From: Archangium violaceum
GTDB taxonomy: Bacteria > Myxococcota > Myxococcia > Myxococcales > Myxococcaceae
Reading direction: 5' to 3'
Length of the DNA: 64,000 nt
Assembly: GCF_016859125.1 (NCBI RefSeq)
Contig: NZ_CP069338.1
Location: 2,356,001 to 2,420,000, forward strand
Made by a program: the position numbers and the translations under genes. Shown here piece by piece: positions 1 through 64,000 of the stretch; the first letter of the stretch is position 1, and the number at the start of each line of letters is the position of its first letter. The notes beneath the pieces are model-generated. The model searched no databases, was not told where the DNA came from, and saw only the letters and a list, made by a program, of their open reading frames with translations.

Positions 1-13
1 AGGCTGCGAGCCC

Positions 14-1489
14 ATGCCGCGAGGAGTGCCCGCCGAGCTGTTCCCTCCGCACCTCCCGAGGTTGCGACAGGCGCAGGGACCGCTGCACCGACAGCTCTAC
101 GAGCGCCTGCGTCGAGCCATCCTCACGGGCGTGCTACCGCCCCGGAGCCGGTTGCCCTCCACCCGGACGCTGGCGGCCACCCTGGGGGTGTCCCGCAACA
201 CCGTGGAGCAGGCCTTCTCCCAGCTCGACGCGGAGGGGCTGTTGGAGCGGCGCGTGGGCTCTGGCTCGGTGGTGGCCCTGCCCGAGCATGTCTGGCCTCC
301 GGATGGAACGGTTCGCGCCCCCAAGGGCCGAGCCGAGCTCGCCCCACCGCTGCGCGCGCGAGGCCGGCGGGTCGCGGAGCTGCCACTGTCGGCTCCGCCC
401 AGTGGCCTGCTTCCATTCACCCCGTGCATGCCCGCGCTGGACGCCTTCCCGCTCTCCCTCTGGCGGCGCTCGCTCCAGCGCCAGAGCCGGCAGACTGGCA
501 CGCAGCTGCTGACCTACGGAGAGACGGCGGGTTGGCGCCCACTGCGTGAGGCGGTGGCCGCGCACGTGGGGACGTCGCGCGGGGTGCGTTGCGACTGGCG
601 GCAGGTGCTCATCGTCACCAGCACGCAGCAGGCGCTGGAGCTCGTGGCGCGCCTGCTGCTGGAGGAGGGCGACGCGGTGTGGATGGAAGAGCCCGGCTAC
701 CTGGGCGCGCGCACCACCTTCTCCGCGGCGGGGGCCCGGCTCGTCCCCGTGCCCGTGGACGAGGGAGGCCCGCGGGTGGACGAGGGCCTCGCGCGAGCAC
801 CCGGGGCGCGTCTGGCCTACGTGACGCCGTCCTACCAGTACCCGCTCGGCCTCACGATGAACCTCGCGCGCCGGCTGGCCCTGCTGGAGTGGGCCCGGGC
901 CTCGGGCGCCTGGGTGGTGGAGGACGACTACGACAGCGAGTTCCGCTACACGTCCCGGCCGCTCGCCGCGCTGCAGGGGTTGGACGACACGGGACGCGTG
1001 CTGTACGTGGGCACCTTCAACAAGGTGATGTTCCCCTCGCTGCGGCTGGCGTACCTCGTGGTGCCGGAGCCGCTCGTCGAGCCCTTCCGCCGCGCCAAGT
1101 CCCTGGCGGACGGACATACCGCCCTGCTGTCCCAGGCCGCCATGGTCGACTTCATGGAGCGAGGCCACTTCACCGCGCACCTGCGGCAGATGCGGCTGCT
1201 GTACGCCGAGCGGAGGCAGGCCCTGCTGGACGCGCTCCGCCGCGAGGCCGGGGACAGGCTCCAGCCGGTGGGTTCCGTGGAAGCGGGGATGCATGTCACG
1301 GTGAAGCTAGCGGGCCGCGGGGATGACGTGGGGCTCGTCCAGCGGGCCAGGGGTCAAGGACTGGATGCGCGTCCCCTCTCCACCCACTACCTGGGACCGA
1401 AGCGCTCGAGCGGATTCGTGCTGGGCTTCTCCGGCGTGGATCCCGCCACGCTCCGGGCCGCGGCGGCCTCCCTCGTTTCGGTGCTCTGA
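14..1489 (+). CDS. MocR/PdxR-type GntR-family transcriptional regulator with aminotransferase domain
   Basis: 491 residues, the usual length for MocR proteins. Residues about 20-90 are a GntR winged helix (LPSTRTLAATLGVSRNTVEQ). The rest is a fold-type I aminotransferase domain: VEDDYDSEFRY, then GTFNK with the PLP-binding Lys, followed by FPSLRLAYLV. Such proteins use PLP as effector or cofactor and often regulate vitamin B6, GABA or transport genes. The target is not visible because the upstream side, where a divergent target gene would lie, is outside the window. The frame is open to position 2, so the real start could be further upstream. It converges on the hybrid kinase gene with only 18 bp between stops. 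Confidence 0.88.
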   Translation: MPRGVPAELFPPHLPRLRQAQGPLHRQLYERLRRAILTGVLPPRSRLPSTRTLAATLGVSRNTVEQAFSQLDAEGLLERRVGSGSVVALPEHVWPPDGTVRAPKGRAELAPPLRARGRRVAELPLSAPPSGLLPFTPCMPALDAFPLSLWRRSLQRQSRQTGTQLLTYGETAGWRPLREAVAAHVGTSRGVRCDWRQVLIVTSTQQALELVARLLLEEGDAVWMEEPGYLGARTTFSAAGARLVPVPVDEGGPRVDEGLARAPGARLAYVTPSYQYPLGLTMNLARRLALLEWARASGAWVVEDDYDSEFRYTSRPLAALQGLDDTGRVLYVGTFNKVMFPSLRLAYLVVPEPLVEPFRRAKSLADGHTALLSQAAMVDFMERGHFTAHLRQMRLLYAERRQALLDALRREAGDRLQPVGSVEAGMHVTVKLAGRGDDVGLVQRARGQGLDARPLSTHYLGPKRSSGFVLGFSGVDPATLRAAAASLVSVL

Positions 1490-1507
1490 AACCGCCCTCC
1501 CCGTGCG

Positions 1508-4500
1508 TCAGGGAAGTGGGAGCTCCAGGGTGGCCGTGGCGCCCTTGCCGGGACCCTCGCTCTCCAGCGTGAGGCGACCTCCCATCAACTGCGCCGCCAG
1601 CGCGCTCGCGTGCAGGCCGAAGCCATGGCCGTCCTTGCGCGTGGTGAAGCCATGCGCGAAGAGCTTCTCGCGAACCTCCGGCGCGATCCCCATGCCGTTG
1701 TCCACCACCTGGATGCGCGCCCTCCCCCCTTCCGAGGTGAGCCGCACGCGCAACAACCGCTGCCCCTCCGGCAGCACGTCCAGCGCGTTCCTCGCGTTGC
1801 TCAGCAGGTTGATGAGGATCTGCAACACCTTGTGCTTGTCCAACTGCAACTTCGGCACCGCCGACAGCTCGCGGATGATGGACACGCCGTGGCGCTTGAG
1901 CGAGCCCATCTGGATGCGCAGGGCATCATCCACCAGCTGCCCCAGGTCACACTCCACCTCCATGAGCGACGTCTTGGCGTAGGTCTGCTGCACCTGGACG
2001 ATGGCGCGGATGTGATCGATGTGCCGGGCCATCGCCTCCACGTCCTCCATCAACTTCTCCTGCTCGCGCAGCAGCTCGTCGGAGAGCTCGGCGAGGTAAT
2101 CCGGGAGCTGGCTGCCTCGTGAATTCTCGGACAGGAAGTCCGCCAGGTTCCCCCGGTGCTCCAGGAGCAGGGCCGCGGCCTGCTTCACCCGGCTCACGCG
2201 CGAGGAGCCCACCGCCCTTCGCATCAGCTCGATGTTGATGACGGCGCTGGTGAGGACGTTACCCACGTTGTGCAGCACGTTGGAGGCCACCTCCGTCATG
2301 CCCACCTCACGCGCCATGTCCACCAGCCGGGCCTGGGCCTCCTTCAACGCGCGCGTGCGCTCGTCCACCCTCCGCTCCAGCTCATCGTTGGCCCGGCGCA
2401 GGGCCGCCTCGGCGATCCGGACCTCCGTGTACAGCCGCGCGTTCTCGATGGAGATGGCGGCCTGCGAGGCGAGGTGACTCAGCAGGAAGAGGCGCTCCGG
2501 GCTGAAGGCGTTGGTGGCCAGGTTGTTCTCCAGGTACAGCACCCCGGAGAACACCTCCTGCCGCATCAGCGGCAGGCACAGTACGGACCGGACTCCTCCA
2601 CGCCGCAGGTACTCATCGGACGAGAACGGATGGGGCTGGGAGGCATCGTCGATGCGTACCTGCTCGAGGGTCCGTTTGACGTAGGTGATGAGCGACCACG
2701 GCAGCTCGGCGTCCAGCGAGCCACCCGAGACGGCCGCGACCGAGAGAAAGTCGCCCCTCGGCAGCAGCACGGCGCCCCGCTGGGCTCCGGCGTTCTCGAT
2801 GACCACCTGCATCAAGGTGTTCGCCAGCCGCTCCAGGACGATCTCCCCGGAGATGGCCTGCTGCGCCTTCACCACCGTGAGCGCGTCGATCTGCGTCGAG
2901 TCCGTACTGGTGGTCGCGTCGGCGCGGAGGGTCTCGTCATCCGAGAGGACCCGCAGCGGCGCCAGGCCCGGCCACCGGGACTCCAGGTGCTGAACCTTCC
3001 CCAGGGCGCCCCACTGCACGTAGGCGGACCGGGCATCGCGCGCGAAACAAAGGGCGGCCGTCCGCGCCCGCCGCGTCCGCCAGAAGTTCGCCGCGAGCTC
3101 CGCCGCCATGCCGAAGTATTGAAGGAAGCCGTTCTCGCGGGCCGCATCGATGGCCTCTTCATAAGCGGGGCTCGCCTCATCCGGCCTCCCCCGGAGACGG
3201 GCCCACTCCGCGAACACCATCCGCTCCGGAGCACGAAAGGTCTCCGGGCAGATCTCCGCCCATCGCGCGAGCTGCGCGTGGTGCCGTTGGAGGGACTCGA
3301 GAAGCTCCTCCCGTGCTTCCTCCGACGACCGGGTCTCGAAGGTCGCGGCCAGCGACAGGGCCCGGAAGAGGTGGAAGTCCAGGATGTTGATGCTTCCCTT
3401 CATGACCCAGAGGAGCCCGGCCACCTTGTCCGCGGCCGCGAGCGCCTCCTCGTAGGCGCCACACATGAAGCGGGACCTGAGCTTGAGGATCCAATAGGCG
3501 CTGCGCAGGGCGCTCATGCGCGCGGACGACAAGGACGCCTCGAACTCCTTTTCGTCGAAGCCCTCCCCGCTCAGCGTATCGAACGAGGACGAGCGCCCGC
3601 GCATCTGCTGCACGTAGCGCTGGTAGAGGAGGATCATGTCCCGCGCGTCCACGACCCCGGCCTTGCGCGCGAAGTCGGCTCGCACGAGCGACTCCTGATA
3701 GACATCATCCAGGTTGTGCCCCATGGCGACGCGGTTCAAGACGATGGACGAGCCGCAATAACAAGCCGCCTGGAAGTCCCCCATCTGGACCGCATGGTGG
3801 AAGGCGCCGAGGACGATGTCCTGCGTCACCGAGAAGGGCTGGCTCCAATAGCTGATGAACTGCAGGCTGAAGAGGAGCCTTCCCCGGAGGGCGGACAGGT
3901 TGTAGCGCTCGACGAGCTCGCGGGCGAGCGCCCCCAACGCATAGCCTTCCCGGTACCGATTGAAGGACACGCCGGACATCAATCCCAGCCAGCTGAAGCC
4001 GGTCACGGAGTGCGCCGTGAAGCCGTGGCGCAGGGTGAGGGACACCATCCGGCACAGATTGATGATGAGCAGGTGGGGATTGATGAAGAACGCGGACGAG
4101 AAGAGCGAATGGAAGGCGCCCATCGCCAGCTTCATGTCCGGATCCGTCATGGGCGGAAGGTCGACGAGGCTCTCGATGGGCCGGTCTCCGATCAGCGCCC
4201 ACACCTCCTCATAGGCGGCCGCCGCCTCTTCCTGGGAGGGACTCGAGGGAATCGGCATGCCCAGCCGCTCCAGGAACTCCAGCATGCAGGCGCTGGCTTC
4301 CTGGAGTCGCCCCGTCCCCACGAGGGTGTCGTTCTTCAGGCGGTAGGCTTCCGCCATGTCCGAGTGGGTGCGTGCTCGGGGGAGGAGCTCCTCCGCCAGG
4401 CGGCTCGCCTCGGCGGAGTTGCCACACATGAGCTCGCACGTCGCCTGGTCGAGTCTCACCTTGAGGGCCAGCGCCGCGTCCGTCTCCCACGGGTCTCCCG

Positions 4501-6772
4501 GTATGAGCGAGAACGCCTTCGCGAAATACGTGATGGCGGGACGATGCGCGATGGAGGCCATCGCCTTCGCTCCCGCCTCCGCGTTCAGCCTCGCCAGCCG
4601 GTGGCGCTCCTCGGGCTCCTTCATCAGCTCCGCCCCGGCGTTCAGCTGGCTCACCACGTCGAAGAGCCTCTCCCTCAGCGCCTCGGGCGTGAGGCTCTCC
4701 AGCATCGCCCTTCCGATGCGCAGGTGGATGGCCTTCTGCTCCTCCTCCGTGATGAGCGCATGGGCCGCCTGGTGGATTCGATCATGCAGGAACCGGTACT
4801 GCTCCGGGCCTCCTCTCATCACCAGTCCCTCCTGCAGCGCTGGCCCCAACCCCTGCTCCACCGCCCCCACCTCTCCCTGCTCCGAGAGCGTGCTCAACAT
4901 CGACAGGGAGAAGACGTTGCCCACGCACGCGGCCAGATGGAGCAGTCGCTGCACCTCCCCCGGCAGCTGGCGCAGCTTGCCCACCAGGAAGTCCACCACG
5001 TTGTCCGAGTACCCCATCGCCCGGACCCCCTCCTCGTCCCACCTCCACCCCTCGGCCGTGCGCACCAACAGCCCGTCCTGGTCCAACGTCAGCAAGAGCT
5101 GGTTGAGGAAGAACGGGTTGCCTCCCGTCTTCTCCCGCACCAGCGCGGACAAGGGCTCCACCACCTCCCGCCCCGCCCCTGGCAGCGCATCCCCCACGAG
5201 CTGCTCCACCTGCTCCTGGCTCAGCGGCTCCAGCTGGATGTCCGTCACCCTCGCGCCCGACTTGCGCACCGCCTCCACCGTCAGCATCAGCGCATGGGAG
5301 AGACTGACCTCGTTGTCCCGGTAGGCCCCGAGCAGCAGCAGCGGCGGTGCCTCCGGGTGGGTGAGCAGATGCTGCAGCAATTGCAGACTGGCCGCGTCCG
5401 CCCACTGCAGGTCATCCAGGAACAACACCAGCGGGTGCTCCCTCGTGGCGAACACGCCCAGGAACTTCAGGAACACCTGATTGAAGCGGTTGCGCGTCTC
5501 GGAGGGAGGTAGCGCCTCGACGGGAGGCTGCCTGCCCGCGATGAGCTCCAGCTGGGGGACGAGCTCCACCACGCGCTGGCCCTGCTCCCCCCACGCTTCC
5601 TGGAGGCGCTCGCGCCAGCGCTCCAGCTCCTCGTCGCTGCCCGCCAGCAACTGCTGCACCAGCCCTCGAATCGCCTGCGCCAGCGTCGCGTACGGGATGT
5701 CTCGCTGGAACTGCTCGAACTTCCCACTCAGGAAGAAGCCGCGCCGCCGCACCACCGGCTTGTGCAGCTCCTGCACCAGCGACGACTTGCCGATGCCCGA
5801 GTAGCCTCGCACCAGCATCAGCTCCGCATGTCCTCCGTGGACGACCCGATCGAATCCACTCAGCAGCGTGGACACCTGGGCCTCTCGCCCATAGAGCCGC
5901 TGTGGCAGGGAGAGGCGCCGGGGCACGTCCCGTGCGCCCAACGGAAACACCTCGAGCGGCCCTTCCCGGCACCGCTCCAGATCGGCGCGCAGCCCCTCGG
6001 CGCTCTGGTAGCGCTCCTCGGCCGTCTTGGCCAACAGCCTCATCACGATGGCAGAGAGGGCCAGCGGAATGGACGGGCGGAGCTCGTGCGGTGGCCTCGG
6101 GTGCTGGGCCATGTGCGCGTGGAACCATTCGAGCGCATCCCGGCCCTGGAACGGCCGGCTCCCCGTCAGCAGCTCGTAGAACGTCACCCCCAGCGAATAC
6201 AGGTCCGTGCGGTAGTCCACCAACCGGTTCATCCGCCCGGTCTGCTCCGGCGACATGTACGCCAGCGTCCCTTCGACCAGGTCCGCGGGTGCCGCCTCCA
6301 GGTGCTCCACCCGCTGCAACGTGGCCACCCCGAAGTCGATGAGACGGGTTCCCCCCGTCGGCTCGGCGATGATGTTGGCGGGCTTGATGTCCTTGTGGAT
6401 GACGCCGTGGCGGTGGATCTCCCCGAGGTTCGCCGCCAGGGAGACGGCCAGCTCCAGGAATCGCGGGATCGCCAGGGGCTGGCCCACGAGCTCGGACAGG
6501 GGCACACCGCGCACCTCCTCCATCAGGAGCACGGGGCGCTCGAGGATCTGCTCGTGGGAATAGGGCCGGACCACGCCACGCACATCCCGCAGCCGTTGCA
6601 GGATGCTGTACTCCCGGCGATAGCGCTCGCGCTCGCGCGGACCCGCGGACACGGTCGCGGGCGTCTTGATGATGACCGGCAGGCCATCCGACTCGCGTAC
6701 CGCCTGGAAGAGCACGTTCGAGCTCGTGGCTCGGAGCGTACCGAGGAGCTTGTACCCTGGGATATCGAGCAT
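1508..6772 (-). CDS. Giant hybrid sensor: Ser/Thr kinase - AAA ATPase - TPR-like - GAF - histidine kinase
   Basis: 1754 residues from ATG 6772 (a TTG lies one codon earlier). Domains in order: protein kinase about 1-270 (Lys36; HKD 126-128; DFG 146-148); AAA_16/STAND-type ATPase about 290-560 (Walker A GYSGIGKSS, 323-331; FLDDLQWAD); a long helical TPR-like stretch; GAF near residue 1290 (QRGAVLLP); a coiled coil; then a histidine-kinase core with an unusual H-box (SNVLHNVGNVLTS) and an HATPase domain (DNGMGIAP, HGFGLHASALAA). No receiver domain or membrane segment is seen, so it is probably a cytoplasmic sensor linking Ser/Thr and His phosphorylation. The start lies 3 nt after the P450 stop, so the two are probably translationally coupled. 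It is closely related to the protein at 34333-39600. Ligand and targets are unknown. Confidence 0.9.
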   Translation of the reverse strand: MLDIPGYKLLGTLRATSSNVLFQAVRESDGLPVIIKTPATVSAGPRERERYRREYSILQRLRDVRGVVRPYSHEQILERPVLLMEEVRGVPLSELVGQPLAIPRFLELAVSLAANLGEIHRHGVIHKDIKPANIIAEPTGGTRLIDFGVATLQRVEHLEAAPADLVEGTLAYMSPEQTGRMNRLVDYRTDLYSLGVTFYELLTGSRPFQGRDALEWFHAHMAQHPRPPHELRPSIPLALSAIVMRLLAKTAEERYQSAEGLRADLERCREGPLEVFPLGARDVPRRLSLPQRLYGREAQVSTLLSGFDRVVHGGHAELMLVRGYSGIGKSSLVQELHKPVVRRRGFFLSGKFEQFQRDIPYATLAQAIRGLVQQLLAGSDEELERWRERLQEAWGEQGQRVVELVPQLELIAGRQPPVEALPPSETRNRFNQVFLKFLGVFATREHPLVLFLDDLQWADAASLQLLQHLLTHPEAPPLLLLGAYRDNEVSLSHALMLTVEAVRKSGARVTDIQLEPLSQEQVEQLVGDALPGAGREVVEPLSALVREKTGGNPFFLNQLLLTLDQDGLLVRTAEGWRWDEEGVRAMGYSDNVVDFLVGKLRQLPGEVQRLLHLAACVGNVFSLSMLSTLSEQGEVGAVEQGLGPALQEGLVMRGGPEQYRFLHDRIHQAAHALITEEEQKAIHLRIGRAMLESLTPEALRERLFDVVSQLNAGAELMKEPEERHRLARLNAEAGAKAMASIAHRPAITYFAKAFSLIPGDPWETDAALALKVRLDQATCELMCGNSAEASRLAEELLPRARTHSDMAEAYRLKNDTLVGTGRLQEASACMLEFLERLGMPIPSSPSQEEAAAAYEEVWALIGDRPIESLVDLPPMTDPDMKLAMGAFHSLFSSAFFINPHLLIINLCRMVSLTLRHGFTAHSVTGFSWLGLMSGVSFNRYREGYALGALARELVERYNLSALRGRLLFSLQFISYWSQPFSVTQDIVLGAFHHAVQMGDFQAACYCGSSIVLNRVAMGHNLDDVYQESLVRADFARKAGVVDARDMILLYQRYVQQMRGRSSSFDTLSGEGFDEKEFEASLSSARMSALRSAYWILKLRSRFMCGAYEEALAAADKVAGLLWVMKGSINILDFHLFRALSLAATFETRSSEEAREELLESLQRHHAQLARWAEICPETFRAPERMVFAEWARLRGRPDEASPAYEEAIDAARENGFLQYFGMAAELAANFWRTRRARTAALCFARDARSAYVQWGALGKVQHLESRWPGLAPLRVLSDDETLRADATTSTDSTQIDALTVVKAQQAISGEIVLERLANTLMQVVIENAGAQRGAVLLPRGDFLSVAAVSGGSLDAELPWSLITYVKRTLEQVRIDDASQPHPFSSDEYLRRGGVRSVLCLPLMRQEVFSGVLYLENNLATNAFSPERLFLLSHLASQAAISIENARLYTEVRIAEAALRRANDELERRVDERTRALKEAQARLVDMAREVGMTEVASNVLHNVGNVLTSAVINIELMRRAVGSSRVSRVKQAAALLLEHRGNLADFLSENSRGSQLPDYLAELSDELLREQEKLMEDVEAMARHIDHIRAIVQVQQTYAKTSLMEVECDLGQLVDDALRIQMGSLKRHGVSIIRELSAVPKLQLDKHKVLQILINLLSNARNALDVLPEGQRLLRVRLTSEGGRARIQVVDNGMGIAPEVREKLFAHGFTTRKDGHGFGLHASALAAQLMGGRLTLESEGPGKGATATLELPLP

Positions 6773-6775
6773 CAA

Positions 6776-8119
6776 TCACCCCAGGCGGCGAACCCGAAGC
6801 TGGATGCCACTCTTGGGGTGGGGGAAGGGAACCTGGACGTACTCGAGATCCTGCCCCGGCACGAGCTCCCACGTGTAGTGCTTCAGCAACAACGCCAGCA
6901 TCACGCTCATCTCCACCATCGCGAAGTGCTGGCCCAGGCAGATGCGCGGCCCGCCGCCGAAGGGAATGAACGTGCCGGGCTTCTTCTGCTCGTTGCGCTC
7001 GGAGCCGAAGCGATCGGGATCGAACCGCTCCGGGGCCGACCAGGTCGAGCCCCCGTGCGCGGACTTGATGCTGACGGGAATCATCCACCCCTTGGGGATG
7101 CGGTAGCCGTTGTAGGCCACGTCCCGGGTGGTGACGCGGAAGGCACCGCCAATGGGAGGAATGAGACGCATGCCCTCGTTGAGGAGCTGGACGAGGTAGG
7201 GCATCGCCCGCAGCCCATCCAGCGTGAGGGGGCCCTGCAGGCCCGCGACCGCCTCGCGGCCCCGCTGGAGCACGTCCGGGTACTGGGCCAGCATCAGCAG
7301 GAGGTTGGAGGTGGCGGTGACGGTGGTGTCGTGCCCGGCGAAGAGGAGCAGTTGCAGCTCGTCGACGATCACCTCGCGCGTCAGGGGATTGCCCGCCTCG
7401 TCACGGCTCTGGATGAGCGAGCCCAGCAGATCCGGCGGTTGCTCGGTCCGCGACTGCCGCTCGGAGACCACCTGCTCCAGGTAGCCGACCATCGCCTTCT
7501 TCGCGGCGAGCGCCCGCCCGAACGTCGTCCAGGGCAGGTTCACCGTGACGGGAACGAAGAGCCCCGCCGTCCAGGACTTGAAGTGGCGCATCAGGAACGG
7601 CACGTCCACCGTGTCCTGCCCGAAGATGAGCGCCAGGGCGATCTCGAAGGCCAGCTCCCGCATGGCGGGCCACAAGGTGAAGTCGCCCGGGAGCGCCGCC
7701 CAGCGCTCGAAGTGCCGCGTGGCGATCGCTTCGATGGTGGGCACGAACCCACGCATCGTCGCGTAGCTGAAGTGGGGCGCGAGCAGACGGCGCCGCTCCA
7801 GGTGCTCCTCGCCTTCGATCATCGAGAGGCAGTGCGCCCCGAGCAACTGGCGGACCCCCGGAGTCCAGCGGTTCTTCAGGTACTTGCCCTCGCCCGCGAA
7901 GATCCACTGGATGGCCTCCGGGCCGAGCAGGAACACGGTGGGTGAACCCAGCACGTGGGACCGGAAGACGGGGCCGTACTGGCTTTGCCGGCGTTGGATG
8001 AAGGCCCGGCTGGAGCGCAGGAACTCCAGCGTCTCCCCGAGCAGCGGGAGGCCAGATTTCCCAGGGGGGAGCGGGAGGTTCTCAGGAGACGGGGAACTGG
8101 CATCCACCTGGAGCGTCAT
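6776..8119 (-). CDS. Cytochrome P450 (CYP120/CYP26-like)
   Basis: 447 residues with all P450 hallmarks: proline-rich N-terminus (PLPPGKSGLPLLGETLEFL), I-helix AGHDTT at 261-266, ExxR (EGMR, 315-318), and the heme loop FGGGPRICLG with Cys394 as the thiolate ligand. No N-terminal membrane anchor is seen. The N-terminal style resembles CYP120/CYP26-type hydroxylases of isoprenoids or retinoids (inference from overall look). ATG 8119 is chosen because a GGAG sits 8 nt upstream; an in-frame ATG at 8167 has no such site. No ferredoxin gene lies nearby, so electrons must come from elsewhere. It is the first gene of a two-gene unit with the giant hybrid kinase, whose start is 3 nt after the P450 stop. 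Confidence 0.93.
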   Translation of the reverse strand: MTLQVDASSPSPENLPLPPGKSGLPLLGETLEFLRSSRAFIQRRQSQYGPVFRSHVLGSPTVFLLGPEAIQWIFAGEGKYLKNRWTPGVRQLLGAHCLSMIEGEEHLERRRLLAPHFSYATMRGFVPTIEAIATRHFERWAALPGDFTLWPAMRELAFEIALALIFGQDTVDVPFLMRHFKSWTAGLFVPVTVNLPWTTFGRALAAKKAMVGYLEQVVSERQSRTEQPPDLLGSLIQSRDEAGNPLTREVIVDELQLLLFAGHDTTVTATSNLLLMLAQYPDVLQRGREAVAGLQGPLTLDGLRAMPYLVQLLNEGMRLIPPIGGAFRVTTRDVAYNGYRIPKGWMIPVSIKSAHGGSTWSAPERFDPDRFGSERNEQKKPGTFIPFGGGPRICLGQHFAMVEMSVMLALLLKHYTWELVPGQDLEYVQVPFPHPKSGIQLRVRRLG

Positions 8120-8243
8120 GTCGATGTCTCCGGGCCGTTGGGGGAACAGCCCATGAGGAGAGATCATACAGGAAGCCCAGGCGGGACGTGAGGGAGCGGC
8201 CGGGAGTCCAACCCCTCCTCTCCTCTGACGTTCATCGTGACTT

Positions 8244-9677
8244 TCACTGCGGGCGTAGCACGAGCAGCCGCAGCTCGGTCATGTCCTCGATGGCGTACTT
8301 CACGCCCTCGCGCCCCACCCCCGAGCCCTTCACGCCGCCGTAGGGCATCGTGTCGACGCGGAAGCTCGGCACGTCGCCCACGACGACGCCTCCCACCTCC
8401 AGCTCGTCCCACGCGTGCATCGCCTTCGACAAGTCATTGGTGAAGAGGCCCGCCTGCAATCCATAGCGCCCCTCGTTCACCACTCGCAGCGCCTCGTCGA
8501 ATGCCTGGAAGGGCTGGAGCAATACGACCGGACCGAAGGCCTCCTCCGCGCTCAGCGGCTCGTCGGCGGGCACGCCCTCCAGCACGGTGGCCTCGAGCAG
8601 TGCGCCGCGCCGCCCTCCCCCCGTCAGCACACGAGCCCCCCGCTCCACCGCGCGTTGAATCCAGCCCTCCAGCCGCCGCGCGGCGGGCTCGTCGATCATC
8701 GGACCGAGCGTGGTGGACTCGTCCCGGGGGTTCCCCGCGCGCAGCGCCCGCGCCCGTGCGACGAGCCGCTCGCGCAGCGCGTCGTACAGCTCCTCGTGCA
8801 CGAGCACGCGCTGCACCGAGATGCAGCTCTGCCCCGCCTGGAAGAAGGCGCCATGGGCCACCCGGTCCGCGACGAAGTCCAGGCGTTCGCCCTGGTCACG
8901 GTCCACCACGCAGGCCGCGTTGCCTCCCAACTCCAGGACCACCTTCTTGCGGCCAGCGCGCGCCTTGAGCTCCCACCCCACCTTCTCCGAGCCGGTGAAC
9001 GAGAGCAGCTTCAGCCGGTCGTCCTCGATGAAGGGCCCCACGTCCTCGAGGCGCGTCGGGAGCACCGAGAAGGCCCCCTCGGGGAGCTCCGTCTCGGCGA
9101 GCACCTCGGCCAGGAGCATCGCGCTCACGGGCGTGCGATCCGACGGTTTGAGCACGAACGGGCAACCCGCGGCGATGGCCGGCGCCACCTTGTGCGCCAC
9201 CAGGTTGAGCGGGAAGTTGAACGGGGTGATGAACGAGCACGGGCCCACGGGCACGCGCTGGGTGAAGCCCCGGTAGCCGGCCGCGCGCCGGGACACCTCC
9301 AGGTTCAGCACCTCGCCCTCGAGCCGCACGGCCTCCTCGGCCGCCGCCTTGAACGTGTCGATCAACCGGGTGACCTCGCCCCGAGCGTCGCGCAGGGGCT
9401 TGCCCGCCTCGACGCAGAGCGCGAGCGCGAGCTCCTCGGCCCGCTCATGGAAGCGGCGCACACAGTGCTCGAGCACCTCCTGCCGCGCATACGGCGCCAG
9501 CCGCCGCATGGGGCCCGTCGCGCGCACCGCGGCGGCGATGGCCTCCTCCACGGCCGCCGCGTCCGCGAGCGCCACGCGGGTCACGACCTCGCCCGAGTAC
9601 TTATCGGTCACGGCCAGCTCCGCGTTGGACTGCCGCGGACGGTTGGCCAGGTAATACGGATAGCGTTCAGCCAGCAT
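8244..9677 (-). CDS. Aldehyde dehydrogenase (NAD(P)+-dependent, ALDH superfamily)
   Basis: 477 residues. ALDH signature residues are all present: oxyanion Asn154 (TPFNFP), cofactor Lys177 (LKPSD), general base Glu249 (LELGGNAA), catalytic Cys285 (AGQSCIS). It oxidises an aldehyde to a carboxylate; the substrate cannot be read. It is close to the lactaldehyde / glyceraldehyde-3-phosphate (non-phosphorylating) / phosphonoacetaldehyde type. ATG 9677 is chosen over 9695 because GGGAGG lies 7 nt before it and overlaps the stop of the ThDP enzyme. The gap to that gene is 14 nt, so the two form an operon: the ThDP enzyme may make or cleave a 2-keto compound and this enzyme oxidise an aldehyde. Confidence 0.92.
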   Translation of the reverse strand: MLAERYPYYLANRPRQSNAELAVTDKYSGEVVTRVALADAAAVEEAIAAAVRATGPMRRLAPYARQEVLEHCVRRFHERAEELALALCVEAGKPLRDARGEVTRLIDTFKAAAEEAVRLEGEVLNLEVSRRAAGYRGFTQRVPVGPCSFITPFNFPLNLVAHKVAPAIAAGCPFVLKPSDRTPVSAMLLAEVLAETELPEGAFSVLPTRLEDVGPFIEDDRLKLLSFTGSEKVGWELKARAGRKKVVLELGGNAACVVDRDQGERLDFVADRVAHGAFFQAGQSCISVQRVLVHEELYDALRERLVARARALRAGNPRDESTTLGPMIDEPAARRLEGWIQRAVERGARVLTGGGRRGALLEATVLEGVPADEPLSAEEAFGPVVLLQPFQAFDEALRVVNEGRYGLQAGLFTNDLSKAMHAWDELEVGGVVVGDVPSFRVDTMPYGGVKGSGVGREGVKYAIEDMTELRLLVLRPQ

Positions 9678-9691
9678 GGCGTTCCTCCCTT

Positions 9692-11308
<1,617 letters not shown>

Positions 11309-11408
11309 GGGGTTCTTCCTCCGGGACGAGGAGAAATCTAAACGTGGGCCACGATTCGTCCATTCGTTTGTTCCCATGAACCCGATAGGCATTGCCTATG
11401 ATGAGGGA
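11309..11408. promoter_or_regulatory. Divergent promoter region with LysR-type T-N11-A palindrome
   Basis: This 100-bp gap separates the ThDP enzyme (minus) from LysR (plus). At 11385-11399 is a perfect 15-bp palindrome, ATAGGC-ATT-GCCTAT, containing T-N11-A (T11386, A11398), the classical LysR box. It ends 9 bp before the LysR start, where binding could repress lysR and act on the divergent operon. Confidence 0.7.
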
Positions 11409-12296
11409 ATGGAGCTCCGCCACCTGCGCTACTTCTCCGCCGTCGCCGACGCGCTGCACTTCGGCCGTGCCGCGCGAGTCCTCCACGTCTCGCAGCCCAC
11501 GCTGTCGCAGCAGATCCGCCAGCTCGAGGAGGAGCTCGGCGCGCCGCTCTTCGAGCGCGCACGCGGCGGTGTGCGGCTGACGCAGGCGGGGGAGCTGTTC
11601 CGCACCTATGCCTCGCGCGCGCTGGAGGACGTGGACGCCGGCCGCATGGCGGTGGGAGCGCTGCGCGGACTGGCCACGGGGACGCTGCGGGTGGGCTACC
11701 CGCCCAGCATGCGCGGCGTGGTGGTGCCCGCGCTCGCCGCCGTGCTGCGCAGGCATCCAGGCCTGGCGCTGAGCGCCGAGGAGGCCATCGTCCGGCGCGT
11801 GGAGCGGCGGCTCGCCGACGGCAAGCTGGACGTGGGGCTGGCGTACGCCCCCGCGCGCCTCCCCGACCTCGACGCGGAGCCCGTCTTCGACAGCAAGCTC
11901 GCGCTCGTCGTCGCGCGGGGGCACCCGCTGGCGGGAGCGAAGTCCGTGGGGGCGCGTCAGCTCGCCGAGGAGTCGTTCGCGTTGCTCTCGCGTGGGCTGC
12001 GGGTGCGCGCGCGCGTGGATGCCTGGTTCTCCGCCATGCGGCTCGCCCCCCACATCGCGCTCGAGTCGAACGCGGTGGGCACCGTGCTCGCGATCGTCCG
12101 CGCGGGCCTCGCCGTCACCGTGCTCCCCGAGCCGCAGCTCGCCGACGCCGAGAGATTGGTGGTGAAACGGCTCTCTCCAGCGCCCCGCTCCGAGCTCGCG
12201 GCGCTCCTCTGGCGCAAGGGAGCTCCGCGTACACCCGCGGCGGAACTGTTCGCGGAGCAGGTGCGCGAGCGGGCGAAGGAGACCAGGGCGAATTGA
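11409..12296 (+). CDS. LysR-family transcriptional regulator
   Basis: 295 residues. The N-terminal winged helix is classical (MELRHLRYFSAVADALHFGR, then HVSQPTLSQQIRQLEEELG, residues about 18-52), followed by the two-lobed inducer-binding domain (GTLRVGYPPSM..., DVGLAYAP..., ALVVARGHPLAG). It is divergent from the ThDP-enzyme/aldehyde-dehydrogenase operon and is the natural candidate to control it; the effector would then be a substrate or product of that pair (inference). ATG 11409 begins the conserved MELRHLR motif. The stop codon overlaps the first repeat of the presumed upstream activating sequence for the next gene. Confidence 0.92.
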   Translation: MELRHLRYFSAVADALHFGRAARVLHVSQPTLSQQIRQLEEELGAPLFERARGGVRLTQAGELFRTYASRALEDVDAGRMAVGALRGLATGTLRVGYPPSMRGVVVPALAAVLRRHPGLALSAEEAIVRRVERRLADGKLDVGLAYAPARLPDLDAEPVFDSKLALVVARGHPLAGAKSVGARQLAEESFALLSRGLRVRARVDAWFSAMRLAPHIALESNAVGTVLAIVRAGLAVTVLPEPQLADAERLVVKRLSPAPRSELAALLWRKGAPRTPAAELFAEQVRERAKETRAN

Positions 12297-12336
12297 CGCG
12301 TCAATAGCCGTGTCAGAAACCGTCACTGACACGTCA
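12294..12336 (+). promoter_or_regulatory. Presumed upstream activating sequence: four TGACRCGTCA-like repeats
   Basis: Repeats begin at 12294 (TGACGCGTCA, inside a perfect 12-bp palindrome), 12306 (AGCCGTGTCA, weak), 12316 (GAAACCGTCA, weak) and 12327 (TGACACGTCA). The strong outer copies are exactly 33 bp apart, three times 11. They lie 75-117 bp upstream of the sigma-54-like promoter at 12411. Related arrays occur at 20558 and 23269. Confidence 0.6.
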
Positions 12337-12410
12337 GAACGCGCTTTCTCCCGGCTTTCGCGGTTGGCACTCCCCTCCTCCGTCCTCTAGAAGGCCCCCG
12401 CGCGGCTCCG

Positions 12411-12425
12411 TGGCCCGGAGCCTGC
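12411..12425 (+). promoter_or_regulatory. Sigma-54 (-24/-12) promoter candidate for the OmpA/TSP3 unit
   Basis: TGGCCCGGAGCCTGC matches the RpoN consensus TGGCACG-N4-TTGC at all but two defined positions and keeps the invariant GG-N10-GC. The start codon is 76 nt downstream. The repeat array above it has the position expected of enhancer sites. Confidence 0.6.
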
Positions 12426-12500
12426 AATCAACTTCGGAGACCCATCGCTCGTCGAGAGCGGCTGCTTCGGAAATCGGAGCAAGCGGGTGGGAGGAAAATC

Positions 12501-14342
12501 TTGTTTTCACGAAAGCATCACCAGTTGCTCGGGGGAGTCGCACTCCTCTGGGCCTTCACCGCGCAGGCGCAGCGCAACATCCCCAGCTTCGAGCTGGAGC
12601 GGCTGCAGCTCAACCCCAGTGCGCGAGACAGCCTCGTGCTGTCGACCGGCGACCTGCTGCAGAAGGGGCAGTACAACGTCGCCTTCACCATGCATTACGA
12701 GAACAAGCCGCTCGTGCTCCTCCAGAATGACAGGGAGATTGGCACCGTCATCTCCGACCGCGTGACGGCGCACCTGAGCGGCGCCTACGCCTTCACCAAC
12801 TGGCTCGAGGTGGGCGCGCAGATTCCCGTCGTGTCCCAGTGGGGCCCGGAGACCGGGGGACTGGGCTATGAGACGCCGGAGACCCTGGCGCTGGGTACTC
12901 CCTGGCTGCAGGCTCGCGCTGGCATCCTCTCCGAGAATCGTGACGGACCGCTGGACCTCGGCGTGCACCTCGGCGCGGCGCTGCCCCTGGGCAGCGCGGA
13001 GGCCCTCACGCGGGACCAGGGCTTCGTCTTCACGCCGCGCCTGGGCCTCGGCAAGCGCATCGGGGATTCCTGGCGCGTGGGCGCCGACGTGGGCGCGCTC
13101 GTCCGCACCAAGACGTACCCGCTCTCCGAGGGACGGGTGGACTCCCGGGACGAGCTGGGCCTGGAGGTGAATGGCGGCATCAACGTCACCGCCGCCCTGT
13201 TCGGCATCAAGGAGGAGCTGCTGGTGCGCGGCACGTACCCCACGGCGCGCACGCCCGCCTCCCTGGAGGTGCTGCTCGGCCTGCGCGCCCCCCTGGGCCA
13301 GGGCGTGGAGGTGTACGGCATGGGCGGCCCCGGCTTCGGAACGACGCCGGGCACTCCGGCCTTCCGCGTGTTCGCGGGCCTCGCGTTCTCCCCGGACACC
13401 GCCGCGGCGGCCCGGTGCGTGGAGGGCAAGCCCCACGACCCGGCCCAGTGCCCCGACCTCGACGCCGACGGTGACGGCGTGAAGAACTCCGCCGACCGCT
13501 GCCCGACCGAGAAGGGCCTCGCCGAGCTCAACGGCTGCCCCGACACCGACGACGACAAGGACGGCATCCTCAACCGGGCCGACCGCTGCCCCGCCCAGGC
13601 GGAGAACGTCAACGGCTACCAGGATGACGACGGCTGCCCGGATGACCCGGACTCCGACGGTGATGGCATCGTGGACTCGAAGGACGCCTGCCCGAAGGAC
13701 GCCGAGGACAAGGACGGCTTCCAGGACGAGGACGGCTGCCCCGACCCGGACAACGACCAGGACGGCGTCACCGACGCGCGCGACGCCTGCATCAACGAGG
13801 CGGGTCCGAGGGAGAACCGCGGCTGCCCCGACAAGGATCGCGATGGCGACGGCCTCGTCGACCGGCTCGACAACTGCCCCGATGAGAAGGGCACCGAGAA
13901 GAACAAGGGCTGCAAGGAGAAGCAGACCGTGCAGATCGAAGAGGGGCAGATCCGCCTGCTCGAGGCCGTCTTCTTCGAGAACAACAAGGACGTCATCAGC
14001 CCGCGCAGCCACAAGATGCTCGACTCGGTGGCGGCCATCCTCAACTCGCACCCGGAGATCGAGAAGGTGCGCATCGAGGGCCACACCGACAACCAGGGCC
14101 AGGCCGACTACAACATGGACCTGTCGCAGCGCCGCGCCAACGCGGTGGCGAAGTACCTCGAGAGCAAGAACGTGGCAGCCAGCCGCCTGGAGCCCAGGGG
14201 CTTCGGCCAGACGCGGCCCATCGCCAGCAATGACACCAAGGAAGGCCGCGCGAAGAACCGTCGCGTGGAGTTCAAGATCGTCGGGGACGCTGACGGCGTG
14301 CAGACGCAGCAGGGCAACCCCACCGGCACCCTCGAGAAGTGA
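12501..14342 (+). CDS. Outer-membrane OmpA-family protein with thrombospondin type 3 repeats
   Basis: 613 residues. Signal peptide about 1-23 (ending AFTAQA). A beta-barrel-like region of about 290 residues follows, then five calcium-binding TSP3 repeats (pattern DxDxDGxxDxxDxCP, about 310-470). The C-terminal OmpA peptidoglycan-binding domain has EGHTDNQG and SQRRANAVAKYL (about 490-600). This layout is common in myxobacterial outer-membrane proteins that tether the envelope to peptidoglycan. Start: TTG 12501 is preceded by a strong GGGAGG at about 7 nt and opens directly into the signal peptide, so it is preferred over later ATGs. It probably shares a transcript with the DUF4215 lipoprotein gene 12 nt downstream, under the sigma-54-like promoter at 12411. 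Confidence 0.9.
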   Translation: MFSRKHHQLLGGVALLWAFTAQAQRNIPSFELERLQLNPSARDSLVLSTGDLLQKGQYNVAFTMHYENKPLVLLQNDREIGTVISDRVTAHLSGAYAFTNWLEVGAQIPVVSQWGPETGGLGYETPETLALGTPWLQARAGILSENRDGPLDLGVHLGAALPLGSAEALTRDQGFVFTPRLGLGKRIGDSWRVGADVGALVRTKTYPLSEGRVDSRDELGLEVNGGINVTAALFGIKEELLVRGTYPTARTPASLEVLLGLRAPLGQGVEVYGMGGPGFGTTPGTPAFRVFAGLAFSPDTAAAARCVEGKPHDPAQCPDLDADGDGVKNSADRCPTEKGLAELNGCPDTDDDKDGILNRADRCPAQAENVNGYQDDDGCPDDPDSDGDGIVDSKDACPKDAEDKDGFQDEDGCPDPDNDQDGVTDARDACINEAGPRENRGCPDKDRDGDGLVDRLDNCPDEKGTEKNKGCKEKQTVQIEEGQIRLLEAVFFENNKDVISPRSHKMLDSVAAILNSHPEIEKVRIEGHTDNQGQADYNMDLSQRRANAVAKYLESKNVAASRLEPRGFGQTRPIASNDTKEGRAKNRRVEFKIVGDADGVQTQQGNPTGTLEK

Positions 14343-14354
14343 GGTAGAGATTCC

Positions 14355-16244
14355 ATGGATACGTGTGTCAATGAAACGCTCCCCCGGGAGCCAGCGTCCG
14401 TGAAGTTCTCGCGCGCGGCGATTTCCGCGGCGGCGCTCACGTTCGCCCTCCTCGTCACCCTCACCGGCTGTGGTGGAACGGAGCTCTCCGAGTCCACCAC
14501 CCAGGACCCCACGCAGGAGGGGACCTACGCGCTCGCCACCTGCGGCAACGGCAAGCTCGAAGAAGACGAGCAGTGCGACGACGGCAACACCACCGATGGT
14601 GATGGCTGCAGCTCCACTTGCACCCTCGAGGCCCGAGCGAACTGCGGCAACGGTACGCTCGACGATTTCGAGCAGTGCGACGACGGCAACACCACCGATG
14701 GTGATGGCTGCAGCGCCATCTGCACCATCCAGGGCGGGTACAGCTGCCCCGCCAGCCCTGCCAGCCCCTCGGGTCCCTCGGTGTGCGCACCGAGGTGTGG
14801 TGATGGTATCAAGGACACGTCCGAGGCCTGCGACGACGGCAACACCACCGATGGTGACGGCTGCAACGCCACCTGCACCGCCGTGGAGAGCAGCTTCGGC
14901 TGCAAGAACACGGGCGCGAGCGCCTTCATCACCCGCCGCGGCCGGACCGAATGCTTGACCAGGTCGAATCTCGGCGCTCCGCCCGGACTGCCCGAGACCG
15001 CGATCCAGCCCGACCTGAGCGTGCCGGGCCGGTACCGCATTCAATACGTCTCGGGAGCCATCAGCTTCTCGAACAACAAGAACTGGCGCCCCGGCATCAT
15101 GGGCGTCAACTACTTCACCCCCGCCGGTGAGCAGGCCTTCTCGGTCGGATACACCGAAGGTTTCGACACGCGCGAACAGGCCCTCGCCCTGGCAGTCAAC
15201 CCGGGCGCCCGTACGCGCGTGGAGAGGGACTTCGAGGCGCTCACGGGCGACGTGCGCGTGACCTTCATCGACAACGACTGCGACCTGCTCAACAACACCG
15301 ACAACACCATCACCTACCGCGTGGACGCGATGTCCATCTGCCAGCTGATTCCCGTCGTCACGGATCCGCCCGCGGGTGGCATCACGGATCCGGTTCTCGG
15401 GGGCACCGCCTCGCCGGGCGCCACCGTGAAGGTCTACATCGATGGAAGCACCTCGCCGGCTTGCGAAGCCGTCGCCGATTCTTCCGGCAATTGGACGTGC
15501 ACCATCTCCGGCTACGAGGAGGGGGAGCACTCTATCACCAAGGTCACCTCCACCACCCTGAGCGCCACGGAGGAGAGCACCCCTGGTATCGACTTCAGCC
15601 TCGATAACAACCCGCCAGCCCCGCCCGTCATCACGGGCCCGACGCCGGGCTCCGTGCTTGACACCTCGACGCCCGTGATCAGCGGCACGGCGGAGGCGAA
15701 CAGCACGGTGACGGTGCGTGAGGGCGACACGGTGATCTGCACCGCCACCACCGACGCCAGCGGCGCGTGGAGCTGCACCCCGACCACCCCGCTCTCCGAG
15801 GGTCCGCACACCGTGACGGCCACGGCCACCGACGTGGCAGGCAACACCAGCCAGCCCTCCAACGACGATCCCTTCACCATCAGCATCCCGCCCGACACCA
15901 CCATCACCAAGGGCCCCGGTGAGAGCACCGAGAACACCACCGCTGAGTTCGAGTACGCGTCGAACGAGAGCAACGTGACCTACGAGTGCAGCCTGGACGG
16001 TCAGGATTTCGCTCCTTGCGAGACCAGCTACACCGTCGCCCGGGGGCAGCACACGTTGAGAGTGCGCGCCGTGGATGCCGCGGGCAACGTGGACCCGACG
16101 CCCGCCGAGTACACGTGGACGGTGACGGAGCCCGCTCCCGGGGAGCCCCCCGTCTTCGCCGGTAACGGCTGCAGCGCGGCCCCCGTCTCGTCCTGGCTGG
16201 CGCTCCTGGGCCTGCTCGGCCTGCGTCGGAGGAGCCGTCGCTGA
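14355..16244 (+). CDS. Surface lipoprotein with DUF4215 Cys-rich repeats, Ig-like domains and MYXO-CTERM-like tail
   Basis: 629 residues from ATG 14355. An alternative GTG at 14400 gives a cleaner 24-residue lipoprotein signal ending LVTLTGC. Three DUF4215 repeats follow (CGNG...[14 protein letters not shown], about 55-195), then a domain of unknown type, two bacterial Ig-like domains ([15 protein letters not shown]...) and a third beta domain. The C-terminus has the MYXO-CTERM layout: GNGCSAAP, hydrophobic [12 protein letters not shown], then RRRSRR. So it carries both an N-terminal lipobox and a C-terminal sorting signal, which is unusual. Ligand unknown; probably cell-surface adhesion or processing. 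It follows the OmpA/TSP3 gene by 12 nt and is closed by a strong hairpin terminator. Confidence 0.85.
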
Positions 16245-16275
16245 GCTGAAGTGAAAGGTCCTCGAAGACCTCGAC

Positions 16276-16303
16276 GGGGGTCCACCTGGCCGGGTGGACC
16301 CCC
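16276..16303 (+). terminator. Rho-independent-like terminator hairpin
   Basis: Perfect 11-bp stem, GGGGGTCCACC / GGTGGACCCCC, with a 6-nt loop (16287-16292), 31 nt after the DUF4215 stop and followed by GTTGTCTT. It ends just before the kinase-TPR start, so that gene needs its own promoter. Confidence 0.8.
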
Positions 16304-16324
16304 GTTGTCTTGTATGCTGCCCCC

Positions 16325-19300
16325 GTGGGGACGACAGGGACGAGGCCCGAGGTGTACGACGAGGAGTTGCTCCTCGCGGTGGACGAGGGACTGCTCTCGC
16401 AAGAGGAGGCGGTGGCCCTGCGCGCGGAGGCACTCCGCCTGGAGCGAAGCCCCCTGGAGCTGCTGAGGGAGCAGGGCGTGCTCTCCGAGGATACCCTCTT
16501 CCTGTTGCGCGAGGAGCTCTCCCGCGAGGGCACGGGCCGGCACGAAGGCACGGCCACGGGTGGCTCCCGGCCCGAGGAGGCCGACACCCTGGCCCCCGGC
16601 ACTCCCGGCAGCGCGCCCCCCTCACCCGTCACATCGTCCGAGGAGCCTCGCGAGCCCGCCTTCCCGGTGCCGGACTGGGACCGCTACCAGCCCGTGCGCT
16701 TCCTCGGCCAGGGCGGCATGGGCCTGGTGTTCCTCGCGTATGATCCGCTGCTGCGCCGCAACGTGGCCCTCAAGTTCGTGCGCGGCGAGGATCCCGAGCT
16801 CGCGCGCCGCTTCCTCGCCGAGGCCCGCGCCCAGGCCCGCGTGCGTCACGAGCGCGTGTGCGAGGTGTACGAGGTCGGCGAGGTGCAGGGCCGGGGCTTC
16901 ATCGCCATGCGGTACGTGGATGGGCAGCCGCTGGGACAGCTCGCGGACTCGCTCACCCTGGAGCAGAAGGTGCTGGTGCTGCGCCAGGCCGCCGAGGGCG
17001 TTCACGCCGCCCACCGCGCCGGCCTCATCCACCGCGACATCAAGCCCGCCAACATCCTCGTGGAGCGTACCGAGGACGGGGGCCTGGCCCCCTTCGTCAT
17101 GGACTTCGGTCTCGCGCGCGACTGGCGCGACGAGGGCACGGCCACGGGCGCGGTGCTGGGCACCCCCCACTACATGGCCCCCGAGCAGGCCCGGGGCGAG
17201 GTGTCCCGGTTGGACAGGCGCGTGGACGTCTACGCCCTGGGCGCCTCGCTCTACGCGCTGCTCACCGGACAGCCTCCCTTCACCGGCGCCAACGCCCTGG
17301 AGGTCATCACCCGCATCCAGTCCGACGAGCTCCGCCCGCCGCGCGCGCTCGACGAGGACATCCCCTCCGACCTGGAGGCCATCGTCCTCAAGTGTCTGGA
17401 GAAGGAGCGCTCGGCCCGCTACGACTCGGCGCGCGCTCTCGTCGAGGACCTGGAGCGCTTCCTCGGAGGCGAGCCGGTGCTGGCCCGCCAGGGACTGGGC
17501 TACCGGCTGCGCAAGAAGGTCCGCAAGCACCGGGTGGCGTTGTCACTCGGCACGGGCGCGCTGCTCGTGGTGACGCTGGCCCTCGGTCAGGCCGTCCTCG
17601 CCCGCCACGAGGTGGCCGAGCGTGAGCGGCTCTCCCGCCGCTTCACCGAGCGCGTGGAACGCATCGAGGCCTCGGCGCGCTACTCCGCCCTGTCGCGACT
17701 GCACGACACGCGCGAGGACCGGAAGGCCCTCCGCGCGGAGATGAACGCCCTGGAGGCCGAGGTGCGTCAGGCCGGCCCTCGGGCCCGGGGGCCGGGCCAG
17801 TACGCCCTGGGCCGCGCGCTGCTCTCCCTGGATGACCTGGAGGGCGCGCGCGAGCGGCTCGAGTCCGCGTGGGAGCTCGGCTACCGCGAGCCCCGGGTGG
17901 CCTGGGCGCTCGCGCTGGTGCTGGGCAATCTCTACCGGGACCAGCTCCTGCTGGAAGTGGAGCGCCGCAGTCCCGAGCAGCGCGAGGCCCGCCGCCGCCA
18001 GCTCGAGCAGCGCTACCGGGATCCGGCGCTCGCGTACCTGCGGCAGGCCGAGGGCGTCGACGTCCACGCCCCGCCTTCCTATGTGAAGGCGCTCTTCGCC
18101 TTCCATGAAGCCCGCTACGAGGAGGCACTGGCCCACCTGGACACCCTGGGCTCCACGCAGCCGTGGTTCTACGAGGCCCCCCTGCTCCGGGGTGACATCC
18201 TCCTGGCCCGGGCCACCCACCGATGGAACCAGGGAGACAGCGCTGGCGCCCAGGCGGACCTCGCAGCCGGCCGCCAGGCCTATGCCACCGCCATCGCCAC
18301 GGCCGAGAGCGAACCCGCCGCGCACTACGCCCTGGGGCGGCTGGAGCTCGCCGCGCTCGTCATCGAGCTGTACGGTCAGGGGAACATCCTGCCCCACTAC
18401 CACCGGGGCCTGGAGGCCCTGTCCCACGCGCTCGCCGCCGCGCCGGACTCCTACCGTGCCCTGATGCTGGAGTCGGGCTTCCACCGCCGGCTCGCCGAAC
18501 AGCGCATCACCCAGAGCGCCAGGGACGTGGAGCCGCTGCTGGAGAAGGCCATCGCCGCCGCACGCGCCGCCCAGGAGCTCGCGCCCCCGAGAGCCCGCGT
18601 CCCACTGCAGCTGGCCGTCATCTGGCGGCTGTGGGCCCGCTACCGGCAACAGCAGGGGGAGGATCCCCGCGAGCAGCTCCGCCAGTCCATCGAGTCCTTC
18701 GAACGTCTCCGCCCCGAGGAGCGCGACTACGCCTTCTACGCCAACCTCGGCGTGACCCACAGGGTCTGGGCCGATTATGAGAGCGAGCATGGGGGGGACC
18801 CCTTCGTCCATCTGGGGAAGGCCATCGACGCGTACCTCGCGGCCATCCAGCTGGACGAGCGCCAGGCGGATGCGTGGATCAACCTGGGCAGTGCCTACCG
18901 CCAGCGGGCCTCGCGCCCTCACGCGCCCGACGTGCCGGGGGACCTGGAGCGGGCCCGGGACGCGCTCGAGCGGGCGCTGACCCTCAACCCCACCCATCTC
19001 GTGGCCTGCTTCCAGGGCGCCACTGTCTCCACTCAACTCGCCTACCGGCGCCGCGACCGGGGCGAGGACCCCGCGCCGGACATCGAGAAGGCCCTGACGC
19101 TCTACCGCAAGGGGCTGGCCATCAACCCCAAGCAGCCACAGCTCCACAATGGCCTGGGCCTGGTGCTCCTCTGGCAGGCGGAGCAGCTCTGGGAGGACGG
19201 CGGCGCTCCCGAAGCCCTGCTCTCCGAGTCCCAACAGGCTCACGAGCAGGCCCGCTCCGTGGCGCCGCAGCAGGCCTATGCCTACAACAACCTCGGCGAG

Positions 19301-20164
19301 GTACACGCCCTACGGGCCACCTTCCAGCTCGCGAATGGGGAGGACCCGGGCCCGAGCCTCCACACAGCCGTGGAGTCCTATCGCAAGGCGCTCGAGCTGT
19401 TGCCCGGCGATGCCAACTTCTGGGCCAACCTGGCCCGGACGCATGGCCTGATGGCCACCCATGTGTTGGAACAGGGAGGCGACCCACGACCGGAGCTCGA
19501 CCGTGCAGAGGAAGCAATCGCCCGTGCACGCCAGCTCCATCCGCGCCTCGGCGATGCCTGGCGGTACCTCGCGGAGGCGCGCGGCGTGCGGGCCCGCTGG
19601 TTGGCGCGGCGGGACAAGGCGAGGGAGGAGGACTTCGAGGAGGCGGCGGAGGCCTTCCAGCAGGCACTGGAGCTGGAGCCGCGGCGGCAGGAGTACCGGC
19701 TTGCCGCCGGCCACTTCCACCGGGCCTGGGCCGAGTGGAGAACGCACCGGAACGCCGACCCCACCCCGCTCCTGAAGCGCGGCCTCGAGTGGGCCGAGCA
19801 GCTGCTCGCCACCCGGTCCCGGTGGGCCAGGGCTCGAGCCCTGCGAGCGAGCATCCTCCTGGCCCTGGCCGATACCGCCGCCCCCGCCGAGCAGCGGCGA
19901 ACGTGGCGGAGCCAGGCCCGGGAGGACCTGGCGCAGGCCCTGGCGCACAACCCCCACCTCGGACCCATGTGGCGCAACCAGCTCGCCGCGTTGCAGCAGC
20001 CCGTGGCAGGCCCGCCGGTGCCCCAGTCCGCGCCTGCTACTTCTTCTCGTCCTCCTCCTCGGGCGGCGGGGGCTCCGTCGTCACGTCCAGCTCTCCCGTC
20101 TTCGACTCGAAGTTTCCACCGTGATGCATCTTCTGCATCCCCTCGGCCTTCGAGAGATCCGTGA
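16325..20164 (+). CDS. Membrane Ser/Thr protein kinase with TPR sensor region
   Basis: About 1279 residues from GTG 16325; a TTG at 16310 is also in frame and no clear Shine-Dalgarno decides. Numbering from 16310: acidic/helical N-terminal region 15-70, Pro-rich linker, kinase 125-395 (GQGGMGLV; Lys155; HRD 241-243; DFG 265-267; APEQARGE), one membrane segment (about 403-425, GTGALLVVTLALGQAVL), then about 800 residues of TPR-like repeats (NPKQPQLHNGLGLVLLWQAEQL and similar). The catalytic loop is complete, so it should be active. The TPR half probably recruits partners. The last 42 codons overlap the convergent gene at 20037-20420 and are low-complexity (Ser/Pro/Arg), suggesting run-through past an older end. 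An FHA-domain regulator nearby is a plausible phospho-reader (inference). Confidence 0.88.
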   Translation: MGTTGTRPEVYDEELLLAVDEGLLSQEEAVALRAEALRLERSPLELLREQGVLSEDTLFLLREELSREGTGRHEGTATGGSRPEEADTLAPGTPGSAPPSPVTSSEEPREPAFPVPDWDRYQPVRFLGQGGMGLVFLAYDPLLRRNVALKFVRGEDPELARRFLAEARAQARVRHERVCEVYEVGEVQGRGFIAMRYVDGQPLGQLADSLTLEQKVLVLRQAAEGVHAAHRAGLIHRDIKPANILVERTEDGGLAPFVMDFGLARDWRDEGTATGAVLGTPHYMAPEQARGEVSRLDRRVDVYALGASLYALLTGQPPFTGANALEVITRIQSDELRPPRALDEDIPSDLEAIVLKCLEKERSARYDSARALVEDLERFLGGEPVLARQGLGYRLRKKVRKHRVALSLGTGALLVVTLALGQAVLARHEVAERERLSRRFTERVERIEASARYSALSRLHDTREDRKALRAEMNALEAEVRQAGPRARGPGQYALGRALLSLDDLEGARERLESAWELGYREPRVAWALALVLGNLYRDQLLLEVERRSPEQREARRRQLEQRYRDPALAYLRQAEGVDVHAPPSYVKALFAFHEARYEEALAHLDTLGSTQPWFYEAPLLRGDILLARATHRWNQGDSAGAQADLAAGRQAYATAIATAESEPAAHYALGRLELAALVIELYGQGNILPHYHRGLEALSHALAAAPDSYRALMLESGFHRRLAEQRITQSARDVEPLLEKAIAAARAAQELAPPRARVPLQLAVIWRLWARYRQQQGEDPREQLRQSIESFERLRPEERDYAFYANLGVTHRVWADYESEHGGDPFVHLGKAIDAYLAAIQLDERQADAWINLGSAYRQRASRPHAPDVPGDLERARDALERALTLNPTHLVACFQGATVSTQLAYRRRDRGEDPAPDIEKALTLYRKGLAINPKQPQLHNGLGLVLLWQAEQLWEDGGAPEALLSESQQAHEQARSVAPQQAYAYNNLGEVHALRATFQLANGEDPGPSLHTAVESYRKALELLPGDANFWANLARTHGLMATHVLEQGGDPRPELDRAEEAIARARQLHPRLGDAWRYLAEARGVRARWLARRDKAREEDFEEAAEAFQQALELEPRRQEYRLAAGHFHRAWAEWRTHRNADPTPLLKRGLEWAEQLLATRSRWARARALRASILLALADTAAPAEQRRTWRSQAREDLAQALAHNPHLGPMWRNQLAALQQPVAGPPVPQSAPATSSRPPPRAAGAPSSRPALPSSTRSFHRDASSASPRPSRDP

Positions 20165-20420
20165 GCTTCACGGTGAACGGGTACGGGCCCGGCTCGGCAT
20201 GGAGATCGACCTGCTGCGAGGCCGTGGACGTCGCCTGGGGACCACTCGACATCGACAGGGTGGGCGAGGAGAAACAGCTGTGCGTTCCGAAATCCACCGT
20301 GGCGTCCTCGTCGGGGGTCGTCAGTTGGAAGTTCACCGTGTCGCCCCGTCTGACCTTGTTGCTGGGGACGTACGAGATTCCGGTCACGGCATCGATGATG
20401 ACGGTGATGGTGGCGGCCAT
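20037..20420 (-). CDS. Small beta-rich hypothetical protein
   Basis: 127 residues, start ATG 20420 with AGGAG at 9-10 nt (GGAGCCAGGGCTC). No signal peptide. The body looks beta-rich (MAATITVIIDAVTG, GDTVNFQLTT, GPYPFTVKLTD), perhaps an Ig-like or cupredoxin-like sandwich, but no copper ligand set can be claimed. The C-terminus is acidic/proline-rich (PPPPEEEDEKK). Family not recognised. Its 3' end overlaps the end of the kinase-TPR gene by 128 bp tail-to-tail. A good sigma-54 promoter lies about 60 nt upstream, with tandem enhancer-like repeats beyond, directly next to the sigma-54 activator gene; this is the clearest candidate target of that regulator. Confidence 0.75.
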   Translation of the reverse strand: MAATITVIIDAVTGISYVPSNKVRRGDTVNFQLTTPDEDATVDFGTHSCFSSPTLSMSSGPQATSTASQQVDLHAEPGPYPFTVKLTDLSKAEGMQKMHHGGNFESKTGELDVTTEPPPPEEEDEKK

Positions 20421-20479
20421 GAGCCCTGGCTCCTGTGTCCCGCACGGGGACGTTGAAGGGGTCGTTGCTCTCCGAGGAT

Positions 20480-20495
20480 TGCAGGCACCGTACCA
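20480..20495 (-). promoter_or_regulatory. Sigma-54 promoter candidate
   Basis: On the minus strand TGGTACGGTGCCTGCA fits TGGCACG-N4-TTGCA with two mismatches and exact GG-N10-GC spacing. The small-protein start is about 60 nt downstream. Confidence 0.65.
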
Positions 20496-20557
20496 GACGG
20501 GCCCACCTGCCGCTCCCCTCGGAAGCACCGTGCTCCCGGCCCCATCGGAGCCCCGGC

Positions 20558-20599
20558 GGACGCGTCACGGACGCGTCATGGACACGCGTGGACACGTCA
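20558..20599 (-). promoter_or_regulatory. Presumed enhancer: four tandem GGACRCGTCA repeats
   Basis: Copies begin at 20558 and 20569 (both GGACGCGTCA), 20580 (degenerate, GGACACGCGT) and 20590 (GGACACGTCA), so 11, 11 and 10 bp apart. They lie 63-104 bp upstream of the -24 element at 20495 and just past the stop of the sigma-54 activator gene. The core equals that at 12294 and 23269. Confidence 0.65.
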
Positions 20600-20622
20600 G
20601 CGACAGGGCCTGGGAGCCGCGC

Positions 20623-22284
<1,662 letters not shown>

Positions 22285-22386
22285 GGGGGAGTCTACACCA
22301 CCCCACCCCACAACCGCACGGAAGGAGCACGCCGGACAGGCCGGAGCCCTACCGACATGTCCGGCGGCAGAATACCTCGTCTCCTG

Positions 22387-23139
22387 TCAGGGCGCGCAGT
22401 AGCTGTCGCGGTCGATGAGGGCCGTCACGTCGACGACCGAGCCGGAGCGGACGACGAACTCGCTGGCGCCCACGTGCTTCGTGTCCTGGCTGCACCAGTC
22501 GTAGGTGTAGCCCAGGCCCGTCCACGGGTAGCGCGTCGTCTGCCAGAAGCCGTAGCGCGAGGCGTAGGTGTTGGCGATCCAACTCTCGTGCTCGGCGGAT
22601 ACGCCCTCGGGGAAGGACAGGCCGCACGTGGTGTCGTCGATCTCCGCGTCCGGGCAAGGCCGGAACATGTCGCCCGGCCTCACCCACATCTCGACGAAGA
22701 ACCGCCCGTTGTCGTGCTCGGTGGCCGGGGGCAGGCCGAGGAACTGGTTGATGCGCGCGATGCGGGCCGCGTCGTCCGGCAGCGTCCTGCACAGCTCCTG
22801 GAGCTGCGGCACCGCGGTGACCCAGATTTCCTGCGACAGCGTGTTGTCCCCCTGCTCGTAGCCCGTCCACGTGGTCCACGCGACCATGCGCACCGCGCTC
22901 CGCTCCTCGTTCCACGACAGACGCGGATTGCTCGGCGTGATGGCCCAGAGTCCGTCGATGACATCCTCCTGGGTGGGCTCGGCGGCGTCGAGGACGGCCT
23001 CGTCGTAGGTCTCCTGGGTGCAGGCCGCGGGCTGCTGCGGCTCCGGCGTCGGCTCCTCCTCACCACCGCACGCGACCAGCGACAACAGGGCCGCGGTGGC
23101 CGGAAGCCAACGCAGACGAGGCAGACCTTCGTGGAACAT
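22387..23139 (-). CDS. Hypothetical lipoprotein
   Basis: 250 residues. Type II signal peptide with lipobox LSLVAC (Cys about 23), then an acidic/Pro linker (GGEEEPTPEPQQP) and a globular domain with several Cys (CTQET, LCRTL, CPDAEIDDTTCG, WCSQD, SYCAP), so probably disulfide-bonded in the periplasm or on the surface. Family not recognised. ATG 23139 has an AGGAG at about 11 nt and begins the signal peptide. It has its own sigma-54-like promoter (23181-23195) and enhancer-like repeats (23269-23300), grouping it with the OmpA/TSP3 unit as a presumed target of the adjacent FHA activator. Confidence 0.8.
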   Translation of the reverse strand: MFHEGLPRLRWLPATAALLSLVACGGEEEPTPEPQQPAACTQETYDEAVLDAAEPTQEDVIDGLWAITPSNPRLSWNEERSAVRMVAWTTWTGYEQGDNTLSQEIWVTAVPQLQELCRTLPDDAARIARINQFLGLPPATEHDNGRFFVEMWVRPGDMFRPCPDAEIDDTTCGLSFPEGVSAEHESWIANTYASRYGFWQTTRYPWTGLGYTYDWCSQDTKHVGASEFVVRSGSVVDVTALIDRDSYCAP

Positions 23140-23180
23140 TCTCTCTTCGCTCCTGTGAGGGGATGGAGCCCTGCCCCAGA

Positions 23181-23195
23181 GCAAGGAAGAGGCCT
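23181..23195 (-). promoter_or_regulatory. Sigma-54 promoter candidate for the lipoprotein gene
   Basis: Minus strand AGGCCTCTTCCTTGC: GGC at -24 and a perfect TTGC at -12 with GG-N10-GC spacing; the middle of the -24 box is weak. The start codon is 42 nt downstream. Confidence 0.5.
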
Positions 23196-23268
23196 CCCAC
23201 GGATACCCGGGCCCACCACCCCTCCGGGTCAGGAAATACGCGGACTTGGACGACGCCCCCGTCCGCGC

Positions 23269-23300
23269 TGACACGTCACGGGCGCGTCAATGGCACGTCA
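23269..23300 (-). promoter_or_regulatory. Presumed enhancer: three tandem TGACACGTCA-like repeats, exact 11-bp period
   Basis: TGACACGTCA (23269), GGGCGCGTCA (23280) and TGGCACGTCA (23291). They sit 75-105 bp upstream of the -24 element at 23195, the same geometry as the arrays at 12294 and 20558. Confidence 0.6.
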
Positions 23301-23546
23301 GCCGAGCCGCCGGCCCGTGCACCCGCCGAAGTGCCGGGCGCCTGTTCATGAGCCGGGCGCCAGAGCATCCGAGCGCCCGCCTGCAAGCCCCGGCTGCGCG
23401 GGACCGGGGTGTGCAACTTTGGAAGAGAAGGAGCGGGCGGAGCGCAACCCTTGCGTCCGGCCCGCGCAGCCCTTGCGCTCTCGCGGGCGCGAGGCGTGCC
23501 CGTGCCTGGGAAATGGGCTGGCACGGGACATGGAATGGAGCGGGTC

Positions 23547-23972
23547 ATGGCTCGCATCCTCATCGCGGTCGATGGCTCCCCCGCGTCCCTGCGCGCCCTG
23601 GAGTTCGGGGCCTCGTTGGCGGCGAAGCTCGGGGTGGGGGCCGTCCTGTTGTACGTCATGCAGCAGGTGGTGCTCCCGATGGGCGGCGGCGGCCCGGGGA
23701 CGCTCTCCGAGTTGCAGGACTCCCTCCAGACCGAGGGCACCCGGCTCCTGGCGTCCCTGGCGGACGAGGTGCGCTCCCACGGCGTGGAGGTGGAGACGGA
23801 ACTGGGCATGGGAACGCCGGCGCTCGTCATCCATGACCGCTCGGAGGCTCCGGACATCCAGATGGTGGTGATGGGGAGCCGGGGACACGGAGCGATGGCA
23901 CGGCTGCTGCTCGGCAGCGTGGCCACCCAGGTGGTGCACGCGAGCGGCAAACCCGTGGTGGTGGTGCGATGA
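23547..23972 (+). CDS. Universal stress protein (UspA family)
   Basis: 141 residues, typical single Usp domain. It starts MARILIAVDGSPAS with the conserved VDGS loop and ends with the ATP-binding motif G-2x-G-9x-GS (GSRGHGAMARLLLGS). Such proteins bind ATP and act in stress survival. GGAG lies 6 nt before ATG 23547; ATG 23535 is an alternative. First gene of a run Usp - Usp - P-type ATPase relic. Confidence 0.9.
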   Translation: MARILIAVDGSPASLRALEFGASLAAKLGVGAVLLYVMQQVVLPMGGGGPGTLSELQDSLQTEGTRLLASLADEVRSHGVEVETELGMGTPALVIHDRSEAPDIQMVVMGSRGHGAMARLLLGSVATQVVHASGKPVVVVR

Positions 23973-23992
23973 GCGGGCCCGGAGGAAGCGAG

Positions 23993-24499
23993 ATGAGGCG
24001 GATACTGGTGGCGGTCGACAGCACCGAGGTGGCGCGCGAGGCGGCGCGCATGGCGCTGGACCTCGGCGGGCGGGTGAACGCCCGGGTGACGCTGGTGCAC
24101 GTGCTGCCGCCCTCGATCGCCGAGGGTGAGACGGCGGACTTCGCCGCCTTCGAGCGCGCCTGCGAGGACTACGCGAGCGGACTGCTGGCGGAGGTGCGCC
24201 AGCTCACCGGCCGCAGCGGGCCCCAGACGGAGGTGACGGTGCTCCACGGCGAGCCGGCGGAGGCCATCTCGAAGGCGGCCGAGGCGGAGGACGTGGACCT
24301 GGTCATCGTGGGCACGCGGGCGCGCGGGGCGCTGGCGCGCACGCTGCTGGGGAGCGTGGCGGACACGCTGCTGCGGCAATGCCCCAAGCCGCTGATGGTC
24401 GTGCCCGAGACGCCCAGGAAGGCGCGCACCCACGAGGAGGAGGTGGAGGAGGCACCCACCGGGGCGCTCGCGCCCTCGACGGCGGGAGGCCCGGGATGA
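23993..24499 (+). CDS. Universal stress protein (UspA family), second copy
   Basis: 168 residues from ATG 23993, which has a strong GGAGGAAGCGAG before it; ATG 23969, overlapping the previous stop, is also in frame. Usp fold with MRRILVAVDSTEVA at the start and the motif GTRARGALARTLLGS near the end, where the second Gly of G-2x-G-9x-G(S/T) is Ala, so nucleotide binding may be weaker. It has a 30-residue acidic tail absent from the first copy. Its stop overlaps the ATPase-relic start (ATGA), so the three were one operon. Confidence 0.9.
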   Translation: MRRILVAVDSTEVAREAARMALDLGGRVNARVTLVHVLPPSIAEGETADFAAFERACEDYASGLLAEVRQLTGRSGPQTEVTVLHGEPAEAISKAAEAEDVDLVIVGTRARGALARTLLGSVADTLLRQCPKPLMVVPETPRKARTHEEEVEEAPTGALAPSTAGGPG

Positions 24500-25612
24500 G
24501 CGACCTGAATTCCACCGCCGCCCGGGAGGAGACATCCCCGGGCAAGCTACCCCCGCCAGAGCCGCGTCCGGTCAACGTCACCGGAACGGGCCGCCTGGGA
24601 CTGAGCCAGGACGAGGCCACGCGGCGTCTGGCGGAGCATGGGCGGAACGAAATCCAACGGGAGAAGACGCGCTCGCCGTGGGGGGTGCTGCTGGAGCAGT
24701 TCCGCTCGCCGATGATCCTCCTGCTGCTGGGCGCATGCGGCGTGTCCGCGTTGCTGGGGGAGCACGCGGACGCCATCGCCATCGGCGCCATCGTGGTGCT
24801 CAACGCCCTCATCGGCCTCGCGCAGGAGTTCAAGGCCGAGCGGGCCCTGCTCGCGCTGCGCTCGATGACGGCGCCGAGGGCGAGGGTGATGCGGGACGGC
24901 TACGCGGTACAGCTCCCCGCCTCGGAGGTGGTGCCCGGGGACGTGCTGCTGCTGGAGGCCGGGGACGTGGTGGCCGCGGACGCGCGCCTGCTGGAGGCCC
25001 ATGCGCTGGCCACCAACGAGGCGGCGCTGACGGGCGAGAGCGTGCCGGTGGACAAGGCGGCGATGCCGGTGGCCACGGACGCGCCGCTGGCGCAGCGCAC
25101 GGACTCGGTGTTCCTGGGCACGGCGGTGACGCGCGGTACGGGCGTGGCCGAGGTGCGGGCCACCGGCATGCGCACGGAGCTGGGGAAGATCGCCCACCTG
25201 CTGGCCTCGACGAGCGACACGGACACCCCGTTGGAGCCTGCTGATGGGCGCGCTGGAGGCGGCGGTGGTGATGGGGATCTTCGTGTGGGCGGACCCGGTG
25301 GCGCACGTGGAGCGGGCGCGGGCGCTGGCCTTCTCCACGCTGGTGTTCGCGGAGCTGATGCGAGCGTTCGCCGCGCGCAGCGCCACGCGCATCTTCTGGG
25401 AGGTGGGACCGCTCACCAACCGGGTGCTGCTGGGCGTCGTCCTCTTCTCGGCGGGGCTGCAACTGGCCATCTACGAGCTGCCCGCCGCGCGCGCGCTGTT
25501 CGGGCTGGGGGAGCTGCACCTGTGGGAGCTGGGGCTGGCGTTCGCGCTGGGCCTCATCCCCGCGACGATGCTCGAGCTGTCGAAGCTGGCGCGCCGCCAT
25601 GTGCGTGGCTGA
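24496..25612 (+). pseudogene. P-type cation ATPase (P2/PMCA-like) gene with large internal deletion
   Basis: The first about 250 codons are a good P2-type ATPase N-terminus: cation ATPase N domain (GLSQDEATRRLAEHGRNE), TM1-TM2 and the actuator domain with the TGES loop (NEAALTGESVPVDK). The frame then breaks near 25235-25240. From 25238 to 25612, in another frame, it continues as the C-terminal membrane domain (LLMGALEAAVVMGIF..., IYELPAARALFGLGELHLWELGLAFALG). Everything between is absent: TM3-TM4, the DKTGT phosphorylation site, nucleotide-binding domain and TM5-TM6, roughly 500 residues against a usual length of about 900. It cannot transport ions. Deletion and frame change look like a single event. 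Confidence 0.85.
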
Positions 25613-25621
25613 CGAAGAAAG

Positions 25622-27094
25622 CTAGTGCACGCTGTCGGCCGGACCCGCGGCGCTCTCCCCGGGCCTGGCCTCCGGCGGGTGGGCCGCGGCGCGGGACAGG
25701 GGCAACCGCACGCGGAAGGTGGAGCCCTTGCCGGGACGGCTGTCCACCTCGATACGGCCGCCGTGGGCCTCCACGATGCGCCGGGTCACCGACAGGCCGA
25801 GCCCGACGCCTGGAGCCGTCTCGCGCGCCCTCCCCGTGCGCCGGAAGGGCGCGAAGAGGTGGCGCATCTCCTCGGCCGAGATGCCGATGCCCCGGTCCAC
25901 CACGGACAGCAGCGCCTCGTCCCCCGCGCGCTCGACCCGCACCTCCACCACGCTGCCCCCCGGGGAGTACTTCAGCGCGTTGCTCACCAGGTTGTGCAGC
26001 ACCTGCTCCACGCGCGTGGAGTCACAGCTCAGGAGGACGGGCTCCTCGGGGAGCAGGAGCCGCAGGTCATGGGAGGAACCCCCGGCCTGGTACAACTCCA
26101 CCACCTCGGTGGCCAGCTCGCGGGCATCGCGCTCCTCCAGGCTCAACTCGAAGCGGCCGGCCTCGATGCGGGTGGCGTCGAGCAGGTCCCCCACCATCCG
26201 GTCCAACCGCGCCACCTGGCGCCGCACGAGCGCCATCGTCTTGCGCATGCGCTCCTCGGTCACGGGACGGCCGGAGGTGACGAGCGCGGCGGACATCTTC
26301 AACGCGGAGAGGGGATTGCGCAGGTCGTGCGCCACGCCCGCGAGGAAGGTGAGCTGCTGGTCCTGCTGGCGTGACAGGGAGTTGGCCATCTCGTTGAAGG
26401 TGTGCGCCATCTCGCGCAGCTCGGCGGGGCCCTCCTCGGGGGCGCGGGTGCGCTTGCGGCCGGAGCCGAAGCGGCGCATGGCCTGGCTGATGTCGAGCAG
26501 GGGGCGGAAGACGAAGCGGCGCATCCACAGCAGCAGCCCCGCCCCGCCGAGCACCAGGAGCGAGGCCACGCCGATGCCGATGACGTCGGCGATGCCATCC
26601 CACCGGTCGGCCTGGGCCCGGGCGGCGCGGGCCTCCTGCACGTTGAACTCGACGAGCCGGTCCAGCACGGAGAGCGCGGACTCCATGCGGGGGCCCATCA
26701 CCCGGGACACCTCCTCCGTGGGCTGGTTCTCCAACCCCTCTCGCGCGAGGAAGAAGTCGGAGATGGAACGCTCGACCTCGTCGAGCAACGCCCGCTCCTG
26801 CTCCGTCCGGGCGTTGCGCCGGGCCTCGGAGAGATGGAGTTGGACGGCGGCCTGCGTGCTGGCGAGTGAGCGGCCGTTGTCCGCGGATGGCTGCTGGGAG
26901 GAGACAGGCAACCGCGCGAGGGAGAGCAGATCCACCTGGAGCGCTTCGGCGAGACGAACGCCCTCCACCGCCTCGCCCATGCTCTCGGTGGTGCGGTGGA
27001 GGTAGGTCGTCAGGGTGATGAGCGAGGCAGCGGCCGCCAGGGCGAGCACGCCCAGCAGGGACACCGCCATGGTGATGACCCCCTTGAGACTCAT
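25622..27094 (-). CDS. Membrane sensor histidine kinase
   Basis: 490 residues; ATG 27094 has GGAGG at 5 nt. TM1 about 6-30, helical periplasmic sensor region 31-169 (chemoreceptor-like four-helix type), TM2 170-190, HAMP about 191-245, HisKA with phospho-acceptor His256 (LAGVAHDLRNPLSALK), HATPase_c with N-box (LVSNALKYSPGG), G1 (DRGIGIS) and G2 (GVGLGLSVTRRI). No response regulator gene adjoins it; it converges with the Usp/ATPase operon, 9 bp from the end of the relic. Signal unknown. Confidence 0.92.
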   Translation of the reverse strand: MSLKGVITMAVSLLGVLALAAAASLITLTTYLHRTTESMGEAVEGVRLAEALQVDLLSLARLPVSSQQPSADNGRSLASTQAAVQLHLSEARRNARTEQERALLDEVERSISDFFLAREGLENQPTEEVSRVMGPRMESALSVLDRLVEFNVQEARAARAQADRWDGIADVIGIGVASLLVLGGAGLLLWMRRFVFRPLLDISQAMRRFGSGRKRTRAPEEGPAELREMAHTFNEMANSLSRQQDQQLTFLAGVAHDLRNPLSALKMSAALVTSGRPVTEERMRKTMALVRRQVARLDRMVGDLLDATRIEAGRFELSLEERDARELATEVVELYQAGGSSHDLRLLLPEEPVLLSCDSTRVEQVLHNLVSNALKYSPGGSVVEVRVERAGDEALLSVVDRGIGISAEEMRHLFAPFRRTGRARETAPGVGLGLSVTRRIVEAHGGRIEVDSRPGKGSTFRVRLPLSRAAAHPPEARPGESAAGPADSVH

Positions 27095-27162
27095 GGCACC
27101 TCCGGGCGCGGACCTCCCGCGCCGTATCCTCTCAGAGACAGAAGATGTGTCCGGGAGGTGTC

Positions 27163-27192
27163 GGCCCCCCACGCTCGGCAGGAGGGGGGGCC
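27163..27192 (-). terminator. Hairpin, likely terminator of the 5'-nucleotidase transcript
   Basis: GGCCCCCC / GGGGGGCC arms (27163-27170 and 27185-27192) with a 14-nt loop, 25 nt beyond the stop at 27217 on the minus strand. No U-tract, so function is likely but not certain. Confidence 0.5.
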
Positions 27193-27216
27193 TTCGAGAC
27201 CAGGGTCCCCGCCCGC

Positions 27217-29247
27217 CTACTGCTGGCTGACGGGCTTGATGCGCGCGTCGGCCTCCTTGGCGGTGTCGGCCTCGGAGTAGCCCGGACCCGAGGCGGGGAA
27301 CTTCGCGGCGAGGTAGTCCGCGAAGGCCTTCTGCTCGTGGCCCTCGTCCGAGAAGCCATTGCTGCCGGGATTGGTGTCCAGCGAGACGCGGTTGTAGAAC
27401 CCGTCGTTCTCCCGCTCGAAGCGGGGGAACGGGTAGCTGTCACCACCACCGGCCATGAAGCCGAGCGTCACCAGGCGGAAGGTGCGCGCCACATCGCCCA
27501 CGAGGACGCCATCCTCCACCAGGAGCTCCTCCGTGCCATCCGCGTTCACGATGACGGCCTTGATGATGCGCTGACCGGGAGTGGTGACGTTGTAGTCCTT
27601 ATCGAGCACCTGCGCCGGCTTGCTGGCGTCATACTCGAAGCGGATGCCGCCCACCTGGGGGAACTGCCCGGGGGTGGCGCCAGGGGACACGGCCGCCACG
27701 GAGTGCTCGAGCACCTCCTCGAGCTGCTTCGCGGTGACGGTCACCAGCACCAGGTCGTTGTTGAAGCGCAGGCTGTTCTCGATGTCGAGCTGGCTGATGT
27801 CGCCCTCGTGCTTGTTGGCGGCGGGGTTGGCGGCGGGAGGGCCGTAGGTGGGGTTGGAGCCGGTGCCCACGGTGCCGATGGAGTCGCGGATGCCGCCGCC
27901 ATTCTTCAGGGAGATGACGGTGGAGGGATCCGCCTTCTGGGCGTACCAGAGGTTCGCATCGGAGGTGATGTTTCCGAGGTTGGTCTCCTCGGTGCGCACG
28001 GAGGTGCGCAGGCCATTGAGGTACACCTGCGTCTTGCCGAAGATGGCGCCGTCCTTGGCGAGCACCACGGCCTTCACGCCTTCGGCGATGGCCTTGACCT
28101 CGGGGTCCACCTGGGAGGCCGCCGCGAGACGAGCGACACCCGCCGCGTCCGTGGCGTAGGCACCATTCTGCAGCGGGTTGTGCAGCGCCGGGATGAGCAC
28201 GCCCGCCTCATCGAAGTGGGCGATGAAGCGCCCCACGTAGTGCCAGTTGGAGGACACGTTCAACACGGCGATGGGCTGATCGGACTTCGACGTCTTCCAC
28301 TGTGGATACTCCACGGTGGCGGTATCACCGGAGTAGAGCGCGTCATCCGCGTCGGCCCAGACGGCATGGTTGCCACCGGCGATGATGATGTCCACGCCCT
28401 CGAGGCGCCTGGGCAGCTCGTCCACCTCGACGACGTATTGCTGCATGTGCGCCATGAGGATGATCTTGTCCACGCCGGAGTCGCGCAGCGCGTCCACCTG
28501 GGCCTGGATGATGGAGGCCAGCCCGTCATGGTCGACAGGGTCCGCGGGCGAGGTGACGACGGTGCCCGGAGAGGAGATGTTCGGCAGCAGCGGGGTGGTG
28601 GCGCCCACGATGCCGACCTTCTGGCCCTCGAGGGTGTAGATGACGCTGGGGGTGATCTTGTTGTGCAGACTCGTGCCCGGGTCGTTGGCATCGAGCTCGG
28701 TGCCCGCGGGCACGACCTGCCCCTTGAGGTCGCTGTTGGCGCTGAAGTCGAGGTTGGACGTGAGGTAGGGGAACTTCGCGCCGGACCAGGTGCCATCACT
28801 GGCGATGATGTTGCGAATCTCCCGCGTGCCGTTGTCGAACTCATGGTTGCCGAACGAGGCGGCGTGGAAGCCCATCTCGTTGAACATGGCCATGTCGGCG
28901 CGGCCGGCGCTCGCCGTGCCCACGCCGGGAACGGTCGCCATGTCGGGGTCACCTCCGGCGTTGAAGAAGACACCGGGGAGCCACAGGTCACCGCTGGCGA
29001 GCTTGAGGGTCCGGCGGGGGAACTGCGCCTCGAGCACGCGCAGCACGGCGGAGAAGCGCGGGGCATCCTCGGTGGCGGGGAGACCCGACTCCATGTCCGA
29101 GGCGTGGAGGACCTGGAAGGTGAAGGCGGCCCGCGGAGGAGAGGGAGGAGGAGGCGTCGGCTCCTCGGTGTTGCCACAGCCCGAGGTGAAGGCCAGCGCC
29201 AGAAGAGCGCTGGCCAGGAAGACGGGTCGTTTCTTCGAATGGAGCAT
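27217..29247 (-). CDS. Lipoprotein 5'-nucleotidase / metallophosphatase
   Basis: 676 residues. Signal peptide II with lipobox FTSGC. The N-terminal metallophosphatase domain shows LHASDMES (D-x-E where many members have D-x-H), SGDLW, GNHEFDNG and GGNHAVWAD. The C-terminal 5_nucleotid_C domain shows TNLGNITSDANLWYA and NGGGIRDS. Such enzymes hydrolyse nucleotides, NAD-derived nucleotides or UDP-sugars outside the cytoplasm. ATG 29247 starts the signal peptide. It lies downstream of the vWA gene by 87 bp on the same strand and could share its transcript; a nucleotide-scavenging enzyme beside a nicotinamidase-like protein is suggestive but unproven. Confidence 0.9.
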   Translation of the reverse strand: MLHSKKRPVFLASALLALAFTSGCGNTEEPTPPPPSPPRAAFTFQVLHASDMESGLPATEDAPRFSAVLRVLEAQFPRRTLKLASGDLWLPGVFFNAGGDPDMATVPGVGTASAGRADMAMFNEMGFHAASFGNHEFDNGTREIRNIIASDGTWSGAKFPYLTSNLDFSANSDLKGQVVPAGTELDANDPGTSLHNKITPSVIYTLEGQKVGIVGATTPLLPNISSPGTVVTSPADPVDHDGLASIIQAQVDALRDSGVDKIILMAHMQQYVVEVDELPRRLEGVDIIIAGGNHAVWADADDALYSGDTATVEYPQWKTSKSDQPIAVLNVSSNWHYVGRFIAHFDEAGVLIPALHNPLQNGAYATDAAGVARLAAASQVDPEVKAIAEGVKAVVLAKDGAIFGKTQVYLNGLRTSVRTEETNLGNITSDANLWYAQKADPSTVISLKNGGGIRDSIGTVGTGSNPTYGPPAANPAANKHEGDISQLDIENSLRFNNDLVLVTVTAKQLEEVLEHSVAAVSPGATPGQFPQVGGIRFEYDASKPAQVLDKDYNVTTPGQRIIKAVIVNADGTEELLVEDGVLVGDVARTFRLVTLGFMAGGGDSYPFPRFERENDGFYNRVSLDTNPGSNGFSDEGHEQKAFADYLAAKFPASGPGYSEADTAKEADARIKPVSQQ

Positions 29248-29334
29248 GGATGCGTTCCGTCGGTTGGGACGGCCCTTCGGCCGTGGGAGGGGCCGGAGGG
29301 TAGCGAAAAAATCCACGCCAGGAGAAATGACGAA

Positions 29335-30132
29335 TCAGGCTCCGAAACCGCCGAGCGCGGTACGGCTGAAGCTGGCGGCGCCCTGGCTGACGCGGACGGC
29401 GGACTGGCTGAAGACCTGGAAGGCCTTGCGGATGTCCTGGGCGCTCTGACCGGGGGTGAGGATCCACTTGTCCTCGATGCCCATCTCGCGGAAGACCTTG
29501 CGGAAGTCGGTGCTGCCGTCGTCGATGCCCATGGCGGCGACGATGTGGTTCTCGGCGCGGCGCAGGTCGCTCACGAGCGCGGCGACATCGCGGGGGCGGG
29601 AGCTCTGCGAGTGGCAGTCGGCCCCATCGGTGATGAGGAGGGTGACGGTGCGAGCGGAGACGCCGTTGCGGGTGAACTCCTGGGCCTTGGCGAGCACGGT
29701 GCCGAGCAGGACGACGGCCTGGTCATAGAGGGGCGTGCCCTTGTCGGGGTCATAGTTCTTGGAGTGCAAGCGGACGACGTCCTCGAGGGGCCGGAAGGGA
29801 TTGAGGACGAAGCCATTGAGGTAGCGGGTGTGGAAGAGGATGCCGTCCTTCTGCTGGGAGGAGAGGAGGGCATCGAGGACGAGGTTGTGACCCTCGCAGA
29901 CGGTGCGGGCATGACCCGAGTGCTGAATGGAGCCGGAGTCATCGGGCATGACGGTGACGAGGACGACCTCGGAGGCCTGGACATCATCGACGCTGATGCC
30001 GAGCCCCGCCTGGATCTGCGCACCGAGGTCGACGACGGTGAGGGCCTGGAGGGCGGCGGGGCTGAGGATGCCCTCGGAGTGAGCGGCCTGGAAGAGTTGA
30101 GAGACATTGGAGCTACGGGAAGAGGAGCTCAT
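29335..30132 (-). CDS. von Willebrand factor A domain protein (TerY/YegL-like)
   Basis: 265 residues; ATG 30132 with GGAGG at 6 nt. The body is one vWA domain with a full MIDAS site: D-x-S-x-S at 64-68 (DDSGS), Thr133 (KGTPLYD) and Asp169 (LLITDGAD). No signal peptide, so cytoplasmic. In TerY-P type systems a vWA protein of this kind works with a PP2C phosphatase and a special kinase, both encoded just upstream here. Last gene of the four-gene set; a REP-like hairpin sits in its leader. Substrate or partner unknown. Confidence 0.85.
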   Translation of the reverse strand: MSSSSRSSNVSQLFQAAHSEGILSPAALQALTVVDLGAQIQAGLGISVDDVQASEVVLVTVMPDDSGSIQHSGHARTVCEGHNLVLDALLSSQQKDGILFHTRYLNGFVLNPFRPLEDVVRLHSKNYDPDKGTPLYDQAVVLLGTVLAKAQEFTRNGVSARTVTLLITDGADCHSQSSRPRDVAALVSDLRRAENHIVAAMGIDDGSTDFRKVFREMGIEDKWILTPGQSAQDIRKAFQVFSQSAVRVSQGAASFSRTALGGFGA

Positions 30133-30145
30133 CTGAACCTCCACT

Positions 30146-30178
30146 CCCTCTCCCAATGGGAGAGGGTCGGGGTGAGGG
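30146..30178. repeat. REP-like palindrome
   Basis: CCCTCTCCCA-A-TGGGAGAGGG (30146-30166) followed by TCGGGGTGAGGG. This is a widespread bacterial interspersed palindrome type. It starts 14 nt upstream of the vWA start, so on that transcript it would fold right before the ribosome-binding site. Confidence 0.7.
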
Positions 30179-30184
30179 TACGTA

Positions 30185-30220
30185 GAACCGTGCCGGGAAA
30201 CCGTGCGAACAGAACCGTGC
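30185..30220. repeat. Three short direct repeats of AACCGTGC
   Basis: AACCGTGC occurs at 30186, 30199 and 30213 (spacing 13 and 14), in the 91-bp gap between the cysteine hydrolase and vWA genes. Function unknown. Confidence 0.5.
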
Positions 30221-30223
30221 TGA

Positions 30224-31294
30224 CTAGGCGATGCGGAGATCCGGCCACGAGGCGAGCGGATCCGTGGACTTCACGAGGTGCATACCGGCATCGGCGAAGC
30301 GCTTGAGAGCGGCCTCGGTCTGGGGAGTGAAGTCCGCGGCGAAGCCGCCCTTGCCATCGGGGACGGTAACGGAAGACATACAATCCGTGAGCAGATACAC
30401 CTTGCGAGCGAGCGCGGCGTCCTGGGCGAGGATCTCCCCGAGCAGGTCATCGATGGAGCTCTTCACGCAGTGACTGGCGGCCTGGCCGGCGATGACGACG
30501 GCATCGGCGGTGAGGAGCGTCTTGATGAACTGGGTATTGCGCTGGGCGAGAGGCTGCCCGTCGTGGCGGGAGAGGACCTCGGGGCGGAGCACGGAGTAGT
30601 TCTCGGTGAGGGGATTGCCGCCCTTGACCTCGGCCCAGGACTGGGCGCCGCGGACGAACGAGTGGAACAGCCGAGCCTCCTGCACGACACCGGCGATGGC
30701 ATGCCCCTCACCACCGAGCAGGCAGTGAGGGGGCCAGAGGTAGAGGGTGTACTTCCCGGCGCGCTCGAGCTCCTCGCAGTAGTACTTCACCTGCTTGAGG
30801 AGCCAGGGGTAGTTGCCGCCGCAGAGCCACTTCGCCATGGCGGGATTGGGGCGGACGAGGCCGCGTTCGATCTGCTCGCGAGTGACCTCGCGGTAGGCGG
30901 TGAGGGGCTGGTCGTTCTGGTCGACCCAGAAGGACGGGAAGAAGATCTGGTAGGCGAAGTGGGTATCGAGCGTGGTGGTGACGTTCGTCAGGGCGCCGAG
31001 GTTCTTGTAGATGAACTCGGCGATGCGGCGGCTGTCGTCGATGGCGCCGCGGCCGGAGCGGCCGCCGACGTAGAGGGAGCCCTCGGGGAAGCAGAAGTCC
31101 TTCTGGACGTCGATGAGGAGCAGGTGGAGGTTGAAGGAATCGGTGGCGGCGGCGGAGAGGCCGTGGGCGCCGCGCCAGGCGTGGGCCTCGGCCTGGAGCG
31201 CCAGGGCATTGGGCCCGTAGGCGTACGCGCTGGCATTGGCGGGCTTGTAGAACGACGGAAGCGGCAGCGTCTGGAGCTTCGACTGCGTCTTCAT
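30224..31294 (-). CDS. Nicotinamidase-like cysteine hydrolase (isochorismatase superfamily)
   Basis: 356 residues from ATG 31294 (GGGGG 6 nt before; ATG 31300 is too close to it). Catalytic triad candidates Asp62 (LLIDVQKDFCFPEGSL), Lys224 (VKGGNPLTENYS) and Cys276 (ASHCVKSS). Several stretches are nicotinamidase-like: DVQKDFC..GSLYVGG, LDTHF (Asp110, His112 as metal ligands) and LYLWPPHCLLGGEGHA. The His expected 8 residues after Asp110 is Phe. At 356 residues it is much longer than usual nicotinamidases (about 200), with a 50-residue N-terminal extension and an insert. It is set between the TerY-type kinase/phosphatase pair and the vWA gene and has the same promoter module as the PP2C gene. 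It probably deamidates nicotinamide or a related amide; substrate not proven. Confidence 0.85.
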   Translation of the reverse strand: MKTQSKLQTLPLPSFYKPANASAYAYGPNALALQAEAHAWRGAHGLSAAATDSFNLHLLLIDVQKDFCFPEGSLYVGGRSGRGAIDDSRRIAEFIYKNLGALTNVTTTLDTHFAYQIFFPSFWVDQNDQPLTAYREVTREQIERGLVRPNPAMAKWLCGGNYPWLLKQVKYYCEELERAGKYTLYLWPPHCLLGGEGHAIAGVVQEARLFHSFVRGAQSWAEVKGGNPLTENYSVLRPEVLSRHDGQPLAQRNTQFIKTLLTADAVVIAGQAASHCVKSSIDDLLGEILAQDAALARKVYLLTDCMSSVTVPDGKGGFAADFTPQTEAALKRFADAGMHLVKSTDPLASWPDLRIA

Positions 31295-31304
31295 GTGCAT
31301 CCCC

Positions 31305-31354
31305 CTTCGTGTATCGACAACACCAACATAGTGTTCAATCTACACATAGTCAAG
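31305..31354 (-). promoter_or_regulatory. Promoter with 11-bp-periodic GTGT/ACAC operator (copy 1)
   Basis: Minus strand: -35 TTGACT (31353-31348), 17-bp spacer, -10 TATGTT (31330-31325). Overlaid are four half-sites GTGT (31345-31342), ACAC (31334-31331), GTGT (31323-31320), ACAC (31312-31309), each exactly 11 bp apart. The same layout is found before the PP2C gene. Confidence 0.75.
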
Positions 31355-31398
31355 GCAAGGTGGCCCGATTCGGGGCCGCCCCCGGGTACGGCGGAGTG

Positions 31399-33267
31399 TC
31401 AGGTCATGCGCAGGGCGGTGATGTCCTGACGGCGCACGACGGTGAGCCCGTGCTTCGTGAGGAAGAGGCGGCTGTCGGCATCGACGAAGGGCTCGGTGTC
31501 GGGGAACTCGCGAACGACCTCGAGCCGGCCCTGACGTAGTTCCACGCGGACGAGCCCCGCGTCGGTGGGGGCGAAGAGGGCCTCTCCCGCGGCGCACCTG
31601 CCTCGCGGAGAGCCGAGCCACGAGCCATCCCCCGCCTCCCCCTTCGCACTGGCCTTCACCGAGCCATCCGCGGCCACCACCACGCAGTGGTGCACGGTGC
31701 GACCTCCGGTCTCCTCGGCGAGGAAGAGCCAGCAGAGGGCGCCATCGAAGACGGCCTCGGCGTCCACCAGCCTGCCCGAGGGCCACGGCAGGGCGAGCCC
31801 ATCCTTGAGGCCCGGGCGCTCGGCGTCGAAGACGAAGGCGCCACGCAGCGAGCCCGCACGGTGGAAGCCGAGCCCGAAGCGCGGCCCCACGAAGAGGCGC
31901 GTCTGCCCGGCGAGCACCTCGCCCATGCGCTCGGGACCGAACGTCCCGTCCCGCCACAAGGCACCGGCATGAGCCCAGTAGCGGTGGCGCGCGTTCGCCG
32001 CGAAGGCCGGACGCTGCTCGGGCGCATCCACGCCAAGACGCTCGGGGCGCTGGCCCGGAGCGAGCACCGCGAGCTCCCCGCCCTTCCCCACCAGCGTGAC
32101 GGCGCCGTGGAGGGCCCATTGCAGCGAGGGGTCCAATCCGCCCTGGAGCACGTCCGAGCCCGTTTCGCGCCGGTACGCCCCGTCCGCGTGGAAGAGCCAG
32201 CGCAAGGCGCCGTCCTCGACACAGGCGTGGAGGATGACGCCCTTGGTGGTGAAGAGACGGGTGGCCACCACCTGGCCGCGCACGGTGGTGACGGGCGTGG
32301 TGGCCGCCGTCGCGCTCGGGCGGCATGTGGGGCACGAGGCCCTCGCGTGCTCCACCCCGCACGAAGCGCAGACGGTGAAGCGCAGCGAGTCCAGCAGCGG
32401 CAGGGGAAAGGGCCCTCGTGCGTCCTCGACGAACACCCGGTGCAGGCAGTGCAGCAGGTCATCCGGGAGGACGCCGAAGGGCGTGGCGGGCCTGGGGTAC
32501 TGCACCTCCGGGTGGAAGACGGTGATGCGCTGGAGGACGCGAGCGGTGGGCGTGGCCTTGGGCGCGGGAGGCGTGGGGCGGTGGATGCCGCCATGAGGCC
32601 CCACGCACAGGAGGCTCTGCATCAGCGCGACGGCGAAGGCATACCAATCACTCTCCCTGGACGCCGGGCGCGAGGGCATCAGTCCCTGGGTCGAGCCCCC
32701 CAGGCGCAGCGGATCGAGGAACTTCTCGGTGAAGACGGTGGCGAGGTAGGGGCCGAACTGGAAGCTGTCCGCGTCGATGAGCCAGGCGTCGTTGCCGGTG
32801 ACGAGGATGTTGAGATCATTGAAGTCCCCCACCACCACGCCGCAACCATGGAGCGCGGAGAGCGAGCGGTGCAGACCGCGGAAGATCTCCGCGACGCGGG
32901 AGGACGATACGCCGGCGCGGCGGAAGGACGGCTCACCGAAGCGGCGCAGGGGCTCGGCGCCCTCGAGCTTGCGCATGGCGTAGCCGAGCACCGTCTTCCC
33001 CTTCTTGTCGGTGGCGAGCGTCCGCGGAGAGATGACGCGTGGGGGCAGCGGCCTGGGGAAGGCGGGGAGCTTGTGCTGGTGCTCGGCGATGCGGGCGCGG
33101 GCGGCGGCCTGCTCGTCGGGAAGGTTGCCGTAATCGGGGTGCTCGGGGGGCTTGAAGAGCTTGAGGACGCGCCCGTCTCCGAGGTCGAACACGTCGGCCT
33201 CGCCGCCCTTGCCGAGCGCCTTCGTGGGATCCAACCGGAGCTTCTTGCCTTCGAGGTAGACGTCCAT
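31399..33267 (-). CDS. TerY/YegI-type protein kinase with zinc ribbon and beta-rich C-terminus
   Basis: 622 residues; start ATG 33267, 4 nt after the PP2C stop. Divergent kinase: Gly-loop GKGGEADVF, Lys36 (VLKLFK), catalytic loop VVGDFNDLNIL (Asp148, Asn153; the HRD His-Arg and the Lys are replaced) and DxD in place of DFG (LIDADSFQ, Asp165). The GD-N...DxDSxQ pattern is the hallmark of YegI-like kinases of TerY-P triads. A zinc ribbon follows (Cys300, Cys303, Cys312, Cys315), then about 300 residues of short beta repeats. Probably an active cytoplasmic kinase opposed by the coupled PP2C phosphatase. Followed after 98 bp by the second promoter module and the hydrolase. Confidence 0.85.
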   Translation of the reverse strand: MDVYLEGKKLRLDPTKALGKGGEADVFDLGDGRVLKLFKPPEHPDYGNLPDEQAAARARIAEHQHKLPAFPRPLPPRVISPRTLATDKKGKTVLGYAMRKLEGAEPLRRFGEPSFRRAGVSSSRVAEIFRGLHRSLSALHGCGVVVGDFNDLNILVTGNDAWLIDADSFQFGPYLATVFTEKFLDPLRLGGSTQGLMPSRPASRESDWYAFAVALMQSLLCVGPHGGIHRPTPPAPKATPTARVLQRITVFHPEVQYPRPATPFGVLPDDLLHCLHRVFVEDARGPFPLPLLDSLRFTVCASCGVEHARASCPTCRPSATAATTPVTTVRGQVVATRLFTTKGVILHACVEDGALRWLFHADGAYRRETGSDVLQGGLDPSLQWALHGAVTLVGKGGELAVLAPGQRPERLGVDAPEQRPAFAANARHRYWAHAGALWRDGTFGPERMGEVLAGQTRLFVGPRFGLGFHRAGSLRGAFVFDAERPGLKDGLALPWPSGRLVDAEAVFDGALCWLFLAEETGGRTVHHCVVVAADGSVKASAKGEAGDGSWLGSPRGRCAAGEALFAPTDAGLVRVELRQGRLEVVREFPDTEPFVDADSRLFLTKHGLTVVRRQDITALRMT

Positions 33268-33271
33268 GGAG

Positions 33272-34078
33272 TCAGGCCCTTCCCTGCCGGCGGCGCAGGA
33301 CGACGAGGGTGGTGTCATCGGAGAGCAACCCGGGCACGCGCACGAGTCGCTGGGCCGGGAAGTCGGCGCGGACGGACTCGCGGTTGAGGAGCGCGAGACG
33401 GCGGCGCAGTGCGTCCGGGTTGGAGAAGAACCGGTCGTCGCTCCAGAACTGCGAGAGCGGGCCCACGGGCTCGTCGCGCTCGGGAACCCGCGCCTCGGCG
33501 AGCCCCTCCAGGTCACAGACACCATCCGTGCCGAGCAGCAGCGAGTCCACCTCCCCGGTGCGCTGGAGTGCCTGGGCCCGCAGGGAGACGGCGCCCGGCT
33601 TCAGCAACCCATAGGCGAGGTAGGGCGGCGCGTTGCCGGGAAAGGGCCCGAGCCGGTGGACCTCGCCATTGAGGGCCCAGAGCCCGTCACCCGCGGAGAA
33701 GACGAGCGTGTGCTCCGGGGTGACGACGGCGCCCACGAGGGTGAAGAGCAGCGCCTCGCCGATGGACCGCTGCCCGAGCTCCCCAGAGAGGGCCTGGAGG
33801 AAACAGAGCACGTCCGCGCCCAGGCGCTGGAGGAACCCGGGCGAGTCGACGGGCACCTGCTGGCCCAGCAGCGAGAGCGCTCCCTCCACTACCCTGCGGG
33901 CGCCGAGCTGCGCCCCCAGCTCACTCTGGGCGCCACTGCCGCACCCGTCCGCGACGACGGCGGCGAGCCCGTGCTCGCTGGCCCGCGCCCAGAGGGCATC
34001 CTGGTTGTTGCGTCCGGCTCGGGCGTGCTCCCGGCCCATGACGGTGGCGGCGGCAAGCTCGAAGGGCAGCGAGGACAT
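33272..34078 (-). CDS. PP2C-family protein phosphatase (TerY-P/YegK-like)
   Basis: 268 residues; ATG 34078 preceded by AGGAGAGGAGAGCC. PP2C metal-binding Asp motifs are all visible: NNQDALW, VVADGCGSG, FSAGDGLWA, LLGTDGV and LLSDDTTLVVL. The N-terminus VMGREHARAGRNNQDA is typical of the YegK/TerY-associated subgroup. It should dephosphorylate Ser/Thr on the kinase or its targets. First gene of the set PP2C - kinase - hydrolase - vWA, under the GTGT/ACAC promoter module at 34107-34156. Confidence 0.9.
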   Translation of the reverse strand: MSSLPFELAAATVMGREHARAGRNNQDALWARASEHGLAAVVADGCGSGAQSELGAQLGARRVVEGALSLLGQQVPVDSPGFLQRLGADVLCFLQALSGELGQRSIGEALLFTLVGAVVTPEHTLVFSAGDGLWALNGEVHRLGPFPGNAPPYLAYGLLKPGAVSLRAQALQRTGEVDSLLLGTDGVCDLEGLAEARVPERDEPVGPLSQFWSDDRFFSNPDALRRRLALLNRESVRADFPAQRLVRVPGLLSDDTTLVVLRRRQGRA

Positions 34079-34106
34079 GGCTCTCCTCTCCTGGGGACCT
34101 GACGGA

Positions 34107-34156
34107 CTTCGTGTTTTTCCAACACATAGTTAGTGTCCACGAAACACCAAGTCAAG
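34107..34156 (-). promoter_or_regulatory. Promoter with 11-bp-periodic GTGT/ACAC operator (copy 2)
   Basis: Minus strand: -35 TTGACT (34155-34150), 17-bp spacer, weak -10 TAACTA (34132-34127). Half-sites GTGT 34147-34144, ACAC 34136-34133, GTGT 34125-34122 and ACAC 34114-34111, exactly 11 bp apart. As in copy 1, CTTGACT is 2 bp from the first half-site and the last reads ACACGAAG. Confidence 0.75.
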
Positions 34157-34332
34157 CCGGGCGTGGCCACTACCCGCTGGTTGGGGGTACCAGGTCCTTC
34201 CCATCCGCTCGACGAAGCCCTCCAGGCGAACAATCAAGGCGGGTGCCCCGTTCGCGTCCGAAAGCGTACAATTCGTCGTGTCGGCGCGACGACGTCATGG
34301 GGACCGGTTCTCGCCAACAGGTGTGCTCATCC

Positions 34333-37300
34333 ATGTTGGATATTCCGGGGTACCGGGTTCTGGGAACCATCCGAGCCACGGGCTCGAACGCTTTGTTTCA
34401 GGCGGTGCGTGAGGCCGATGGCCTGCCCGTCATCATCAAGACCCCCATGCTGGCCTCGCCCGGTCGCCCGGAGAGCGAGCGCTACCGGCGCGAGTTCTCG
34501 ATCCTGCAGCGGCTTCGGGACGTGCGGGGCGTGGTCAGGCCCTATGCCTACGAACGGCTCGGCGAGCGGCCCCTGTTGCTGCTGGAGCGGGTGCAGGGCC
34601 ACTCCCTGTCCGAGTCCACGGGCCACCCCCTGGAGCTCTCCCGGTTCCTGCAGCTGGCCCTCTCCCTGGCTTCCACCCTGGGTGAGGTCCACGGGCGCAA
34701 CGTCATCCACAAGGACATCAAGCCCTCCAACATCATCCTGGAGCCCTCGGGCGACGCACGGCTCATCGACTTCGGGGTGGCCACCCTGCAGAAGGTGGAG
34801 CACCTGGACGCGGCGCCGACACACCTCATCGAAGGCACGCTGGCCTACATGTCGCCAGAGCAGACGGGGCGGATGAACCGGGCGGTGGACTACCGCACCG
34901 ACTTCTACTCCCTGGGGATCACCTTCTACGAGCTGCTCACAGGGCGTCGCCCCTTCCAGGGGAAGGACGCGCTCGAGTGGTTCCACGCCCACATGGCGCA
35001 GAAGCCCAGGCCGCCGCACGAGTTGAACCCGCAGGTGCCCCCGGTCTTGTCCGCCCTCGTCCTCAAGCTCCTGGCGAAGGTGGCCGAGGAACGCTACCAG
35101 AGCGCCGAGGGACTCCAGGCCGACCTGGAGCGCTGCCGCCAGGCGCTGAGCCAGGGCGTGCGGGAGGAATTCACGTTGGGCACACAGGACACGCCCAACC
35201 ACTTCCAACTGCCGCAACGGCTCTACGGACGAGAGGAGCAGGTGTCCACCCTGCTCGAGGGCTTCGAGCGGGTGGCGAGCACGGGCAGGCCGGAGCTGGT
35301 CCTCGTCAGCGGGTACTCGGGCATCGGCAAGTCCTCCGTGGTGAACGAGTTGCACAAGCCCGTGGTCCAGCGCCGCGGCTTCTTCCTGAGTGGCAAGTTC
35401 GACCAGTTCCAGCGGGACATCCCCTACACCACCCTGGCCCAGACACTCCGGGGCCTCGTGCAGCAGTTGCTCGCGGGGAGCGATGAGGAGCTCGCCCGGT
35501 GGCGCCAGCAGGTGAACCAGGCCTGGGAAGGCCAGGGCCAGCTGCTCGTGGATCTCGTGCCCCAGCTGGAGGTGCTGGTGGGCCCTCAGCCCGCGCTCCA
35601 GGAGGTGCCCCCTGGCGAGGTGCAGCACCGCTTCTATCGGGTGGTCCGCCAGTTCCTCTCGGTGTTCGCCACCCCGCGGCACCCCCTGGTGGTGTTCCTG
35701 GATGACCTGCAGTGGGCGGACCTCGCCAGTCTGCAGCTGCTCTCTCATATGCTGTCGCAGCCGGAAGCCCTCCCGGTGTTGTGGATTGGCGCCTACCGGG
35801 ACAACGAGGTGGGCCCCTCCCACTCGCTCCTCTCCGTGTTGGACGAGGCGCGCAAGACGGGGGCACGAATGACGGACATCCGCCTGGAGCCGCTGAACGT
35901 GGCCCAGGTGGAGCAGCTGGTCGCCGACACGCTGCCAGGAGCGGACAGGGAAGTGGTCGCCCCCCTCTCGGCGATGGTGCACGAGAAGACGGGCGGCAAC
36001 CCCTTCTTCCTGTTGCAGCTGCTGGTGGCGCTCCACCAGGACGGCCTGCTGGTGCGTGTGCCCGGAGGAGGCTGGCGGTGGGACGCCGAGGGAGTGCGGG
36101 CCCGGGACTATTCGGAAAACATCGTCGACTTCATGGTGGGCAAGCTGCGTCAGCTCCCCCCGGGCACGCAGCATCTGCTGCAGCTGGCGGCGTGTGTGGG
36201 CAATGTCTTCCCCCTCCAGATGTTGGGCACCCTCGCCGGTCTGTCCGAGGAAGGAGAGGTGGAGCAAGGCATCGAGCCCGCGCTCCAGGAAGGCATGCTG
36301 GTGCGCGCCAGCCCGACCCTGTACCGCTTCCTCCATGACCGCATCCAACAGGCTGCCCATTCCCTCCTCTCCGAGTCCCAGCGCAAGGCCGCCCACCTGC
36401 GCATCGGCCGGTTGATGCTCGAGGGCCTCTCCCAGGAACAACTGCGCGAATCGCTCTTCGACGTGGTGAGCCAGCTCAACGCCGGGGTGGAGCTGATGGA
36501 GGACCCCGCGGAGCGCCACCACCTCATGCGGTTGAACACCGAGGCGGGTGACAAGGCCAGGGCCGCGATGGCGCTCCGCCCCGCCATCACCTACTTCTCG
36601 ACGGCCTTCTCGCTCATTCCAGGAGACCCCTGGGAGACGGACCCCGAGCTGGCCTTCAAACTGAAATTCACCCAGGCGCGCTGTGAATTCATGCACGGCA
36701 ACATCGCCGAGGCGCGCCGGCAGGTCGACACGCTCCTCCCCCGGGCTCGTACCCGCGCGGACTCCGTGGCCGTCCACATCCTGAGGATGGACGTCCACTT
36801 CGCCATGAGCGAGAGCCAGCGGGGTCTGGCCTGCATGCGGGAATGCCTGGCCGTGCTGGGCATGCCGCTCTCGACAACCCCCTCCTGGGAGGAGGCGGTG
36901 GCCGCTCATGAGGAGGTGTGGACCTTGCTGGGGGAGCGCCCCATCGAGAGCCTCATCGACCTGCCACCCATGACCGACCCGGACGTGAAGCTGGCCGTCA
37001 GCACCCTCCTGGAGTTCTACCCGACCGCGTACGCCACCAATCACCACCTGTTCATCATCATCGTGAGCAGGATTGTCTCCCTCACCATCCGCCACGGTTT
37101 CGTGGATGCCGCCACGCCCGGATGTGGCTGGTTTGGCTTCATCTCCAGCTCGTACTTCAAGCGGTACCGGGAAGGCCTTGCCTTCTCCAGGCTCGCCCTC
37201 GGGTTCGTCGAGCAGTACAACCTGACCGCCCACCGCGGGAGGGTTCTCTACTGCATGCAGTTCTGCAGCTATTGGACCCGGCCCCTGCCCCAGGCGCAGG

Positions 37301-39600
37301 AGTTCGTCACCAAGGGACTCCACCACGCGCTTCAGGTGGGGGACATCCTGGGTGCCGCCTACAGCAACTGGTACATCGTCTACAACCGTCTCTTCATGGG
37401 GCATCACCTGGATGAGGTCTACCGGGAGACGCTCGTGCGCGGCGGGTTCTTGAGCAAGACGGGCATCAGGGAGCCCCAGGACTATGTCCTGTTGGATCAG
37501 CGCTACGTGCAGAACATGCGCGGGCACACCCACTCGTTCGGCACGCTGAACGGGGACGGCTTCGATGAGCAGGCCTTCGAGGCCCAGCTCCCCCAACGCC
37601 AGGCGACCCTGAAGAGCAACTATTGGCTCGCCAGACTCCAGTCGCGATTCATGTGCGGTGCCTACGCGGAGGCCCGGGAGGCAGCGGACAAGACGGCCGA
37701 GTTCCTGTGGGTCATGCAGGGCACACTCCCCCAGTGCGTCTTCCATTTCTACCGCGCCCTCGCCCTGGCGGCGTGCTTCGAGGGGGCCACGCCCGAGGAG
37801 CAGCGGCGGTTCCTCGAGGCCATCCAGTCGCACCAGCGGCAGCTCGCGGAGTGGGCGGAGAATTGCCCCGAGAACTTCCACGCGCTCGAGCGACTGGTGT
37901 CCGCGGAGCTGGCCCGCCTCGCGGGACGGTCCGAGGAGGCCACGTGCGCTTACGAGGAAGCCATCAACTCGGCGAGAGAGAATGGTGCCACCCAGTACGT
38001 GGCACTGGCCAGCGAGCTCGCCGCGAACTTCTGGCGCACGCGGAAGGCGCCCATCGTCGCTCACGCCTTCGCACGTGAAGCCCGGGCGGCGTACCGGCAG
38101 TGGGGCGCCCTGGGCAAGGTCCAGCACCTGGAGTCCCAGTGGCCCCACCTCTCTTCCGTGGCGTCCGCGGAGGACGAGCTGACCACCAGCAGTACGGACT
38201 CGACCCGCATCGACGCGCTCACGGTCGTCAAGGCCCAGCAGGCCGTCTCCAGTGAAATCGTCCTGGAGCGACTGGTCACCACGCTGCTGCACGCGGCCAT
38301 CGAGAACGCGGGCGCCCAGCGAGGCGCCCTGCTACTGCCCGACGGCGACACCCTGTCGGTGGCCGCCAGCTCCGATACGTCGTCGGAGGGAGCGGCCCCC
38401 GAGCTCCCGTGGACGCTCCTCGCCTATGTCCGGCGCGCACAGGAGCACGTGCTCATCGGCGATGCCTCCAAGCCCCATCCCTTCTCGTCCGACGCGTACC
38501 TGGCACACAGTGGAGCGCGCTCGGTGTTGTGCCTGCCCCTGATGAGGCAGGAGCGGTTCTCCGGCGCGCTCTACCTGGAGAACAACCTGGCCACCAACGC
38601 CTTCAGCCCCGCGCGCCTGGCGCTCCTGGGTCACATCGCCTCCCAGGCGGCCATCTCCATCGAGAACGCCCGGCTCTATGAGGACGTCCAGCGCGCCAGG
38701 GCGGAGCTCCGCCAGGCCAATGAGGAGCTGGAGCAGCGGGTGGAGGAGCGTACGCGTGAGCTCAAGCAGGCCCAGGCCCGCCTGGTGGATACCGCTCGCG
38801 AGGTGGGCATGGCGGAGGTGGCCTCCAACGTGCTGCACAACGTGGGCAACGTGCTCACCAGCGCCGTCGTCAACCTCGAGATGATTCGTAAAGCCGTGGG
38901 CTCCTCGCGCGTGGGCCGCCTGAAGCAGGCCTCGAACCTGCTGCTGGAGAACCGGGCCGGACTGGCCGACTTCCTCGCCGAGGGATCTCGCGGCAGCCAC
39001 CTGCCGGACTACCTCTCCGCGCTCGCTGACGAGTTGATGCACGAGCAGACCCGCCTCATGGATGACGTCGATGCCATGGGCCGTCACATCGATCACATCC
39101 GCACCATCGTCCAGGTTCAGCAGACGTATGCCAGGACCACGCTCATGACGGAGGAGTGCGACCTGGGCCACCTCATCGACGACGCCCTGCGCATCCAGAT
39201 GCCCGCCCTGCAGCGCCACGGAGTGTCCGTCCGCATCGAACGCGTTCCCGTCCCCAAGGTGAAGGTGGACAAGCACAAGGTGCTGCAGATCCTCATCAAC
39301 CTGCTGAGCAATGCCAAACACGCGCTGGACTCGAAGCCCGAGGGGCAGCGCAACCTGTGGGTGAAGCTGAGAGCGGAAGGGCCGGTGGCACGCATCCAGG
39401 TGGTGGATGATGGGATGGGAATCGCGCCCGAGGTGAAGGGGAAACTGTTCGCCCACGGCTTCACCACCCGCAAGGACGGCCACGGCTTCGGCCTGCACTC
39501 CAGCGCCCTGGCGGCACAGCTCCTCAATGGCCGTCTGAGCATCGAGAGCGAGGGACCCGGAAAGGGCGCCGTGACCACGCTGGAGCTACCTCTCTCCTAG
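34333..39600 (+). CDS. Giant hybrid sensor: Ser/Thr kinase - AAA ATPase - TPR-like - GAF - histidine kinase (paralogue)
   Basis: 1755 residues, one residue different in length from the protein at 1508-6772 and alike throughout (both open MLDIPGY; same Lys36). Kinase with NVIHKDIKPSN and IDFGVATLQ; ATPase with SGYSGIGKSS and FLDDLQWAD; helical middle; GAF (QRGALLLP); coiled coil; histidine kinase with SNVLHNVGNVLTS and HGFGLHSSALAAQLL. No membrane segment. ATG 34333 matches the paralogue's start; an upstream GTG at 34111 lies inside the divergent promoter and is rejected. Divergent from the PP2C gene with 254 bp between, so it is not part of that operon. Signal and output unknown. Confidence 0.9.
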   Translation: MLDIPGYRVLGTIRATGSNALFQAVREADGLPVIIKTPMLASPGRPESERYRREFSILQRLRDVRGVVRPYAYERLGERPLLLLERVQGHSLSESTGHPLELSRFLQLALSLASTLGEVHGRNVIHKDIKPSNIILEPSGDARLIDFGVATLQKVEHLDAAPTHLIEGTLAYMSPEQTGRMNRAVDYRTDFYSLGITFYELLTGRRPFQGKDALEWFHAHMAQKPRPPHELNPQVPPVLSALVLKLLAKVAEERYQSAEGLQADLERCRQALSQGVREEFTLGTQDTPNHFQLPQRLYGREEQVSTLLEGFERVASTGRPELVLVSGYSGIGKSSVVNELHKPVVQRRGFFLSGKFDQFQRDIPYTTLAQTLRGLVQQLLAGSDEELARWRQQVNQAWEGQGQLLVDLVPQLEVLVGPQPALQEVPPGEVQHRFYRVVRQFLSVFATPRHPLVVFLDDLQWADLASLQLLSHMLSQPEALPVLWIGAYRDNEVGPSHSLLSVLDEARKTGARMTDIRLEPLNVAQVEQLVADTLPGADREVVAPLSAMVHEKTGGNPFFLLQLLVALHQDGLLVRVPGGGWRWDAEGVRARDYSENIVDFMVGKLRQLPPGTQHLLQLAACVGNVFPLQMLGTLAGLSEEGEVEQGIEPALQEGMLVRASPTLYRFLHDRIQQAAHSLLSESQRKAAHLRIGRLMLEGLSQEQLRESLFDVVSQLNAGVELMEDPAERHHLMRLNTEAGDKARAAMALRPAITYFSTAFSLIPGDPWETDPELAFKLKFTQARCEFMHGNIAEARRQVDTLLPRARTRADSVAVHILRMDVHFAMSESQRGLACMRECLAVLGMPLSTTPSWEEAVAAHEEVWTLLGERPIESLIDLPPMTDPDVKLAVSTLLEFYPTAYATNHHLFIIIVSRIVSLTIRHGFVDAATPGCGWFGFISSSYFKRYREGLAFSRLALGFVEQYNLTAHRGRVLYCMQFCSYWTRPLPQAQEFVTKGLHHALQVGDILGAAYSNWYIVYNRLFMGHHLDEVYRETLVRGGFLSKTGIREPQDYVLLDQRYVQNMRGHTHSFGTLNGDGFDEQAFEAQLPQRQATLKSNYWLARLQSRFMCGAYAEAREAADKTAEFLWVMQGTLPQCVFHFYRALALAACFEGATPEEQRRFLEAIQSHQRQLAEWAENCPENFHALERLVSAELARLAGRSEEATCAYEEAINSARENGATQYVALASELAANFWRTRKAPIVAHAFAREARAAYRQWGALGKVQHLESQWPHLSSVASAEDELTTSSTDSTRIDALTVVKAQQAVSSEIVLERLVTTLLHAAIENAGAQRGALLLPDGDTLSVAASSDTSSEGAAPELPWTLLAYVRRAQEHVLIGDASKPHPFSSDAYLAHSGARSVLCLPLMRQERFSGALYLENNLATNAFSPARLALLGHIASQAAISIENARLYEDVQRARAELRQANEELEQRVEERTRELKQAQARLVDTAREVGMAEVASNVLHNVGNVLTSAVVNLEMIRKAVGSSRVGRLKQASNLLLENRAGLADFLAEGSRGSHLPDYLSALADELMHEQTRLMDDVDAMGRHIDHIRTIVQVQQTYARTTLMTEECDLGHLIDDALRIQMPALQRHGVSVRIERVPVPKVKVDKHKVLQILINLLSNAKHALDSKPEGQRNLWVKLRAEGPVARIQVVDDGMGIAPEVKGKLFAHGFTTRKDGHGFGLHSSALAAQLLNGRLSIESEGPGKGAVTTLELPLS

Positions 39601-39619
39601 AGGCCCAGGCCCCTGCCGC

Positions 39620-40669
39620 TCACCGTGATGGGGTCAGCGTTGCTGGCAGCGACAGCAGCTCGAAGTCATCCGCCGTGAAGGCCCTCGCGTCCGTCGCCGT
39701 GAGCAACCCCGTCCAGGACTCGTCCTTGCCCGTCAGCACTTCGGCATAGAACGTCGCGACCCCCGCGCGGTCGACGACGTAGGCGCCATACGTCTTCAGC
39801 GCCGTGCCGATGATTCGACACGCCGTGTTCGCTCCACACGCGCGGTTCACGTCGACCGAGGACTTCAGCCGCAGGCGTGCCCCCTCCGGAATGCAGGCCG
39901 GTCCATTTCGCTCCGGGTCGTCCACGTTGTCGCTGTGCGACGCGATATTGACGGTCACGCCATCCGTCCCCAGCCCCCTGGCGTAATGGTGGCCGCCCGT
40001 CCAGGGGTAGGCCATCGCGAGCGCATGGGGAATCACGCCCGCCTTCATTTCCTTGTGGAGGATGCTGCCCGCGATCAAGGAGCCGCCATAGGCCCGGGCG
40101 CTCAGCGCACCCGCCTCGGTCTGATAGCCCATGCCGTGCGTATCGAAGCGCGCACCCGCCCCGGCCATCCATTCTCCCGCCTCGTTCTTTCGCAGCTCCC
40201 AGAACTCATACAGCGTGTGCTGGGGCACATCCCACACGGCGAGGTGATGGTCGGAGCCCACGGCGGGCGTGGCCTGCTCGGGAAGGGGCACCGACGAGAA
40301 ACCACCCCACCAGCCATACGTATCCCCGACCCGGACTCTTCGAGTCGAGGCATCGGCGGTGTACAGGGGGACGCCGTAGTCCGGGTAGGCCGTCGTTCCC
40401 GCGATGTCGAAGCCCTTGCCCGCGACCTTGAACGCATGCTTCAGGCTTCCAACCGAATCACTGGAGATCCTCAGGGCGGACGTCGGGTCGGGGCTCCCCG
40501 TGGCCGGCGTGTTCCAGGGTGACGCGGAGGAAAACAGCCGTTCATCCGCTACCTCGGCCGGGGCCTCCGCGCCGCTCGTGCCACTGCTCGAGCCCACACA
40601 GCCGGACATCGCGAGCAGGGCCAGGGCCCAGGCGGGTGCAGCGAGGGGGCGTATCGTTCTCTTGCTCAT
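39620..40669 (-). CDS. Hypothetical lipoprotein, secreted beta-rich
   Basis: 349 residues. Lipoprotein signal with lipobox AMSGC (Cys about 24), a Ser/Gly/Ala linker, then a globular part beginning ERLFSSASPWNTPA, rich in Gly, Trp and His (GSDHHLAVWDVP, GWWGGFSS, HALAMAYPWTGGHHYARG). The closely placed His/Asp could bind metal, but no family is recognised. Probably cell-surface or outer membrane. Convergent with the giant kinase (19 bp between stops). A decayed copy of its signal-peptide region is found at 50846-50917. Confidence 0.8.
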   Translation of the reverse strand: MSKRTIRPLAAPAWALALLAMSGCVGSSSGTSGAEAPAEVADERLFSSASPWNTPATGSPDPTSALRISSDSVGSLKHAFKVAGKGFDIAGTTAYPDYGVPLYTADASTRRVRVGDTYGWWGGFSSVPLPEQATPAVGSDHHLAVWDVPQHTLYEFWELRKNEAGEWMAGAGARFDTHGMGYQTEAGALSARAYGGSLIAGSILHKEMKAGVIPHALAMAYPWTGGHHYARGLGTDGVTVNIASHSDNVDDPERNGPACIPEGARLRLKSSVDVNRACGANTACRIIGTALKTYGAYVVDRAGVATFYAEVLTGKDESWTGLLTATDARAFTADDFELLSLPATLTPSR

Positions 40670-40780
40670 GTCGCGCCGAGTCTAGAGGGAGGTGCTCTCG
40701 GTGACGAAGTACGGCAACATGGGTGCGGCCGTGCCAGGCGGGAGCCGCGAGCTCTGGTTGTGCCCGGTATGGGAGCGAGC

Positions 40781-43700
40781 ATGACGATTTCATGGCTGGG
40801 AAGTGGAGCACCCTCACCTGCGGGTGCCTGGAGACTGCTGCCCCTGGTGTGCGTGTGGCTGAGCTGCGGCGGGTCCGGAGGAAGGGAAGCGCGGGCGCTT
40901 CACGAGGACGGCCGTGCCGCCGTGACACAGGGGCGGCGCCAGGCCGCGCTGGCGGCCGGGCCGGTGTCGACGCTGCGCGGCTACCACGAGATGCACACGG
41001 CGACGCTGCTGCCCTCGGGCAAGGTGCTGGTGGCCGGGGGGCCTGGAACGAACGCCGAGGAGTTCGACCCGGCCACGGGCACCTGGAGCACGATGGGCCC
41101 GATGCTCGAGGCCCGCTACACCGCCACGGCGACGCTGCTGCCCTCGGGCAAGGTGCTGGTGGTCGGTGACTTCCTGGAACCCAACGGCACCACCGCGGAG
41201 GTGTACGACCCGGCCACGCGCATCTGGAGCATGACGGGGCCGCTGAGCAACAGCCGCTACCTCCACACGGCGACGCTGCTGCCCTCGGGCAGGGTGCTGG
41301 TGGTGAGCCGGGATGAAGCGGAGGAATACGACCCGGCCACCAACACCTGGCGCACGACACGTGCGATGGCCACGGACCGCCTCGAGCACGCGGCGACGCT
41401 ACTGCCCTCGGGCGAAGTGCTCATCACCGGAGGTCACGGGCAGGACCACACGCTGGCCAGCGCGGAGGTGTACGACCCGGCCAAGGGCACCTGGCGCACG
41501 ACGGCGCCCATGAACCAGGCCCGCCGAAACCACACGGCGACGCTGCTTCCCTCGGGCAAGGTGCTGGTCACCGGGGGCTCCGGAGAGGATGACGGCGCAC
41601 TGACCAGCGCCGAGGTGTACGACCCGGCCACGGGCACCTGGAGCGCGACGGGCGCCCTCACCACGGCCCGCGCCGACCACACGGCGACCCTGCTGCCCTC
41701 GGGCCGGGTGCTGGTGGCCGGGGGTGACTCCGATGGCGTCCTCACCAGCGTGGAGGTGTACGACCCCGTCACGGGCACCTGGAGCGTGACGGCTCCGCTC
41801 ATCACGTCGGGCCACGTCTTGCAAACGGCGACCCTGCTGCCCTCGGGCAAGGTGCTGTTCGTCCACGGCCAGCAGGCGGAGGTGTATGAGCCTCCCACCA
41901 CGAGCACCTGGAGCCCAGTCGCCGTGCCGGCCCTGTTCCATCGTGGCCACACGGCGACCCTGCTGCCCTCCGGTCAGGTGCTGGTGGCCGCGGGCGAGGG
42001 GTCGGTCCGCTCGGAGGTGTACGACCCGGCCACGAACACCTGGCGCGAGACGGGGGCGCTGGCCCACACCCGCTCCGGCCATACGGCGACGCTGCTGCCC
42101 TCGGGCCAGGTGCTGGCCGTCGGAGGGGGGGCGGCCAGCGCGGAGGTGTACGACCCGGACACGGGCACCTGGCTCGAGACGGGCGCGATGAAGACGAACC
42201 GCTCCGGCCACACGGCGACGCTGTTGCCCTCGGGCAGGGTCCTGGTGGTCAGCGGAACGGATGCGGAGGAATACGACCCTGGCACGGGCACCTGGAGCGA
42301 GACGGGCCGGCTGGCCACGGCTCACACCCACCACACGGCGACGCTGCTGCCCTCGGGCAAGGTGCTGGTCGCCGGAGGAGGAACGGTCACCGCGGAGCTC
42401 TACGACCCGGCCGGGCGCACCTGGAGCACGACGAGGGTGATGAGCCAGGCCCGTGCCCACCACACGGCGACGCTGTTGCCCTCGAGCCAGGTGCTGCTCA
42501 CCGGGGGCGCCGGAGAGGATGGCGGCGCGCTGACCAGCTCCGAGGTGTACGACCCGGACACGGGCATCTGGCACGAGACGGGTGCACTGGCCCACGCCCG
42601 CTCCGGCCACACGGCGACGCTGCTGCCCTCGGGCAAGGTGCTGGCCTCGGGCGGCGTGACTGGCGGCTTCAGCTCGGAGGAGTACGACCCGGCCACGGGC
42701 ACCTGGAGCGCGGCGGCCACCCTGCCCGACGCCCGCTCCGGCCACACGGCGACCCTGCTCCCCACGGGCCAGGTGCTGGTGGTCGGCGGCACGGACACCC
42801 TGAATGCCTCCCACGCGGCGCTGTACACGGACCCGCGGGTTCTCGAGACCTGGCGCCCGGCCGTGGACGCGCTGGTCGCGAGGCCAGGAGCGGCGTTCCG
42901 GCTCACCGGGCGCGGCTTCCGGGGCCTGTCCGAGGCCAGCGGCGGCATCACCCAGGGCTCCACGACCAACTTCCCCCTGGTCGGTCTGCTGACCCCGGAG
43001 GGAAACTCGCTCCTCCGCCTTCCGGGGAGCGACTTCTCGGACACGGCCGTCACCGTCTCACTGCCCGCGGTGAAGGATGGCCATTACCTGCTGTCCGTGA
43101 TGACGAACGGCATCACCGGCGGGCAGTTCCTCCGGGTGGACGGCACCGCTCCGGCTCCGCCCCAGGTGGAGACTCCGGCCAACGGGGCCTGGCTCAACAC
43201 CTCCCGGCCCACCCTCTCCGGCACCGCCGATCCGGGCAGCACGGTGCGGCTGGCGCTGTCCGGAGGGCAGACGTGGACGCTCACGGCCGACGCGCGAGGC
43301 GCCTGGAGCCACACCCCGGACACGGCGCTGGCCGAGGGGCTCTACACGGTCTCGATCACCGCCCTCGACGAGGCCGGAAACGAGAGCCCGGCGACCGAGG
43401 AGCTCGGCTTCACCGTGGACACGCTGTCCCCCAATGCGCCGAGGGTGACGGCCCCCTTCGAGGGCAGCTCCTTCTATTCCACCCGGACGCCAGACATCAT
43501 GGGCAGGACCGAGCCGGACATCACGGTGCGGCTGAGACTGGATGGGGGTGAGGCAGTGACGCTGAAGGCCAATGGCGTGGGCGCGTGGAAGTTCACGCCC
43601 CCCCAACCCCTGGCGCTCGGACGCCATGTCGTCTCCGTCACCGCGACGGACCTCGCGGGCAACACCAGCGAGCCCACCACCTCCTCCTTCACCCTCGCCA

Positions 43701-43816
43701 CTCCCGGCAGCTACTACGGCTGGAGCTGCACCACCTCTCCCGCCTTCCCGCTGCTCTGGGCCTGGGTGCTGGTGGCCTTCTGGCTCCATCGAGAAGGCGC
43801 ACGTCGAAGCCGGTGA
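40781..43816 (+). CDS. Kelch-repeat surface lipoprotein with Ig-like domains
   Basis: 1011 residues from ATG 40781 (GGGAG at 6 nt; ATG 40769 and GTG 40760 are alternatives). Lipoprotein signal with lipobox VWLSC. Fourteen Kelch-type repeats of about 45-50 residues follow, each with a copy like HTATLLPSGKVLVAGG and EVYDPATGTWS, enough for two beta-propellers. After them come a beta domain, two bacterial Ig-like domains (RPTLSGTADPGSTVRLALSG...; TPDIMGRTEPDITVRL...) and a C-terminal hydrophobic helix then REGARRSR, MYXO-CTERM-like but without a clear Cys-Gly motif. Repeats are nearly identical in DNA, suggesting recent expansion. Likely an adhesin or binding platform on the cell surface. Confidence 0.88.
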   Translation: MTISWLGSGAPSPAGAWRLLPLVCVWLSCGGSGGREARALHEDGRAAVTQGRRQAALAAGPVSTLRGYHEMHTATLLPSGKVLVAGGPGTNAEEFDPATGTWSTMGPMLEARYTATATLLPSGKVLVVGDFLEPNGTTAEVYDPATRIWSMTGPLSNSRYLHTATLLPSGRVLVVSRDEAEEYDPATNTWRTTRAMATDRLEHAATLLPSGEVLITGGHGQDHTLASAEVYDPAKGTWRTTAPMNQARRNHTATLLPSGKVLVTGGSGEDDGALTSAEVYDPATGTWSATGALTTARADHTATLLPSGRVLVAGGDSDGVLTSVEVYDPVTGTWSVTAPLITSGHVLQTATLLPSGKVLFVHGQQAEVYEPPTTSTWSPVAVPALFHRGHTATLLPSGQVLVAAGEGSVRSEVYDPATNTWRETGALAHTRSGHTATLLPSGQVLAVGGGAASAEVYDPDTGTWLETGAMKTNRSGHTATLLPSGRVLVVSGTDAEEYDPGTGTWSETGRLATAHTHHTATLLPSGKVLVAGGGTVTAELYDPAGRTWSTTRVMSQARAHHTATLLPSSQVLLTGGAGEDGGALTSSEVYDPDTGIWHETGALAHARSGHTATLLPSGKVLASGGVTGGFSSEEYDPATGTWSAAATLPDARSGHTATLLPTGQVLVVGGTDTLNASHAALYTDPRVLETWRPAVDALVARPGAAFRLTGRGFRGLSEASGGITQGSTTNFPLVGLLTPEGNSLLRLPGSDFSDTAVTVSLPAVKDGHYLLSVMTNGITGGQFLRVDGTAPAPPQVETPANGAWLNTSRPTLSGTADPGSTVRLALSGGQTWTLTADARGAWSHTPDTALAEGLYTVSITALDEAGNESPATEELGFTVDTLSPNAPRVTAPFEGSSFYSTRTPDIMGRTEPDITVRLRLDGGEAVTLKANGVGAWKFTPPQPLALGRHVVSVTATDLAGNTSEPTTSSFTLATPGSYYGWSCTTSPAFPLLWAWVLVAFWLHREGARRSR

Positions 43817-43887
43817 TTTGGGCTGCCACCGGTGACCGGGGCGCTTTGACCCCCTCCACGGGCCGTGGTAGCCAAATGACCGCTGGG

Positions 43888-43910
43888 CCGCAGCAGTGAC
43901 GCTGCTGCGG
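43888..43910. terminator. Hairpin after the Kelch gene
   Basis: CCGCAGCAG / CTGCTGCGG, 9-bp perfect stem with a 5-nt loop, 72 nt after the Kelch stop. A second palindrome, CCTCCTCGAGGAGG, follows. No U-tract; terminator role is likely only. Confidence 0.45.
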
Positions 43911-44021
43911 GCCTCCTCCTCGAGGAGGCGAACAAAGCTACGTCACCTGAACCCGTGGGCCGAGAGGCCCGAGACGCGGGGAGGTGGCGAGCCTTCGTCA
44001 CCTCCCCAGGAGGAGATGAAG

Positions 44022-44675
44022 ATGACGACGAAGCCCACCCCCGACGAAGTGGCGACCGCGTACGACGCCTGGTCCGAGGTGTACGACACCCAGACCAACG
44101 CCACGCGCGACCTCGATGCCACCATCCTCCAGAGCCAGGACCCCTCTCTCTTCCGAGGTGACGTCCTGGAGATTGGGTGTGGCACCGGGAAGAACACTGA
44201 ATGGCTCGCCCCCAGGGTCCGCAACCTGGTCGCGCTCGACGCCTCGGAGAAGATGTTGAACCGCGCGCGCGAACGCACCGGGGTTCAACACGTCCAGTTC
44301 TTCCTGCATGACCTGCGCAAACCTTGGCCCGTTGGGGAGGCCTCTCGCGACACCGTCACCTGCAATCTGGTACTCGAGCACATCGAGGACCTGTCCTTCG
44401 TCTTCTCCGAGGCGAAACGCGTCCTCAGGCCAGGTGGCAGGCTCTTCATCTGCGAGCTACACCCCTACCGGCAGCTCCAGGGCAGGCAGGCGTATTTCGT
44501 GAATCCGAACACCGGCGCCCACCAGAGCATCCGCAGTTACCTGCACGACGTCTCGGAGTACCTGAACGCAGCCGCGGATGCGGGCTTCGTGTTGGTTCAA
44601 GCAAGGGATTGCCGGGATGACGGTGAACCGCGCACGGCCGTGCCCCGCCTGCTCTCCCTGCTCTGGCGGAGCTGA
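44022..44675 (+). CDS. SAM-dependent methyltransferase (class I)
   Basis: 217 residues. Rossmann methyltransferase with motif I VLEIGCGTGKNTEWLA, the acidic residue of motif II (VALDASEKML) and motif IV region CNLVLEHIED. YDAWSEVYD near the N-terminus is typical of the Methyltransf_11/25 small-molecule group. Substrate unknown. ATG 44022 has AGGAGG at 8 nt; ATG 44016 is too close to it. The 3' end overlaps the AraC gene tail-to-tail by 79 bp. Confidence 0.85.
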   Translation: MTTKPTPDEVATAYDAWSEVYDTQTNATRDLDATILQSQDPSLFRGDVLEIGCGTGKNTEWLAPRVRNLVALDASEKMLNRARERTGVQHVQFFLHDLRKPWPVGEASRDTVTCNLVLEHIEDLSFVFSEAKRVLRPGGRLFICELHPYRQLQGRQAYFVNPNTGAHQSIRSYLHDVSEYLNAAADAGFVLVQARDCRDDGEPRTAVPRLLSLLWRS

Positions 44676-45580
44676 CGACGGTACGCGCCGGGCGTCTGGC
44701 CGACGTGTCGCTTGAAGACCTTTCCAAAGGCGCTGTCGGTCTCGTAACCCACGGCCTCGGCGATGGCAGTCAATGAGTCCTCGCTCTCCGCCATCAATTG
44801 CATGGCCGTGTGCATCCTCCAGCGCGTGAGATACGACAAGGGGCTCTCGCCAATGACGCGTTGGAAGCGTGCGGCGAACATCGAGCGCGACATGCGGGCG
44901 ATTCTCGCCATCGCTTCCACCGTCCACGGATGCTGGGGCCGTTCGTGCAACTGCTGAAGGACCGGCCCCAGTTGAGGGTGCTCCAACGCTCGAAGCCATC
45001 CGCCCCTCTCGGGGGGCAACGTCTCGACGTAGGTGCGCAGCGCGTGGATGAACAGGACGTCGGCCAGCCGGGTGGCAACGATTTCGTGCCCGGGCCGTCC
45101 CGCCTCCATCTCCGCGGCGACGAGCTGGACGGTGGACTCCACCCAACGCGAGGAGACGACCCCGTCTCCTTTGACGTGCAGCACCCGAGGCAGGCCCGCG
45201 AGCACGGGGTTGAGCCACGTCCCCTTGAACCCGAAGCTGAAGGAGATGAGCGTCGTCGGCGTCCCATCCCCGCCGTAGCGCAGGATGCCTCCGCATCGGC
45301 CGCCGTGTGCCGCGTAGATTTCAGGTAGGGGATACGCGCGCGTCCTGGGTGAGTCCCTCAAGACATGGGGCGTGCCACCCAGAATGAAGACCCAGTCGCC
45401 CGCGGCGAGCGGGATGCGCTTGCGTTCGAGCTCCAGCCAACAGCCTCCGCGAGAAATCGCGTGGAAGAACCCCGGATGTCCGAGGTCGAGTGCGAGCCCC
45501 CACGGCGCGCTCAGCTCCAGTCGACCATAGACCTCGGTCTTCAATTGAAGGCTGCGCAGCGAATCCGCCAGGACGTCCAT
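44597..45580 (-). CDS. AraC-family transcriptional regulator
   Basis: 327 residues; ATG 45580 with GGGAGG before it. The N-terminal cupin_6-type sensor domain holds FFHAISRGGCWLELE and GDWVFILGGTPH (about 30-80). The C-terminal double HTH (about 215-305) has RMSRSMFAARFQRVIGESP and AIAEAVGYETDSAFGKVFKR. Divergent from the dehalogenase-like hydrolase gene, which it may control. Its 25-residue tail beyond the HTH overlaps the methyltransferase gene. Confidence 0.92.
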   Translation of the reverse strand: MDVLADSLRSLQLKTEVYGRLELSAPWGLALDLGHPGFFHAISRGGCWLELERKRIPLAAGDWVFILGGTPHVLRDSPRTRAYPLPEIYAAHGGRCGGILRYGGDGTPTTLISFSFGFKGTWLNPVLAGLPRVLHVKGDGVVSSRWVESTVQLVAAEMEAGRPGHEIVATRLADVLFIHALRTYVETLPPERGGWLRALEHPQLGPVLQQLHERPQHPWTVEAMARIARMSRSMFAARFQRVIGESPLSYLTRWRMHTAMQLMAESEDSLTAIAEAVGYETDSAFGKVFKRHVGQTPGAYRRQLRQSRESRRGTAVRGSPSSRQSLA

Positions 45581-45698
45581 TCGTGCCTCCCCATCAGACG
45601 ATCGGACCAGAAAATCAGAGGATTGCACATGGAACGTCCGACATCACAGCTCTAGACATGGGCTCCAAGGAAGGAAGCCGTTCGCCCAGGAGCCATCC

Positions 45699-47135
45699 AT
45701 GACCGCCGTTTCCATCACTCCCACCACCACGAAGGCGACTTCCTGGTCCCGCGCGGCACTCGTCCGCGTGCTCTGGCCCGGGTGGGCTGCGTCCGTCCCC
45801 GTCGTCGTGCTGGCCACGCTCGCCGTCCACGTGACGCCGCACGTTCGTGGCATCGCGTTCTTCCCGGCGCTTCGCTACGCGGTCGTCACGCCCGCCTGCA
45901 TTCTCGTCGCGGTCGCGTCGGCATTCCTGTACCGCGCTCTCACCAAGCGATCCGCGCACCCTCGCGCGCTCCTGGCGGCAGCGCTCGTTGGGCTCGCGCT
46001 AGCCGTCCTCCTCGGGATGGCAGCCGTAGGAACACCCGGCCTCGCCGCCGCGGCCTTCCCCGCCGTGCTCGGCGTCGGTGTCGCGTTGGCCCTGCTCATC
46101 CCGCGCTTCGCCGATCGCCCGCGACGCTCGCGAGGAGGCACCATCGCGCTCGTGGCCTTCGGCATGCTCGAGGTCATCGGTGTCTTCGGCGCGCTCTCGA
46201 GCGAAACCGTCGCCCCGCGCGACGCTCGGGGGCTTGCGTTCGGAATTCCGCGCGAGATGTTCGACGTCGACCACAAGTTCATCGGGCTCCCCAGCGGAGC
46301 CCGTATCCACTACGTGGACGAAGGCGAGGGCGAGACGCTCCTCTTCCTGCACGGCAACCCGGCGTGGTCGTTCCAGTGGCGCGACCTCATTCGAGGCCTT
46401 CGAGGCTCGTACCGCTGCATCGCGCTCGACTACCCTGGCTTTGGCTTGTCCGAGGCTCCCGCCGGGTTTGGATTCACGCCTCGCGAGCAGAGCCTCGTCG
46501 TCGAGGAGTTCGTCGAGCGCCTTGGGCTTCGCGACGTGACGTTGGTCATGCAGGACTGGGGCGGACCCATCGGCCTCGGACTCGCCGGACGCCGTCCCGA
46601 GCTCGTGCGCCGCGTCGTTCTCGGGAGCACGTGGGCATGGCCGACAGACACCAGCTCTCCGCGCGGCAGGTTCTCGGTCATCGCCGGCGGACCCCTCGGC
46701 GAGTTCGCGCAGGTGAACTTCAACGGCTTCGCCTCGTTCGGAATCAAGAACGGCGTCGTGCGCGAGCTCCCCTCCGACGTCCTCGATGTCTACCTGCGAC
46801 CCTTCCGTCCCCTGGAGCGCCGTGGCATCGCGGCGTTCTATCCGGGGCAGATCACCGCCGCGAGCGAGTACTTCGCGGAGGTCGAGGCCGGCCTGTCTCG
46901 CCTGGCGGACAAGAAGGCGCTCATCTTCTGGGCGCTCCAGGACCTTGGGTTTCCCCGGGCCGATCTCGAACGGTTCGAACGGACCTTCCCGAACCACAAG
47001 ACGATCGAGCTGCCCGACGCGAACCACTTCTTCTTCGAGGACACCGCGGAACAGATGCTCCCGGAGATCCGTGCGTTCCTGTCGTCGGACCCGGGACGGG
47101 CGACCGCGCCCGACGCCGCTGGTGACTCTCGATAA
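45699..47135 (+). CDS. Membrane-anchored haloalkane-dehalogenase-like alpha/beta hydrolase
   Basis: 478 residues; ATG 45699 with AGGAG at 6 nt. The first about 165 residues hold four or five membrane helices (for example SVPVVVLATLAV, ACILVAVASAFLY, ALLAAALVGLALAVLLGMAAV). Then an alpha/beta hydrolase of haloalkane-dehalogenase type: HGNPAW (218-223), nucleophile Asp286 with Trp287 (VMQDWGGPIG), acid/His region ending LPDANHFFFED. Asp nucleophile plus Asn/Trp halide contacts point to C-halogen hydrolysis, but substrates cannot be read. A membrane domain fused to such an enzyme is uncommon. Divergent from the AraC regulator. Confidence 0.85.
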   Translation: MTAVSITPTTTKATSWSRAALVRVLWPGWAASVPVVVLATLAVHVTPHVRGIAFFPALRYAVVTPACILVAVASAFLYRALTKRSAHPRALLAAALVGLALAVLLGMAAVGTPGLAAAAFPAVLGVGVALALLIPRFADRPRRSRGGTIALVAFGMLEVIGVFGALSSETVAPRDARGLAFGIPREMFDVDHKFIGLPSGARIHYVDEGEGETLLFLHGNPAWSFQWRDLIRGLRGSYRCIALDYPGFGLSEAPAGFGFTPREQSLVVEEFVERLGLRDVTLVMQDWGGPIGLGLAGRRPELVRRVVLGSTWAWPTDTSSPRGRFSVIAGGPLGEFAQVNFNGFASFGIKNGVVRELPSDVLDVYLRPFRPLERRGIAAFYPGQITAASEYFAEVEAGLSRLADKKALIFWALQDLGFPRADLERFERTFPNHKTIELPDANHFFFEDTAEQMLPEIRAFLSSDPGRATAPDAAGDSR

Positions 47136-47240
47136 CGGAGAACCCAGGGCGCGTGTCGAAGTGCCGGGTGACACTTCCCGCGGCCCGCGGTGTCCCATTG
47201 GCCACGAAATGCGCACTCCCGCTCGGGCCGGGAAGCCACG

Positions 47241-48407
47241 TCACGCGGCCCGAGCGCCCTCACTGCGCGCTCTGTAGAAGCCCCGCATCCCCTCCATCAT
47301 CCAGCCACGAGGCGTGAGCGCGAGGAAGGAATCGCGAACCGCCACCACCGCCCGGTTCCGTCCGAGGATCATCGACCCCATCCACCGGGCATTGCGCTGG
47401 AGCCGTTCGGCGATGGGTTGCACGCGGGCCGAGTAGGCAGCGAGCGCGGCCTGGGCCTCGGAGGTGGTGCTCAGCGCCTCGGCCAACACGACGGCGCTCT
47501 GGAGCGCGAAGGCACTTCCCATCCCCGACAGGAACGTGGGGCACGCGGCGGCATCACCCAGCAGGCCGACCCTCCCGCGCACGATGGAGTCGAGGCGGAT
47601 CATCTTGATGTCATCGACGAACACGAAGCTCTGGTCGTCGATCCCCGCGAAGGCGGTGCGCACCACCGGTGCGAATGCGTTGTACTCACGAGCGAAGAAC
47701 GCTCGCGTGGCGGCGGCCCCCCGGAGCTTCGGCCGGAGACTCTCCCCGCCGTGGTACACGATCACCGAGAGGCGCCCCGGTGCGCTCGGGATCATCCCCA
47801 CCATCTTGCCGCAGCCGAGATACGCCGAGATCTCCCCGAGCTCGAGCCCATGCGCCACATCGATGTCGATGGCGACGTAGCTGCCTCCGAGCAGGAGCTC
47901 TCCGCTCTCGCCGAAGAGCCGCTTGCGCACCTTCGAGTGGACTCCATCGGCGCCAATCAGCACGTCTCCCCACTCCTCGCGGCCATCGGAGAGCACCACG
48001 GTCACGCGCCCGGCCTCCTCGCGGAAATCGGTGACCTCGGTCCCAAAGCGCACGTCGACGTCGTCGCGCACGCGCCGGTGGAGCACGTCGTGGAGATCGG
48101 CCCGCCGAATCGGGAGGAACCCCCCCAATCCCGCGTTCAAGGCGGCCAGGCGCTCGGAGCGGAGGAGTTGCCCACCCCGCGTGAGAAACCGCACCCGGCC
48201 CGAGAGCGGAAGCGCGCGGGCCTCGCAATCCTCGCGCACCCCAAGCCGGTCGAGCATGGCCACGCCCTCGGCCTTCAGAGCAACGAAGTGGCCCAGCGGC
48301 CGGAATTCGCGCGCCCGCTCGATCACCAGGCAGTCATGGCCCGCGTCGCGGAGAAGCCGCGCGAGGGCGAAGCCGCCGATTCCACCTCCCGAGATGAGTA
48401 CCTTCAT
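47241..48407 (-). CDS. FAD-dependent monooxygenase (PHBH/TetX-type)
   Basis: 388 residues from ATG 48407 (AGGAGG at 7 nt; ATG 48413 is too close). Dinucleotide-binding GGGIGGFALARLL at the N-terminus, DG motif near GADGVHSKVRKRLFG, and the FAD-ribityl motif GDAAACPTFLSGMG. It hydroxylates or epoxidises an aromatic or polyketide-like compound with NAD(P)H and O2; substrate unknown, and a resistance role (TetX-like) is possible. The TetR regulator gene lies 50 bp upstream on the same strand, so the pair is probably one self-regulated operon. Confidence 0.9.
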   Translation of the reverse strand: MKVLISGGGIGGFALARLLRDAGHDCLVIERAREFRPLGHFVALKAEGVAMLDRLGVREDCEARALPLSGRVRFLTRGGQLLRSERLAALNAGLGGFLPIRRADLHDVLHRRVRDDVDVRFGTEVTDFREEAGRVTVVLSDGREEWGDVLIGADGVHSKVRKRLFGESGELLLGGSYVAIDIDVAHGLELGEISAYLGCGKMVGMIPSAPGRLSVIVYHGGESLRPKLRGAAATRAFFAREYNAFAPVVRTAFAGIDDQSFVFVDDIKMIRLDSIVRGRVGLLGDAAACPTFLSGMGSAFALQSAVVLAEALSTTSEAQAALAAYSARVQPIAERLQRNARWMGSMILGRNRAVVAVRDSFLALTPRGWMMEGMRGFYRARSEGARAA

Positions 48408-48457
48408 GTTCATTCCTCCTTCGGTTCGAATGCGCGGTTTCGGCGCACACAGTGAAC

Positions 48458-49075
48458 TCAGGGGCGCAGCAGGCGCTGGTAGGTGTCGAACACCACCCGC
48501 GCGTGCTTGCGCACGACGGCCTCGCTCAACGTCTTGCGGCTGGCGACGAGCGCCTCGTCGAGCACGGAGTCGCTCACCACCATCAGCGAGACCAGGAGCT
48601 CGACCGGGAGATCCGTGCGCACGCAACCGAGCTTGCGGCCCAACTGGATGACCGAGCGGAATTGCTCCTCCTGCCGACGGCGCAGCATCGGGGCCAACCG
48701 CGGGCTCGCGCGCAATTGCTGGCTGAGCTGACGGAACGCACCGAGCATCTCGGGGAATTTGGAAGCCGCCACCAGCCAGGCAGAGAAGGTCTGCTCCAGG
48801 CTCGGCCAGAATTCCTCGGCGCTCACCGGCTGCCGGGGCAGGAGCGGCGGAAGCTGCGCCTCCAGGCGGTCGTACAGGTCCTCCGCGACGGCCGTGAAGA
48901 GGTCCTCCTTGTCCACGAAGTAATAGTAGTAGGCCCCCTTGCTCAGGCCCGCCTTCGCGAGGATCGCATTGAGCGAAGCCCCCTCGATTCCCTTCTCCGT
49001 GAACTCATGGAGCGCGATGCGCAGCAGCTCGGCGCGCCGGGCCTCGGGAAGTTTGTAGAACCGTTCGAGTGGCAT
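48458..49075 (-). CDS. TetR-family transcriptional regulator
   Basis: 205 residues. N-terminal HTH with KGIEGASLNAILAKAGLSKGAYYYYFVDKEDLF (given in parts: KGIEGASLNAIL; AGLSKGAYYYYF), then a helical ligand-binding domain. Upstream palindromes at 49078-49102 are likely its operator. First gene of the unit with the FAD monooxygenase, which it presumably represses until ligand binds. Confidence 0.93.
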   Translation of the reverse strand: MPLERFYKLPEARRAELLRIALHEFTEKGIEGASLNAILAKAGLSKGAYYYYFVDKEDLFTAVAEDLYDRLEAQLPPLLPRQPVSAEEFWPSLEQTFSAWLVAASKFPEMLGAFRQLSQQLRASPRLAPMLRRRQEEQFRSVIQLGRKLGCVRTDLPVELLVSLMVVSDSVLDEALVASRKTLSEAVVRKHARVVFDTYQRLLRP

Positions 49076-49077
49076 GG

Positions 49078-49102
49078 ACCAATGGTATAGACCACTGGTC
49101 TA
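49078..49102 (-). promoter_or_regulatory. TetR operator candidate
   Basis: Perfect palindrome TAGACC-ACT-GGTCTA (49088-49102), preceded by a related shorter one, ACC-AAT-GGT (49078-49086), whose centre is 13 bp away. It adjoins the TetR start codon. Confidence 0.7.
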
Positions 49103-49177
49103 AACCGCAACGCATTCTCGCCTTCAACACCTTCCGTCCCCTTCCCCCCTGGTCGCCATGGGCCGGATTTCCGCTCC

Positions 49178-50110
49178 TCAGCCAGCCAGAAGCCCTCCTC
49201 GGGGCGCAGTGGCCTCGAGCGCGGACAGGAGGCGGAGCGCGGCGTCATCGACCTCCCGCCGCCACGCGAGGCGCCAGGGTCGGCGGAGCGGTCCCGACGC
49301 GAGACGCTTCGCGACCAGGTCCCCCTTGCCGAGGTGCGGGCTGGAGATCCACTCGGAGAGCACCGCGATGCCCATGCCCGCACGCGCCACGTCGAGAATT
49401 GCCTCCGTGAGCGGCAGCCGCTCGATGTGAAGCCGCGGCCTCGCCCGGCCAAACACGCTCGCCATGAACCAGTGCGACTCCGCTGGCGCGCCCTGCGCGA
49501 TCAGGAGCTTGTTCTCGCGGAGGTCCGCGGGCGTGAGCGTCTTGCGCGCCGCGAGCGGATGCGACGCCGACATGATGAACACGACCTCATCGGAGAAGAT
49601 CTGACGCTCCTCGAGCCTGTCGCGAGGGACCACCGACGTCGTGACGAGCGCGACGTCGATCTCCCCGGCCTCGAGCGCCGCGACGGGAGAATACGTGTGC
49701 TCCAGCGCCAGCGCGACCTCGAGCTCCGGCAGGCTCTTGCGCAACCTCATGAGCGTGGACGGAAGCCAGTGGTACACGGTGTAGCACTCGCAGACGAGGC
49801 GGATGCGCATGGGCGGAGTCACCGGGGCTCGCACGAGATGCTCGAGGTCGCCCAACTCCACCAGAAGGCGCGTCGCGCCGGTGACGAGGCGCTGCCCCGC
49901 CGCGGTGGGGACGAGCCCGCGAGGCGTACGGTCGAAGAGGCGCGTGCCGAGCTTGTCCTCCGCCGCGAGGAGCGCGCGACTCACCGCTGGCTGCGTGAGA
50001 TGCAGCACGGACGCCGCCTGCGCCGTGGTGCCGGCGGAGGCCAGGGCGAGCACGACGCGAAGGTCGCGCACGTCGAGACGGGGACTCGGAAGGGGAGCAA
50101 TGTCGTCCAT
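49178..50110 (-). CDS. LysR-family transcriptional regulator
   Basis: 310 residues. HTH about 14-70 (LRVVLALASAGTTAQAASVL; HLTQPAVSRALLAAEDKLG) and a LysR effector domain (RIRLVCECYTVYHWLPSTLM; EIDVALVTT). The effector domain resembles the MetR/homocysteine-sensing style, by overall look only. Divergent from the glutathione transferase gene, with two T-N11-A palindromes between. Confidence 0.92.
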   Translation of the reverse strand: MDDIAPLPSPRLDVRDLRVVLALASAGTTAQAASVLHLTQPAVSRALLAAEDKLGTRLFDRTPRGLVPTAAGQRLVTGATRLLVELGDLEHLVRAPVTPPMRIRLVCECYTVYHWLPSTLMRLRKSLPELEVALALEHTYSPVAALEAGEIDVALVTTSVVPRDRLEERQIFSDEVVFIMSASHPLAARKTLTPADLRENKLLIAQGAPAESHWFMASVFGRARPRLHIERLPLTEAILDVARAGMGIAVLSEWISSPHLGKGDLVAKRLASGPLRRPWRLAWRREVDDAALRLLSALEATAPRGGLLAG

Positions 50111-50130
50111 GCATTGAGTCTATGCCAAGG

Positions 50131-50192
50131 ATGCGTTGGACGCATTGCCCCGAGATGCGCAGAGTAACGCTCGTTCCGACGAACGGAACGAG
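50131..50192. promoter_or_regulatory. Two LysR-type palindromes between lysR and gst
   Basis: ATGCGT-TGG-ACGCAT (50131-50145) and CTCGTTCC-N7-GGAACGAG (50170-50192). Both are perfect and contain T-N11-A. Centres are 43 bp apart, about four helical turns, as for recognition and activation sites of LysR proteins. Confidence 0.65.
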
Positions 50193-50214
50193 ACCGCTCC
50201 CTGGAGGAAATACC

Positions 50215-50853
50215 ATGCAACTCTATTATTCGCCCCTGGCTTGTTCGATGGCGGCCCGAATCGCGTTCTACGAGGCAGGCGCGGACGCCACGTTCATCGA
50301 GGTTGACCCGAAGACCAAGCTCACGCGCGACGGAACGGACTTCCGGGAGATCCATCCGCTTGGCCTCGTCCCAACCCTCCGCACCGACGACGGCGACATC
50401 CTCACGGAGAACGCGGCGATCCTTCAGTATGTGGCCGACTTCTTCCCCAAGGCGAAGCTCGCGCCGACGGACCGCATGGAGCGTGCCCGGTTGCACGAGT
50501 GGTTGTGCTTCATCGGGACCGAGCTGCACAAGGCGCTCTTCGTACCACTCCTCGACGCGAAGGCCCCCGAGGGGGCGAAGGCCTACGCGCTGGAGAAGGA
50601 GACGTCCCGCCTCTCCCATCTGGAGAAGCACCTGACCGGCCGCGAGTTCCTGCTCGACCGCTTCAGCGTCGCGGACGCGTACCTGTTCACGGTCCTGAAC
50701 TGGTCCGTGGTGACGCCGGTGGACCTGAAGAAGTGGCCGGCGATCAGCGCATACGTCGCGCGCCTGCGGGACAGGCCGAGCGTGGCGAAGGCGTTCGCGG
50801 AGGAGCGGGTGCTCTACGCGGAGGAGCAGGCGCGGCACAAGGCCAGCGCTTGA
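50215..50853 (+). CDS. Glutathione S-transferase (beta-class-like)
   Basis: 212 residues; ATG 50215 with GGAGGA at 7 nt. Thioredoxin-like N-terminal domain with Cys10 (YYSPLACSM), cis-Pro region GLVPTL and ENAAILQYVAD, then the helical C-terminal domain (FLLDRFSVADAYLFTVLNW). It conjugates or reduces with glutathione, usually for detoxification. The stop codon lies inside a relic of another gene (50846-50917), so the last residues (KASA) may be newly acquired. Confidence 0.92.
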   Translation: MQLYYSPLACSMAARIAFYEAGADATFIEVDPKTKLTRDGTDFREIHPLGLVPTLRTDDGDILTENAAILQYVADFFPKAKLAPTDRMERARLHEWLCFIGTELHKALFVPLLDAKAPEGAKAYALEKETSRLSHLEKHLTGREFLLDRFSVADAYLFTVLNWSVVTPVDLKKWPAISAYVARLRDRPSVAKAFAEERVLYAEEQARHKASA

Positions 50854-50917
50854 GCCCACGCAGCCGGACCTCGCGAGCAGGGCCAGGACCCAGGCGGGTG
50901 AAGCGATAGAGGGGATC
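50846..50917 (-). pseudogene. Relic of a lipoprotein signal-peptide region
   Basis: About 61 of 71 bases match 40585-40655, the signal-peptide part of the lipoprotein gene at 39620-40669, by eye. Translated it still reads SPAWVLALLARSGCVGSS against APAWALALLAMSGCVGSS. No start or body of the gene remains. Confidence 0.65.
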
Positions 50918-50919
50918 GC

Positions 50920-51588
50920 TCAGGTGGCGGCGAGTGCGTTGATGTCCTGGTTCTCGAGCAGGCGCTGGGGCGCGCCCTGTTTCGCGACCCGGAGCATCGC
51001 GCGACCAACGCGCTCGGTCGTCGTGATGACCCCGGGAAAGAGCGTCTTCAAGACCGGAGAGAGCGGCCCCATCACCCAATAGAGGACCCGGTACAGCCGC
51101 GTCTTCGACGTCTCGCCGTGCATCGGCTGGATGAACCCCGGGCGGAACATGTACGCGGCCTTGAACGGCAGCTGGAACAGCGCGTTCTCGGTCTCGCCCT
51201 TGACGCGCGCCCACATGACGCGGCCCTTCCCGGTGCTGTCGGTGCCGACACCCGACACGTAGATGAACGTCATGCCCGGGTTCAGCCGCACCAACGTGCG
51301 CGCCGCCGCGAGCGTGTAGTCGTACGTCACGCGCCGGTAGTCCTGCTCCTTCATGCCCGCTGAGGACACACCCAGGCAGAAGAAGCACGCGTCATGGCCC
51401 GAGAGCTCCGCCTCCACGGTGGAGAAGTCGGTGAAGTCGCGGTGCAGGAGCTCGGTGAGCTTCTCGTGCCGCTGCCCCGTCTCGCCGCGGCCCACCACGA
51501 GCACCCGCTCCACCTCGGGGTCGAGCAGGCACTCGCGCAGCACGCCCTGTCCGACCATCCCCGTCGCGCCAAAGAGCAGAACCTTCAT
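50920..51588 (-). CDS. NAD(P)-binding Rossmann protein (short-chain/epimerase-like)
   Basis: 222 residues. N-terminal GATGMVGQGVLRECL nucleotide motif; FIYVSGVGTDS and RPGFIQPM are typical of atypical SDR / NmrA-like oxidoreductases such as YbjT-like epimerases. No clear YxxxK, so it may bind rather than transform a substrate. ATG 51588 lies 1 nt after the stop of the metallo-hydrolase gene, so the two are coupled. Confidence 0.85.
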   Translation of the reverse strand: MKVLLFGATGMVGQGVLRECLLDPEVERVLVVGRGETGQRHEKLTELLHRDFTDFSTVEAELSGHDACFFCLGVSSAGMKEQDYRRVTYDYTLAAARTLVRLNPGMTFIYVSGVGTDSTGKGRVMWARVKGETENALFQLPFKAAYMFRPGFIQPMHGETSKTRLYRVLYWVMGPLSPVLKTLFPGVITTTERVGRAMLRVAKQGAPQRLLENQDINALAAT

Positions 51589-51589
51589 G

Positions 51590-52768
51590 TCATCGGCCTC
51601 CCGGGTGGATGTCGCCGAGCTGGGTGGAGACGATGGGGTGCTGCGCCGCGGTGTCCCAGGGCAGGTTCGGCCACCAGCGCTCGAGCGGCGCCGGAGCGCC
51701 CGGCTCGATGCTCTGGCCGGGCCTGGGCACGACGACCATGTCGTTCCCCTCCTCGGCCGCCGCGAGCACGCGCTCGATGGGCTCGGTCCAGCCATGGGCG
51801 GCGAGCGTGAACAGCCCCCAGTGCACCGGCAGGAGAACGCGGCCCTGGAGCATCCGGTGGGCGAGCACCGCCTGCTCGGGTCCGATGTGCCAGTCGGGCC
51901 AGGCGCTGTGGTACTGGCCCACCTCGATCATCGTCACGTCGAAAGGCCCCAGGCGCGCGCCAATGTCCTTCATGGCCGGGAACAGCCCGGTGTCACCCGA
52001 GTAGAACGCGCGGTGCGCGGGGCCGTGGAGCGCGAAGCCGGCCCACAGCGTCGCGTCCTTGTCGAGCCCGGTCCGCCCCGAGGCATGCCGCGCCGGAGTG
52101 GCGGTGATGTCGAGCCCGCGGACCCGCGTGTGCTCCCACCAGTCGAGCTCGACGATGCGCGCCTCGGGCACACCCCACGCGGCCAGATGCGCACCAACGC
52201 CGAGCGGCACCACGAAGGTGGTGTCCCAGTCCTTCATGGCCGAGACGGTGGGATGGTCCAGGTGATCATAGTGGTCGTGCGAGATGACGACCGCGTCGAT
52301 GGGCGGCAGCTCCGAGAGCGCGACGGGCGGGGCATACCACCGCTTGGGACCCACCCAGCTCAGTGGCGAGGCGCGCTCGCTCCAGATGGGATCCGTGAGG
52401 ACGCGGTGGCCGTCGATCTCGATCAGCGTCGTGGAGTGCCCGAGCCACGTGACGCGCAGACCCGTGGCTGGCGGTGTGTCGAACCGGCGGCGGTCGCCGG
52501 GCACGGAGGGAGGCGGCTCGGCGGGGCCCACGTCGGGGCTCGCCTTGAACATGGCCGACAGCGAGCCCCACCAGTCATTCCAGAGCGGCTGCGGGTTCTC
52601 GAAGTGCCCGTCCTTCCATTGCGGCGAGCGCTCCATCCGCACGCGCCGCACACCGCTGGCACGAGCACCCAGGGCGGGCCACGCGTCGGCGGCGATGGCG
52701 GCCAGGACCACGGCCAGCACTCCCCCCATCCCGAGCGCCACGCGCGCCAGTCTGCTTCGAATCTTCAT
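51590..52768 (-). CDS. MBL-fold metal-dependent hydrolase (NAPE-PLD/UlaG-like)
   Basis: 392 residues from ATG 52768; ATG 52798 also in frame. One N-terminal membrane helix (ALGMGGVLAVVLAAIAADAW), then a metallo-beta-lactamase fold with the dinuclear metal motif SHDHYDHLDH, TWLGHSTTLIEIDG, and later His/Asp ligands (YSGDTGLF; LPVHWGLFTLA). Similarity in motif order is to N-acylphosphatidylethanolamine phospholipase D-like enzymes, so a lipid phosphodiester is possible. Divergent from a TetR regulator with a long palindrome between; coupled to the NAD-binding gene. Confidence 0.88.
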   Translation of the reverse strand: MKIRSRLARVALGMGGVLAVVLAAIAADAWPALGARASGVRRVRMERSPQWKDGHFENPQPLWNDWWGSLSAMFKASPDVGPAEPPPSVPGDRRRFDTPPATGLRVTWLGHSTTLIEIDGHRVLTDPIWSERASPLSWVGPKRWYAPPVALSELPPIDAVVISHDHYDHLDHPTVSAMKDWDTTFVVPLGVGAHLAAWGVPEARIVELDWWEHTRVRGLDITATPARHASGRTGLDKDATLWAGFALHGPAHRAFYSGDTGLFPAMKDIGARLGPFDVTMIEVGQYHSAWPDWHIGPEQAVLAHRMLQGRVLLPVHWGLFTLAAHGWTEPIERVLAAAEEGNDMVVVPRPGQSIEPGAPAPLERWWPNLPWDTAAQHPIVSTQLGDIHPGGR

Positions 52769-52822
52769 GGGCTTCACCGGCTCCTCGGAGGGACGCATGC
52801 CGGGAGGGCTCGCCCGCTCGAT

Positions 52823-52858
52823 ACAAATTGACAAAGTACATAAATATTGTCAACTTGT
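52823..52858. promoter_or_regulatory. Long inverted repeat, TetR operator candidate
   Basis: ACAANTTGACAA - N12 - TTGTCAANTTGT, perfect over 11 of 12 bases per arm with one free position. It lies in an AT-rich patch 4 bp before the TetR start and 54 bp before the divergent metallo-hydrolase start. Confidence 0.75.
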
Positions 52859-52862
52859 TCGC

Positions 52863-53402
52863 ATGCCGGATGAGAAGAGCCAGGAGCGCGACGCGCAACG
52901 ACGGGCGGAGATCCTCCAGGCCGCGCGGGAGTGCTTCCTCCAGTTCGGCTACGCGAAGACATCGCTCGACGACATCGCCAGGCGAGCGAACATTTCGCGG
53001 CCGCTCATCTACCGGAAGTTCAAGAACAAGGACGACATCTTCACCGCAGTCATCGAGGAGCTCTTCGAGGAGCGCTATCCCCGGGCCGAGCAGGTGCTGG
53101 CCTCGCCCGGCACCCGGCGGGACAAGCTCCTGCGCCTCTATGAGATCCTCCTGCTCGAGCCGTGGGACGAGCTGATGGGCGCGCCCATGGCGGCCGATTT
53201 CTACGAGGTCTGCTCGCGACTCTTCCCCCAGGTGGAGGCGAAGCACGCCCGGCGGCAGCTGGAGCTCACACAGGCCCTCCTGGAGAGCAAGGAGCTCTCC
53301 GAGGTCTTCATGCTCGCGGTGGACGGGCTCCAGGGCGACCTGCCGGCGACACGTGTGCTGCGCCGCCGCCTGCAACTGCTCGCCGAGCGCTTCGTGCCTT
53401 GA
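52863..53402 (+). CDS. TetR-family transcriptional regulator
   Basis: 179 residues. HTH about 14-60 (FGYAKTSLDDIARRANISRP; LIYRKFKNKDDIF), then a short helical ligand domain. Divergent from the MBL hydrolase / NAD-binding operon, with the long palindrome at 52823-52858 placed to control both directions. No clear Shine-Dalgarno: the transcript may be nearly leaderless. Confidence 0.92.
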   Translation: MPDEKSQERDAQRRAEILQAARECFLQFGYAKTSLDDIARRANISRPLIYRKFKNKDDIFTAVIEELFEERYPRAEQVLASPGTRRDKLLRLYEILLLEPWDELMGAPMAADFYEVCSRLFPQVEAKHARRQLELTQALLESKELSEVFMLAVDGLQGDLPATRVLRRRLQLLAERFVP

Positions 53403-53552
53403 GGACCGCTGGCGCCGGTCAGGCGCCTCAAGCCCCGGAGCCATACACGGAGCTACAGGGGGCTACGAATTTGCCTTGAGCTGTATCCCAGGTGAAGGTG
53501 TCCGGCGTCGTTCCGCCGTCATCCACAAGCCACCCTCCCCCGGAGTCCGCGA

Positions 53553-54074
53553 ATGATGCTCCTCCTCACGGCCGTGGCCTCGTTGACCCTGGCGACCGCG
53601 CCTGGTGACGGCTCGTCACACCTGCTGCGCGTGGCGTTGGATACAGCAGCCCTTTCGGCGCTTCCTCCCTCGTGCTTCCGCGAGCCCACGAAGGCCTCGC
53701 ACGCACCTGCGCCGGAGCAGGACTTCACCTGGGTGTTGCGCGACGGGCAGGGAGGCTCGAGCACGCTCGAATCGGGTGCTCCCTCCTTCACCCTGGGCGA
53801 CGCGGGAAGGGTGAGCCTCCCCCAGCAACTGCTCGGCTCCGATGCGCGGTACTCCCTCCAGAGCTTCCAGGCTCGCGTGGAGGGCTCGAGCATCATCACG
53901 CATCACACGACAATCGAGATCGAGCTCATGCCCGGTGAGGAGCGCTGGACGGGAACCCTCACCCTGAGCGCGCGCGATGAGTGCCGCGGCGGCACGTGCC
54001 AGCTCACCTGCGAGGTGAAGCTGCCGTTCACGGCGAGGCCCGTGCCTCTCAGCCTCGCGCGCGCGGCACGCTGA
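53553..54074 (+). CDS. Hypothetical exported protein
   Basis: 173 residues. Signal peptide about 1-17 (MMLLLTAVASLTLATA). The mature part is beta-rich with four Cys (SCFREP; DECRGGTCQLTCEV), the last three close together. No family recognised. GGAG lies about 9 nt before the start. Single gene between a TetR gene and the MEDS kinase. Confidence 0.65.
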   Translation: MMLLLTAVASLTLATAPGDGSSHLLRVALDTAALSALPPSCFREPTKASHAPAPEQDFTWVLRDGQGGSSTLESGAPSFTLGDAGRVSLPQQLLGSDARYSLQSFQARVEGSSIITHHTTIEIELMPGEERWTGTLTLSARDECRGGTCQLTCEVKLPFTARPVPLSLARAAR

Positions 54075-54116
54075 GGAGCCGGGCGCGACAGCCCGGTGCA
54101 CGGCCCGAAGCGTCGC

Positions 54117-55472
54117 TCAGTCGAGCGGCAGCATGAGGGTGAACGTCGCGCCCGCCCCAGGCCGGCTGACGAGCGTCACAGTGCCCTGGTGAGCATCCAC
54201 CATCTGTTTCACAATCCAAAGCCCCAAGCCGAATCCACCTGAGAACGTCTGGCTCCCCGCCTGGACGAAACGCTCGAAGATCCGCTCGTGGTCCTTCTCG
54301 GCGATACCCGGTCCAGCGTCTCGAACGACGAGCCTCACCCAGGGGCCTTCCGCTTGCACCCGGATGTGCACGGGAGCGCCTGGGGCGTAACGGGTCGCGT
54401 TTTGCAGCAGGTTGGTGAGCGCCTGCTCGACACGCATCCTGTCCCAGCAGCCCACGATGGCTTCGCGAGCGTCGACAGTGACCTGGCACCGGGCCCGCGC
54501 GAACTCCTCCGCGAATCGCTCCACGGTATCCGTCACCAATTCCGACATGTCGAAGGACTCTCTCTGGAGCACCGGAGTCCTGACATCCGCACGAGAGACG
54601 TCCAGCAGGTTGTTGATGAGCTTCTCGAGCCGGCCGCACTGCTCCTGGATCCGGAGCAGCCGGACGTTGAGCTGTTCCGCGGTCAGCGTTCCCTTCGCCT
54701 TGGCGCGAACCATCCCCTGGACATAGAGCTGGAGCGAGGTGATGGGGGTCTTCAATTCATGTGACGCGACGGAGAGGAACTCATCTCGTGACCGGACGGC
54801 GAGCGCGAGAGCGGCGGTCCGGTCGAGAACCCGGCGTTCGAGCTCGGCGTTGAGGCGCTGCAGTTCATCCTTCGCCATGCTCAGCGCGGAGCTCTCGATC
54901 ATCTGCCAATTGCCCGCCCTGCGCGTGAGGGCGAACTGGTGGTTGGCGACCACATCGAGGATGTCATGAGGCTGGCAGCGACTCAGGCAGTAGCTGCACA
55001 TCCCAATGATGTGACGGGACTTGAAGGTCCGCGAGACCCGAGCCTCGTAATCGACGAAGCCATTCCAATCCGAGCGCTCGACCCAGTACGTATTTCCCGT
55101 CAGCCGCAGCCCGGCGAACCCATTCGCCAGGGCCTGCTCTTCACGCTCCAACCATCCTCGCAGGGTGTCGTCCGGGTCCGACCTTCCCGTCCGCGCATAC
55201 CAGTCCTGGTGGTCGATGATCTCGATCTGGTTGCGCCGCTCTCGCTCCATGAGATCCGGAACGACGGAACGAAGCGCCGTCCGGGCGTCTTCGGCGCGGA
55301 AGGGCTCAGAGGTCACCCACAGGCATTTCTCGTTGTTGTCAAGGCCCGCTTTGAAATAGGGCACCAGCGAGTCCACGAGGTCTTCTCGCTCCTCATAGAA
55401 CTGGCAGAAATGCGAGCCCCAAGGGAGGGAGCCAACGACCGAAAGCCCACTGGGCCTGGGAGCATCGTGCAT
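54117..55472 (-). CDS. MEDS-domain sensor histidine kinase
   Basis: 451 residues, cytoplasmic. Residues about 15-190 are a MEDS domain (GSHFCQFYEEREDLVDSL; GLDNNEKCLWVTSEPF), found in DcmR and methanogen/methylotroph sensors and thought to sense small carbon compounds. Coiled coil 200-225, HisKA with SVASHELKTPITSLQ (phospho-His), HATPase_c with LLQNATRYAPG, DAGPGIAEKD and GFGLGLWIVKQM. No response regulator nearby. The MEDS domain has several Cys/His (HIIGMCSYCLSRCQPHD) that could bind metal. Confidence 0.9.
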   Translation of the reverse strand: MHDAPRPSGLSVVGSLPWGSHFCQFYEEREDLVDSLVPYFKAGLDNNEKCLWVTSEPFRAEDARTALRSVVPDLMERERRNQIEIIDHQDWYARTGRSDPDDTLRGWLEREEQALANGFAGLRLTGNTYWVERSDWNGFVDYEARVSRTFKSRHIIGMCSYCLSRCQPHDILDVVANHQFALTRRAGNWQMIESSALSMAKDELQRLNAELERRVLDRTAALALAVRSRDEFLSVASHELKTPITSLQLYVQGMVRAKAKGTLTAEQLNVRLLRIQEQCGRLEKLINNLLDVSRADVRTPVLQRESFDMSELVTDTVERFAEEFARARCQVTVDAREAIVGCWDRMRVEQALTNLLQNATRYAPGAPVHIRVQAEGPWVRLVVRDAGPGIAEKDHERIFERFVQAGSQTFSGGFGLGLWIVKQMVDAHQGTVTLVSRPGAGATFTLMLPLD

Positions 55473-56430
55473 GGAGGACCTTTCTTAGGCTGGAGTCAGG
55501 TGTACTACAACCGGCGTACACGCCCTTGTCGGAAATTCGCCACCGTGGCTCCGGAATCGGCCCGCCAGGCGAGCGCTCGTCGAGGACGAGGAGCAGGACA
55601 CCGAGGAGCAGCCACGATCGACAACTGGCGGCTCCATGGTGCCGAGCCCGGACGACTCGTCCCGAGTTGGGGCACTGTCAACCAGCCGGCCTGCTCGAGG
55701 CTGGCGCCTGGGCGCGCGCACGGCGCTACTCAGTGAATCTGGACGGCGAAGGTCTCCCACGGGCCGACCGCGGTGCGGTTGACGATGAGCGGGCTGTCCC
55801 CAGAATCCTCCGCGCAGACGTACTGCCCGTTGCCCACGCATCTGGCCAGCATCGTCGCGGACCCGGTGGGAGCTGGATGGAACGGGGGTGAAATGACCAC
55901 CCCGTCCAGTCCCGGAGAAACCGTCATCCAGCACCGGCTCCGCCGAGTAGCGCCTCTCCCAGAAGCCTCCATGCCAATCCACGCCGAGCCCATACCAACA
56001 GGTGGAAGTGATTGGAGGCACCACTCACGGTACAAGCAAGAGCACTTCCGCGAAGCGTCTGGATGAGGGGTCATGCAGACGGGGGCCACAGCTCACTCCC
56101 TATGGTCATTCCCCAATTCTTCAAGACTACTGCAGCCCGAATTGGATTGGGGATTTCCACTAAGGGAACGCCCTGACATGGAAAGCCCGTATGGTTTGAG
56201 AGGGAACGGTGACGGGTCTGAAATAGGCCGCGACCCGCCACGGTTGGTTGTCGTGAAGCCAGAACGGGTTTGCGCATCGCTCACACTCCGAGAACGTCAT
56301 TACCTGGCAACGTGCAAAAACGGATATTGACGGATTCCAAGTGGGTCTGTTAATCAGCGCGCCTCTCACAGAGAAAAACATCCCGCGAACTGACCGGATG
56401 ATGCTGTTCAGAGTGTCCGGGGTACGCCCA
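55473..56430. other. Gene-poor stretch with partial AT-rich character
   Basis: Apart from the fascin-like remnant at 55730-56030 I see no convincing gene. From about 56090 to 56430 base composition is visibly richer in A/T than the rest. An inverted repeat CCAATTC / GAATTGG (56113-56119, 56139-56145) lies here. Confidence 0.5.
55730..56030 (-). pseudogene. Remnant of a fascin-like-domain protein
   Basis: The minus strand ends with GQYVCAEDSGDSPLIVNRT and AVGPWETFAV before a stop. This fits the repeat pattern of fascin-like beta-trefoil domains (GxYVCAEN..PLxANRTxxGPWETF) found on secreted bacterial glycosidases. Upstream, coding appearance shifts to another frame (VDWHGGFWERRYSAEPVLDD), suggesting a frameshifted, truncated gene. 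Limits approximate. Confidence 0.5.
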
Positions 56431-56889
56431 ATGCTCGATCTAAAAGTCTTCTTGGAGAGAGAGTCCGTACAAGCCCAGTTGCTGGACCTGGGGCACCCCA
56501 TGACCACGACCGCGGCCGCCGCGGAACGTCTGGGCATAGAGATGGCGGGGGTCTTCAAGTCGCTGGTGCTCTGTACGGAGCAGGGCGAGATCGTGATCGC
56601 GGTGCTGCCCGGTGACAAGCGTGTCGACTTCAAGAGGATTTGTCAGGTCATGGGCTGCCGAAAGCTGTCGTTCGCCAGGCCCGAGGTGGCACTGGAACGG
56701 ACGGGTTACCCACCCGGAGGTACGCCCCCCATCGGATGGGAGACGCCACTCCGCACTGTCATTGATGACTCCATCAATGACCATGAGGAAATCTATTGTG
56801 GAGGGGGGCGCCCCGAGCTGTTGCTGCGTATACAGCCCACGGAATTGTTACGTGTGAGTGGGGCCATCGCAGCGCCCATCAGTCTCTAA
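56431..56889 (+). CDS. YbaK/EbsC-family aminoacyl-tRNA editing protein
   Basis: 152 residues from ATG 56431, the normal YbaK length; in-frame starts at 56341 and 56398 would add 30 or 11 residues. YbaK fold with VFKSLVLCTEQGEIVIAVLP (conserved Lys), GDKRVDFKRI and GGTPPIGWETPL. The family clears mis-acylated tRNA (for example Cys- or Ala-tRNA-Pro). DNA here is less GC-rich than the neighbours, hinting at transfer. Upstream of the ACP operon by 181 bp on the same strand. Confidence 0.85.
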   Translation: MLDLKVFLERESVQAQLLDLGHPMTTTAAAAERLGIEMAGVFKSLVLCTEQGEIVIAVLPGDKRVDFKRICQVMGCRKLSFARPEVALERTGYPPGGTPPIGWETPLRTVIDDSINDHEEIYCGGGRPELLLRIQPTELLRVSGAIAAPISL

Positions 56890-57070
56890 GCCAGACATGC
56901 CGCAGTGGCTTGTCCTCGGGGCCCGTCCGGCTCGAGGCGGCCGTTTGTCCATGGCGGCCCCAGCCGTCCAGCTGACTGTCATTGAACTTGTAGAACATCA
57001 GGACCCGGACCACCGGCAGGTGGTGGTCTGTCTTCATTCAGAAGTCCTACACCCCAGGAGCCGGAATACA

Positions 57071-57337
57071 ATGAGCCAGGAAGAAATCATCTCAACCCTC
57101 AAGAAGATCATGGTGACGGACCTCTTCGTCGAGATTCCCGAGCAGAACATCGGGGCCGACGATGGATTGCAGTCCGTGCTGGGGCTCGACTCGGTGGGCT
57201 TCCTCGAGCTGCGCGTGCTCAGCGAGAAGCACTTCCAGGTGAAGATCCCCGACGAGGCGCTCTCCGCGGAGAACTTCCAGAACCTGCGGACCGTCGCGAA
57301 CCTGGTGCAGCAGCTCCGGGCACAGGGGCGGGCGTAG
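57071..57337 (+). CDS. Acyl carrier protein
   Basis: 88 residues, acidic, four-helix ACP with the phosphopantetheine site GLDSVGFLEL (Ser41). ATG 57071 has AGGAG about 10 nt before. It would carry the growing or modified acyl chain for the enzymes encoded directly downstream (aminotransferase gene 2 nt after the stop). Confidence 0.93.
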   Translation: MSQEEIISTLKKIMVTDLFVEIPEQNIGADDGLQSVLGLDSVGFLELRVLSEKHFQVKIPDEALSAENFQNLRTVANLVQQLRAQGRA

Positions 57338-57339
57338 CC

Positions 57340-58737
57340 ATGGGAATCCTGCAAGCGGATGGCAAGAGGCTCGAGCCCAAGGTGCTCGAGACGCTGCGCG
57401 CCGGCCGGGCCGTGCACATGGACCACTATGACGGCCACCGGCTGCCCTATGCGTGCATCGAGGCGCAGGGGGTGGTGCAGAAGATGACCCCGCTGGAGGG
57501 CGAGACGGCGGGTCTGGTGCACGAGGTCATCGACGCCAGTGGCGGCTACGCCAGCGCCTGTCTGGGGGCCGGGCATCCCGTGGTCATCCAGGCGCTCACG
57601 CAGGCGGTGGAGCGCGGCGGCTACGTGACGGACGAGCTGGGCTCGCTGGAGCGCTCGCTGCTGCTGACCGAGCTCTTCGGGGACAAGGGCCTGTGGGCGG
57701 ACCGCTTCCCCGCCAGCGACTACCACGTCAGCGGCCGCAACTCCGGCTCCGAGGGGCTGGAGATGGCGCTGCGGCTGGTGCTGGAGTCGGGCTTCGACAG
57801 GAAGCGGCTGGCCCCCCTGCCCGGCCGGGAGCAGCGCCGCATGGTGCTCGGCTTCGAGGGCGCCTGGCACGGCTGGACCGGCGGAGTGGTGTCCCTGCTC
57901 AACCGGCGCCACTACCGCGTGGGACTTCCGGAGTACACCCAGGAGGGCACCTACGGCCTGAAGACGGCCTTCCTGCCCTTCGGGGAGCTGGAGGCGCTCG
58001 AGCGCTTCTTCGCCGAGAACGGCCGGCAGCTCGCGGGCGTGGTCGTCGAGCCCATCCAGGGAGACGCCGGCATCATCGTGCCGCCCCGTGGCTACCTGCG
58101 CCGGCTGGCGGCGCTCTGCCGCGAGTACGAGGTGCTGCTGGTGGCCGACGAGGTGCTCACCTTCGCGAAGTCGGGTGGCTTCTTCGCCATGGGGGATGAG
58201 GAGGGCCCCATCGCCACGGACGTCACCGTCATTGGCAAGAGCCTGGGCATGGGGGCGCTGTCCACCTCCATGGTGATCGCCCGGCGCAATCTGAGCATCC
58301 GCTCCAGCGGCGCGGTGTCCACCTCGGATCTGCGGCCGCTCACCTGCGGCGTCATCCGCGCCGGCATCCGCCACATGGTCTCCGAGCGACTGGTGGAGCG
58401 CGCGGGCCCGGCGGGCGAGGAGCTCCGTGCCCGGCTCCAGCGCGACGTGGTGCAGCAGTTCCCCTCGCTCTTCCAGGAGGTGCGGGGCCTGGGCTTCATG
58501 AATGGCATCGAGCTGACGGAGAAGTCCGCGCCGCAGCTCTCCAAGCTGCGCTCCCTGCTGCTCGAGGAGGGGCTCTTCGTGGAGTTCATGGCGGGCGCCG
58601 GCCGCCGCTCGCGAGGGCTGCGCTACAGCTATCCCGCCATGCGCATCGCTCCGCCGCTCGTCACCAGTGATCAGCAGCTGCAGGAGATCGTCGCGCGGAT
58701 CCGCCGGGCCGCCGGCCGCTTCGAGAGCGCCGCATGA
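57340..58737 (+). CDS. Class III PLP aminotransferase (glutamate-1-semialdehyde-aminotransferase-like)
   Basis: 465 residues. Fold-type I class III enzyme: GRNSGSEGLEMALR, VVVEPIQGDAG, Asp270-Glu271 (VADEV) and the Schiff-base Lys300 (VIGKSLGMG). Related domains aminate beta-keto or aldehyde groups on carrier-bound chains in mixed PKS/NRPS systems. Placed between ACP and thioesterase genes it probably acts on an acyl-ACP or on the released product (inference). The last codons overlap the thioesterase start by 4 nt. Confidence 0.88.
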   Translation: MGILQADGKRLEPKVLETLRAGRAVHMDHYDGHRLPYACIEAQGVVQKMTPLEGETAGLVHEVIDASGGYASACLGAGHPVVIQALTQAVERGGYVTDELGSLERSLLLTELFGDKGLWADRFPASDYHVSGRNSGSEGLEMALRLVLESGFDRKRLAPLPGREQRRMVLGFEGAWHGWTGGVVSLLNRRHYRVGLPEYTQEGTYGLKTAFLPFGELEALERFFAENGRQLAGVVVEPIQGDAGIIVPPRGYLRRLAALCREYEVLLVADEVLTFAKSGGFFAMGDEEGPIATDVTVIGKSLGMGALSTSMVIARRNLSIRSSGAVSTSDLRPLTCGVIRAGIRHMVSERLVERAGPAGEELRARLQRDVVQQFPSLFQEVRGLGFMNGIELTEKSAPQLSKLRSLLLEEGLFVEFMAGAGRRSRGLRYSYPAMRIAPPLVTSDQQLQEIVARIRRAAGRFESAA

Positions 58738-59156
58738 CGAGCCCCGCGTTCCAGTACCAGGTCCAGCACGTGGATACGGACGCCTCCGGCGTCGTCCACT
58801 TCTCCCGCTATGCCGCGCTGATGGAGACCGCGGCGCTCGAGGAGCTGGAGCGCCGTGGGGCGGGCCTGGAGGCCCTGCTGGCGGCGGGGATCGACATGCG
58901 GGTGCGCGAGCTGCGCATCCAGTATCTCGCCCCCGCGCAATTCAGGAACGTGCTGCGGTTGGAGGCACGCGTCGAGCAGGTCGGGGTGGCCCGCATCCGG
59001 ATGGCGGTGCAGGTGTTCCACCAGCCGTCGCCCGAGAGAGAGCGCATCCCGTTGACCACCGGCACCCTGGAGCTGGTGACGGTGGACAGGGCGGCGGGCA
59101 CCCCCGTCACCCTGCCGGACTCAATCAAACAAGCCTTGTCGAGGAGCACTCAGTGA
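58734..59156 (+). CDS. 4HBT-family thioesterase
   Basis: 140 residues, hotdog fold with the catalytic Asp motif HVDTDASGVVHFSRY, as in 4-hydroxybenzoyl-CoA and YbgC-type thioesterases. It would release the acyl chain from ACP or CoA. ATGA overlap with the aminotransferase stop and GTGA overlap with the next start. Confidence 0.9.
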   Translation: MTSPAFQYQVQHVDTDASGVVHFSRYAALMETAALEELERRGAGLEALLAAGIDMRVRELRIQYLAPAQFRNVLRLEARVEQVGVARIRMAVQVFHQPSPERERIPLTTGTLELVTVDRAAGTPVTLPDSIKQALSRSTQ

Positions 59157-59641
59157 ACACGGTGAACACGGAACGTCAACCGAAGCCCATTGGCTTCACG
59201 GCACTCAAGGGGTGGCTGCGGCACCGCCACCCGATGATCTACCTCGACCGCATCGTCGACCACGAGCCGGGCAAGTTCCTCACCGCGCTGATGTCGGTGT
59301 CCGGGAGCATGGACTGCATCGTGGGACACTTCCCCGAGCGCGCCATCTTCCCGGGCAGCCACCTCATCCAGGCCTACGCCCAGGCGGGCATCATCCTCTA
59401 CCAGATGTGCACGTCGCCGCTGAGGGAGGACGAGCTGACCGTCATCGGCTCGGTCGAGTCGCGCTTCCTCAAGCCCGTGGTGCCCGGTGACCAGGTCATC
59501 TTCCACGTCACCGCGGAGCGGCTGATCAACAACCTGTTCCACTTCGCGGGCAAGGCCACGGTGGACGGTGTCCGGGTGGCCGCGTTCCGGGCCAGCCTGG
59601 TGCGCACCCCGGTGTCCAACATGGGGAATCCGCTGTGGTGA
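59153..59641 (+). CDS. FabZ-like hotdog protein lacking the catalytic Glu
   Basis: 162 residues from GTG 59153 (GAGGAG at 6 nt), overlapping the thioesterase stop. Hotdog fold with HRHPMIYLDRIVDHEPG and GHFPERAIFPGSHLIQAYAQ. FabZ uses His and Glu 14 residues apart: His59 is present but the Glu position is Gln73. So it is probably not a standard 3-hydroxyacyl-ACP dehydratase. It could bind, isomerise or gate acyl-ACP; related variants occur in aryl-polyene-type operons. Confidence 0.85.
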   Translation: MNTVNTERQPKPIGFTALKGWLRHRHPMIYLDRIVDHEPGKFLTALMSVSGSMDCIVGHFPERAIFPGSHLIQAYAQAGIILYQMCTSPLREDELTVIGSVESRFLKPVVPGDQVIFHVTAERLINNLFHFAGKATVDGVRVAAFRASLVRTPVSNMGNPLW

Positions 59642-60777
59642 GCGCCTCCAGCTCCACGCCAGTCGCCATCACCGGCATGGCCTGGACGACTTCCCTGGGC
59701 GACGACCTGGAGGGCGTCTGGCGTCGGATGCTGGCGGGCGAAATGGGCTTCGTCGAGATGCCCAGCGAACACCGGGTGCGCAACCTCCGGGTGGCCGCCG
59801 TGCCCACGTCGGGCACGTCCGCCACCCGGGCGCACCAGCGGCTGCGGTACCTGGCCAGCCAGACGCTGCGCCGGGCCCTGCGTCAGGGAGGCCTGGAGGC
59901 CAGCAGTCCCGGGCTCCGGCTGGTGCTGGGCACCAGCCTGGGCGCCTACCTGGACGAAGCCGAGGAGCGGACCGCGCCGCTGGATGCCTGGGCCCAGGAC
60001 GTGGCCCGGGAGCTGGGCGCCAGCGAGCCCGCCCTCTGTCTGTCCACCGCCTGCTCCTCCGGCGCGGACGCCCTGTTGGTCGGGGCCGAGCTCATCCGCG
60101 CGGGCCTGGCGGAGGTCTGCGTCTGCGGCGGCGTGGATGTCATCACCGAAAGCAAGCGCCTGGCCCACTCGGCCCTCACCACCATGTCACCGGGGCTGAT
60201 CCGCCCCTTCGATCAGCGGCATGACGGCATGCTCCTGGGCGAGGGCGCGGGCGTGCTGGTGCTGGAGTCCCCCGCCCACGCGGCCCGCAGGGGCGCGCCG
60301 GTGCTGGCGCTGCTGCGGGGGGTGGGCTCGGCCAACGACGCGGCGAGCATGACGTCGCCGGATGCCGAGGCCCTCGGCGCCCGGCTCGCCATCGAGCGCT
60401 CGCTCGCGGACGCGGGCGTGGCTCCGGCCGAGGTGGGGCTCATCAACGCGCACGGAACCGCCACGCCGGTCAACGATCGTGTGGAGGGTGAGACCTTCCA
60501 GGCGATCTTCCGCGGCAACGCCCCCATCGTCTTCGCCACCAAGAGCAACTTCGGTCACAGCCTGGGGGCCACCGGGGCCATCGAGGCCATCGCCGTGGTG
60601 CTGGCGCTGCGCGACGGGCGGGTTCCTCCCATCGCCGGCCTGGAGCAGCCCCTGCCCGGCTTCCCCTTCCCGCTTCCGGTGGGCAGACCCCAACCCCATC
60701 AGGCACGCCTGGGCCTGAGTCTGACGTTGGGCTTCGGCGGCTTCGACACCTCTCTCGTCATCCAGGCGCCGGAATGA
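59635..60777 (+). CDS. Beta-ketoacyl-ACP synthase (KAS I/II type)
   Basis: 380 residues from GTG 59635 (GTG 59638 also possible), overlapping the previous stop. Full Cys-His-His set: Cys140 ([11 protein letters not shown]), His273 ([11 protein letters not shown]), His308 ([13 protein letters not shown]). It condenses malonyl-ACP with an acyl primer. A truncated KS-like partner follows with a 4-nt overlap, reminiscent of KS/chain-length-factor pairs. Confidence 0.93.
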
Positions 60778-61343
60778 ACATGAATCCAGACATCCTCACC
60801 GTGGGCGGCCGGGGCCAGGCGTCCGGGGGCGAGGTGGGCCCGCGGCTGGCGCAGGTGCGCCGCGCCGTGCGCTACGCCGACCCCTCGTCCTGGGCCATGG
60901 CCAACGCCGTGGACGCGGCGCTCACCGCTTCCCCCCGCCCGCTGGACACCAACCGGGTGGCCCTGGTGAACCTGGGGCTGCAGGGCCCTTCCGAGGCCAT
61001 GGCGCAGGTGGCCGGGTCCGTGTGGGAAGGCTCTGTGTCCCCCGTGCGATTCCCCGCCGCCTCTCCCAGCGCGGCGGTCGCGCTGAGCTGCATCGCCTGG
61101 GGGATTCGAGGCCCCACCTTGTCGTTGCTCCAGCCCCTGCGACAGGGCCTGCCCGTGGCACTCGCTCTCGCCCGGGGCTGGTTGGGTCGCGGACAGGTGG
61201 AGGGGGTGCTCCTGGCTTCCTTCCACCTGCCGGCGGGTGGTGCCCCCCCGCGCGCGGCCTGCGTGTTGCTGACTCCTTCTCCCGAGGGAGAGCCCGCCAA
61301 TGTCGAGCAACTCCTCGGTTTCTTCTCCACCTCCCTGGGGTAA
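60774..61343 (+). CDS. Half-length ketosynthase-like protein (Ketoacyl-synt_2-like)
   Basis: 189 residues. Resembles the N-terminal half of a ketosynthase ([54 protein letters not shown]), with Ser/Pro in place of the active-site Cys context and no C-terminal half. Similar short proteins occur in aryl-polyene-like operons. Likely structural or a chain-length partner of the KS. A downstream ATG 61349 follows in 5 nt. Confidence 0.7.
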
Positions 61344-61348
61344 CTGAC

Positions 61349-62776
61349 ATGCGCTTTCCCTTTCAGCTCTCGGGACCGGCCTCGGGGCTCTCCCCGGCTC
61401 TCATCGATTCCTTCCTGAACGAACGCATCACCGATGCCACCACCGGTGGCGCGGCCTCCCAGCAGCCGTGGCGGCTCGACGCCCTCGCGGAGGGGTGGCG
61501 TCGGTTGGGCCTGCGCTCCGGGGACCTGGTGTTCGTGGCCATGCCCAACGGGCCCTCGCTGCTGGCGCACTTCTTCGGAGTGCTGGCGGCCGGCGGCGTT
61601 CCCGCCCTGGTGGCGCCCGCCACGCCCGTGGCGCGGCTGAAGGTGCTGTTCGAGACCTTCTCGGCGCGCGGGCTGGTGACGCCCCGGCTGCCCGAGCTCG
61701 ATATGGCGGGGCTGGAGCGCTCCTCCCTGTTGGGCAGCGAGACGGCGCTGCTGCCTCCGAGCCAGCCCCCACCGCTCAAACCGGGCGAGGTGGTCATGCT
61801 CACCTCGGGGACCTCGGGCTTCGCCAGCGGCTGTGTCTTCGACCTGGAGGCGCTGATGCGCAACGCCTTCAAGCACACGGGAGCGGTGGGACAGCGGGAG
61901 GAGGACTCGGTCCTGGTCAACCTGCCGCTGTACTACTCGTACGCCCTGGTGGCCCAGGCCTTCGCCACGCTGCTGAGTGGCGGGCGGCTGGTCATCAGCG
62001 GGCCTCCCTTCAATCCAGAGAGCTACCTGCGGCTGGTCCATGAGCACCACATCACCGTCTCCTCGGTGACCCCGCTGCTGGTGCGCTCGCTCCTCGCCCA
62101 GGAGCACCTGCCCGAGAGGCTGCGCGTCCTCACCGTTGGAGGCGATGCCCTGGCCGCCCCGCAGGTCGAGCGGCTGTTGAAGCTGCGGCCCGGTGGCGAG
62201 CTGTACCTCACCTACGGGCTGTCCGAGGCGGGGCCGCGCGTGGCCACCCTGGCGGCCCACCTCGAGCCGCCCCACCGTTACACCTCCGTGGGGCGTCCCC
62301 TCCCCGGCACGCGCGTGGAGTTGGAGGGCCAGCGGATACCGGGTCAGGGAGAGCTGCTGGTCTCCTCGGACACGCTGATGAAGCGGCGCATTGGCTTCGT
62401 TGAGGGGCGCAAGGCGCATGAGTGGCGTGCTCCCGGCCTGCTCGCCACGGGTGACATCTTCGAGATCGACCCCCAGGGCTACCTCTCCTTCATCGGCCGG
62501 CTGTCGGACTTCGTCGTCAAGGGCGGAGAGAAGATCAGCCTGGCCTCCGTGCGGCGGCTGGCCACGTCGTTGCCAGGGGTGGTGTCGGCCCGCACCGAGG
62601 TCATCGTCGATCGGGTGGAGACGAACTACGACCTGCACCTGGTGGTCACCAGTCCCGAGCTGACCTCCGAGTCCGTCCGGCGCCACCTCCAGGGTCAGCT
62701 CCGGCGCACGGAGACGCCCCGCACCATCTACCTCATGAGCACCAACGACAGTCGAGCCCAGCTCGGGCACAAGTGA
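61349..62776 (+). CDS. Adenylate-forming acyl-CoA/ACP ligase (AMP-binding)
   Basis: 475 residues. Core motifs: MLTSGTSGFASG (P-loop-like A3), YLTYGLSEAG (A5), LATGDIFEIDPQGYLSFIGR (A7/A8), VKGGEKIS. The A10 catalytic Lys appears to be the very last residue (SRAQLGHK-stop). It activates a carboxylic acid as acyl-AMP and loads CoA or the ACP, probably the starter unit. Substrate unknown. Confidence 0.88.
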   Translation: MRFPFQLSGPASGLSPALIDSFLNERITDATTGGAASQQPWRLDALAEGWRRLGLRSGDLVFVAMPNGPSLLAHFFGVLAAGGVPALVAPATPVARLKVLFETFSARGLVTPRLPELDMAGLERSSLLGSETALLPPSQPPPLKPGEVVMLTSGTSGFASGCVFDLEALMRNAFKHTGAVGQREEDSVLVNLPLYYSYALVAQAFATLLSGGRLVISGPPFNPESYLRLVHEHHITVSSVTPLLVRSLLAQEHLPERLRVLTVGGDALAAPQVERLLKLRPGGELYLTYGLSEAGPRVATLAAHLEPPHRYTSVGRPLPGTRVELEGQRIPGQGELLVSSDTLMKRRIGFVEGRKAHEWRAPGLLATGDIFEIDPQGYLSFIGRLSDFVVKGGEKISLASVRRLATSLPGVVSARTEVIVDRVETNYDLHLVVTSPELTSESVRRHLQGQLRRTETPRTIYLMSTNDSRAQLGHK

Positions 62777-62807
62777 GCGGCCGGGCCGCCAGGGAGCAGA
62801 AAAGACC

Positions 62808-63836
62808 ATGAAGGCCGTGGCGATCCAACAGCATGGAGGGCCGGAGGTGTTGCAGGTGGTGGAGCTGCCCGAGCCCGCCCCGCGGGCGCAGGATGTGCTC
62901 GTGCGGGTGAAGGCAGTCGCGCTCAACCATCTGGACATCTGGCTGCGACGCGGGGGCTCGGGGCTGCGGCCGAGCCTCCCTCACGTCCCGGGCAGCAACG
63001 TGGCCGGAGTGGTGGCGAGCGTGGGCGCCGAGGTCAAGGATCTGGCGCCGGGGACGGAGGTGCTCGTCAACCCCGGGCTCTCGTGCGGACACTGCGAGGC
63101 GTGCCTGGCGGGTGACGATCCGGCGTGCCGCGGTTTCCAGCTGGTGGGTGAGCACCTGCCTGGGGGCTATGCCGAGTACGTGGCCGTGCCCCGGCGCAAC
63201 GTGGTTCCCAAACCCGCCCGGCTCTCCTTCCCCGAGGCCGCCTGCCTGCCCCTGTCCTTCCTCACCGCGTGGACCATGCTCGTGCGGCGCGCGCAGGTGA
63301 AGCCGGGCGAGTGGGTGCTGGTCCAGGCGGCCGGTTCCGGGGTGGGCAGCGCGGCGGTGCAGATCTGCAAGCTGCTGGGTGCCACGGTGATCGCCACCGC
63401 CTCCAGCGCCGAGAAGCTGGCCCGGCTCCAGGAGCTCGGGGTCGACCACCTCATCAACTACGCCGAGCAGGACTTCGTCACGGAGGTCCGGCGCCTCACA
63501 CGCCGACGCATGGTGGACGTGGTCGTCGAGCATACCGGCGCGGCCACCTTCGAGAAGAGCGTGGCGTGCCTGGCGGGTGGGGGGCGGATGGTGCTCTGCG
63601 GGGCCACCACGGGGGCCGAGGTGAAGCTGGATCTGCGGGTGCTCTTCTCCAAGCGCCTCTCCGTGCTGGGCTCCACGCTGGGCTCCAAGGGGGACCTGCT
63701 GCACCTGCTCCGGCTGGTGGAGCAGGGCAGGCTGCGGCCGGTGCTGGATCGCACCCTGCCGCTGGAGGAAGCCGCCCAGGCCCACCAGCTGATGGAGCAG
63801 CGGGCCCAATTCGGACACATCGTCCTCACTCCGTGA
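62808..63836 (+). CDS. Zinc-type MDR alcohol dehydrogenase / quinone oxidoreductase
   Basis: 342 residues. MDR layout: GroES-like N-domain with LPHVPGSNVAGVV, structural-zinc Cys cluster CGHCEACLAGDDPAC, Rossmann motif AAGSGVGSAAVQICKLLGA. Catalytic zinc ligands are not clear, so it may be an enoyl- or quinone-type reductase. 31 nt after the ligase gene and likely in the same operon, perhaps reducing an intermediate. Confidence 0.88.
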   Translation: MKAVAIQQHGGPEVLQVVELPEPAPRAQDVLVRVKAVALNHLDIWLRRGGSGLRPSLPHVPGSNVAGVVASVGAEVKDLAPGTEVLVNPGLSCGHCEACLAGDDPACRGFQLVGEHLPGGYAEYVAVPRRNVVPKPARLSFPEAACLPLSFLTAWTMLVRRAQVKPGEWVLVQAAGSGVGSAAVQICKLLGATVIATASSAEKLARLQELGVDHLINYAEQDFVTEVRRLTRRRMVDVVVEHTGAATFEKSVACLAGGGRMVLCGATTGAEVKLDLRVLFSKRLSVLGSTLGSKGDLLHLLRLVEQGRLRPVLDRTLPLEEAAQAHQLMEQRAQFGHIVLTP

Positions 63837-63916
63837 CTCGCGGAGAACAACCTGGAGGCGCTGGTGCTGCGCCGGGACTCGCACGACGGCGGCGGGTGGG
63901 CTAGTCCAGTGTTCGC

Positions 63917-64000
63917 ATGAGACGAACCGCGGGCATCCTTCTCATCCTGTTGTCGGGCGCTTCCTTCGGAGCGCTGGGCATCTTCGGGCGCGTGGCGTAC
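63917..64000 (+). CDS. DMT/EamA-family transporter, N-terminal fragment (runs off window)
   Basis: 28 codons only: MRRTAGILLILLSGASFGAL then GIFGRVAY, the first membrane helix typical of EamA transporters (SGASFGALGIFGR). Truncated by the window end. Confidence 0.6.
   Translation, partial: MRRTAGILLILLSGASFGALGIFGRVAY

Follow-up and report, generated by a model that had tools for sequence, protein, structure and literature searches.

What does a nicotinamidase-like hydrolase do inside a set of protein-phosphorylation genes? The question is raised by a locus of Archangium violaceum (GCF_016859125.1; NZ_CP069338.1, positions 2,356,001–2,420,000 of the forward strand; this whole stretch of 64,000 nt is called the window). 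Positions 29335–34078 of the window carry four genes on the minus strand, in the order PP2C, kinase, Nic (the hydrolase) and vWA:

33272..34078, minus strand: PP2C-type protein phosphatase of 268 aa, which opens the set (Pfam PP2C_2, 9.7e-18; invariant residues)
31399..33267, minus strand: YegI/TerY-P-type Ser/Thr kinase of 622 aa with a C-terminal zinc ribbon and an all-beta region of ~300 residues (invariant residues; model)
30224..31300, minus strand: Nic, a long nicotinamidase-like cysteine hydrolase of 358 aa (model, structural matches, invariant residues)
29335..30132, minus strand: vWA protein of 265 aa with a complete MIDAS motif (invariant MIDAS; Pfam VWA in 3/25 homologues); ATG 30132 was our choice of start instead of TTG 30156

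The layout claimed in a preliminary description, with Nic between the kinase and vWA genes, is borne out, and the catalytic residues checked are intact. In the PP2C, residues D27, D44, G45, D131, D185 and D254 are invariant in 25 homologues, the Asp residues being metal-binding. K36, D148, N153 and D165 of the kinase are invariant in 25 sequences, as are Cys 300, 303, 312 and 315 of its zinc ribbon, and its profile matches the Nop10 zinc ribbon weakly (E 0.015). The predicted kinase structure (pLDDT 88.5, pTM 0.54) matches a kinase fold at Z 19.1; at a guess, the beta-rich tail might be a propeller. The MIDAS residues of the vWA protein (D64-x-S66-x-S68, T133 and D169) are also invariant in 25 sequences. 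At E 0.01 the Pfam VWA model matches three of these 25 members (best 2.2e-6) and does not match the window's own protein.

In E. coli the YegI–YegK(PphC)–YegL genes for a kinase, a PP2C and a vWA protein also lie together, and unlike the present set they include, to our knowledge, no nicotinamidase. The TerY-P triad is described as adjacent genes for a vWA protein, a PP2C and a Ser/Thr kinase with a C-terminal zinc ribbon (PMC11090510). As far as that source describes the triad, the composition of the present set matches it, as had been claimed, with the same three components adjacent, the vWA protein being a putative counterpart of TerY. The set differs from TerY-P in having Nic between kinase and vWA, a long beta-rich kinase tail, and NAD-salvage and NrtR-like genes for company. 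Also similar is the triad that adjoins GAP1-N2 GTPase systems (PMC7159879), which has the same kinase–zinc ribbon–beta-rich architecture, a PP2C and a standalone vWA protein. It belongs to GTPase conflict systems, and nicotinamidase is mentioned 0 times in the available text of that paper, whereas the present set has Nic. A triad of this kind with no nicotinamidase would suit the view that the triad regulates something else, such as DNA processing or membrane structure, and that Nic is a passenger held by operon inertia. We consider this unlikely, on grounds of conservation and of a common operator.

Structure prediction for the hydrolase yields a nicotinamidase fold (pLDDT 95.1). In structure comparison the model superposes best on solved nicotinamidases, and the first 14 rows of matches are all nicotinamidase/pyrazinamidase entries (Z 22.9–18.4). 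Other enzymes of the fold, which is common to RutB/BiuH-type hydrolases, reach Z 18.2, level with the lower nicotinamidase rows. D64, K226 and C278, as well as D112, H114 and H192, are invariant in 32 aligned sequences; by analogy with PncA we take the first three to be the catalytic triad and the others to be metal ligands. These features, together with a WP-x-H stretch that aligns with M. tuberculosis PncA, are shared with PncA, Pnc1 and Naam, from which Nic differs by an N-terminal extension and an insert, by its length of 358 aa, and by lying within a phosphorylation set. By sequence Nic falls below the Pfam Isochorismatase cut-off (21.6 vs 27 bits) and below that of the NCBIfam PncA model NF008623 (20.7 bits, cut-off 174), which puts it outside that equivalog family; the latter shortfall bears on equivalog membership and says nothing about activity.

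These two scores, the length of Nic relative to PncA and the wide occurrence of the fold might suggest another substrate, e.g. that of an isochorismatase, or a carbamoyl or ureido amide, with the NAD link indirect. We regard this as improbable, somewhat more so than the passenger view: the closest structures are nicotinamidases, the WP-x-H stretch aligns with PncA, and Nic adjoins NAPRT in unrelated lineages. A comparison of triad-linked with other Nic proteins gave no convincing triad-specific Ser/Thr phosphosite, a result that is in keeping with Nic as a passenger. T256 is the sole Ser/Thr position enriched in triad-linked Nic (86% vs 33%), and a phosphorylation target site marked by conservation was dropped as a candidate, no Ser/Thr position being clearly distinctive.

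The set is an old co-inherited unit that extends beyond the myxobacteria to other bacterial phyla. Because the best 80 of at least 494 relatives were kept, the sample of loci is biased towards the type seen in the window. Among these best 80 genome Nic loci all four genes are present at 37, which bears out the co-occurrence proposed in the preliminary description, and the order PP2C–kinase–Nic–vWA on one strand is found in 37/37; one of these complete loci has an extra Nic upstream. The protein trees of the set correlate (Mantel r 0.87–0.94, 60 loci), and all six searched genomes of the window's genus have the set. Of 156 genomes sampled from the phylum, 81 bear the kinase, and a comparison by eye shows that all 81 also have Nic; no kinase without Nic was seen. 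This, the gene order kept across phyla, and one operator common to both promoters in the window's genus argue against Nic as a passenger.

Nic also occurs alone, so the expectation that the hydrolase is kept next to the triad in relatives holds for the set and not for Nic in general. Nic without the triad is found at 33 of the best 80 loci from at least 494 relatives, six of them with flanks too short for a decision. In this sample 26 genomes with Nic-only loci were searched for the kinase elsewhere; none has a full-length one and seven have a weak kinase-domain match. Since these genomes have no full-length kinase elsewhere, Nic works without the triad, a point in favour of the passenger view. 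Loci L155 and L156, with weak kinase matches (29% identity), were left out of the counts. One further locus, L153, has kinase and vWA fragments and no Nic.

The regulatory sequences in the window are as follows:

34111..34147, no strand assigned: operator copy in the PP2C promoter, 0 mismatches
31309..31345, no strand assigned: second operator copy, in the Nic promoter, 0 mismatches
34127..34155, minus strand: sigma-70-like PP2C promoter, TTGACT (34155–34150), 17 nt, TAACTA (34132–34127) (sequence reading; close relatives)
31325..31353, minus strand: sigma-70-like nic promoter, TTGACT, 17 nt, TATGTT (consensus scan, 1 found and 0.3 expected; close relatives)

The PP2C promoter scored below threshold in the consensus scan. 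The operator is a 37-bp double dyad, GTGT-N7-ACAC-N7-GTGT-N7-ACAC, and its two perfect copies agree with the earlier claim that the PP2C and hydrolase genes have it in common; even at a tolerance of 3 mismatches the expected number of matches is 0.08. Three copies are present in the 12.7-Mb genome, where a control pattern gave 0. The operator also lies ahead of nic in the five other searched genomes of the genus. The third copy precedes a membrane-type SPFH/band-7 gene and not an NAD gene, which would fit a triad with another role.

With three query genes, tblastn at E 1e-8 finds NrtR-like genes in 26 of the 37 complete loci and 2 of the 33 Nic-only loci among the best 80 of at least 494 relatives. 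All three query genes, the only ones Pfam-tested, carry Pfam NrtR_WHD; the match in locus L096 is a fragment of 55 residues where a contig ends. A half-site is present at the PP2C gene in 30/37 complete loci of the same best 80, vs 4.7% of random stretches from these loci. Beside the window's set no NrtR-like gene was found in the window or in the 19.9-kb region of locus L031, and NrtR or the half-site is found in 0/16 viral sets. The palindrome of MsNrtR is GTTTTCGA-N7-TCGAAAAC (PMC6800001). Going by what is given there, NrtR regulons and the bacterial sets have in common an NrtR-family gene adjoining NAD genes and an operator dyad with a 7-nt gap; the operator here differs from the MsNrtR palindrome in being GTGT-N7-ACAC twice, on a kinase/phosphatase operon.

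NAD-salvage genes recur near the set. A Parcubacteria bin has the cluster PP2C–kinase–Nic–vWA–[NMNAT/NAD-kinase-like]–NUDIX–NAPRT–x–Prs–NadE, and NAPRT and NadE are both present in 5/5 bins. Locus L047 reads PRTase–PP2C–kinase–Nic–vWA. In viral records that bear the set, Nic or vWA, NAPRT is present in 13/22 and NadE in 9/22; of 20 control regions drawn from five viral contigs, none has NAPRT, NadE or NMNAT. Within the window's phylum NAPRT lies ≤6 kb from nic in six genera, three with the whole set and three with Nic present and the kinase absent. Within the locus itself NAD genes are found in only 7/37 complete genome loci (from the best 80 of at least 494 relatives). With PF04095 at E 1e-10, NAPRT appeared to be lacking in the phylum (2/156), but this was a false negative. 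Starting from a QRPTase_C match, a different type of NAPRT was identified (NF006696, 645 bits vs a cut-off of 503), and it is present in 87/156 genomes. The association of this myxobacterial enzyme with Nic is weak (55/90 genomes with Nic, 32/66 without, by eye), and four genomes of the window's genus (G002–G005) lack it.

Enzymes that cleave NAD+ give nicotinamide, as a by-product, and ADP-ribose; the latter releases the repressors of NAD genes that make up the NrtR family. We propose, with a probability of roughly 0.7, that the set is a TerY-P-type phospho-switch on the step by which nicotinamide enters NAD+ salvage. The proposal builds on a conserved co-inherited unit with intact active sites, a nicotinamidase fold, NAD-salvage neighbours and an operator. 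Nic would deamidate nicotinamide to nicotinate, which NAPRT, NMNAT and NadE would convert back to NAD+ (Preiss-Handler route). The double-dyad operator would control transcription, most likely through an NrtR-family regulator; the identity of the regulator as NrtR is presumed, above all in the window's strain. The kinase, with its zinc ribbon and beta-rich tail, the opposing PP2C and a metal-binding vWA adaptor may set Nic activity or assembly by reversible phosphorylation, and the substrate of kinase and PP2C may be Nic, the vWA protein or a complex of the two. The preliminary description had considered that the triad might control an NAD-salvage or NAD-depleting enzyme; the fold and neighbours favour salvage, and depletion is disfavoured by neighbours that are mainly NAD-synthesis and NrtR-like genes.

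The same neighbours bear on the antiphage role that had been linked to the set. In an antiphage or self-killing module, infection would lead the triad to activate Nic, so that nicotinamide or NAD is drained or a signal made, as in abortive infection. Precedents are TerY-P triads in restriction systems and TerY-P-like modules reported as stand-alone defence (PMC11090510). In addition, close to one viral set lies an NADAR gene whose match to an antiphage model for NADAR is weak (40.9 bits vs a cut-off of 240). However, a nicotinamidase does not itself consume NAD+, the recurring neighbours are NAPRT, NadE, NMNAT and NrtR-like genes, and the set is in six of six searched genomes of the genus. The four proteins have no match to PADLOC models at E 0.001 (best 0.0088, to kinase parts of MkoA). 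An antiphage role thus appears very unlikely.

The set is also carried by phages. Of 24 IMG/VR contigs that bear Nic, 16 carry the complete set; not every contig is a proven phage, and some are redundant (L131/L132 and L136/L137 score identically). A diverged form is in 3/3 huge-phage records examined; phage record MT837596 was left out of the counts. The window's vWA protein has no match at E 1e-5 in phage and plasmid records. PF03237 terminase matched 2/10 of the first ten viral contigs, one above cut-off, and for this reason phage nature was judged by PHROGs and GenBank phage records; PHROGs terminase large subunit was found in 2/94 proteins (112 frames ≥300 aa, stretches of five contigs). 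Trees of Nic and of the kinase, when rooted at the midpoint, place viral sequences on the deepest branches.

These viral sets, the apparently deep branches, and NAPRT, NadE, NADAR or LigA on several contigs raise the possibility of a recovery kit in phage–host conflict, by which huge phages would counter NADase immunity and bacteria recover from NAD+ loss. The precedent is NARP1, a phage-borne rebuilding of NAD+ from nicotinamide by Adps and Namat with no deamidation (PMC12774641). From what this source gives, the viral set would resemble NARP1 in being phage-borne NAD+ rebuilding from nicotinamide, and differs in having a nicotinamidase, NAPRT, NadE and a possible phospho-switch. However, NAD genes are near only 6/16 complete viral sets, and complete bacterial loci resemble chromosomal NAD loci. 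Such a kit is doubtful, yet less so than the other alternatives, and it is compatible with the NAD-salvage gate. Equally tentative is its extension to a portable system for NAD+ recovery, gated by phosphorylation, that huge phages and bacteria would exchange and in which ADP-ribose would be sensed via NrtR (in bacteria) and nicotinamide used via Nic, the kinase/PP2C/vWA switch timing NAD+ rebuilding so that phage or host outlasts NADase immunity.

No published description of the four-gene set was found; Anantharaman 2012 or Rodionov 2008 may mention it. Beyond the preliminary description, the set is far wider than the myxobacteria and occurs on phage records, and the bacterial operator adjoining NrtR-like genes adds to the triad. 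We know of no targets of TerY-P-type triads. Here the triad is tied to a single enzyme that is simple to assay and whose pathway is known, and therefore the logic of the switch is directly testable. For bacteria, the set suggests reversible phosphorylation at the point where NAD salvage begins; for huge phages, it suggests a kit for NAD salvage that is under regulation. This is of interest now that the loss of NAD+ and its repair have become central to the conflict between phages and bacteria.

The set lies on the minus strand and is read from PP2C to vWA.

34078-29335 (within), minus strand: first gene, PP2C phosphatase, 268 aa (Pfam PP2C_2, 9.7e-18)
34078-29335 (within), minus strand: second gene, kinase, 622 aa (alignment with relatives)
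34078-29335 (within), minus strand: third gene, nicotinamidase-like hydrolase (Nic), 358 aa (alignment and structure model)
34078-29335 (within), minus strand: fourth gene, vWA protein, 265 aa (alignment with relatives)

The kinase, Nic and the vWA protein all score under the curated Pfam and NCBIfam cut-offs, and PADLOC models give no match to these three at E 0.001. Alignment of residues against viral contigs and against relatives in several phyla upholds the four protein types read in the preliminary description, as catalytic and metal-binding residues are invariant throughout. These are K36, D148, N153, D165 and the four zinc-ribbon cysteines of the kinase, the MIDAS residues of the vWA protein and the metal-binding Asp of PP2C (25 of 25 aligned in each case), and the triad and metal ligands of Nic (32 of 32). 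In the model the kinase tail after the zinc ribbon (residues 326-621) consists entirely of beta structure; by its form, and by form only, it may be sensor-like. A 5′-nucleotidase-like gene (Pfam 5_nucleotid_C, window 27217-29316) is found beside the vWA gene, and also in two of 19 other regions fetched (L033 and L035).

The AlphaFold2 model of Nic has a mean pLDDT of 95.1, and the architecture it predicts is nicotinamidase-like. Among the PDB chains aligned, the top fourteen rows are all nicotinamidase/pyrazinamidase entries (Z 22.9 to 18.4), from fly, yeast, Acinetobacter, Leishmania (PnC1), pneumococcus, Pyrococcus and Bacillus, and the best non-nicotinamidase row has Z 18.2. Rows less than 1 apart in Z are tied, and the weight is therefore carried by the six rows at Z 20.6-22.9. 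The sequence itself is far from the curated PncA model (20.7 bits vs a cut-off of 174). A profile search finds eight PF00857 matches in the window genome; none of the five scored against NCBIfam approaches the cut-off of the PncA model (the highest has 37.5 of 174). The three outside that scoring are L215, which looks like an EntB-type protein, L218, nearly identical to the protein at locus L217, and L222, which is short. A second Nic of this genome (locus L045, at 6.62 Mb) is 39% identical to that of the window.

The four-gene set is an old unit. Eighty Nic loci were sampled with one genome per species, as the best 80 of 494, and the sample thus leans to the window's type. All four genes are present in 37, some in 10, and Nic only in 33, six of these with short flanks. 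Every one of the 37 complete loci has the order PP2C-kinase-Nic-vWA on a single strand, one with an extra Nic in front. By record title they belong to Myxococcota, Elusimicrobia, Acidobacteria, Cyanobacteria and several candidate-phyla bins, although bin assignments may be wrong. One locus (L054), in a record titled Comamonas sp. KCTC 72670, has a Nic 87% identical to the window's and is probably a mislabelled myxobacterial record. Twenty Nic regions fetched from the window's genome and its relatives comprise 13 with all four genes, one with PP2C and Nic, and six with Nic only. The four protein trees correlate with one another (Mantel r 0.87-0.94, p 0.001, 60 loci), with common ancestry of the loci accounting for part of this.

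Of 156 Myxococcota genomes at least 90% complete, 90 carry Nic and 81 the kinase; the two listings, compared by eye, place all 81 among the 90, and a kinase of this type thus goes with Nic. Nine genomes have Nic without the kinase, and no full-length kinase was found elsewhere in any of 26 searched genomes with a Nic-only locus (seven gave a weak kinase-domain match), which argues that Nic can work alone.

The main new evidence is the NAD-salvage neighbourhood. Genes for nicotinate phosphoribosyltransferase (NAPRT) and NAD synthase (NadE) lie in the flanks of viral sets. Among 22 viral records, 13 have NAPRT (11 above cut-off) and nine have NadE. Twenty 20-kb control regions taken from other parts of five of the viral contigs contain no NAPRT, NadE or NMNAT of the kinds searched for. 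Bacterial bins with the set, each searched whole, have both NAPRT and NadE in five of five. Within the locus itself, NAPRT, NadE or NMNAT is present in 7/37 complete and 10/33 Nic-only bacterial loci and in 6/16 complete viral sets. A Parcubacteria bin (L244) has on one strand PP2C-kinase-Nic-vWA, an NMNAT/NAD-kinase-like gene, NUDIX, NAPRT, an unnamed gene, PRPP synthetase and NadE, where NAPRT, PRPP synthetase and NadE each exceed their own cut-off. The NMNAT/NAD-kinase-like gene (L244:7452-8852, 467 aa) is an apparent fusion, with both halves under curated cut-offs. Viral locus L238 holds NadE, NAPRT, kinase, PP2C, vWA, Nic, a LigA-like ligase, a NADAR gene (these last two under cut-offs) and NadD. 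Thermoanaerobaculia bins show Nic-NadE-NAPRT, and in Elusimicrobia bins NAPRT immediately follows vWA.

In the phylum sample, the distance from nic to a NAPRT of type NF006696 (645 bits) is 137-313 bp in one genus and less than 6 kb in five others. Of the six genera, three carry the whole set and three have Nic but no kinase. The presence of NAPRT is weakly tied to that of Nic (55/90 genomes with Nic vs 32/66 without, by eye). In the window genome NAPRT lies outside the window, 43 kb from nic (2341648-2342988 vs 2386227-2387300). The second Nic (L045) has a NAPRT-family phosphoribosyltransferase directly upstream (PF04095, 23.3 bits, cut-off 20.8); downstream of it is an NrtR-like gene (45% identity). 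Locus L047, phosphoribosyltransferase-PP2C-kinase-Nic-vWA, unites the phosphoribosyltransferase-Nic and four-gene patterns.

The operator, GTGT-N7-ACAC-N7-GTGT-N7-ACAC, is upstream of both PP2C and nic and overlies predicted promoters (TTGACT-17-TATGTT/TAACTA). There are three copies in the 12.7-Mb genome, with none added when one mismatch is allowed, and the same was seen in the five further genomes of the genus that were searched. The third copy (G000:C1:10201326-10201362, outside the window) precedes an SPFH/band-7 gene in 6/6 genus genomes searched (L249, L250, L251, L252, L263 and L264). In Elusimicrobia-bin locus L064, too, an SPFH homologue (57%) closely follows NAPRT, next to the set. 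The operator is present in eight of 24 genomes searched, and a reversed control pattern in none of them.

An NrtR-like gene is found in 26/37 complete loci vs 2/33 Nic-only loci, and by eye adjoins PP2C in 20 of those 26; three that were tested all have the NrtR winged-helix domain (4.2e-23 to 6.6e-30). At two loci (L265 and L098) the operator sits between NrtR and PP2C, and an operator half-site occurs at PP2C in 30/37 complete loci vs 4.7% of 550-bp stretches drawn at random from those loci. The available text of PMC6800001 describes NrtR as a repressor of NAD genes that is released by ADP-ribose; the palindrome given there differs in its letters from the operator here, but the 7-nt gap is common to both. 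The window genome has no NrtR beside PP2C, and a large serine/threonine and histidine kinase gene (window 34111-39600; domains STK-AAA-GAF-histidine kinase, as read from sequence) takes its place. The first 400 residues of this gene's product find no match in 19 other regions fetched.

When IMG/VR was scanned with Nic, 24 contigs matched, of which 16 carry the complete set, two are partial and six have Nic only. Kinase and vWA scans added five, four complete and one (L153) without Nic. In the latter (IMGVR_UViG_3300023199_000204, 7088-9027) PP2C is accompanied by part of a kinase gene that continues into part of a vWA gene, which is either a deletion that arose naturally or an error of assembly. 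Eleven of the 16 complete sets keep the order PP2C-kinase-Nic-vWA and five have it rotated, and neither NrtR nor the half-site is found at any of the 16. Many contigs are 190-545 kb in size, and two pairs appear redundant. Sampled stretches of five are gene-dense, with PHROGs matches to replicative helicase, DNA polymerase, UvsX and homing endonucleases, and to terminase large subunit in 2/94 proteins. All four genes, in diverged form and within 12.5 kb, are also carried by three phage records in GenBank (LR745208, LR756511 and LR756500; 462-595 kb), which we take to be from the huge-phage survey of 2020; the profile scores there are low (38 to 192 bits).

The triad of PP2C, kinase-zinc ribbon and vWA is known as TerY-P (PMC11090510, in the text available), and its composition is the same here, where Nic is a fixed partner. 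The available text of PMC7159879 describes a variant of the triad with a beta-strand-rich kinase domain. Neither text, as available, contains the words nicotinamidase or isochorismatase, and the same is true of the accessible parts of a viral NAD-system survey (PMC9503650) and a jumbo-phage survey (PMC7824862). No title or abstract among the matches listed in the open literature joins the triad to a nicotinamidase, and the set is therefore counted as a known triad with new features. What is new is the fixed partner, the pathway and the carriers.

Cleavage of NAD+ yields nicotinamide and ADP-ribose. The latter would free the operator from an NrtR-family repressor and the set would then be made; Nic would convert nicotinamide to nicotinate, feeding NAPRT. 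The kinase would phosphorylate Nic, the vWA protein or both, and PP2C would reset the phosphorylation; comparison of Nic sequences found no residue that marks Nic as the kinase target. The vWA protein, via its metal site, would hold the complex together. This scheme is most likely how the set works.
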